From Clostridia bacterium (GTDB taxonomy: Bacteria; Bacillota; Clostridia; Christensenellales; Aristaeellaceae), in contig JAUMVG010000039.1 in the NCBI GenBank assembly GCA_030530315.1, forward strand, positions 1 to 33,698: a stretch of DNA of 33,698 nucleotides, read 5' to 3'. Position numbers and translations under genes: made by a program. Position 1 is the stretch's first letter; every line of letters starts with the position of its first letter. Positions 1 to 33,698 of the stretch are shown in pieces. The notes under the pieces were generated by a model, which was given only the letters and a program-made list of their open reading frames with translations, had not been told where the DNA came from and did not search any database.

Positions 1-1
1 C

Positions 2-2593
<2,592 letters not shown>

Positions 2594-2645
2594 GATTCAT
2601 TCATCGGCACAGGAAACTGAAGCAAAACAATACCGTGCTACAGGA

Positions 2646-2685
2646 ACGCGGGAACGCCATTTCGGCGTTCCCGCGTTTAAAATTC
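2646..2685 (+). terminator. Rho-independent terminator after uvrA
   Basis: There is a 13-bp perfect stem (2646-2658 with 2664-2676) around an ATTTC loop, followed by TTTAAAATTC. It begins 52 nt after the uvrA stop. The T tract is short and interrupted, but the stem is GC-rich. Confidence 0.85.
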
Positions 2686-2735
2686 TTCATAGAAAACTAC
2701 AGGATGAATGACAGGCAATAAGCGGACAAAAGAAC

Positions 2736-2804
2736 AGATCCTTCACTTCATCTGTGATGACAGCGAATCGCAATCCCTGTCATCCGGAGCGAAGTGAAAG
2801 ATCT
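2736..2804. repeat. Palindromic dispersed repeat, copy 1
   Basis: This is an inverted pair. The left arm (2736-2762) starts AGATCCTTCACTTC and ends GATGACA; the right arm (2778-2804) starts TGTCATCCGG and ends AAAGATCT. It belongs to the same family as 10818-10906 and 26773-26862. Read in frame, such repeats encode a spurious 'CHPERSE' peptide. The copy lies between the convergent uvrA and symporter genes. It has no coding capacity of its own and looks like a MITE- or REP-like element. Confidence 0.75.
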
Positions 2805-2835
2805 TCTTTTTATGCGTTCAATTGCAGCGGGGATA

Positions 2836-4287
2836 TCAATCCGCCTCAGGCCTGGACGCGCGTTCAAACAGCGCCTGGACCTTGTAGTCCGGCTCGGGCG
2901 TCAGCAGCGAAACCACCACCGCGCAGATCATGCCCGCGGCGAAGCCGGGGATGATCTCGTACAGGCCGAAGCTGCCCAGGAACGCCAGCCAAAGGATGTC
3001 CACGATGGCGCCGGCCAGTATGCCCGCCACCGCACCGCCGAAGGTGAAGCGCTTCCAGAACAGGCTGAGCAGGATCACCGGGCCAAAGGCCGCGCCGAAC
3101 ACGCCCCAGGCGTTTTCGACCAGGCCCATGATGGTGCCGCTGTTGGGGTTGGAGGCGATCATCAGCGCGATGACGGCGATCACGATCACCACCGCGCGGC
3201 CCGCCCAGAGCATCTCCCTGTCGGAGGCGTTCTTGCGGAACACCGGCTTGTACACGTCGCTGGCGAAGGCCGAGGCGGAGGCCAGCAGCTGGGAGTCCGC
3301 CGTGGACATGGAGGCGGCCAGTATGGCCGACAGCAGCACGCCGGAGATGATCGCGGGGAAGATGCGGCGGGTCATCTGGATGAACACCGTGGAGGAATCG
3401 GCGATCTCGCCCATGAACACGCGGCCCACCGCGCCGGCGACGACGGACATGGTCAGTATGATGACCGTCCAGGTGATGCCGATGACGCTGGACTTGCGCA
3501 GCTCCCTCTCAGAGCGCACCGACATGAAGCGGATGATGATGTGGGGCATGCCGAAGTAGCCCAGGCCCCAGCCCAGGCCGGAGGCGACCTCCTTCCAGTC
3601 CCGCGCGAAGCTCCAGTAATGCTCCGGGAACTGGGCCGCCGTCTCCACCGTGCCGCTGTTCACCAGCGCCAGGGCGAAGATCGGGGCGATCAGCAGCGCC
3701 GCCAGCATCAGGAGGCCCTGGAAGAAGTCCGTCCAGCATACGGCGGAAAAGCCGCCCAGGAAGGTATAGCCGATGATGATCGCCGCCGCCAGGTACATGG
3801 CCACGGTGGCGTTCATGCCGATGACGGTGTTGAACAGCGTGCCGCAGGCCTTGATGCTGGAGGCCGCGTAGATCGTATAGGCGATGATGAAAATCACCGC
3901 GCAGATGATCTGCAGCGCCCTGCTGGAGGACAGGAAGCGGTTGGTCAGGTACTGGGGAATGGTGATGGAGTCGTTGGCCTCGATGGAAAAGCGGCGCAGG
4001 CGCGGCGCTTCAAAGATCCAGCTCAGCGCATAGCCGATGGCCAGGCCGATGGCGATCCAGGTCTGCCCCATGCCCGCCGCGTACACCGACGCCGGCAGGC
4101 CCATCAGCACCCACGCGCTCATGTCCGAAGCGCCGGCGGACAGCGCGGAGACCCACGCGCCCATCCTGCGCCCGCCCAGGAAGTAGTCCTTCTCGTTGCT
4201 GCCCTTGGAGCGTACGAAGAAGTAGAGTCCTATGCCGATCATAAACACCAGGTAGAGGATAAACACAACCAGCTCTGCCGCGTTCAT
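2836..4287 (-). CDS. putP: Sodium/solute symporter, PutP (sodium/proline) type
   Basis: This 483-aa polytopic membrane protein belongs to the solute:sodium symporter family (LeuT fold). The segment around residues 50-65 (SAGASDMSAWVLMGLP) matches the PutP signature, including Asp55 and Ser57, which are essential for sodium and proline coupling in E. coli PutP. About a dozen hydrophobic segments run through the protein, and length is normal for PutP (about 490-500 aa). The start is the ATG at 4287. A good promoter lies about 35 nt upstream. Its 3' end faces uvrA, with a palindromic repeat between them. Proline is the likeliest substrate, but substrates of this family are not securely predicted from sequence. 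Confidence 0.9.
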   Translation of the reverse strand: MNAAELVVFILYLVFMIGIGLYFFVRSKGSNEKDYFLGGRRMGAWVSALSAGASDMSAWVLMGLPASVYAAGMGQTWIAIGLAIGYALSWIFEAPRLRRFSIEANDSITIPQYLTNRFLSSSRALQIICAVIFIIAYTIYAASSIKACGTLFNTVIGMNATVAMYLAAAIIIGYTFLGGFSAVCWTDFFQGLLMLAALLIAPIFALALVNSGTVETAAQFPEHYWSFARDWKEVASGLGWGLGYFGMPHIIIRFMSVRSERELRKSSVIGITWTVIILTMSVVAGAVGRVFMGEIADSSTVFIQMTRRIFPAIISGVLLSAILAASMSTADSQLLASASAFASDVYKPVFRKNASDREMLWAGRAVVIVIAVIALMIASNPNSGTIMGLVENAWGVFGAAFGPVILLSLFWKRFTFGGAVAGILAGAIVDILWLAFLGSFGLYEIIPGFAAGMICAVVVSLLTPEPDYKVQALFERASRPEAD

Positions 4288-4319
4288 GCAATCGCCTCAC
4301 TTTTGAGTAATAATGTATA

Positions 4320-4348
4320 AGTATACACGCATCCAGCCGTTTTATCAA
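4320..4348 (-). promoter_or_regulatory. Predicted sigma-70 promoter for the putP-like gene
   Basis: On the minus strand a -35 box TTGATA (4343-4348) and a -10 box TATACT (4320-4325) are separated by exactly 17 nt. The region is AT-rich, in contrast to the flanking genes. The start codon lies 32 nt downstream of the -10. Confidence 0.75.
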
Positions 4349-4474
4349 TACTTTAACAGGTTAATACTGTAAATTATCAATTAAATCGTCGCGCACAAAC
4401 TGTGCGAATGGGCCTTATGCCGGCGCGACCGCCTCTCAATCCGGCAAAGTCCACGTGTGAGCGCGGTCCAGGAC

Positions 4475-4506
4475 GCCGAAGGCTCGCCTCGCCGAAGGCT
4501 CGCCTC
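4475..4506. repeat. Perfect 16-bp tandem duplication
   Basis: The 16-mer GCCGAAGGCTCGCCTC occurs twice back to back (4475-4490 and 4491-4506). It lies in the leader region about 75 nt upstream of the small membrane protein gene. No function is evident. Confidence 0.85.
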
Positions 4507-4580
4507 TCCCGAATATCAAATGTGCTCTACTTCCGCTTCCTCCCGCATAGGCTGTATCAAAAACCGGGGAGGCGCGTCAC

Positions 4581-4976
4581 ATGGCCCGATCACGCACGCA
4601 AACACTGCTTTCACTTTTGAAGGGACTCGCCGGGGCGATCCTGCTCACGCTGCTGCTGATGGCAGCCATGGCGGCATTCGCCGCGATGGGCCGCATCTCC
4701 GACAGCCTGCTGATGGCCCTGAACCAGCTGATGAAGCTGGCCGCCATACTGCTGGGCGTCACTCTTGCCGTGGGACGGGGCGGGCGCCGGGGCTTTTTGA
4801 CCGGCATGACCCTCGCCATGCTCTACATGGCCCTGGGCTACGGCTGCTATTCCGCGCTGGGCGGCAGCGCCTTCTCCACGCCGGAATTCCTCGGAGAGGT
4901 GATGATCGGCGCCGCCATCGGAGCCACCGCCGGGGCGGTGCTCTCCAACCTGCCCGCGCGGCGGCGGACGGCATAG
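4581..4976 (+). CDS. Small four-helix membrane protein, TIGR04086/YrzE-like
   Basis: This 131-aa protein has four predicted transmembrane segments (about residues 12-33, 44-62, 70-90 and 104-124). The Gly/Ala-rich helices and overall pattern match the Bacillota-specific TIGR04086 membrane family, whose function is unknown. The ATG is preceded by GGGGAGG with 8 nt spacing. It is transcribed divergently from the symporter and convergently with the large flavoprotein gene, and a shared hairpin terminator follows its stop. Family assignment rests on size, topology and lineage rather than a sharp motif. Confidence 0.7.
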   Translation: MARSRTQTLLSLLKGLAGAILLTLLLMAAMAAFAAMGRISDSLLMALNQLMKLAAILLGVTLAVGRGGRRGFLTGMTLAMLYMALGYGCYSALGGSAFSTPEFLGEVMIGAAIGATAGAVLSNLPARRRTA

Positions 4977-4982
4977 CGCAAA

Positions 4983-5007
4983 GGCGGGGCGCATTCTGCG
5001 CCCCGCC
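4983..5007. terminator. Bidirectional hairpin terminator
   Basis: An 11-bp perfect GC-rich stem (4983-4993 with 4997-5007) with a TTC loop lies between the convergent genes ending at 4976 and 5021. On the plus strand it is followed by CCGTTATAATCTCTT. Long T runs are lacking on both sides. Confidence 0.65.
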
Positions 5008-5020
5008 CCGTTATAATCTC

Positions 5021-7834
5021 TTACTGCTCGGTGGGATAGTCGCTCTTGCCGGTGATCTTCCGCTTGATGATCTTCCCCATGCGCTTGAGGGCGTAGGGGC
5101 CTACCAGCTTCATCATCTCCTCAGCGGTATGCATGTCGCTGGCCGCTGGCAGATCCCGGGACAGGTGGATGGCGTCGAACTCGCACCGTGTGGTGCACAG
5201 GCCACAGCCCACGCACTGGTTCAGGTCCACGATGCTCCGGCCGCACTTCAGGCAGCGTCCCGCTTCCTTCTTGATCTGCGCCTCTGTCAGCGGCAGCCGC
5301 AGGTCGCTGAAGGTCTCCCGGGCCTCGCCGGGCTTCAGGCCGGGGGCCTGCCTCGGGGCGTTGTCGTAGCCCTCGACGCGGATGTCGTCCCGGTTCAGCT
5401 CGATGAACTGGCGCAGGTCGCGGCCGATGGTCATGGACTGGCCCGGATGGACGAAGCGGTTGATGGAGGTCATGGCGGCCTTGCCCTCGGCGATGGCGTC
5501 GATGGCGAAGCGCGCGCCGTGGAAGATGTCGCCGCCCACGAACACGTCCGGCTCGGCGGTCTGCAGCGTCACGGGATCCGCCTCGGCGGTGCCGTTGCGG
5601 CGCACGACCACCTTGCTGCCCTCCAGGAGCTTTCCCCACTGGGCGGACTGGCCGATGGCCATCAGCACGTGGGAGCAGGTGATGGTCCTGGTGTCGTTCT
5701 CGTCATACTGGGGCGCGAAGCGGTGCTGGTCGTCGAACACGCGGGTGCAGCGCTTGAACACGATGCCCGTCACCCGTCCGTTCTCGGTCAGGATCTCCTT
5801 GGGACCCCAACCGTTTTCCACGGCGATGCCCTCGTGCAGGATCTCGGCCACCTCGTCCTTCGCGGCGGGCATCTCGTCCCGCTGCTCCAGGCACAGCATG
5901 GTCACGCTTCCCTTGGTGCAGCGCAGCGCCGTGCGGGCCACGTCCGCGGCCACGTTGCCGCCGCCGACGACCACCACGTCGCCGTCCAGCCGCACATCGC
6001 CCTTCAGGTTCACGTCCTTCAGGAAGGCCACGCCGGAGGACACGCCCTCGGCATCCTCGCCGGGCACGCCGGCCATGCGGCCGCCCTGCATGCCGATGGC
6101 GATGTAGAAGGCCTTGAAGCCCTGGGCGCGCAGCTGATCGAGGGTAATGTCCTTGCCCACCTCGACGCCGCAGCGGATCTCGACTCCGGCCTTTTCGATG
6201 ATTTCGATCTCCCGCTGAAGCACTTCCTTCTCCAGGCGGAAGCTGGGAATGCCGTTGAGCAGCATGCCGCCCGGGCGGGATTTCCTTTCAAACACGGTGA
6301 CCGGGTAGCCCTCCTGCCGCAGGTACCAGGCGGCGGAGAGGCCGGCGGGACCCGCGCCGATGACGGCGATCTTATAGTCGTCCCACTGGTTGCCGTCGCC
6401 GTTCTCGCTGATCATGCCGAAGTTCTCCGGATGGGCCAGCTCCCACTGGGCTAGGAACTTCTTGATCTCGTCGATGGCCACGGGCGCGTCGACCAGGCCG
6501 CGGGTGCAGCGATCCTCGCAGCGGCGGTTGCACACCGCGCCGCAGACCGCCGGGAAGGGATTGTCCTGGCGAATAAGGCGCACCGCGTCCTCGTAGCGGC
6601 CCTCCGCCGCCATGCGGATGTAGCCCTGCACGGCGATGTGGGCCGGGCAGGCGGTCTTGCAGGGAGAAGTGCCGGTGTCGTAGCAGTTCAGCTTGTTGTG
6701 GTCGCGGTAGTCCCGGTCCCACTTGTCCTGACCCCAGACGTGGTCGTCCGGCAGGTCGTGCATCGGGTATTTTACCTGGCTGCCGTCGGCCCTGCACAGC
6801 TTCTGGCCCAAGCGCGCCGCGCCGGCGGGACAGACCTCCACGCACTTGCCGCAGGCCACGCACTTCTCGGGGTCCACGTGGGCCCGGTAGGCGCTGCGGG
6901 ACATGTTGGGCGTGTTGAACAGCTGGGAGGTGCGCAGGCCGTAGCAGCTGCCCGCCGAGCAGTTGCAGATGCCCACGATGCGGTTGGGACCGTCCAGATT
7001 GGTGATCTGGTGGACATAGCCCTTGCGCTCGGCCCGCTGGATGATCTCCAGGGCTTCCTCGCGGGTGATGTAGTGGGCATCCTTGCCGCTCTCCACCAGG
7101 TATTCGGCGATGTCGCCCACGCCGATGCACATGTAGCCCTCGATGTCGCCCACGCCCTCGCCGCGGATACGCTGGGCCTTGCGGCAGGCGCAGACCATCT
7201 TGCAGAACTTGTCGTTCTTGTTCAGCCAGTGCGAGAGGTGCTCCACGCTGACGCTCTCCACCTTTGGGTCGATGGCCTTCTCCACGGGAATCACGTGCAT
7301 GCCAATGCCCGCGCCGCCCGGCGGCACCAGCTTGGCCGCCAGCTCCAGCGGCTCCTGGGGGGCCAGGTTGAACATCGTGGCGACCTCGGGGTGCTCGTCC
7401 GGCAGGGTGGGATGCTCCACCATGTATTCGCCGGAACCCACCACCCACTTGGGGATCCAGTATTGGATGTGCTGGTCGGCGTTGTCCCGGTTCTGCTCCA
7501 GTATGCCGATCCACAGCAGATGGTCGATCACCTTCTGGGCCTCGGCCTCGCTCATGTTGTTGCGCTGGGCCAGCTCCGGCGTGGTCAGGCCGGTGCGCCG
7601 CTTCTTGAAGGACAGCAGGAAGCGCACCTCGTCCTTGGTGAGCAGCCGGTCCAGGATCCAGAAATCCATGTGGTTTTCCTTCATGCCGCCCGGCAGCTTG
7701 CGGGGAATGTTGTCCGTGATCATCACGGCCAGCTTCTTGACGAGCTTTTTCTTCTCGGGATCGTCGCAGTGGTGGCCGTTCACGGGATAGTCCCTCTCGT
7801 TGACGTGGATCATCGGGTTGACTTCGTTGACCAC
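5021..7834 (-). CDS. Large FAD/NAD(P) iron-sulfur oxidoreductase, GltD-like core (copy A)
   Basis: This 937-aa cytoplasmic multidomain flavoprotein starts at a GTG with AGGAG 7 nt upstream. Residues about 60-130 resemble a winged-helix segment. A Cys-rich region follows (C215, C217, C236, C290, C292, C297), then a 4Fe-4S motif (C325, C328, C331, C335). The GltD/DPD-type Fe-S helical domain has C384, C392, C396, C431, C435, C439 and C443. An FAD motif VIGAGPAGLS lies near 491-500 and an NAD(P) motif VVVGGGNVAADVA near 621-633. A C-terminal single-cluster ferredoxin motif has C874, C877, C880 and C884. It likely moves electrons between NAD(P)H and an Fe-S or flavin partner. The neighbouring reductase genes read in the same direction and suggest a shared pathway. 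A paralogue lies at 23858-26662. Physiological partner and substrate are unknown. Confidence 0.85.
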   Translation of the reverse strand: MVNEVNPMIHVNERDYPVNGHHCDDPEKKKLVKKLAVMITDNIPRKLPGGMKENHMDFWILDRLLTKDEVRFLLSFKKRRTGLTTPELAQRNNMSEAEAQKVIDHLLWIGILEQNRDNADQHIQYWIPKWVVGSGEYMVEHPTLPDEHPEVATMFNLAPQEPLELAAKLVPPGGAGIGMHVIPVEKAIDPKVESVSVEHLSHWLNKNDKFCKMVCACRKAQRIRGEGVGDIEGYMCIGVGDIAEYLVESGKDAHYITREEALEIIQRAERKGYVHQITNLDGPNRIVGICNCSAGSCYGLRTSQLFNTPNMSRSAYRAHVDPEKCVACGKCVEVCPAGAARLGQKLCRADGSQVKYPMHDLPDDHVWGQDKWDRDYRDHNKLNCYDTGTSPCKTACPAHIAVQGYIRMAAEGRYEDAVRLIRQDNPFPAVCGAVCNRRCEDRCTRGLVDAPVAIDEIKKFLAQWELAHPENFGMISENGDGNQWDDYKIAVIGAGPAGLSAAWYLRQEGYPVTVFERKSRPGGMLLNGIPSFRLEKEVLQREIEIIEKAGVEIRCGVEVGKDITLDQLRAQGFKAFYIAIGMQGGRMAGVPGEDAEGVSSGVAFLKDVNLKGDVRLDGDVVVVGGGNVAADVARTALRCTKGSVTMLCLEQRDEMPAAKDEVAEILHEGIAVENGWGPKEILTENGRVTGIVFKRCTRVFDDQHRFAPQYDENDTRTITCSHVLMAIGQSAQWGKLLEGSKVVVRRNGTAEADPVTLQTAEPDVFVGGDIFHGARFAIDAIAEGKAAMTSINRFVHPGQSMTIGRDLRQFIELNRDDIRVEGYDNAPRQAPGLKPGEARETFSDLRLPLTEAQIKKEAGRCLKCGRSIVDLNQCVGCGLCTTRCEFDAIHLSRDLPAASDMHTAEEMMKLVGPYALKRMGKIIKRKITGKSDYPTEQ

Positions 7835-7856
7835 GGAATCACTCCTATCTAACTTC

Positions 7857-7886
7857 AGTATCTTATTCTGTTACACGATCAGGCAA
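7857..7886 (-). promoter_or_regulatory. Possible promoter for the large flavoprotein gene (copy A)
   Basis: On the minus strand TTGCCT (7881-7886) and GATACT (7857-7862) are separated by 18 nt. The -10 lies 22 nt upstream of the GTG start. It would allow transcription separate from the upstream reductase genes. The boxes are only moderately good. Confidence 0.35.
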
Positions 7887-7914
7887 TAGCCCAAGCCCCC
7901 GTCTCTCCGGCATA

Positions 7915-7970
7915 CTGACTGTTGCCTGCTGCCTGTTGCCTTACCGCTGTTGCCTTATGCCTGTTGTCTT
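7915..7970. repeat. Four-unit 14-bp tandem repeat
   Basis: On the minus strand four adjacent 14-mers follow AAGGCAACAGGCAG with one to four changes each (plus-strand units 7915-7928, 7929-7942, 7943-7956 and 7957-7970). The array starts 4 nt beyond the stop of the gene ending at 7975 and fills much of the 140-nt gap to the next gene. There are no spacers, so it is not a CRISPR. Confidence 0.8.
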
Positions 7971-7974
7971 ATCC

Positions 7975-9159
7975 TTATTCGATCGGTATCTTGATCGTCA
8001 AATCGCTGGTCGGGTACGCGGCGCAGGCATGGACATAGCCGAAGTCCCGGTCGGCGGCGCGGCGGCCATCGTTCTCCGGGCACACGTACACGCTGCCGGA
8101 GAGCACCTTGGTGCGGCAGAAGCCGCATTCGCCGCTGCGGCAGCCGGTCTCGATGCGGATGCCCGCCCGTTCCAGCGCCACCACCAGGCTCTCGGTGGCC
8201 TTGGCGTCGATCACGTCCTCATGGATGCCCCGGCGCACGGTCAGCCTGAAGGTCCTGTCCTTCAGTTCCATCGGGTAGCCCTCGAAGGTGGTGATGTCCT
8301 TCGCCTGGCCGAACACCTCGAAGCGCACGCGCCGGGCGGGGATGTCCAGCTTCTTGAGCTCCTCCCGCAGGAAGCGGTACATCACCTGCGGGCCGCAGAT
8401 GAAGTAGGTGGTGTCCGGCGCGGAATACTTCTTGATCAGTTCGGCGGACAGGAAGCCCCGCTCCCCCTTCCAGTCGGGCTCGTCGCCGGACAGCACATGC
8501 ACCACGTGCACCCGGTCGCCTTGGAGCGCCTCCAGCTCGTCCTTCAGGATGATGTCCGTGGAGGCCACGGAGCCGTAGAGGATGGTCAGGTCCATGTCCA
8601 ACCTGCCCGCGGCGACCTCCCGCGCCATGGAGGCGAAGGGGGTGATGCCCACGCCGCCCGCCAGGGCCACGACGTGCTTTGCGTCGCGCAGGGGCTCATA
8701 GTAGAACTGGCCCAGGCCGATCTGGGCGGTGAACACGTCCCCGACTTTGACGTTGTCATTCAGGTGGTCACAGATGAAGCCGTCGCCCCGGGAACGGCGC
8801 ACGGTGATCTCCACGAAGCCGTCCTTTCCCCGGGCCTGACAGGGCGCGGAGGAGATGGAATAGGGGCGGGAGATGACGCTCTTGCCGATCTCGAAGTCGA
8901 TGACCATGTACTGTCCCGCGTAGAAGAAGGGCAGCTCGCCGCCGTCCTCCCGGACGAAGCGGAAGGACTTCGCCGTGGGGCTCGCGGTCTTGACCCCGGT
9001 GACCTTCACGCGCAGGCGGCCCGGATGCCAGGCCCGTGCGACGTCGCCGATGGGGTCCTCGCGCACAGGCGCGGCGGATGCGGACTCAAAGGCCTCCAGT
9101 CGGGCCTTGGTGACGCGGGACGCGCCGCCCACGTCCTTCAAAAATCCCTTGACCTTCAT
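7975..9159 (-). CDS. NAD(P)H:2Fe-2S oxidoreductase, ferredoxin-reductase family with C-terminal 2Fe-2S domain
   Basis: This 394-aa soluble reductase resembles phenol hydroxylase reductase, PaaE and NqrF-type modules. About 45 N-terminal residues of unclear role precede a ferredoxin-reductase FAD domain (SRPYSISS, residues 97-104). An NAD(P)-binding domain follows (GGVGITPF near 168-175; CGP at 255-257). The C-terminal plant-type 2Fe-2S domain has ligands C340, C345, C348 and C379. The expected role is hydride transfer from NAD(P)H to FAD, then single electrons to the 2Fe-2S centre and a partner enzyme. The start ATG overlaps the stop of the upstream flavoprotein by 4 nt and uses the AGGAGG inside that gene. 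This tight coupling makes the upstream saturase-like protein its likely redox partner. Confidence 0.88.
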   Translation of the reverse strand: MKVKGFLKDVGGASRVTKARLEAFESASAAPVREDPIGDVARAWHPGRLRVKVTGVKTASPTAKSFRFVREDGGELPFFYAGQYMVIDFEIGKSVISRPYSISSAPCQARGKDGFVEITVRRSRGDGFICDHLNDNVKVGDVFTAQIGLGQFYYEPLRDAKHVVALAGGVGITPFASMAREVAAGRLDMDLTILYGSVASTDIILKDELEALQGDRVHVVHVLSGDEPDWKGERGFLSAELIKKYSAPDTTYFICGPQVMYRFLREELKKLDIPARRVRFEVFGQAKDITTFEGYPMELKDRTFRLTVRRGIHEDVIDAKATESLVVALERAGIRIETGCRSGECGFCRTKVLSGSVYVCPENDGRRAADRDFGYVHACAAYPTSDLTIKIPIE

Positions 9160-10685
9160 TTTGCCGCCTCCTCTGCCATGGTATCCAGCACGTTCTTGGC
9201 CGCCTTGCGGCCGTTAGTCACCGCCGGGCCCATGCCGTCGCCGGAGATGGCGTGGGCGCCTGAGAACTCCAGGTGCTTGATGAAGCGCTCCGCCTCAGCG
9301 GTCTGCAGGCGGGCGATGATGTGGTCCTCCATCGTGTGGGCATAGCCGTAGATGCAGCCGTTCCACGCGCCGGTGTACCGGGCCACGGTCATGGGCGTCT
9401 CGATCACCAGCTCGAGCACGTGGTCCAGCAGGTTCACGCCGAAGTAGGCCGACATGTCGTCGATCAGCTGCTTGGCCACCCGGTGCTTCACTGCGTCGTA
9501 GTCCTCCGCCTTCACCGTCTTCCAGCCGTCCACCCGGGGCAGCACCGTGACGGAGAAGGAGCAGGTGCCCTCCGGCGTGCAGTCGGGGTTGCCGTAGTTG
9601 TGGCAGATGCAGGTCAGGTAGCGATAGGGGCCCAGGCCCGCCAGGTCCTTGTAGAGGGCGTCGGTATCCATGGTGTCGCCCCGGAAGATGCTGTAATCCC
9701 GGATGTTCAGCTCCTCGGCGGGCTTGTCCAGGATCATGATCACCGAGAAGGCGGTCAGGCTGAGCCTGCGGCCGTTGACCATCTTGACGGCCCCGGCGGG
9801 CACGGCGTCCGCGGGCTCGATCATCGAGGTGTACACCTTGTTGGGATAGGCGGAACAGATCACGTAGTCCGCGTGGATCTCGTCTCCCCGGGCGGTGCGC
9901 ACGCCGTAGGCCGTGCCGTCCTTCACGAGGATCTTGTCCACCTGCTGGCGGTACTCGATCTGCACGCCCATGGCCTCGGCGCGCTCCGCCATCTTCAGGG
10001 ACATCTCGTGGCTGAACTTGCGGGGAATGAAGGAGCCGTAGCCGATGTAATCCGCCATCAGCACGGAGAAGATGGTGAAGGGCAGATCCGAGAAGCCGCT
10101 GCCCACGTAGATCCAGTAGGGCGCCAGAAGGTCCAGCGCCTTCTGGGGCAGCTGGAAGGTGTCCAGCACCTCCTTGGTGGAATAGCCCGCGGTCTTGACG
10201 AAGGCCTCGTGCTTGAGCAGCATCATGGGCTTGCTCATCGGGTGGATGGACAGCTCGTTCACGCTGTCGAACACGGTGTGGCACAGGTTCAGCAGCCGCA
10301 GCACCTTGTCATAGGTGCCGGGCACCGCAGCGTCCACTTCCTTCGCGAAGCGCTCCAGGCCGGGATGCAGCGTGACCTCCAGCCCCGGCAGCGAAGCGTG
10401 ATAGGCCTCCGGCACCTTGAGCCAGTCGACGTCCACGCCCATGTCGTCGAAGAACTTGCCCACCTTCAGGCGGTTGTCCTTGTCTCCGATGCTCATCATC
10501 TCGTGGAGCGCGGCCTCGATCTCGATGCCGCCGCGCACGAAACTGGTGGCGATGCCGCCGGGCAGGTTGTGGCGCTCCAGCACCAGCACGTCCTTGCCCT
10601 TGTCGGCCAGCATCAACGCCGCGGACAGGCCCGCCAGCGCGCCGCCCACGACGATGACGTCGTAATGATCCTTATAGAATTTCAT
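9156..10685 (-). CDS. FAD-dependent CrtI/retinol-saturase-like oxidoreductase
   Basis: This 509-aa flavoprotein belongs to the phytoene desaturase/retinol saturase superfamily. The N-terminal Rossmann motif is IVVGGALAGLSAA (residues 11-23), with Glu37 as the likely ribose-binding acid and a following LPGGIATSF. The second glycine of the usual GxGxxG is Ala16. The C-terminal flavin segment (AHAISGDGMGPAVTNGRKAA) is also typical. Family members oxidise or saturate carbon-carbon double bonds of polyenes. ATG 10685 is chosen over the upstream GTG 10691 because GGAG lies 7 nt before it. It is translationally coupled to the 2Fe-2S reductase, which suggests it is a reductase fed by NAD(P)H. The substrate is unknown; the neighbouring fatty-acid isomerase homologue points to unsaturated lipids. 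Confidence 0.82.
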   Translation of the reverse strand: MKFYKDHYDVIVVGGALAGLSAALMLADKGKDVLVLERHNLPGGIATSFVRGGIEIEAALHEMMSIGDKDNRLKVGKFFDDMGVDVDWLKVPEAYHASLPGLEVTLHPGLERFAKEVDAAVPGTYDKVLRLLNLCHTVFDSVNELSIHPMSKPMMLLKHEAFVKTAGYSTKEVLDTFQLPQKALDLLAPYWIYVGSGFSDLPFTIFSVLMADYIGYGSFIPRKFSHEMSLKMAERAEAMGVQIEYRQQVDKILVKDGTAYGVRTARGDEIHADYVICSAYPNKVYTSMIEPADAVPAGAVKMVNGRRLSLTAFSVIMILDKPAEELNIRDYSIFRGDTMDTDALYKDLAGLGPYRYLTCICHNYGNPDCTPEGTCSFSVTVLPRVDGWKTVKAEDYDAVKHRVAKQLIDDMSAYFGVNLLDHVLELVIETPMTVARYTGAWNGCIYGYAHTMEDHIIARLQTAEAERFIKHLEFSGAHAISGDGMGPAVTNGRKAAKNVLDTMAEEAAK

Positions 10686-10715
10686 AAACACACTCCAATT
10701 CAGGGCAAAGGGAAC

Positions 10716-10781
10716 GGGAATTGAGAAGGAGCGGCCCCAATCGGAACCCTGTCGCTTCGACGGACTCGATTCTCAATTCCC
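10716..10781. repeat. Inverted repeat GGGAATTGAGAA / TTCTCAATTCCC
   Basis: Two perfect 12-bp arms (10716-10727 and 10770-10781) are separated by 42 nt in the region upstream of the saturase-like gene. Shorter relatives (CAATTCCCAATT) recur at 10774-10786 and near 10938-10950. It may be a small dispersed repeat or a regulatory hairpin. Confidence 0.6.
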
Positions 10782-10817
10782 AATTCTCATACTGTTCTCA
10801 TTGCAAATCATACCAAT

Positions 10818-10906
10818 AAGATTCTTCGACTTCGGCTCCGCCTTCGCTCAGAATGACGCAGTCGGTCGGTCATCTTGAGCGGAGCGCAGCGAAGTCGAAA
10901 GATCTT
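10818..10906. repeat. Palindromic dispersed repeat, copy 2
   Basis: The left arm (10818-10857) reads AAGATTCTTCGACTTCGG and ends in CAGAATGAC. The right arm (10869-10906) is its imperfect reverse complement, starting GTCATCTTGAGCGGAG and ending AAAGATCTT. It belongs to the same family as copies 1 and 3 and sits between two co-directional flavoprotein genes. It could form a long hairpin in the transcript. Confidence 0.78.
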
Positions 10907-10950
10907 TTCGTCGTGTTTTTGATTGAGAATAGTATCAATTCCCAATTGTT

Positions 10951-12339
10951 TTAGAAGAACCGTTCCACCAACTCGCGGCTGTACTCGGCGGTCTCGTCCA
11001 TGTCGCCGAAGCTCATGATCTCGCCGGCGTAGAAGGTGTCGTACTTGCCCTGCATGGCTTCGACCTTGTCATACCAGCCCGCGGCGTAGTCGTCGCTGAA
11101 AACATGCGGGAAGTAGTAGACGCTCCACTCGTTGACCACCTTGGAGGCTGGGTTGTGCATGACCTTCAGGTCCTCGAGCACCATGCTGCGGCACTTGTCA
11201 TAGGGGATCTCCTTGCTGTCCTTGTGCTTGCGCAGGGAGTAGGTGGTGATGACCTGGTCCTTGGTGTCGCGCCAGCGGCGATAGTACACCATCAGGTGGC
11301 CCAGGCGCTCCGGCACCATGTTGTCAAACACATAGTAAGAGATCTCCGGATGATCCTCGGGCTTGGTCTCGCAGGCCAGCACGTCGTAGCGCTCGTAGTC
11401 GATCTTGCTGAACAGCGCGCGCTCGTCCTCCCGGGCGTCGAAGTAGTCCACCATGCCCACCTGGCCGTCGTCCCGCTTGTTGGGGATGTACAGCGGCGCG
11501 GTGACGATGATCTTGTCGTACTCCTCCACCTTGCCGTTCACGGTGACGTACACCTTGCCATCCTTGCGCTCGACCTTTTCGATCCTGCTGTTCAGGCGGG
11601 CGGGATGCGCCAGGTGATCGTTCAGCTGCTCCCAGATGTACTGGGTGCCGTTCTTCCAGGTCCACAGGTTGATCTTCACGAAGTTCATGCAGGTCTGGAA
11701 GTCCAGATACTTCAGCACGTAAGCCGCCGGGATCTCGTCAAAGTAGCCGTAGCCAAAGGAGGTGAAGGGCCCGATCCAGATGTCCTGAACCAGTTCGACG
11801 CCGTTGATCTCGCAGAACTTCTTGAAGGGCAGGGCCAGGTCCTTCAGGTTCGGGTTCTCGCCGCTGACGGGCTGGCGCTTGGCGCTGGCGGCGGAGAAGC
11901 CCTCGTAGCGGCCCTCGGCCACGCCGCGATGGCCGTTCACGTCATAGCCCTTGTACTTGGTCTCCAGCAGCTCGCCGAAACGCTTCAGCTGCTTCTTCAT
12001 CTTCAGCAGGCGCGGGATCTTCAGGATGTTCTTCTTCGGCTCGAAGGGCTCGATCACCTTGCCCTGGCCGTTCTTGTAGTTGCGGTTCAGCTTCGGGCCG
12101 TCGTGGGTGATGCCGCAGAACTCCTCCACGTCGTGGACGGCGTAATAGGAAGGCACGCCCATGATGGCGCCCATCTCGTAACGGCGGCCGTTGTAGGTCG
12201 GGGACCAGCACTTGCCGCCGACGCGGTCCAGGCGCTCGAGGATGGTGTAATTGTTGTAGCCCTTCTTCTCAAGGTACATGCCCGCGGACAGGCCGGCAGG
12301 GCCGCCGCCGACGATACAGATGCGCGTATTCTTATCCAT
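10951..12339 (-). CDS. FAD-dependent polyunsaturated fatty acid double-bond isomerase homologue (PAI-like)
   Basis: This 462-aa flavin amine-oxidase-fold protein closely resembles, from memory, the Propionibacterium acnes fatty acid isomerase that turns linoleate into trans-10,cis-12 conjugated linoleate. Shared stretches include RRYEMGAIMGVPSY (residues 52-65), TKYKGYDVNGH (127-137), PFTSFGYGYFDEIPAAYVLK (191-210), WTWKNGTQ, PERLGHLMVYYRRW, WYDKVEAMQGKYDTFYAGEI and the final SFGDMDE..YSRELVERFF. FAD contacts include GGGPAG (11-16), Glu35 and GGK. It has about 25 extra residues near 138-163 relative to the 424-aa P. acnes protein. ATG 12339 follows an AGGAGG and is preferred to longer readings. 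It has its own promoter, divergent from an acyl ligase/ACP/thioesterase operon. Fold and family are strong; the exact substrate and product are inferred. Confidence 0.88.
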   Translation of the reverse strand: MDKNTRICIVGGGPAGLSAGMYLEKKGYNNYTILERLDRVGGKCWSPTYNGRRYEMGAIMGVPSYYAVHDVEEFCGITHDGPKLNRNYKNGQGKVIEPFEPKKNILKIPRLLKMKKQLKRFGELLETKYKGYDVNGHRGVAEGRYEGFSAASAKRQPVSGENPNLKDLALPFKKFCEINGVELVQDIWIGPFTSFGYGYFDEIPAAYVLKYLDFQTCMNFVKINLWTWKNGTQYIWEQLNDHLAHPARLNSRIEKVERKDGKVYVTVNGKVEEYDKIIVTAPLYIPNKRDDGQVGMVDYFDAREDERALFSKIDYERYDVLACETKPEDHPEISYYVFDNMVPERLGHLMVYYRRWRDTKDQVITTYSLRKHKDSKEIPYDKCRSMVLEDLKVMHNPASKVVNEWSVYYFPHVFSDDYAAGWYDKVEAMQGKYDTFYAGEIMSFGDMDETAEYSRELVERFF

Positions 12340-12378
12340 GGTGAATTCCTCCTGACATATTTGCAGATACCTGGAGGT

Positions 12379-12387
12379 ATTATAACA
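12379..12387 (-). promoter_or_regulatory. Extended -10 promoter element for the isomerase gene
   Basis: The minus strand reads TGTTATAAT (12379-12387), an extended -10 lying 39 nt upstream of the isomerase ATG. No good -35 is seen at 17 nt, which is usual for extended -10 promoters. Confidence 0.65.
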
Positions 12388-12520
12388 CAAATGCGCCGAA
12401 AAAGAAGCCTCCAAAGGGCGCTTCATAAAATTTTTCACGCAAATTCTTTGCAATTTTGCCATTCATTTGCCAAATCTTTTGTTTTTCCCGGCCCAGCACC
12501 TTCCTCAAAGGGCAAAAACA

Positions 12521-12529
12521 TGCTATAAT
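12521..12529 (+). promoter_or_regulatory. Extended -10 promoter element for the acyl ligase operon
   Basis: The plus strand reads TGCTATAAT (12521-12529), about 42 nt upstream of the GTG start at 12572. The -35 region is poor (TTCCTC at 17 nt). It is divergent from the isomerase promoter about 140 bp away, so one regulator could control both. Confidence 0.65.
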
Positions 12530-12571
12530 TGTCTTGAATGTGCCGAACAGCACAGAAGGAAGGTGTCATCC

Positions 12572-13927
12572 GTGCGCTATACCCGTTTTCTGTCCATGCT
12601 GGACACATGGGCTTTGACAGATCCAGCCCTCCCCGCCCTGCGCTATGCCGGGGCAGAGGGGCTTGAAACGCTGACCTACGCCGCGCTGGCCGAGGCCGTC
12701 CGCGGCCGGGCGGAGGCGCTGCTAAACAGCTCGACCGGCTGCCTGGGCGTGCTGTGCGACGGCTCCGCCGCCTGTGTGATCGAGATCCTCGCCGCCGCTG
12801 CCGCCGGCATCCAGACGGCGCTGCTGGACGGTCTCGCCGACGAAGGCGTGCTCTCCGGGCAGATCGCCGCCGCGGACGTGGACACCCTCTGGGGCGACGG
12901 GGAGCTATGCGAAGCCCTCTCCCCCACCCTGCGCTCCGGGCCCGTCAAACGCTCCGGGGACATCCTGTTCTTCACCTCCGGCACCGCCCAGGCGGCCCGG
13001 GCGGTGGCGCTGACCGAAGAGAGCCTGTGCGCCAGCGCCTGGAACGGCGGCGCGCTGCTGCCGCTGGCTCCCGGGGACGTCCTGCTGTGCATGCTGCCGC
13101 TGAACCACGTGTTCGGCTTTGTCTGTGGGCTGCTGTGGGGCCTGTCCTGCGGCGCCTGCGTGGCCCTGGGCCGCGGCCCACGCCACTACGCGGACGACTG
13201 CGCCTGCTTCAAGCCCACCGCCCTGCCCTCGGTGACGATGCTGCTGGACTTCCTGACGCGCGCCAACGCGCTGAACCCGGAATTGAAACTGGTCCTCGTG
13301 GGCGCGGGTCCCTGCCCCGCCCCGCTGCTGGAGTCGGTGAAGGCACGGGGCATCCGCGTGTCCTTCGGCTATGGACTCACCGAGACCAGCTCCGGCGTGG
13401 CCCTGTCCCTGGGCGACGACCCCTACGCCATGACCGTCTGTCCGGACGACCGCGTCATGATCGCGCTGGACGGGGAGATCCTCATAGAGGCCCCCACCTG
13501 CGTGATGCGCGGGTACTACAACGCGCCGGAGGCCACCGCCGCCGTTTTGCAGGGCGGCGTGCTCCACACCGGAGACCTGGGCTCCCTGGACGGGGAGGGC
13601 AGGCTGCGCATCACCGGCCGCAAGAAGGACATGCTTGTCCTGAGGGACGGCACGAAGCTGTTCCTGCCGGAGTATGAGGCCCGGCTTGCCCAAGCGCTGC
13701 CCGGCCGGGATTTCGCCGTGCTGGAGATCGACGGGCGGCCCGCGCTCATCCTGCGGGGCCGGGAGGAGGAACGGGAAGCCGTCTCCGCCGCCCTCGCGCC
13801 AGCCATGGCAGAGCAGTCCCGGGGCCGTCAGCTGAGCAAAATCGTATTTTTATCCGAACCCCTGCCCCGGTCCGCCACCGGGAAAATCAAGCGCTGGGAA
13901 CTCCAGCAGAAAGTGGTGAACGCATGA
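12572..13927 (+). CDS. AMP-forming acyl-CoA/acyl-ACP synthetase (ANL superfamily)
   Basis: This 451-aa adenylating enzyme has a slightly divergent P-loop FFTSGTAQAARAV (residues 133-145), YGLTETSSG (267-275), HTGDLG (332-337), ITGRKKDM (347-354) and the C-terminal catalytic Lys438 in SATGKIKR. Such enzymes activate a carboxylate with ATP to an acyl-AMP and pass it to CoA or a carrier protein. It is shorter than typical acyl-CoA synthetases (about 500-550 aa). The GTG start follows GGAAGG with suitable spacing; longer in-frame readings would run through the promoter. It overlaps the ACP gene by 4 nt, which argues that the ACP is its acceptor. A medium- or long-chain acyl substrate is plausible but not shown. 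Confidence 0.87.
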   Translation: MRYTRFLSMLDTWALTDPALPALRYAGAEGLETLTYAALAEAVRGRAEALLNSSTGCLGVLCDGSAACVIEILAAAAAGIQTALLDGLADEGVLSGQIAAADVDTLWGDGELCEALSPTLRSGPVKRSGDILFFTSGTAQAARAVALTEESLCASAWNGGALLPLAPGDVLLCMLPLNHVFGFVCGLLWGLSCGACVALGRGPRHYADDCACFKPTALPSVTMLLDFLTRANALNPELKLVLVGAGPCPAPLLESVKARGIRVSFGYGLTETSSGVALSLGDDPYAMTVCPDDRVMIALDGEILIEAPTCVMRGYYNAPEATAAVLQGGVLHTGDLGSLDGEGRLRITGRKKDMLVLRDGTKLFLPEYEARLAQALPGRDFAVLEIDGRPALILRGREEEREAVSAALAPAMAEQSRGRQLSKIVFLSEPLPRSATGKIKRWELQQKVVNA

Positions 13928-14175
13928 CGCGCAACGAGATTCTGGAAGCCGCGAAGGAGATCATCTACGAAAGCGTGCCCGAGTTGGAGGGCAAGCCGCT
14001 GGACGAGTCCACCGTCATCAACACCGACACCGGCATCGATTCCATGGGCTTCACGCTGATCATGTGCCGCCTGGAGGCCCGTTTCGACACCAAGATCCCC
14101 GACCGCCAGTGGCAGAAGCTGGCCACGCTGGGCGACGTCGTCTCCGCCTTTGAGAAGCGGATGCCCAAGGCATGA
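13924..14175 (+). CDS. Acyl carrier protein
   Basis: This 83-aa acidic helical carrier has the phosphopantetheine attachment serine in GIDSMG (Ser40). The ATG overlaps the ligase stop (ATGA), and its own stop overlaps the thioesterase start in the same way. This makes a ligase-ACP-thioesterase set distinct from a normal fab operon. It probably carries the acyl chain activated by the ligase. Confidence 0.9.
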   Translation: MTRNEILEAAKEIIYESVPELEGKPLDESTVINTDTGIDSMGFTLIMCRLEARFDTKIPDRQWQKLATLGDVVSAFEKRMPKA

Positions 14176-14891
14176 TCTACCGCCAGAGCCTGAAGCTGCT
14201 CAGCAGCGACGTGGACATGTACCGTCGCCTGCGCCTGAGCCGCCTGTTCACCCTGCTCCAGGAGGCCGCCATCGCCCACACCGAGGCGCTGGGCATGGGC
14301 CGGGAGAAGACGCTGGACAAGGGCGTCCTGTGGGCGCTGACGATGCAGCGGGTGATCGTGCGCCGGCTGCCGGAGTACGACGAGGCCGTCGAGCTGACCT
14401 CCTGGCCCGGAGAGACGATGCACGTGCTCTTCCCCCGCTATTACCGCCTCGCGGACAGCCGGGGCGAGAGCCTGGTGGAGAGCTCCGCGCTGTGGGTGCT
14501 GATGGACGCCGAGACCCGGGGCCGGGTGTACCCGGACGACTACGGCATCACGATCCCCGGCGTGAAGCTGGGTGGCGAGCCGCCCATGCCCAGGGTGCTG
14601 GGCATGCCCGGAACCGGGGAGCTGCCCTTCACCGTGCCCTACAGCTACGTCGATCTGAACGGCCACATGAACAACGCCCGGCTGCTGGACCTGGCCGAGG
14701 ACCTGATGCCGGAGGGGCTGCGCGCGCGGCCCGTTCGGTCCATCGAGGCCGAATACCGCGCGGAGGCAAAGCCCGGGGAGACGCTGATGCTGCGCACCCG
14801 GGAGGACGGCGCGCTGTTCACCCTCGCCGGAGACGGCGCGGGCGGCAGGAGCGCCTTTCACCTGCGGCTGGAGTACGCCGCCGAGCCGTAG
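14172..14891 (+). CDS. Acyl-ACP thioesterase (FatA/FatB-like, double hotdog)
   Basis: This 239-aa protein has two hotdog halves. The N-terminal half (about 1-125) includes LLQEAAIAHTEALGMG and the TMQRVIVRRLPEYDEAVELTSW stretch. The C-terminal half contains VDLNGHMNNARLLDL, with Asn163 and His165 at the positions typical of the plant-type acyl-ACP thioesterase active site. Length matches bacterial members (about 240-250 aa). It hydrolyses acyl-ACP to a free fatty acid plus ACP. Position directly after the ACP suggests it releases the chain carried there. Chain length and specificity cannot be read from sequence. Confidence 0.9.
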   Translation: MIYRQSLKLLSSDVDMYRRLRLSRLFTLLQEAAIAHTEALGMGREKTLDKGVLWALTMQRVIVRRLPEYDEAVELTSWPGETMHVLFPRYYRLADSRGESLVESSALWVLMDAETRGRVYPDDYGITIPGVKLGGEPPMPRVLGMPGTGELPFTVPYSYVDLNGHMNNARLLDLAEDLMPEGLRARPVRSIEAEYRAEAKPGETLMLRTREDGALFTLAGDGAGGRSAFHLRLEYAAEP

Positions 14892-14920
14892 CTATTTTGA
14901 GTTTGTATCAGGGGAAAAGC

Positions 14921-15583
14921 ATGGATTACGAAATCTTTGAGACCAAGACCCGGGCGCTGGCGGACAACGACGCCGCCGCGGAACAGACCCGGGCATTGAT
15001 GCGCGAAAGGGGCGCGAAGCTCGTCAACCTGATGGGCTCCCCCGGCGCGGGCAAGACCTCGGTGCTGCTGCGGCTCATCGACGGGCTGAAGCCGCTGCGC
15101 GTGGGCGTGATGGAGGCCGACGTGGACTCCGACGTGGACGCCCGCACCGTCGCCCAGACCGGCGCGCGGGTGATCCAGCTGCACACGGCGGGACTCTGCC
15201 ACATGGACGCGGACATGACCCGCCGGGGCCTGGAGCGCATGGGCGTGGAGGGCCTGGACGTCGTGTTCCTGGAGAACATCGGCAACCTGGTCTGCCCCGC
15301 GGAGTTCGAGGTCGGCGCGGACCTGCGCGTCGCCATACTCTCCGTGCCCGAGGGGGACGACAAGCCCCTCAAGTATCCGCTGATGTTCCGGACCGTCGAC
15401 TGCCTGATCGTGAACAAGCTGGACACGCTTCCCATCTTCGACTTCGATCTGGATGCCCTGCGCGGCCACATGGCGCGGCTGCGGCCGGAAGCGCCGGTGT
15501 TCCCCGTCTCCGCCCGAACCGGCGAGGGCGTGGCGGCGCTGGCGGACTGGCTGAGAAACAGGCTGGGAGGCGACAAGGCATGA
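14921..15583 (+). CDS. hypB: HypB-type nickel-insertion GTPase, copy 1
   Basis: This 220-aa SIMIBI GTPase assists nickel delivery to [NiFe] hydrogenase (or another nickel enzyme) with HypA. It has a P-loop GSPGAGKT (residues 39-46), the HypB Cys-His pair C93-H94 in LHTAGLCHMDA, the hallmark ENIGNLVCPAEFEVG (near 119-133) and a G4 motif NKLD (165-168). It lacks an N-terminal His-rich nickel store. ATG 14921 follows AGGGGA; it is 29 nt after the thioesterase stop, so it is probably co-transcribed. Its stop overlaps the start of a second hypB. Confidence 0.93.
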   Translation: MDYEIFETKTRALADNDAAAEQTRALMRERGAKLVNLMGSPGAGKTSVLLRLIDGLKPLRVGVMEADVDSDVDARTVAQTGARVIQLHTAGLCHMDADMTRRGLERMGVEGLDVVFLENIGNLVCPAEFEVGADLRVAILSVPEGDDKPLKYPLMFRTVDCLIVNKLDTLPIFDFDLDALRGHMARLRPEAPVFPVSARTGEGVAALADWLRNRLGGDKA

Positions 15584-16242
15584 AGATCATCGAATTGAAG
15601 GCGTCCGTCACCGCCTCCAACGATCGGGACGCGGATGCCCTGCGTCAGGAGATGCATAAAAAGGGCGTGCTGCTGGTGAACCTGATGAGCGCCCCCGGCG
15701 CGGGCAAGACCACCCTCCTATCCCGGCTGATCCGGGATATGGACAAAACCCGCATCGCCGTCATGGAGGCCGACATCGAGTCCGCCGTGGACGCGGAGCG
15801 CATCGAGGCTCTGGGCGCCCAGGCCATACAGGTGCACACCGACGGCATGTGCCACATGGACGCGGGCATGACCGCCCGGGCCTGGGGCGCCATGGACCGG
15901 GACGCCGCCGACCTGGTGGTGCTGGAGAACGTGGGCAACCTGATCTGCCCCGCCGAGTACGACACCGGCGCGGGCTGCAACATCATGATCCTGTCCGTTC
16001 CCGAGGGGGACGACAAGCCCCTCAAGTACCCGCTGATGTTCTCCCGGTGCGACGCGCTGGTGATCTCCAAGCTGGACGCCCTGCCCTACTTTGACTTCGA
16101 CGTCAATACCTGCGCCGCGCGCGCCCGGAAGCTGAACCCGGATATCCGGGTGTTTCCCCTGTCCGCCAAAACCGGCGAGGGCATGGCCGAATTCGAGGCG
16201 TGGCTGCTGGACCGCCTGGACGCCTGGCGCAGCCGCCCCTGA
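15580..16242 (+). CDS. hypB: HypB-type nickel-insertion GTPase, copy 2
   Basis: This 220-aa paralogue of the preceding gene is clearly diverged from it. It has P-loop SAPGAGKTT (37-45), C91-H92 in VHTDGMCHMDA and ENVGNLICPAEYDTG. The G4 motif reads SKLD (163-166) instead of NKxD, a change at the guanine-specificity residue. The start overlaps the first copy by 4 nt (ATGA). Two tandem hypB genes are unusual. They could form a heterodimer or serve two nickel targets. A 62-nt gap leads to hypA. Confidence 0.92.
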   Translation: MKIIELKASVTASNDRDADALRQEMHKKGVLLVNLMSAPGAGKTTLLSRLIRDMDKTRIAVMEADIESAVDAERIEALGAQAIQVHTDGMCHMDAGMTARAWGAMDRDAADLVVLENVGNLICPAEYDTGAGCNIMILSVPEGDDKPLKYPLMFSRCDALVISKLDALPYFDFDVNTCAARARKLNPDIRVFPLSAKTGEGMAEFEAWLLDRLDAWRSRP

Positions 16243-16304
16243 CATAAAGGCGCTTCGCCATCCAAAACCCACACTCCATACTCATATCAGGGGGCAAATA
16301 CCGC

Positions 16305-16649
16305 ATGCATGAAATGGGCATCATCCTGCACCTGGCCAAGACGCTGGACGAAACCGCCGAGCAGGAACAGCTGAAGGCCATCAGCGAGGTCACACTCCAG
16401 GTCGGCGAGGTCTCCGGCATCATGACGGACCTGTTCATTGACTGCTGGAACTACTTCCGCAAGAAACACCCCGTGCTGACCGACTGTGAGCTGGTGCTGG
16501 AGACCATCCCCGCCGTCACCTGGTGCGACGGCTGCAAGCGCACCTACGAGACCGTGAAGTACGGCCGGGAATGCCCCTACTGCCACTCCCCGGAGACCTG
16601 GCTGCTGCGGGGCAACGAATGCGTGATCAAGGAGATCGTGGCGGAGTAG
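16305..16649 (+). CDS. hypA: HypA nickel metallochaperone
   Basis: This 114-aa protein begins MHEMGI, with the nickel-binding His2 of HypA. The C-terminal zinc site is C74, C77, C90 and C93 (CDGC...CPYC). It binds nickel and delivers it with HypB to [NiFe] hydrogenase or urease-type enzymes. Length is typical (about 113-118 aa). It is the last gene of the plus-strand operon and no nickel enzyme is seen in this window. Confidence 0.94.
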   Translation: MHEMGIILHLAKTLDETAEQEQLKAISEVTLQVGEVSGIMTDLFIDCWNYFRKKHPVLTDCELVLETIPAVTWCDGCKRTYETVKYGRECPYCHSPETWLLRGNECVIKEIVAE

Positions 16650-16709
16650 ACGCGCTTCCTCGAAACACGCCGACACGAAAAACAGTCCGTTTCCAATTGG
16701 TAGGCTACA

Positions 16710-16747
16710 ACAGGCGCGTGCCCGTCAAAATGCGGGCACGCGCCTGT
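16710..16747. terminator. Hairpin between convergent hypA and dehydrogenase genes
   Basis: A 15-bp perfect stem (16710-16724 with 16733-16747) with an 8-nt loop lies in the convergent gap. There is no T tract on either side, so intrinsic termination is plausible but not certain. Confidence 0.55.
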
Positions 16748-16778
16748 CGTTCCACCCAGCTTTTGGGGCGGCCTGTTT

Positions 16779-17735
16779 TCACTTGTTCGGGTCCACCCGG
16801 CGCTTCAACGGTTCCCCCTTGCAGTATCGGCCGAAGTCCTCCAGGAACAGCGCCACGATCCTGTCCACCGTATAGGGCAGGGTCAGGTTGCCGGCCGCGT
16901 GAGGGGTGATCAGCAGGTTCGGACACGCCCACAGCGGGGAATCCTGGGGCAGCGGCTCGACCTCGAACACGTCCAGTCCGGCCCTGATCCGCCCGGAGCG
17001 CAGTTCGATCAAAAGCGCCTCCTCGTCGATGCTCGTGCCCCGGCCCACGTTGACGATGATCGCACCGTCCGGCAGCAGCGCCAGCCTGCGCCCGTCCAGG
17101 ATGTGGCGGGTCTCCGGCGCGCCGGGGAGGCTCATGATCAGCAGGTCGCACCCAGGCAGCACGTCGTCCAGGTCCGCGATGGGCCGAGCCTCGTCGAACA
17201 GATTCCCGGGGTTGTGGCCGCTGCGGTTGACGCCCACGATGCGCGCGGGCTCGAACCCCCGCAGCCGCCGGGCGATCGTCCGGCCCAGGTCGCCGGTGCC
17301 CAGCACGGCGACGCAGCTGCCGCAGATGGAGCGCACGGGCAGGTTGCGGACCCACTCCCGCCGTTCCACCACCCCGCTGTAGTCCTGCTGGCAGCGCATC
17401 AACTCCAGCGTCATCATGACCACGTGCTCGGCGATGGTGACGCCGTAGGCCCCGGAGGAGTTGCTCAGCATCGCCTCCGGCGAGGCGAACACGCCGGTGC
17501 CGGCGTAATGGTCGTAGCCCGCCGAGGGCGTGCACAGCCAGCGCAGCTTCGGCGCGACCCGAGCCAGCTCCGGCGCGTTGCCGAAGATGATCTCCGCGTC
17601 GGCGGCGTCGGGCATCGCCTCCGCGGGGTTCTTGTGGAACGTCACGTCGAAGCCCTCCGGCTCCGCCGCGGCGCGGATGGCGTCCCTGTGGGCGGGCAGC
17701 AGCCCGCCGATGGCGACAATCAGCTTTCTGCTCAT
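16779..17735 (-). CDS. D-2-hydroxyacid dehydrogenase, NAD(P)-dependent
   Basis: This 318-aa protein of the D-isomer 2-hydroxyacid dehydrogenase family has the cofactor motif GTGDLG (146-151). The catalytic set is Arg232 (VNVGRGT), Glu260 (VFEVEP) and His279 (TPHAAG). It interconverts a 2-oxoacid and a D-2-hydroxyacid; the substrate is not predictable. It starts at ATG 17735 after a GGGGGA site and lies 89 nt downstream of the deformylase-like gene, reading the same way. Confidence 0.88.
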   Translation of the reverse strand: MSRKLIVAIGGLLPAHRDAIRAAAEPEGFDVTFHKNPAEAMPDAADAEIIFGNAPELARVAPKLRWLCTPSAGYDHYAGTGVFASPEAMLSNSSGAYGVTIAEHVVMMTLELMRCQQDYSGVVERREWVRNLPVRSICGSCVAVLGTGDLGRTIARRLRGFEPARIVGVNRSGHNPGNLFDEARPIADLDDVLPGCDLLIMSLPGAPETRHILDGRRLALLPDGAIIVNVGRGTSIDEEALLIELRSGRIRAGLDVFEVEPLPQDSPLWACPNLLITPHAAGNLTLPYTVDRIVALFLEDFGRYCKGEPLKRRVDPNK

Positions 17736-17824
17736 CGGTATTCCCCCGTCTGTAGTCGTTCAGTCTGTCCCGTATCAGTTCCGGCTCCCCGCGGCGGTTT
17801 GCCCCGCCTGCTTCCATTCAGGTT

Positions 17825-18235
17825 TCAGATGATGATGCCCTCCAGGTGGTCCAGCTCGTGCTGGATGATCTGGGCGATCCAGCCGGAATACCGCTGGCGG
17901 CGCTTGTTCCAGCCCTCGTCCCGGTACTCCACCTCGATATTCCTGTATCGGGTGGTTTTGCGGGTACCCTCCAGGGACAGGCAGCCCTCCTCCGCCTCGT
18001 AGGGTGAATCCTTGCTGAGCACGACGGGGTTGTACATCACGGCGCTGCCGAGGCCGAGGTCGACGATGATGATCCGCTTCCTCACGCCGATCATGTTCGC
18101 CGCCATGCCCACGCACGCCTCACGATGAGCGGCCAGCGTGTCCCGCAGGTCGCGGCCGACGGCAACGTCCCCCTGGACGGCGGGTCCGGATTTCTGGCCG
18201 AGGAAGAAGACGTCCCGAACGATGGGCCTTATCAT
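17825..18235 (-). CDS. Peptide deformylase-family protein with altered motif 1
   Basis: This 136-aa metal hydrolase fold has the deformylase motif 2 EGCLS (Cys85 ligand) and motif 3 QHELDH (His126, Glu127, His130). In motif 1 the usual GxGxAAxQ reads CVGMAANM, so the oxyanion-stabilising Gln is Met48. Short deformylase relatives with this GMAANMIG sequence are familiar in Clostridia. The metal site is complete, so hydrolase activity is possible, but the substrate may differ from formyl-Met peptides. It begins 15 nt after the ABC transporter gene. Confidence 0.85.
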   Translation of the reverse strand: MIRPIVRDVFFLGQKSGPAVQGDVAVGRDLRDTLAAHREACVGMAANMIGVRKRIIIVDLGLGSAVMYNPVVLSKDSPYEAEEGCLSLEGTRKTTRYRNIEVEYRDEGWNKRRQRYSGWIAQIIQHELDHLEGIII

Positions 18236-18250
18236 AGTAACACCTCCGCG

Positions 18251-20020
18251 TCACTGGAACTGGGCGCTGTAGAGCTGATAGTAGAAGCCCTTCGAGCGCA
18301 TCAGGGATTCATGGGTGCCCTGCTCCACCACGTCGCCGTGGTTCAGCACGAGGATCAAATCGGCATTTTGGATGGTGGACAGCCGGTGGGCGATGACAAA
18401 GCAGGTCTTGTTCTCCATCAGGCTGCGCATGGCCCGCTGGATTTCCCGCTCGGTGCTGGTGTCCACGTTGGAGGTGGCCTCGTCCAGGATCAGCATGTGG
18501 GTATTATACAGCATGGCCCGAGCGATGGTCAACAGCTGCTTCTGTCCCTTGGAGATGTTGCCGCCGTCCTCGCTGATCACCGTCTGGTAACCCTCGGGCA
18601 GCCGCATGATGAAGGGATGGATGTGGGCGGCCTTCGCCGCCGCGACCACTTCCTCCAGGGTGGCGTTCTCCTTGCCGTAGGCGATGTTTTCGAAGATCGT
18701 GCCCTTGAACACCCAGGTATCCTGGAGCACCATGGCGTAGGCCCCGCGCAGGCTGGCCCGGGTGAGGTCGCGCACGTCGTGGCCGTCCAGCAGTATGCGC
18801 CCCTCATCCACGTCGTAGAAGCGCATCAGCAGGTTGATGATGGTGGTCTTGCCCGCGCCGGTGGGCCCGACGATGGCGATCATCCGTCCCGCGTCCGCCT
18901 TCAGGCTCAGGTCGCGTATGATCCGCCTGCCCGGGTCGTAGCCGAAGGCCACCCGCTCCATGGCCACGTCGCCCCGCACGTCCTCCAGGGCCAGGGCGCC
19001 CTCCCGGTCCGCCGTCTCCTCCTCCTCGTCCAGCAGCGCAAACACCCGCTCCGCCGCGGACAGGGCCGAGAACAGCTCGTTGATGATGTTGGCGATTTCG
19101 TTGATCGGGCCGGAGAACTTCCGCGAGTAGAGCACAAAGGAGGAGATCTGCCCCAGGGAAATCCTGCCGCCCATATACAGCAGCGACCCCACGATAGCGA
19201 TCAGCGACAGGCCCAGGTTGTTGATGGAGCCCACGGAGGGCCCGATGGTGGTGCCGTAGTAGTCGGCGTCGTAGTAGGCCGCGGCGGCGTCTCCGTTGAT
19301 GCCGTCGAAGCGCTCCTCCACCCCGTTTTCATAGGTGTAGGCCAATATCGTCTTCTGCCCGGTGAGCATTTCCTCGACAAAGCCGTTCATCACGCCGTAC
19401 ATCTTCGAGCGCTTTGAAAAGCGGGGCTGGGTGATCTTCCTCATCTTTGTGGTATAGAGGATGGCCACCGGCACCGGGATGAGGGCCACTGCCGCCAGCG
19501 GCGGCGAGAGGACGATCATCATGGCCACGGAGCCGGCCACCGTCACAAGGCTTGTGAGTATGGCGGTGATGTCCGAGGACATGCAGGTGCTGATGACGTC
19601 GATGTCGTAGGACACCCGGCTGATGATGTCGCCCGCCTGATTGTGGTCGAAGAAGCCCACCTTCATCCGCATCAGCTTGTCGAACACGTCCTGCCGCATG
19701 CGCCGGGCCACCCGCTTGCTGATCCTCGTCATCATCACGCTGATGGAGATGGTCAGCAGCGAGGACACTCCGTAGCAGGCCAGCATCCGCAGGGCATAGG
19801 CATAGACCCTGTCGAAGTTCACCCTGCCCGGTCCCGCGGCGGCCTCGTTGATGGCGGAGCCCGCGAGGCTGGGGCCGAGCAGCGAGAGCACGTTGCTCGC
19901 CAGGCACAGCAGGAACACCAGCGCCAGCAGGGGCCGGAAGGCGCCGAGGTAGGCGACCAGCCTGCGCAGCGCGCCCCTGGCGTCCTTCGGCTTCTTCATC
20001 ACCGAATCCCGCGCCGCCAT
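18251..20020 (-). CDS. ABC exporter half-transporter, subunit with catalytic Walker B Glu
   Basis: This 589-aa membrane-ATPase fusion has six transmembrane helices (about 28-320) and a C-terminal nucleotide-binding domain. That domain has Walker A GPTGAGKTT, Walker B LILDEATS and an H-loop AHRLST. The signature is a non-canonical ISKGQKQ. Together with the upstream partner it forms a heterodimeric multidrug- or lipid-type exporter (BmrCD/TM287-288-like). The partner supplies the intact FSGGQ signature for the site that uses this subunit's catalytic Glu. The ATG overlaps the partner's stop by one base. Confidence 0.92.
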   Translation of the reverse strand: MAARDSVMKKPKDARGALRRLVAYLGAFRPLLALVFLLCLASNVLSLLGPSLAGSAINEAAAGPGRVNFDRVYAYALRMLACYGVSSLLTISISVMMTRISKRVARRMRQDVFDKLMRMKVGFFDHNQAGDIISRVSYDIDVISTCMSSDITAILTSLVTVAGSVAMMIVLSPPLAAVALIPVPVAILYTTKMRKITQPRFSKRSKMYGVMNGFVEEMLTGQKTILAYTYENGVEERFDGINGDAAAAYYDADYYGTTIGPSVGSINNLGLSLIAIVGSLLYMGGRISLGQISSFVLYSRKFSGPINEIANIINELFSALSAAERVFALLDEEEETADREGALALEDVRGDVAMERVAFGYDPGRRIIRDLSLKADAGRMIAIVGPTGAGKTTIINLLMRFYDVDEGRILLDGHDVRDLTRASLRGAYAMVLQDTWVFKGTIFENIAYGKENATLEEVVAAAKAAHIHPFIMRLPEGYQTVISEDGGNISKGQKQLLTIARAMLYNTHMLILDEATSNVDTSTEREIQRAMRSLMENKTCFVIAHRLSTIQNADLILVLNHGDVVEQGTHESLMRSKGFYYQLYSAQFQ

Positions 20021-21795
20021 TACGCCACCTCCCCCATCTGCGACTGGTAGATGTCCCGGTAGACGGGGCAGGTCTCAAGCAGCTGCTCGTGGGTGCCGCA
20101 GCCGATCATGCGGCCCTCGTCCAGCACGAGGATGTTGTCCAGCGACATGATGGAGCTGACGCGCTGGGCGATGACCAGGGTCGTGGCGCGGCTGTGATGC
20201 TCGCGGATGGCCCGGCGCAGCGCCGCGTCAGTGCGGTAGTCCAGTGCGCTGGAGGCGTCGTCCAGGATCAGGATCTCCGGGTCGGCGGCCAGGGCCCTGG
20301 CGATCAGCAGGCGCTGGCGCTGGCCGCCGGAGAAGTTCGCGCCCTGTATGGCGGCGCGGTGGTCGTAGCCGTCCTCGTAGGCTTCGACGAACTCCGCCGC
20401 CATGGCGTCCCCGGCGGCGCGGCGCACCGCATCCTCCGGGATGTCCCGGCCAAAGTCGATGTTCCCCCGGACGGAATCCACGAACACCACGTCGTTCTGG
20501 AACACCACGCCGAACTTGCGGTGCAATTCGTCCTTCCCATAGGTGCGCACGTCCCTGCCGTCCACGAACACGTGGCCCTGCTGGGGGTCGTAGAAGCGCA
20601 TCAGCAGGTTGACGATGGTCGTCTTGCCGCTGCCGGTCGCGCCGATGATGCCCAGGGAGCCGCCCTTCTTCACGGCAAAGTCGATGTCGTCCAGCGCCTT
20701 CTGGCGGCTGGAGCCGGCGAAGCGGGCGCCGTCGTCCGCGACCGGCCCGCCCTGCCCGGCATCTTCGTCGTAGTTGAAGCTGACGTGGTCGAACACCAGG
20801 AAGCCCTCCCGGTCGGTCCGGGCTGCCTCGGCCTCGGGAATCGGCGGCAGCGCTTCCGGCGCGTGGATGACGGCGGCGATGCGCTTGGCTGAGGCGTTGG
20901 CCTTGGACAGCATCATGAAGATCCGGTTCAAGCCCATGACGCCCATCATGATCATGTTGAAGTAGGTCAAGAAGGCGAGTATGACGCCGGGCCGCGTGAC
21001 GCCCGAGTTCACCCGGCGCGCGCCGAACACCACCACCAGCGTGAGGCCGACGTTCAAAAACAGCGTCACGATGGGCCCGGGCAGCGCCATGACGATGCCC
21101 GCGCGGGTGTCCCGGGTGGCGGCGGTCTCGTTGACGGCCCTGAACCGGCGCATCTCGTAGTCCTCCTTGGACAGCGCCTTCACCACGCGGATGCCGGTGA
21201 TGTTCTCCCGCATCACGCGCACCATGTCATCCAGCCCCTGCTGGACCTTGTCATACAGCGGGATGCCCCGCATGGAGATGCCGATGACCAGCGCGATCAG
21301 CACCGGGGCCATGACGCACAGTATGGCGGCGAGGCCCCGGTCCATCAGAAGGGTGATCAGTATGCCGCCCATCAGCAGAAACGGCGCGCGGATGCCGATG
21401 GTCTGGCTGGCCTGTATGAAGCTCTGCACGTTGTAGGAATCGGAGGTCATCCGGGAGGTGATCGACGGCAGGCCAAAGGCGTCCATCTGCCCGCCGGACA
21501 GGTTCAGGGAGGCGTGGAACAGGTCCCGCCGGATCTCGAAGGTGCTCTCCCGGGCGACGCGCACGCTCAGTCGGTTGGCCGTGACATTCACGGCGCGCAC
21601 AAACACCGCCAGGGCGATCATCGCGCCGCCCCACAGGTACACCAGCCCCCGCTGCCGCGTCGGCGCGACGGTGTCGATCAGGTATTCCAGCACGGAAGGG
21701 ATCAGCAGCTCGCCCAGCGTGCCAATGAGCTTGACGAGCATGACGGCGGCGATCAGCCACCGGCGCTTCTTCAGATAAGGCAGTATCGCTTTCAC
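20020..21795 (-). CDS. ABC exporter half-transporter, subunit with degenerate ATP site
   Basis: This membrane-ATPase fusion of about 591 aa has Walker A GATGSGKTT, a good signature FSGGQRQR, a Walker B ending in Asp (LILDDASS) and Gln in place of the H-loop His (IAQRVSS). These changes mark the non-hydrolysing site of heterodimeric exporters. The start is uncertain: GTG 21795 (VKAILPYLKK) has AGAGGA at good spacing, while ATG 21813 and 21882 lack clear sites. It is the first gene of a probable four-gene minus-strand operon (two ABC subunits, deformylase-like protein, dehydrogenase). Confidence 0.9.
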   Translation of the reverse strand: MKAILPYLKKRRWLIAAVMLVKLIGTLGELLIPSVLEYLIDTVAPTRQRGLVYLWGGAMIALAVFVRAVNVTANRLSVRVARESTFEIRRDLFHASLNLSGGQMDAFGLPSITSRMTSDSYNVQSFIQASQTIGIRAPFLLMGGILITLLMDRGLAAILCVMAPVLIALVIGISMRGIPLYDKVQQGLDDMVRVMRENITGIRVVKALSKEDYEMRRFRAVNETAATRDTRAGIVMALPGPIVTLFLNVGLTLVVVFGARRVNSGVTRPGVILAFLTYFNMIMMGVMGLNRIFMMLSKANASAKRIAAVIHAPEALPPIPEAEAARTDREGFLVFDHVSFNYDEDAGQGGPVADDGARFAGSSRQKALDDIDFAVKKGGSLGIIGATGSGKTTIVNLLMRFYDPQQGHVFVDGRDVRTYGKDELHRKFGVVFQNDVVFVDSVRGNIDFGRDIPEDAVRRAAGDAMAAEFVEAYEDGYDHRAAIQGANFSGGQRQRLLIARALAADPEILILDDASSALDYRTDAALRRAIREHHSRATTLVIAQRVSSIMSLDNILVLDEGRMIGCGTHEQLLETCPVYRDIYQSQMGEVA

Positions 21796-21981
21796 GGCTC
21801 GTCCTCTCACCATTCTGTATTGCGGAAATCCCTCCGCTTCCTTCGAGTATAATTTGGATTTGAAAAGCGGTCCCGGCGCCAAATGTTAAAAAACTCGATC
21901 TTTTCACGGCTTCAAAGCGCCAGTAACGCGCCTCGGGAAATGCCGAAACCGGGCACTGGCGGCGCGCCAAAGGCCGTCATT

Positions 21982-22653
21982 TCACGCCCAGGTGAAGTTC
22001 TCCTCCCCGGCAGCGAGGGCGAAGTGACACTTGACGATGCCCAGGTCGACCTTCAGGTTCGTTCCGAGGCGGCCGGCTCTGGCCGTCACCCGGTCGCCGC
22101 TGCGCTCAAAGCGGAACCTCTGCTGGTTGACCGCCGTGGGCGCGAGCAGCGCCGCCTCGACGCCCCGCCTGTACCACTCCGGCGCGTCCGCCGCGGATGC
22201 GTCGCTGACCTCGGCGGCGGACTTGCTCCGGCGGGGACTGCCCTGGGTCCTTCCGTAGCCGAGGGAGATGATGATGACCTCCCGCTCTCCTGGCGCGACG
22301 ACCGCCCGGCTCTTCCCATGGGTCAGCGCCACCCAGCAGGTGTTCAAGCCCAGCTCCTGGGCCCTGAGCACCAGCTTTTCGCCATAGTACCCGCAGCGCT
22401 CCTCCAGGCTCTCGCCCTTCCTGCCGACCAGGGCGATGTAGTTCTTCGCGTTTTCAAACCTCCCGTAGCGCGCCAGGCGGGAGTTGAAGCACTCCGGCTC
22501 ATCGTACAGGATCTGCATGTTCAGACCGCTTTCGCGATTCAGCTCCGCCGCGAAGGCATCCAGTTGGTCCCTCACCTCCCGGGGAATGGGCTTGTCCAGG
22601 TATTGCCGCACGCTGTGGCGGCTGCGCATAATCTCCATGATCCCTTCGTTCAT
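21982..22653 (-). CDS. Nitroreductase-family flavoprotein (TM1586-like)
   Basis: This 223-aa FMN-dependent oxidoreductase begins with IMEIMRSRHSVRQY, the phosphate-binding segment of nitroreductases. A central GYYGEKLVLRAQELGLNTCWVAL is typical, as is the VNQQRFRFER segment near the C-terminus. Size and pattern fit the single-chain TM1586-type subfamily. ATG 22653 is the likely start, with AGGA about 11 nt upstream; a GTG at 22662 is possible. It has its own extended -10 promoter and is divergent from the ECF S component. Confidence 0.82.
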   Translation of the reverse strand: MNEGIMEIMRSRHSVRQYLDKPIPREVRDQLDAFAAELNRESGLNMQILYDEPECFNSRLARYGRFENAKNYIALVGRKGESLEERCGYYGEKLVLRAQELGLNTCWVALTHGKSRAVVAPGEREVIIISLGYGRTQGSPRRSKSAAEVSDASAADAPEWYRRGVEAALLAPTAVNQQRFRFERSGDRVTARAGRLGTNLKVDLGIVKCHFALAAGEENFTWA

Positions 22654-22722
22654 GGTTCGCACCGTCCTCTCTCTTGTCCTCGCGCTCCGACCGTCCGGCC
22701 AGCACCGGCGGTATTTTTGTTC

Positions 22723-22731
22723 ATTATAGCA
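22723..22731 (-). promoter_or_regulatory. Extended -10 promoter element for the nitroreductase gene
   Basis: The minus strand reads TGCTATAAT (22723-22731), 69 nt upstream of the ATG. No convincing -35 is seen. Confidence 0.6.
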
Positions 22732-22815
22732 TATCGTGCCGCATATCGCCAACCCTGCCGGGAAATCGCCTTCCATCCCTATGAAAAACCCGGTTTCCGC
22801 ATTTGCCACCCACCG

Positions 22816-22824
22816 TGATATAAT
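22816..22824 (+). promoter_or_regulatory. Extended -10 promoter element for the ECF S component gene
   Basis: The plus strand reads TGATATAAT (22816-22824), followed by an 87-nt leader. A TTGCCA lies too close to serve as -35. I see no thiamine, riboflavin or cobalamin riboswitch core in the leader. Confidence 0.62.
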
Positions 22825-22911
22825 GACAGTGTGGCCGGGACGACGCCCTTCCCGCCGGGAATCCCATCCGACGGCGTTTTGCGACCAATCACAGCCATGA
22901 GGAGGATCACC

Positions 22912-23448
22912 ATGTCCGACAATACGAAAAAGCTCTGCCTGATCGCGGTAGGCATCGCCCTGTTTGTGACGCTGAGCCTTTGCCTGCAGGTGCCCGTGTT
23001 TGAAAACTACTATCTCTGCCTCGGCTACGTGGTGATGGCGGTCTACTGCTATTCCTTCGGGACCCTCGCCGGAACCGCGGCAGGCTGCCTGGGCGTGGTG
23101 CTCTACTGCCTGCTGATCAGCGGGCTCCGCGGCATGCCGGGCTGGACGCTGGGCAACCTGGTGATCGGCATCCTGCTGGGGCTGACCTTCCGCATCACAA
23201 AGCCCATGAAGAACCTTCTGCTGAAGACGGCGATCGACGCCTTTGCCATCGTCGCCGCCACCGCCCTGGGCATCCTCGTCGGCAAGTCCCTCGTGGAATG
23301 CCTGCTGTACGCCCAGCCCTTCCTCGTCCGGGCGGGCAAGAACCTGTACGCGTTTGTGGCGGACATTGTCGTTCTGCTGGTAAGCCTTCCCATCTGCATG
23401 ACGCTGGACGGCGTGGCGAAGCGGATGTTCCCGGGCCTTGTGAAGTGA
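22912..23448 (+). CDS. ECF transporter S component-like membrane protein
   Basis: This 178-aa hydrophobic protein has about five or six membrane segments and the GNLVIGILLGLTFRI stretch found in ECF S components. These bind a vitamin or small molecule and dock on a shared EcfA-EcfA'-EcfT module, which is not in the window. ATG 22912 is preferred because GAGGAGG lies 6 nt upstream; upstream in-frame starts lack a site. It is followed by an intrinsic terminator. The substrate is not identified. Confidence 0.75.
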   Translation: MSDNTKKLCLIAVGIALFVTLSLCLQVPVFENYYLCLGYVVMAVYCYSFGTLAGTAAGCLGVVLYCLLISGLRGMPGWTLGNLVIGILLGLTFRITKPMKNLLLKTAIDAFAIVAATALGILVGKSLVECLLYAQPFLVRAGKNLYAFVADIVVLLVSLPICMTLDGVAKRMFPGLVK

Positions 23449-23857
23449 CGCGCCCAAGGCCCCGCCCCGGTTTGAACCCGGCGCCGCGGTCGACGCGGCC
23501 GCATAATCTGAAAAAGCGCAGGATTTCTTTCCAGGTCCTCCGCTTTTTTTGTATAGAGGGTAGCAATTCTGTGTAATTTATGCTATATTTCTATTGATAT
23601 AGTGCAGTTCCATGCCATGATGGCCGCGCAGCCGCTGCAGGGGCAGATCAGGGAACCACTGCCCGTCGCCAACGAAAAGACCTGTCGGGACGGCCCGGTC
23701 GGCATCGACACCCGCGCATTCCAGGTCCTTGGACGCGCGAACGGCCTGACGCATGATGACAGGTCCGCGCTGGAGACTCAATAGCGCCGTGCCGCGGCCC
23801 CGACGCCGTCGGCACGCTCAAATTGCCATCACACACTACATTCAGGGGGAGAAAGCA
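23449..23857. other. 409-nt gap: terminator, promoter candidates and long untranslated leader
   Basis: The first 100 nt hold the ECF gene terminator. An AT-rich stretch (about 23551-23610) has two possible extended -10 boxes, TGCTATATT (23581-23589) and TGATATAGT (23595-23603), without good -35 boxes. From there about 250 nt of GC-rich sequence leads to the flavoprotein start. It includes a GC-rich 7-bp hairpin (CGTGCCG...CGGCACG, about 23788-23816). Short open frames on both strands lack ribosome sites and recognisable similarity. Confidence 0.5.
23511..23550 (+). terminator. Rho-independent terminator after the ECF S component
   Basis: AAAAAGCG (23511-23518) pairs with CGCTTTTT (from 23541). 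An inner AGGA (23520-23523) pairs with TCCT (23536-23539). The stem ends in a run of seven T. This is a convincing intrinsic terminator. Confidence 0.88.
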
Positions 23858-26662
23858 ATGAAGAAACAGAAGAACCGCATGTCCAACGCCTCCGACTTCC
23901 GTCAGGCCCCGAATTATACGGCCCCAGACAAGGAGAAAGAGGCCCTCATCCTCAAGCTCGGCATGATGATCACCGACCGCTACCTGGTCAAGTACACCCG
24001 CAGCATGAAGACCGACGACCCGGAATACTGGGCGCTGGACGCGGTCATCACCAAGGAAGAGGCGAAGTTCCTGCTGAACTTCAAGAAGACCCGCGTGCCC
24101 TATGATGTCGAGACCCTGGCGCAGATGAACGGCATGTCCGTGGAGGACTGTCAGAAGATGGTCGACCACCTGGTATGGGTGGGCCTGATCGAGATGAACC
24201 GCGAGAATACCGACCATCACAAGCAGTACAACGTGCCCATCTTCGTGCCCGGCTCGGCGGAGTTCATGATGATGAACGACAAGCTGACCGAGGAGCACCC
24301 CCAGCTGGCCACCTTCTTCAACCTGATGACCCAAATGCCCCTGGAGAACATCACCCAGATGGTGCCTCCGGGAGGCAGCGGCGTGGGCATGCACGTGATC
24401 CCCGTGGAGAAGGCCATCGAGCACGAGAACCAGTCCGTCTCCGTGGAACACATCTCCCACTGGCTGAGCAAGTACGACAAGTACAGCGTGGGCCAGTGCA
24501 CCTGCCGCAAGCAGCAGACCATGCGCGGCGAGGGCAGCGGCCAGATCAACGGCGAGTTCTGCATGGGCGTGGGCGACATGGCCGAGTATTGCGTGGACAG
24601 GGGCATGGGCCGCTACATCAGCTATGAGGAGGCCCTGGAGCTGCTGGAGCGGGCCGAGCGCCACGGCTTCGTGCACCAGATCACCAACATCGACGGCGAG
24701 GACAAGATCGTCGCCATCTGCAACTGCGCCGCCGGCGTGTGCAACGCTCTGCGCACCTCCCAGCTGTACAACACCCCCAACATGTCCGCCTCCGCCTACC
24801 GGGCCCACGTTCAGACCGACAAGTGTGTGGCCTGCGGCAAATGCGTGGAGGTCTGTCCCGTGGGCGCGGCGAAGCTGGGCCAGAAGCTGTGCAAAAAGAA
24901 CGGCGAGAAGGTCCTCTATCCCCTCAGCGAGCTGCCCGACGCCACCAAGTGGGGCGCGGACAAGTGGAACCCCAACTACCGCGAGGACGCCAAGATCAAC
25001 TGCTACGACACCGGCACCGCCCCCTGCAAGACCGCTTGTCCCGCCCACCTGGCCATCCAGGGCTACGTGAAGATGGCGAAGGAGGGCCGCTACGCCGAGG
25101 CGCTGCAGCTGATCAAGCAGGACAACCCGCTGCCCGCGGTCTGCGGCGCGATCTGCAACCGCCGCTGCGAGGACGCCTGCACCCGCGGCACCGTGGACGA
25201 CCCGGTGGCCATCGACGAGATCAAGAAGTTCATCGCCGCCCAGGAGCTGCACGCCGACAAGCGCTTCATTCCCATCTGTGAGAAGGACGACGGCGGCATG
25301 TGGGGCCCGGACTATAAGATGGCCGTGATCGGCGCGGGCCCCGCGGGCCTGTCCTGCGCCTATTACCTGCGCACCCGGGGCTACGACGTGACCGTGTTCG
25401 AGCGCGAGCAGCGGCCTGGCGGCATGCTGCTGAACGGCATCCCCAACTTCCGCCTGGAGAAGGACGTGCTGGAGGCGGAGATCGACGTGCTGCGCCAGAT
25501 GGGCGTCGAATTCCGGTGCGGCGTGGACGTGGGCAAGGACGTCTCCATCCCCGAACTGCGCAGGCAGGGCTACAAGGCCTTCTACCTGGCCATCGGCCTG
25601 CAGGACGGCCGCAAGGCCGGCGTGCCCGGCGAGGACGCCGCGGGCGTGGAGTCCGGCGTGTCCTTCCTGCGCAGGCTGGCCCTGGACAACACCGCGAAGC
25701 TGGAGGGCGACGTGGTGGTGGTCGGCGGCGGCAACGTGGCCGTGGACGTGGCCCGCAGCGCCGTGCGCGCGACTGCCGGCAAGGTGACTATGCTTTGCCT
25801 GGAGGGCGAAAAGGAGATGCCCGCCGCGGACGACGAGGTGGCCGAGGCCAGGGCCGAGGGCATCCAGGTGATGAACGGCTGGGGCCCGAAGGAGATCCTC
25901 ACCGAAGACGGCAAGGTCACGGGCATCGTGTTCAAGCGCTGCACCCGCGTGTATGACGAGAACCACCGCTTCGCGCCGCAGTACGACGAAAGCGACACCA
26001 TCACCCTTCCCTGCGCCAACGTGCTGCAGGCCATCGGCCAGTCCGCCGTCTGGGGCGACCTGCTGAAGGGCACGAAGGTGGAGCTGCGGCCCAACGGCGG
26101 CGTCATCGCCGACCCCGTCACCTTCCAGACCGCCGACCCGGACATCTTCGCCGGCGGCGACATCTACCACGGCGCGCGCTTCGCCATCGACGCCATCGCC
26201 GAGGGCAAGCAGGGCTGCGAATCCATGCACCGCTTCGTGCATCCCGGCCAGTCGCTGACCATCGCCCGGGACCTGCGGCAGTTCGTGGAGCTGGACAAGG
26301 ACGACATCACCCTGCCCTCCTACGACAACGCCAAGCGCCAGGTGCCCGGCAGCACCGGCGTGGAACCCAAGACCACCTTCTCCGACACGCGGCTGCCGCT
26401 GACGGAGGAACAGGTCAAGGCCGAAGCCGCCCGCTGCCTCAGCTGCGGCGCGACCATCGTGGACCAGAACCGCTGCGTCGGCTGCGGCCTGTGCACCACC
26501 CGCTGTGAGTTCGACGCCATCCACCTGACCCGGGACTTCCCCCATGCCAGCGACATGGTGCGCTGCGAGGACAAGCTGCCCAAGGTGGGCGCCTACGCCG
26601 TCAAGCGGGCTTTCAAGATCGCCTTCGGCAAGAAGGGCCCGACCAGCCACACGGCGGAATAA
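23858..26662 (+). CDS. Large FAD/NAD(P) iron-sulfur oxidoreductase, GltD-like core (copy B)
   Basis: This 934-aa paralogue of the protein at 5021-7834 shares the same domain order and is colinear over nearly its whole length. The winged-helix-like segment (about 60-130) is followed by conserved N-terminal cysteines C214, C216, C235, C288, C290 and C295. A 4Fe-4S motif has C323, C326, C329 and C333. The GltD-type Fe-S domain (CYDTGTAPCKTACPAH...CGAICNRRCEDAC) precedes FAD (VIGAGPAGLSCA) and NAD(P) (VVVGGGNVAVDVA) motifs. The C-terminal motif is CVGCGLCTTRCEF. ATG 23858 has GGGGGAG 7 nt upstream; longer readings lack a site. It stands alone between terminators, unlike copy A. The electron partner is unknown. 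Confidence 0.86.
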   Translation: MKKQKNRMSNASDFRQAPNYTAPDKEKEALILKLGMMITDRYLVKYTRSMKTDDPEYWALDAVITKEEAKFLLNFKKTRVPYDVETLAQMNGMSVEDCQKMVDHLVWVGLIEMNRENTDHHKQYNVPIFVPGSAEFMMMNDKLTEEHPQLATFFNLMTQMPLENITQMVPPGGSGVGMHVIPVEKAIEHENQSVSVEHISHWLSKYDKYSVGQCTCRKQQTMRGEGSGQINGEFCMGVGDMAEYCVDRGMGRYISYEEALELLERAERHGFVHQITNIDGEDKIVAICNCAAGVCNALRTSQLYNTPNMSASAYRAHVQTDKCVACGKCVEVCPVGAAKLGQKLCKKNGEKVLYPLSELPDATKWGADKWNPNYREDAKINCYDTGTAPCKTACPAHLAIQGYVKMAKEGRYAEALQLIKQDNPLPAVCGAICNRRCEDACTRGTVDDPVAIDEIKKFIAAQELHADKRFIPICEKDDGGMWGPDYKMAVIGAGPAGLSCAYYLRTRGYDVTVFEREQRPGGMLLNGIPNFRLEKDVLEAEIDVLRQMGVEFRCGVDVGKDVSIPELRRQGYKAFYLAIGLQDGRKAGVPGEDAAGVESGVSFLRRLALDNTAKLEGDVVVVGGGNVAVDVARSAVRATAGKVTMLCLEGEKEMPAADDEVAEARAEGIQVMNGWGPKEILTEDGKVTGIVFKRCTRVYDENHRFAPQYDESDTITLPCANVLQAIGQSAVWGDLLKGTKVELRPNGGVIADPVTFQTADPDIFAGGDIYHGARFAIDAIAEGKQGCESMHRFVHPGQSLTIARDLRQFVELDKDDITLPSYDNAKRQVPGSTGVEPKTTFSDTRLPLTEEQVKAEAARCLSCGATIVDQNRCVGCGLCTTRCEFDAIHLTRDFPHASDMVRCEDKLPKVGAYAVKRAFKIAFGKKGPTSHTAE

Positions 26663-26684
26663 CGTATAGAAGGCAGACAAAAGG

Positions 26685-26720
26685 GGCGCCGCGCATTTCT
26701 GCGCGGCGCCGTTATTTGTT
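26685..26720 (+). terminator. Rho-independent terminator after flavoprotein copy B
   Basis: An 11-bp GC stem (26685-26695 with 26700-26710) with a TTTC loop is followed by GTTATTTGTTCTT, 22 nt after the stop codon. Confidence 0.83.
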
Positions 26721-26772
26721 CTTCACGAATGCTTTTGACAATGAACACAGCTCCCTCTGTCCACAAATGTAC

Positions 26773-26862
26773 AGATCCTTCGCTTCGCAACGCTTGCGCG
26801 AATGCACTGTTCAGGATGACAGGGCTTCGATTCCATGTCATCCTGAACGGAGCGAAGGATCT
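26773..26862. repeat. Palindromic dispersed repeat, copy 3
   Basis: The left arm (26773-26821) starts AGATCCTTCGCTTCG and ends TCAGGATGACA. The right arm (26836-26862) reads TGTCATCCTGAACGG and ends AAGGATCT. The ends match copies 1 and 2. It lies between convergent genes and may add to termination. Confidence 0.78.
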
Positions 26863-26883
26863 TCCTTAAAACGAACGGTCCTG

Positions 26884-27669
26884 TCACCCGATCTCCTTCG
26901 CCAGCGCTTCCATCATCTCCCGGGGCACCGGGCAGATGGCGCTGAAGTACAGCGTGTCCCGCACGGAGAGCAGCTTCCTGGCGCGGTCGTCCTCTCCCAT
27001 CCGGTGGTACATCCGGGCGAGGTAATAGATCGTGGTGATCTGACGCGGCTTTTCCTTGTGGGCGCGCTTGAAGTAGTCCAGCGCCTTGGCGCGGTACTCC
27101 TCCGCCTTCCCGGCGTCCGCCTCCCGTTCGGCCATGGCCTCGTAGAGTTGGCCCAGGTTGTCCAGCGTGGAGGCGTCCTCGTCGTCGTACTCCATGGCCT
27201 CCTGGTTGGCGTCCAGCGCGGGCTGGAAGACGCCGGTCTCCTTCGCCTTGTCCACCCAGTACATGCCCAGCGTGCTGTACACGGTGCCGTTTTTCTTGTA
27301 GGCGGCCGCGCGGCCCATGGTCTCGATGGCCTCGTCTAGCTTTCCCATCTTCCACAGGTAGATGGAATACTGGATGCGCAGGTCGAACCAGGTGTCCTTG
27401 GTCATCGTCTTCATCTTCGCCATCTTCTGCATCAGGTCCCGGGACTTGTCGAACTCGCCCATCCTGAGCAGCAGTATGGCGTAGGCCTGCAATATGTTCA
27501 GCGCCACGGTGCCCTGCTTGATGGAGGTTTCATAAAGCTCCAGCGCCTTGCGGTATTCCTTTTCCGCCTCGGCGGGCTTTCCGTCGCTGGCCAGCTTGTT
27601 GCCGTTCACGTGGGTCCGATAGGCCTTGTTACCGTTGATCGCGCCCTTTACCGCGTCGAATGCTCCCAT
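26884..27669 (-). CDS. TPR-repeat protein of unknown function
   Basis: This 261-aa soluble all-helical protein has several tetratricopeptide-like units, for example GKPAEAEKEYRKALELYETSI (about 30-50), GKLDEAIETMGRAA (about 109-122), ASTLDNLGQLYEAM (about 166-179) and AKALDYFKRAHKEKP. No catalytic motif is seen; a scaffold role is likely. ATG 27669 has a perfect AGGAGG 7 nt upstream. It lies 18 nt after the YprB-like gene, which itself carries TPR-like helices at its C-terminus, so the two are probably one operon. Confidence 0.82.
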   Translation of the reverse strand: MGAFDAVKGAINGNKAYRTHVNGNKLASDGKPAEAEKEYRKALELYETSIKQGTVALNILQAYAILLLRMGEFDKSRDLMQKMAKMKTMTKDTWFDLRIQYSIYLWKMGKLDEAIETMGRAAAYKKNGTVYSTLGMYWVDKAKETGVFQPALDANQEAMEYDDEDASTLDNLGQLYEAMAEREADAGKAEEYRAKALDYFKRAHKEKPRQITTIYYLARMYHRMGEDDRARKLLSVRDTLYFSAICPVPREMMEALAKEIG

Positions 27670-27687
27670 AATCGCGCCTCCTGAGTG

Positions 27688-28827
27688 TCACGTCGTCATC
27701 TTGCGCCGGATGCGCTTCACGCGCTTTTCCAGCTGCTCCGGCGGCTCCCCGTCCGAAAAGCGGCGGGAGAGCTCCGCGTACTTCAACGCGCCGGAATAGT
27801 CCTTCAATCTATGCTCGCACAGCTTCGACAGCTCGATGCACGCCTGCCCCGGCATCTGCCGGCGGTTCAGCAGCTGCTCCAGCGCCGCCCGGGCCCCTTC
27901 GATGTCCCCGGATTTTCGGCTGAGCAGGTAGAGCCGCCAATTGGCCATGCCCGCGATGTGCTCGCCGGTCAGCGCCGCCAGCGTCCCCGCGGGGCGGGGT
28001 ATGGCGGAGATCCGGTAGAGCTCCCGGGCGGGCTTCAATTCGCCCTGGCGCTCCAGCGACTTGCCCATGCTGAACTGGTCCCGCTGGTCCGTCAGCGCCT
28101 CCGGCCTGTCGTTCACCGCGCACAGCCTGATCAAAAGCGTCGCCAGTGTGGCGATATCCTGTCGGTTGTGGCGCACGATGTCGTCCAGCAGAGTCTCGTC
28201 TCCCGTCTTGAGGAACTCGAAGAACCGGGCGGGCACCTCGCTGCCGGGCAGATCGTCCTCACGGGGCATGCCCAGGATCTCCTCCTCCAGCCGTGCCAGG
28301 CGACAGCTGCCCAGCCGCAGCTTCCAGGCGCGGCGGGCGGGATAGAGCAGGTCGAGGTTCTCCAGTTCCCGCCAGCGCTGGCGCATCCGGCACATGGTGA
28401 AGCGGGATTCCAACAGCGGCATGTCGAAGTTTTTCCCGTTGAAGGTGCACACGCTGTCGAAGCCCTCCATCCGGGCGGCGAGCCTGTCGATGAGTTCCGG
28501 CTCGTCGGCATACTCCCTAAGCATGTACTGCTCGATCACAAGTTCCGCGCCGTCCACGTAGCCGACGCCTACCAGGAACGCCACCGTCCCCGCGCCGCCG
28601 GAGAGTCCCGTGGTCTCCGTGTCCAGGAACAGGCAGCGGCGGATATCGAAGCGCAGGCCCGTCCAGCCGATCCTGCGCAGGCCGACGGAGGGCAGGTCGT
28701 AGATCGCCTCGTCCACGCGCTGCCGGCTCACATGGCAAATCAGGCCGCCCTCCCGCCGCTTCGGCGCGACGGGCGCCGCCGTCTTCATCGCGTTCAGTTT
28801 TGCCCTCAAGCCCGAGGCCATGCGCAT
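27688..28827 (-). CDS. YprB-like RNase H-fold (DEDD exonuclease-type) protein with helical C-terminus
   Basis: This protein is about 379 aa. The N-terminal two thirds match the YprB ribonuclease H-like domain: FLDTETTGLSGG with Asp69 and Glu71, TFNGKNFDMPLL with Asn130 and Asp135, and RHNRQDI with His220 and Asp224. These are the acidic residues of a two-metal 3'-5' exonuclease site. The remaining 140 residues form TPR-like helices. ATG 28827 is chosen because AGGA lies 7 nt upstream; GTG 28833 and ATG 28821 are alternatives. It is divergent from bcp. The nucleic acid substrate is unknown. Confidence 0.85.
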   Translation of the reverse strand: MRMASGLRAKLNAMKTAAPVAPKRREGGLICHVSRQRVDEAIYDLPSVGLRRIGWTGLRFDIRRCLFLDTETTGLSGGAGTVAFLVGVGYVDGAELVIEQYMLREYADEPELIDRLAARMEGFDSVCTFNGKNFDMPLLESRFTMCRMRQRWRELENLDLLYPARRAWKLRLGSCRLARLEEEILGMPREDDLPGSEVPARFFEFLKTGDETLLDDIVRHNRQDIATLATLLIRLCAVNDRPEALTDQRDQFSMGKSLERQGELKPARELYRISAIPRPAGTLAALTGEHIAGMANWRLYLLSRKSGDIEGARAALEQLLNRRQMPGQACIELSKLCEHRLKDYSGALKYAELSRRFSDGEPPEQLEKRVKRIRRKMTT

Positions 28828-28860
28828 CACCACATCCTATTGTAAAGACCCGGGCGCGGA

Positions 28861-28889
28861 TTGTCAAGCGCTGCCGGACGTGGTATAAT
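28861..28889 (+). promoter_or_regulatory. Strong predicted promoter for bcp
   Basis: TTGTCA (28861-28866), 17 nt, then TATAAT (28884-28889) with an upstream TGG making an extended -10. This is the best consensus promoter in the window, in line with constitutive expression of a peroxiredoxin. Confidence 0.88.
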
Positions 28890-28935
28890 CCAGAAAGGAA
28901 CCTATTCTGCGAAACACAGCGAGGAGGACTTCAAC

Positions 28936-29391
28936 ATGCTCAGCGTCGGAACCCCCGCCCCGGATTTCACCCTGCCCGACCAGAACGGCCAGGTCCACAG
29001 CCTGTTCGACTATCGCGGCCAGAAGGTCATACTCTATTTCTATCCCAAGGACAACACCGCCGGCTGCACCAAGCAGGCCTGCAATTTCGGCGAGCTCTAT
29101 CCCCTGTTCCGGGAAAAGGGCGCCGTGGTGCTGGGCGTCAGCAAGGACTCCGTCGCCTCCCACAAGAGGTTCGAGGAGAAGTACGGCCTGCCCTTCACGC
29201 TGCTCTCCGACGAGGAGAAGACCGTCATCCAGGCCTACGACGTCTGGAAGGAGAAGAAGAACTACGGCAAGGTGTCCATGGGCGTGGTGCGCACCACCTA
29301 CCTGATCGACGAGAACGGCGTGATCGTCCGCGCCATGGACAAGGTGAAGGCCGCCGACAACCCCGCCCAGATGCTGAAGGAGCTGGGCTGA
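28936..29391 (+). CDS. bcp: Thiol peroxidase of the Bcp/PrxQ peroxiredoxin family
   Basis: This 151-aa cytoplasmic peroxidase reduces H2O2 and organic hydroperoxides with thioredoxin-type donors. The peroxidatic Cys44 lies in DNTAGCTKQAC and Cys49 is at the position of the Bcp resolving cysteine. The family's Arg is in VVRTTYLID. The usual TPGCT reads TAGCT. ATG 28936 has GAGGAGG upstream, and a strong promoter precedes it. Confidence 0.95.
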   Translation: MLSVGTPAPDFTLPDQNGQVHSLFDYRGQKVILYFYPKDNTAGCTKQACNFGELYPLFREKGAVVLGVSKDSVASHKRFEEKYGLPFTLLSDEEKTVIQAYDVWKEKKNYGKVSMGVVRTTYLIDENGVIVRAMDKVKAADNPAQMLKELG

Positions 29392-29465
29392 CCGCGGAGC
29401 ATCCCCTTCACAGCCGGAACATATGGGGCGGTCTCAGATGTATTGACATAAGGACAGGTATGAAA

Positions 29466-29546
29466 TGTAGGGGCGGCGACGCGCCGCCCGCCCGGGTACA
29501 ACGACACTTGATGTACTCCGGCGGGCGCCGCGTCGGCGCCCCTACA
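29466..29546. repeat. TGTAGGGGCG palindromic element
   Basis: Two 27-nt arms (29466-29492 and 29520-29546) are reverse complements at 25 of 27 positions, beginning TGTAGGGGCG and ending CCCCTACA. The two differing positions are partners in a small hairpin within each arm, so pairing is kept. It lies between the convergent bcp and carboxyltransferase genes. It resembles GTAGGGGCG-type REP repeats that I know from many bacterial genomes. Confidence 0.82.
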
Positions 29547-29587
29547 GCTGCTTTGCACAGCACTGTATAGTATGACGTCACCGTCTA

Positions 29588-31039
29588 TTACAGCGGTATG
29601 TTCCCGTGCCGCCTCCGGGCGATGATCCTTCGGATGACGGCCTTGGTGCCCAGCCGGTTCAGCTGCTCGATCAGCTTGTCCCGGGTCTCCTCGGGCTTGA
29701 TCTCCTCGGTGATGTAGTTGCGCTCCAGCCCCAGTCGGGTGTTCATCACGTCCCGACGGTACTCCGCCGCCCGGGCGTCCAGGAATGTCCTGGCCTGCTG
29801 GCTGTCCATGCTGCGGGTCTCCCGGGCGTAGAGGATCTCCACCGCGCCCTGTTCGCCCATGACGGCCACCTCGGCTCCCGGCCAGCTGAACACGCAGTCC
29901 GCGCCGATGTGCACGCTGTTCATGGCGATGTACGCGCCGCCGTAAGCCTTGTGCAGGATCACGTTCACCTTCGGCACCGTGGCTTCGGAGAAGGCGTAGA
30001 GCAGCTTCGCGCCGTGGCGGATGATGCCGGCCTGCTCCTGGGCGATGCCGGGCAGGTAGCCGGGCACGTCCGTGAAGGTGACGATGGGGATGCGGAAGGC
30101 GTCGCAGAAGCGCACGAAGCGGGCCGCCTTGTCGCTGGAATTGCAGTCCAGCACGCCCGCCATGCATCCGGGCTGGTTGGCGATGATGCCCACGGTCTCC
30201 CCGCCCAGCTTCGCCAGGCCCACCACGATGGAGCGTGCGAAGTCCGGCTGCAGCTCCATGAAGGAGCGCACGTCGAATATGTTGGCGATGATGTCGTGAA
30301 CGTCGTAGCCCTTGTGGCTGTCCTCCGGCATCTGGAAGTTGAAGATGGGCGCGTTGGCATCCACGTAGCAGTGGAGCCTGCGGTCCCGGCAGTTGGAGGG
30401 GATCATGCCCACCAGCTTGCGCACCTCCATGAAGCACTCCAGCTCGGTGTCGGTGCACACGTGGGCCACACCGCTGTTCGCGCCGTGCATCACCGTGCCG
30501 CCCAGGGCCTCGCCGGTGATGGTCTCGCCGGTCACGGCGTGGATCACCTTCGGGCCGGTGATGAACATCTGGCTGATCTTCTCCGTCATGAAGATGAAGT
30601 CCGTGATGCCGGGCGAATACACCGCGCCGCCGGCGCAGGGGCCCAGGATCATCGAGATCTGGGGAATCCTGCCGGAGGCCTTCACGTTGCGAAAGAAGAT
30701 GTCCCCGTAGCCGGCGAGCGCGTCGATGCCCTCCTGGATGCGCGCGCCGCCGGAGTCGTTGATGGCGATGAAGGGGCATTTTTTGCGAATGGCACGGTCC
30801 AGCGCCATGGCGATGTTCTTGCCGTGCTTCAGCCCCAGCGTGCCGCCCTTGTAGGTGAAGTCCTGCGCCGCCACGACGACCCGCTTGCCGGACACCATGC
30901 CCTCGCATACGTAGACGCCGTCCCGGTTTTCCGGCTCGGTCAGCTCCGTGTAGCGCTGGTCGTCGAACAGCAGCTGCAAGCGCTCCTCCACGAACAGCTT
31001 GCCCTTTTTATGCTGTTTTTCCAATAGCTTTATATCCAT
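29588..31039 (-). CDS. Acyl-CoA carboxylase carboxyltransferase subunit (PCC-beta/AccDA type)
   Basis: This 483-aa protein has two crotonase-fold halves. Oxyanion-hole glycines lie in NDSGGARIQEG (94-104) and in HKAYGGAYIAMNS in the second half. The family's CAGGAVYSPGITD and VPGYLPGIAQEQAGIIRHGAKLLYA are also present. It transfers CO2 from carboxybiotin to acetyl- or propionyl-CoA. The N-terminal zinc ribbon of AccD is absent, so this is the single-chain PCC-beta type. It lies 37 nt downstream of fabD in one operon, which favours malonyl-CoA supply for fatty acid synthesis. No biotin carboxylase or biotin carrier is in view. Confidence 0.88.
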   Translation of the reverse strand: MDIKLLEKQHKKGKLFVEERLQLLFDDQRYTELTEPENRDGVYVCEGMVSGKRVVVAAQDFTYKGGTLGLKHGKNIAMALDRAIRKKCPFIAINDSGGARIQEGIDALAGYGDIFFRNVKASGRIPQISMILGPCAGGAVYSPGITDFIFMTEKISQMFITGPKVIHAVTGETITGEALGGTVMHGANSGVAHVCTDTELECFMEVRKLVGMIPSNCRDRRLHCYVDANAPIFNFQMPEDSHKGYDVHDIIANIFDVRSFMELQPDFARSIVVGLAKLGGETVGIIANQPGCMAGVLDCNSSDKAARFVRFCDAFRIPIVTFTDVPGYLPGIAQEQAGIIRHGAKLLYAFSEATVPKVNVILHKAYGGAYIAMNSVHIGADCVFSWPGAEVAVMGEQGAVEILYARETRSMDSQQARTFLDARAAEYRRDVMNTRLGLERNYITEEIKPEETRDKLIEQLNRLGTKAVIRRIIARRRHGNIPL

Positions 31040-31076
31040 CTGTCCTGTACCTTCGTTGCTCTTTGGGCTTTCCTGT

Positions 31077-32000
31077 TCACTTCAATGCCGCAAGCGTCTC
31101 CTCCAGGCTCTGTGCGTCGCCCACCCGCAGGATCGTAACGTCGGTCAGCGTCTTGGCCGCCAGTCCGGACAACGTCCTGCCGGGACCGCACTCGATGAAG
31201 GTGTCAAAGCCGTCCGCCCGCATGTTCAGGAGGGTCTGCACCCAGCGCACCGGGCTCATGGCCTGGCGCACCAGCAGGCCCGGGATCGCCGCGGCGTCCC
31301 GGTTGGCCGCGCCGTCCACGTTCATATACACCGGCAGCGCGGGCACGTCGAATGCCTTGCCTTCAAACAGCGCCTTCAGCTTCATCGCCGCGGGCTCCAT
31401 CAACGCGCAGTGGAACGGGGCGCTCACCGCCAGCTTCTTGCCGCGGATGCGCTGCTCCCGCGCCAGCGCGATGGCCTGGTCCACCGCCGCGGTCTCGCCG
31501 GAGATCACGGTCTGGGTCGGGCAGTTGTAGTTTGCGGCCACCACGTAGCCCTCCGTCACCGCCGCGCACACGGCCTCCACCTGCTCGGGCGAGCCGCCCA
31601 GCATGGCCGCCATGGCCCCCTTGCCGGGGGCCACAGCCTCCTGCATGCTGTCGGCGCGGTACTGGATCATCTCAAAGACATCCTCCATGGGGATGGAGCC
31701 GGCATAGGCCAGCGCCGCGTATTCCCCCAGGGAAAAGCCCGCCGCGCCTTCGGCCTCGATGCCGTGGGCGCGCAGCGCCATCGCCGCGGCCAGGTCGGCG
31801 GCCAGCACGCAGGGCTGGGTGTTGTGGGTCAGGTTCAGGTCCTCCTGCGCGCCTTCAAAGCAAAGCTCGGAGATGCCGCGGCCCAGTGCCTTGTCGGCAA
31901 CGTCGAACACCTGCCTGGCAGCGGGTTCCGCCGCACACAGGTCCTTCATCATGCCGGGGAACTGGGCTCCCTGGCCGGAAAACATAAACGCAATCTTCAT
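31077..32000 (-). CDS. fabD: Malonyl-CoA:ACP transacylase FabD
   Basis: This 307-aa enzyme transfers malonyl from CoA to ACP for type II fatty acid synthesis. It has FSGQGAQ (7-13), nucleophile Ser90 in GFSLGE, Arg115 for the malonyl carboxylate and catalytic His197 in APFHCALM. The residue before the nucleophile, normally His in GHSLG, is Phe89. ATG 32000 is preferred to 32012 because GGAG lies 6 nt upstream. It has a strong promoter and is the first gene of an operon with the carboxyltransferase. Confidence 0.94.
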   Translation of the reverse strand: MKIAFMFSGQGAQFPGMMKDLCAAEPAARQVFDVADKALGRGISELCFEGAQEDLNLTHNTQPCVLAADLAAAMALRAHGIEAEGAAGFSLGEYAALAYAGSIPMEDVFEMIQYRADSMQEAVAPGKGAMAAMLGGSPEQVEAVCAAVTEGYVVAANYNCPTQTVISGETAAVDQAIALAREQRIRGKKLAVSAPFHCALMEPAAMKLKALFEGKAFDVPALPVYMNVDGAANRDAAAIPGLLVRQAMSPVRWVQTLLNMRADGFDTFIECGPGRTLSGLAAKTLTDVTILRVGDAQSLEETLAALK

Positions 32001-32052
32001 CGCAGGCTCCATTCCGGCGGCACAAGCGCCGCGTCAATCACGAGTTAATATA

Positions 32053-32079
32053 GTTTTGAAAACCAGTTGATCTAACAAC
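32053..32079. promoter_or_regulatory. Possible operator palindromes below the fabD promoter
   Basis: GTTTTGAAAAC (32053-32063) is a perfect odd-centred palindrome. GTTGATCTAACAAC (32066-32079) has GTTG/CAAC arms. Both lie just downstream of the predicted fabD transcription start, where a fatty-acid-responsive repressor (FapR or FabT type) would act. Neither exactly matches a consensus I know. Confidence 0.4.
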
Positions 32080-32092
32080 CAATGACAATTTC

Positions 32093-32121
32093 AATATACC
32101 ATAATCAATATTAAAAGTCAA
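32093..32121 (-). promoter_or_regulatory. Predicted promoter for fabD-carboxyltransferase operon
   Basis: On the minus strand TTGACT (32116-32121), 17 nt, then TATATT (32093-32098) with TGG directly before the -10. The leader to the fabD ATG is about 85 nt. Confidence 0.85.
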
Positions 32122-32268
32122 CGTATAATCGGGCAAGCCTTGCGCACGGCACCATTCTTTACACAACTCCCCCACTCCAGCCGACCCTCGCAGGCACAGC
32201 GCCGGCGTTTTACCTTACAAAATTGAAAGGCTGAGGACAAACCGCAGAGCGACGCGAGGGGCGGATAC

Positions 32269-32306
32269 GGGGACGGCGCCGCCGGAAGAGGCGACGTCCG
32301 TGCCCC
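32269..32306. repeat. GC-rich inverted repeat
   Basis: GGGGACGGCGCC (32269-32280) pairs with GGCG...CCGTGCCCC (32290-32306), with a small internal bulge. It is well away from both flanking genes. It may be a REP-like element; function is unknown. Confidence 0.45.
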
Positions 32307-32383
32307 ACATCGCCATCATTGCAATTGACATCCTTTCGTCGTCGCTCCGGCAGGCCTCACGCCAAATATTGGATTCCCGAGTA

Positions 32384-32412
32384 TTTACAACGACATAATA
32401 TTCTGTTATAAT
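32384..32412 (+). promoter_or_regulatory. Strong predicted promoter for the DUF4428 gene
   Basis: TTTACA (32384-32389), 17 nt, then TATAAT (32407-32412) preceded by TGT as an extended -10. The start codon is 65 nt further. Confidence 0.85.
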
Positions 32413-32477
32413 GTTTGCGTAGAAAGTCGGCCCGGCCGGCAGAGCGTACCCCTGCGACAAATACAGGAGGGATTGAC

Positions 32478-33386
32478 ATGGGACTTTTCGGGAAGATCTT
32501 CGATAAAAAGGAATGCTGCATCTGCGGCGGCGAAATCGGCATGCTCGGCAACCGCAAGCTTGTGGACGGCAACCTCTGCAAAAACTGCGCGCAGCGCCTT
32601 TCCCCGTGGATGACGGATCGCCGCCAGTCCACCGTGGAGGAGATCCAACAGCACATCGCCTATCGCGACCAGAACGCCCGAATGCTGGTCAACTTCCACC
32701 CCACCACGGTCCTCGGCGACAACACCAAGATCTATGTGGACGAGCCCAACGGCAAGTTCGTCGTCACCCGCCACAAAAACTGGCGCGACGTCAACCCGGA
32801 TATCATCGACTTCTCCCAGGTGGTGGACGTCCGCACCGAAGTCGTCGAGCACCGCACCGAGGAGTACCACCGGGACCGCGAGGGTCGTCAGGTCTCCTTC
32901 AACCCGCCCCGCTATCGCTACAGCTACCAGTTCAACACCACGCTGCTGATCGACTCCCCCTACTTCAACGAGATCCACTTCGAGCTGACGGACCGTCGCC
33001 CGGAGCGCCAGCACGACGAGGTGTACACCTATTACGAAAACCTGGCCGACACCATCCGACGCACGCTGATGCCCGCCGCCTATGGCGAAGCCAGGAAGAC
33101 CACCGGCAAGGCCATTGCTGACGTGCTGGCCCAGGCCGTGGCCTCCATCAACGCCGCCGTGCCCACCCGCCAGGAGGGCCAGCCCAGCCTCGATCCGACC
33201 GCCCCCAGCCAGTGGACCTGCTCCTGCGGCACCCTGAACAACGGCAACTTCTGCGTACAGTGCGGCGCAAAGCGGCCGAAGGTGTTCCGCTGCGACAAGT
33301 GCGGCTGGACGCCTGAGGACCCCTCCAACCCGCCCAGGTTCTGCCCGAACTGCGGCGACCCCTTCACCGAGGGCGACTCCGTCTGA
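32478..33386 (+). CDS. DUF4428 and double zinc-ribbon protein
   Basis: This 302-aa soluble protein has an N-terminal DUF4428-type zinc module ([10 protein letters not shown] with C13/C14 and C16, then C34 and C37). A central alpha/beta domain (about 60-200) follows, then a low-complexity linker. Two C-terminal zinc ribbons come next, the first with C248, C250, C259 and C262 and the second with C272, C275, C289 and C292. ATG 32478 has a perfect AGGAGG 7 nt upstream. Function is unknown; zinc modules suggest protein or nucleic acid binding. The 3' end, including the stop codon, is duplicated downstream. Confidence 0.82.
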
Positions 33387-33479
33387 TCCTTCGAAAAGCG
33401 TTGCCCAGGCACAAGAAGGGCCACCAGCAACGCAGGGCCGGAAACCGTCTGATCCTTCGAAAAAGCGTTGCCTGGGCAC
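33379..33479. repeat. Imperfect tandem duplication spanning the DUF4428 stop codon
   Basis: CCGTCTGATCCTTCGAAAA... at 33379-33412 recurs at 33445-33479 with one inserted A and two changes. The period is about 66 nt. Similarity continues weakly into GGGCCGGAAA / GGGCCGGGAAA. The first copy contains the last Val codon and the TGA of the gene. Confidence 0.8.
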
Positions 33480-33485
33480 CCCTCA

Positions 33486-33529
33486 CCTCGGGCCGGGAAA
33501 TCGGGCAAGTCCCGCTTCCCGGCCCGAGG
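33486..33529 (+). terminator. Strong hairpin, likely terminator
   Basis: A 14-bp perfect stem (33486-33499 with 33516-33529) has an inner CGGG/CCCG pairing. It is followed by TATGTTAAATATC rather than a T run, so termination strength is uncertain. Confidence 0.6.
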
Positions 33530-33562
33530 TATGTTAAATATCAGGCCACCGCACCAAAACTA

Positions 33563-33592
33563 TGGACAAACGCCCCTTGATTGTGCTATAAT
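33563..33592 (+). promoter_or_regulatory. Promoter for tRNA-Thr
   Basis: TGGACA (33563-33568), 18 nt, then TATAAT (33587-33592) with TGC before it (extended -10). It lies 31 nt upstream of the tRNA 5' end. Confidence 0.78.
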
Positions 33593-33623
33593 CTTTAACT
33601 GTCAGCGGCGGTTATCCGTTCGC

Positions 33624-33698
33624 GCCAATGTAGCTCAGTTGGCAGAGCAGCGGTTTCGTAAACCGCAGGTCAAGGGTTCGAGTCCCTTCATTGGCTCC
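33624..33698 (+). tRNA. tRNA-Thr (anticodon CGT), last base of CCA beyond window
   Basis: A full cloverleaf is present. Acceptor GCCAATG (33624-33630) pairs with CATTGGC (33689-33695). The D arm is GCTC/GAGC. The anticodon stem GCGGT/ACCGC encloses loop TTCGTAA with anticodon CGT. The T arm AAGGG-TTCGAGT-CCCTT is followed by discriminator T and CC at the window end, so the CCA appears to be encoded. It reads ACG codons, which suit a GC-rich genome. Confidence 0.95.

Follow-up and report, generated by a model that had tools for sequence, protein, structure and literature searches.

The ten-gene island described here probably serves fatty-acid biohydrogenation in Clostridia of the ruminant gut, with conjugation of a substrate followed by reduction of the diene and a further step on a C=C bond. 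It lies within a 33,698-nucleotide stretch of a Clostridia bacterium genome (the window). The initial annotation had proposed a lipid island that isomerizes and then reduces, and this proposal is partly supported: its gene content and the conservation of its neighborhood hold up. In the pathway that we envision, linoleate or a similar methylene-interrupted polyunsaturated fatty acid (PUFA) would be taken up and perhaps loaded by the ligase onto a dedicated acyl carrier protein (ACP). The PAI-like FAD isomerase would then shift a double bond so that the diene becomes conjugated (the trans-10,cis-12 form, judging by homology), after which an IsrA-type flavoprotein would use NAD(P)H to reduce one of the two conjugated double bonds, yielding a monoene. 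The six-Cys site of IsrA may be matured by HypA and HypB, possibly with nickel. A CrtI/RetSat-like protein with its own NAD(P)H:2Fe-2S reductase may carry out further C=C reduction or geometric isomerization, and the acyl-ACP thioesterase would release the product. Overall, the cell would thereby dispose of reducing equivalents and render the PUFA less toxic.

Layout of the island

All ten genes assigned to positions 5021–16649 (isomerase, saturase-like/reductase pair, Fe-S flavoprotein and ligase-ACP-thioesterase-HypB-HypB-HypA) were found at the coordinates and on the strands first given to them, and family searches agreed with the annotation (Table 1). Two gene starts in that annotation probably need to be moved. 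Since homologs align from these points, the isomerase probably begins at M42 (12339) instead of 12462 and the ligase near 12572; the divergent region between them is therefore about 230 bp. Overlaps of 4 bp occur at the saturase/reductase, ligase/ACP, ACP/thioesterase and HypB/HypB junctions. The island also reaches past 16649, as a second IsrA paralog (IsrA2) lies downstream.

Table 1. Positions, strands and supporting evidence for features of the island
Feature	Position	Strand	Basis
IsrA1, IsrA-type Fe-S flavoprotein, candidate conjugated-diene reductase, 937 aa	5021..7834	-	domains, six Cys
NAD(P)H:2Fe-2S (FNR-type) electron-transfer reductase	7975..9159	-	FNR + 2Fe-2S domains
CrtI/retinol-saturase-like FAD oxidoreductase, candidate second C=C reductase	9156..10685	-	profile matches
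PAI-like polyunsaturated fatty acid isomerase, probable start at M42 of the ORF	10951..12339	-	2b9w match
Divergent promoter region, isomerase/ligase	12340..12571		intergenic
AMP-forming acyl ligase	12572..13927	+	start from RBS and homologs
Acyl carrier protein, carrier Ser40	13924..14175	+	Pfam, conserved Ser
Acyl-ACP thioesterase (FatA/B-like)	14172..14891	+	Pfam
HypB-like GTPase 1, Ni-site Cys-His	14921..15583	+	TIGR00073 above cut-off
HypB-like GTPase 2, Ni-site Cys-His	15580..16242	+	profile matches
HypA-like nickel metallochaperone, His2-Glu3, two CxxC	16305..16649	+	PF01155 above cut-off
IsrA2, second IsrA-type protein	23858..26662	+	64% to IsrA1 (genome search)

No palindrome that might be a shared operator of the divergent isomerase/ligase promoter was clearly enriched among 68 intergenic regions. 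The commonest 9-mer in these 68 divergent regions resembles the ligase start codon. GC3 is 0.88–0.95 for the island genes and 0.89–0.94 for flanking genes; there is therefore no compositional sign of recent import. Plasmid carriage was rejected: PLSDB gave four weak matches, at 24–32% identity.

Conservation of the neighborhood

Our counts of gene order come from the best 80 of 378 isomerase relatives, which are mostly ruminant-gut metagenome-assembled genomes (MAGs), many of them mutually related, and include only loci with enough DNA (25 of the 80 lacked the length needed for a stricter count of IsrA). Ruminants are named in the record titles of 33 of these 80, and another 32 are RUG genomes. 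Among the testable loci of this set, the saturase-like gene follows the isomerase in 76/76 and its reductase follows in 68/68, while the divergent ligase lies upstream in 69/74, the ACP is present in 69/74 and the thioesterase in 65/69. Since the neighborhood is so conserved, the arrangement is not due to chance, and the co-occurrence of gene families in relatives that the initial annotation had suggested looking for does exist. IsrA directly follows the reductase in 39 of the 55 testable loci; it is present in 46 and missing from 9. Retrieved DNA contains IsrA at 60 of the 80 loci (in 3 of these 60, under 300 aa of the protein is covered), and all 20 genomes without a local IsrA carry one elsewhere. 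HypB and HypA are at the locus in 20/59 and 25/58 testable cases, respectively.

Of 28 genomes from the genus of the window, 3 have a close isomerase, and exactly those 3 have IsrA of at least 90% identity. An isomerase search of 60 genomes gave matches at E 0.001 in 31, all but three of them short and at E 6e-6 or weaker. Across the class, a PAI homolog at E 1e-30 or better was present in 3 of 391 genomes (that of G269 is distant, at ~30%), all 3 being among the 33 with IsrA. Since IsrA is also found in 30 of the 388 class genomes lacking a PAI homolog at E 1e-30, it must have other uses. We inspected 18 IsrA loci chosen from these 33 genomes. In a second family, one genome (G309, L049) keeps the gene order at 41–60% identity; another (G101, L182) keeps IsrA, reductase and saturase, encoded in a row as IsrA-TetR-reductase-saturase, and has only remnants of the isomerase and thioesterase. 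In two further families (L050, L186), a PAI-like gene at 27–29% identity adjoins HypB-IsrA, with HypA nearby.

Could the isomerase, saturase-like protein and FNR-type reductase form the whole fatty-acid pathway, with IsrA, HypA and HypB belonging to a neighboring system for dienes, terpenes or another electron acceptor? The invariant linkage of saturase and reductase in the best 80 of 378 relatives, as against 46/55 for IsrA, fits such a division, as do the wide occurrence of IsrA without isomerase and the distant saturase-reductase pairs of G070 and G334 (L193, L194), whose genomes have no IsrA match at E 1e-150. We nevertheless regard it as unlikely, since IsrA of at least 74% identity occurs only alongside the isomerase (28 and 391 genomes searched), every one of the 20 genomes without a local copy retains one elsewhere, and other families have IsrA beside PAI-like genes or beside the saturase and its reductase.

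Candidate enzymes and their substrates

For the isomerase, the best match is the solved P. acnes enzyme (2b9w), at E 9.7e-140 over nearly the full length; the next match is at 2e-9. The protein is thus clearly closer to PAI than to other amine-oxidase-fold proteins. In an alignment of 84 isomerases, the positions of R88, F168 and F193, which we take to be the substrate-site residues of PAI, hold R in 76/76, F in 75/76 (with one Y) and F in 77/77 ungapped sequences, respectively. The protein thus resembles PAI of Cutibacterium (Propionibacterium) acnes in both overall homology and these residues, but differs in sitting inside an island of reductase and acyl-handling genes. Within the island, the isomerase and IsrA1 are the most conserved members (median identity 87.9% and 80.6%) and the ligase and thioesterase the least (54% and 49%), which is odd for a substrate-specific loading step; PAI, moreover, acts on free acids. 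The ligase catalytic residues are intact, and the ACP carrier Ser is present in 73/73 sequences.

The saturase-like protein falls below the cut-offs of the NCBIfam models carot_isom (E 4e-32; 111.7 bits, cut-off 586.9) and crtI_fam (85.3 bits, cut-off 238.1), and we therefore call it CrtI-like only; it also matches structure 4rep (E 1.6e-11). Its partner combines FNR and 2Fe-2S domains, with C340, C345 and C348 in 77/77 ungapped sequences. After removal of sequences under length limits (short fragments), saturase and reductase distances correlate at r 0.95, compared with 0.23–0.76 for all other gene pairs. This co-inheritance argues for NAD(P)H as the electron donor of the saturase-like protein, as had been suggested from the first annotation.

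As the nearest matches of the saturase-like protein are carotenoid enzymes and isoprene induces IsrA (PMC10134865), one might suppose that the island acts on a terpenoid, carotenoid or retinoid polyene and that the isomerase has switched substrate. This is improbable given the closeness of the isomerase to a solved linoleate isomerase with R88, F168 and F193 kept, the presence of fatty-acyl tools (ligase, ACP and FatA/B-type thioesterase) and the absence of carotenoid and terpene synthesis families from the 20 window ORFs scanned with Pfam. Least probable is a biosynthetic island in which acyl-ACP is remodeled to yield a membrane lipid (conjugated or trans) or a specialized product: a dedicated ACP and thioesterase, and carboxyltransferase and FabD-type acyltransferase genes downstream (29588–32012), would suit it, but none of the ten island genes encodes a ketosynthase or acyltransferase, a thioesterase would free a chain, not build one, distribution within the genus is patchy, and many carriers among the 80 relatives kept come from the ruminant gut.

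For the biohydrogenation pathway that we favor, the IsrA-type flavoprotein is central. IsrA1 is PRK12771-like (433 bits, under the model cut-off of 516) and has the architecture of the IsrA clade: about 900 aa, with Fer4, Fer4_20 and Pyr_redox_2 domains and a C-terminal Fe-S Cys cluster; the N-terminal part has no Pfam match. A structure model is usable, with a mean pLDDT of 76.8 and pTM of 0.80. Six Cys are conserved (C215, C217 and C236 in 70/70 IsrA sequences; C290, C292 and C297 in 69/69), and their two CxC motifs match the published cluster V layout, in which the motifs are Cys180/182 and Cys254/256. Judged by sequence, both IsrA1 and IsrA2 have the IsrA architecture and six-Cys site. Our comparison with Acetobacterium IsrA (VUZ27132.1) relies on its published architecture and Cys layout.

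HypA and HypB are found in the window, as they are with IsrA of Acetobacterium, and in a congener (G020, L045) IsrA2 directly adjoins HypA. The first HypB-like GTPase passes the TIGR00073 cut-off, whereas HypA exceeds that of PF01155 and, at 73 bits, falls under that of TIGR00100 (88.1). HypD was not found in the window's own genome, and we rejected the idea that HypA and HypB serve to mature a NiFe hydrogenase there. Among 52 genomes chosen from the 80 relatives and a further genome set, HypD was present in 4 and not found in 48, although absence from MAGs may reflect incompleteness; most Hyp proteins in those genomes should therefore not serve NiFe hydrogenases.

Relation to known systems and implications

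IsrA of Acetobacterium, a putative isoprene (conjugated-diene) reductase, was found by proteomics, not enzymology, and is induced by isoprene (PMC10134865). Isoprene and butadiene are each hydrogenated at one bond by the isoprene reducer, which does not hydrogenate ethene, propene or fumarate (excerpt of PMC9765523). Given this specificity for one bond of a conjugated diene, an IsrA-like reductase would need an isomerase to act on a methylene-interrupted PUFA. The initial annotation recognized the family of the large Fe-S flavoprotein but missed that, together with HypA and HypB, it resembles an IsrA-type diene reductase set, a likeness that gives the isomerase step a purpose. The isr operon of Acetobacterium wieringae and the island share the Fe-S/FAD/NAD(P)H architecture (PMC10134865 and PMC9765523), two CxC motifs about 74 residues apart inside the six-Cys site, and HypA/HypB partners without the remaining NiFe maturation set. 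They differ in that the isr operon has two HypA, one HypB and a ferredoxin where the island has two HypB and one HypA, and in that only the island has an isomerase, saturase, ligase, ACP and thioesterase; the predicted substrate of its IsrA, a conjugated fatty acid, is also different.

Among known routes, CLA-HY/CLA-DH/CLA-DC/CLA-ER of Lactiplantibacillus plantarum likewise convert linoleate to CLA and monoenes but, in contrast to the island, through a hydratase, dehydrogenase, decarboxylase and enone reductase (excerpt of PMC13365329). Oleate hydratase (PF06100) was not found in the window's own genome, and we rejected this route; it was above cut-off in 1 of 23 genomes chosen from the 80 relatives and a further genome set. 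The linoleate isomerase and CLA reductase of Butyrivibrio fibrisolvens share the logic of isomerizing and then reducing, and the gene of that CLA reductase was sequenced in 2007 (reference in PMC4478896). In co-culture, onward conversion of t10,c12-CLA was ascribed to B. fibrisolvens and not to C. acnes (excerpt of PMC7339423).

The two halves of the island were already known separately, as PAI homologs in rumen MAGs (PMC10019597, in excerpt) and as IsrA-Hyp linkage (PMC10134865). The former were found in 7 of 228 MAGs, one of them correlated with milk t10,c12-18:2, and the available part of that report describes the isomerase alone, without a reductase cluster, IsrA or Hyp genes. Our literature searches found no description joining the two, in agreement with the view, expressed when the island was first noticed, that no system with this gene set had been described.

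How saturated the fats of milk and meat are, and how much trans fat they contain, is shaped by biohydrogenation in the rumen, a process for which the genes are not yet well known. More tentatively, and with greater doubt than attaches to biohydrogenation itself, the island may supply long-missing enzymes of a route of this process, probably the trans-10 route that is linked to milk-fat depression, with a nickel-dependent IsrA-type diene reductase that would be a metal-Fe-S enzyme acting on unactivated conjugated fatty acids. A conserved island provides marker genes together with a candidate isomerase, reductases, electron donor and maturation proteins, making the question directly testable. 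The published discussion of IsrA substrates considered isoprene, butadiene and terpenes (PMC10134865); the island suggests that a fatty acid may be a natural substrate of IsrA-type enzymes.

Gene content and conservation of the island

All ten genes placed at 5021-16649 by the initial annotation proved real, with strands as stated there, and Pfam and NCBIfam models confirmed the FNR plus 2Fe-2S protein (reductase), CrtI-like flavoprotein (saturase), AMP ligase, ACP, acyl-ACP thioesterase, two HypB and one HypA. The best match of the PAI-like isomerase is the solved P. acnes protein 2b9w, with E 9.7e-140 against 2e-9 for the runner-up. Genes overlap by 4 bp at four junctions, saturase/reductase among them, and the ligase Lys and P-loop, ACP Ser and thioesterase Asp-Asn-His are retained in almost all sequences checked. 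The isomerase-saturase gap contains a repeat that looks like a small inserted element, since the corresponding gap in a congener (L046) measures just ~110 bp.

To collect relatives, an isomerase alignment was scanned against GTDB species genomes and the best 80 of 378 were kept; gene-order counts take in only loci with enough DNA. Conserved co-occurrence in order, proposed initially as a check, was found in these 80: the saturase-like gene lies downstream of the isomerase on the same strand in 76/76 testable loci, the reductase is present in 68/68, and the divergent ligase, ACP and thioesterase are present in 69/74, 69/74 and 65/69. IsrA, the large Fe-S flavoprotein, is in the locus in 46/55 and directly follows the reductase in 39/55. 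With no length filter applied, 60 of the 80 loci have IsrA within the DNA fetched; the remaining 20 genomes all encode it elsewhere. As HypB is found in 20/59 and HypA in 25/58 testable loci, the Hyp genes are often not local. Record titles for the 80 name a ruminant host in 33 cases and RUG genomes, which we read as rumen uncultured genomes, in 32; 15 are silent. Isomerases 88-89% identical occur in MAGs labelled Sphaerochaetaceae (L064, L100), reflecting horizontal transfer or mis-binning.

Features of the window and of loci in relatives
Sequence	Positions	Strand	Feature
Window	5021-7834	-	IsrA1 (P0001)
Window	7910-7970		Short direct repeats, type GGCAACAG, upstream of IsrA1
Window	10780-10920		Repeat with inverted halves, isomerase-saturase gap
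Window	near 12339		Isomerase start suggested by homologues
Window	near 12572		Ligase start suggested by homologues
Window	22008-22640		Nitroreductase-like gene, near flavoprotein island
Window	22831-23448		ECF riboflavin-transporter S component, near flavoprotein island
Window	23858-26662	+	IsrA2 (P0017)
Window	29588-32012		Carboxyltransferase and acyltransferase (FabD-type) genes, downstream of IsrA2
L138	10001-11536		In-frame stops within matched isomerase stretch
L128	10001-11443		In-frame stops within matched isomerase stretch; match may lie 5' of true start
L182 (G101)	14437-15000		C-terminal remnants of isomerase and thioesterase, after saturase
L050	9906-10973		Distant PAI-like gene next to IsrA; a homeodomain-like HTH protein comes before it
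L186	13893-14972		Distant PAI-like gene next to IsrA; a homeodomain-like HTH protein comes before it
L146 (G021, isomerase-negative congener)	7785-8276		HypB-IsrA-HypA, then 44% saturase-like gene at contig end

IsrA-type proteins, Hyp genes and functional pairing

IsrA1 and its paralogue IsrA2 are 64% identical, and both are PRK12771-like with a C-terminal cysteine cluster; the family scan, which covered IsrA1, found Fer4, Fer4_20 and Pyr_redox_2 domains. The same architecture is known from IsrA, a putative isoprene reductase from Acetobacterium wieringae; its published description places two CxC motifs (Cys180/182 and Cys254/256) within a site of six cysteines (PMC10134865). In the proteins studied here, C215, C217 and C236 are invariant in 70/70 sequences and C290, C292 and C297 in 69/69, the CxC pairs being spaced by 75 residues compared with 74 in Acetobacterium (PMC10134865).

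As the IsrA-Hyp linkage is published, HypD is mostly not found and Hyp residues are kept, the simplest explanation of the HypB-HypB-HypA tail is that it serves to mature the IsrA proteins. Roughly 73% of 988 IsrA homologues are reported to have HypA nearby and ~56% HypB, in a study whose IsrA host is described as lacking hypCDEF and a NiFe hydrogenase (PMC10134865). HypD was not found in the window's genome or, overall, in 48 of 52 genomes, and is present in four. Metal-site residues are retained in every sequence checked (33, 26 and 23): His2-Glu3 and both CxxC motifs in HypA, Cys-His in HypB.

Saturase and reductase very probably form an electron-transfer pair, since their protein distances correlate at 0.95 (other pairs, 0.23-0.76), two saturase types, found at 22 and 53 loci, each come without exception with their own reductase type, and a reductase also neighbours the distant saturase homologues of G070 and G334. 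Median pairwise identity is highest for the isomerase (87.9%, a figure flattered by selecting relatives on this protein) and IsrA1 (80.6%) and lowest for the ligase (54.4%) and thioesterase (49.4%), which suggests that the substrate-specific core consists of these first two proteins.

Depth and INDEPENDENCE: distribution in the genus, class and other families

A close isomerase occurs in 3 of 28 genomes of the window's genus, and IsrA of at least 90% identity occurs in exactly those three, a coincidence with a chance of about 1 in 3,276 by a hand estimate that ignores relatedness; three other genomes have IsrA at 54-62% only. Across the class, PAI homologues at E 1e-30 or better are present in 3 of 391 genomes (the window's own, G309 and, distantly, G269). 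IsrA is encoded by 33 genomes, including all three of these and 30 of the remaining 388. Saturase relatives of at least 60% are confined in this sample to G000, G101 and G309.

In G309, from another family, the arrangement of reductase-saturase-isomerase divergent from ligase-ACP-thioesterase is preserved at 41-60% identity, and IsrA-HypA-HypB lies at the terminus of another contig. Its congener G101, a one-contig genome, carries HypB-HypA-IsrA-TetR-reductase-saturase in a row, followed by isomerase and thioesterase remnants, with no ligase or ACP match at this locus. G101 has thus naturally lost its isomerising half and kept its reducing half. In two genomes of other families (L050, L186), a 27-29% PAI-like gene adjoins HypB-IsrA, with HypA near.

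A proposed route and its relation to known systems

Isoprene-reducing strain Y is reported to hydrogenate one of the bonds in isoprene or 1,3-butadiene and is described as not hydrogenating ethene, propene or fumarate (PMC9765523). An IsrA-type enzyme would need linoleate to be conjugated first, as PAI does. Based on this substrate range and the conjugating activity of PAI, the isomerase would conjugate linoleate, giving a presumed product isomer, the IsrA-type protein, putatively nickel-dependent, would reduce the conjugated diene, and the saturase/reductase pair may perform a further step on a presumptive substrate. The direction of acyl loading by the divergent operon is likewise conjectural. 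What the sequences show directly is the gene families, their order and co-inheritance, the intact residues and the layout of the cysteines. The initial observation is confirmed, and its reading as a fatty-acid double-bond isomerisation/reduction island is partly supported and is sharpened by the candidate IsrA-type diene reductase.

Parts of this picture are known: IsrA-Hyp linkage is already reported (PMC10134865), as are PAI homologues in rumen MAGs, one of which correlates with milk t10,c12-18:2 (PMC10019597). Judged on titles, abstracts and passages, with subscription papers and preprints outside coverage, we found no publication joining isomerase, saturase, IsrA and Hyp genes. A CLA reductase of B. 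fibrisolvens was sequenced in 2007 (cited in PMC4478896). Rumen producers of trans-10 intermediates have been described as not unambiguously identified (PMC7339423), and a fatty-acid oxidoreductase as one that could not be searched for (PMC4478896). As to physiological role, we consider it reasonably likely that this is a conserved biohydrogenation island, probably of the ruminant gut, built around a candidate IsrA-type diene reductase.
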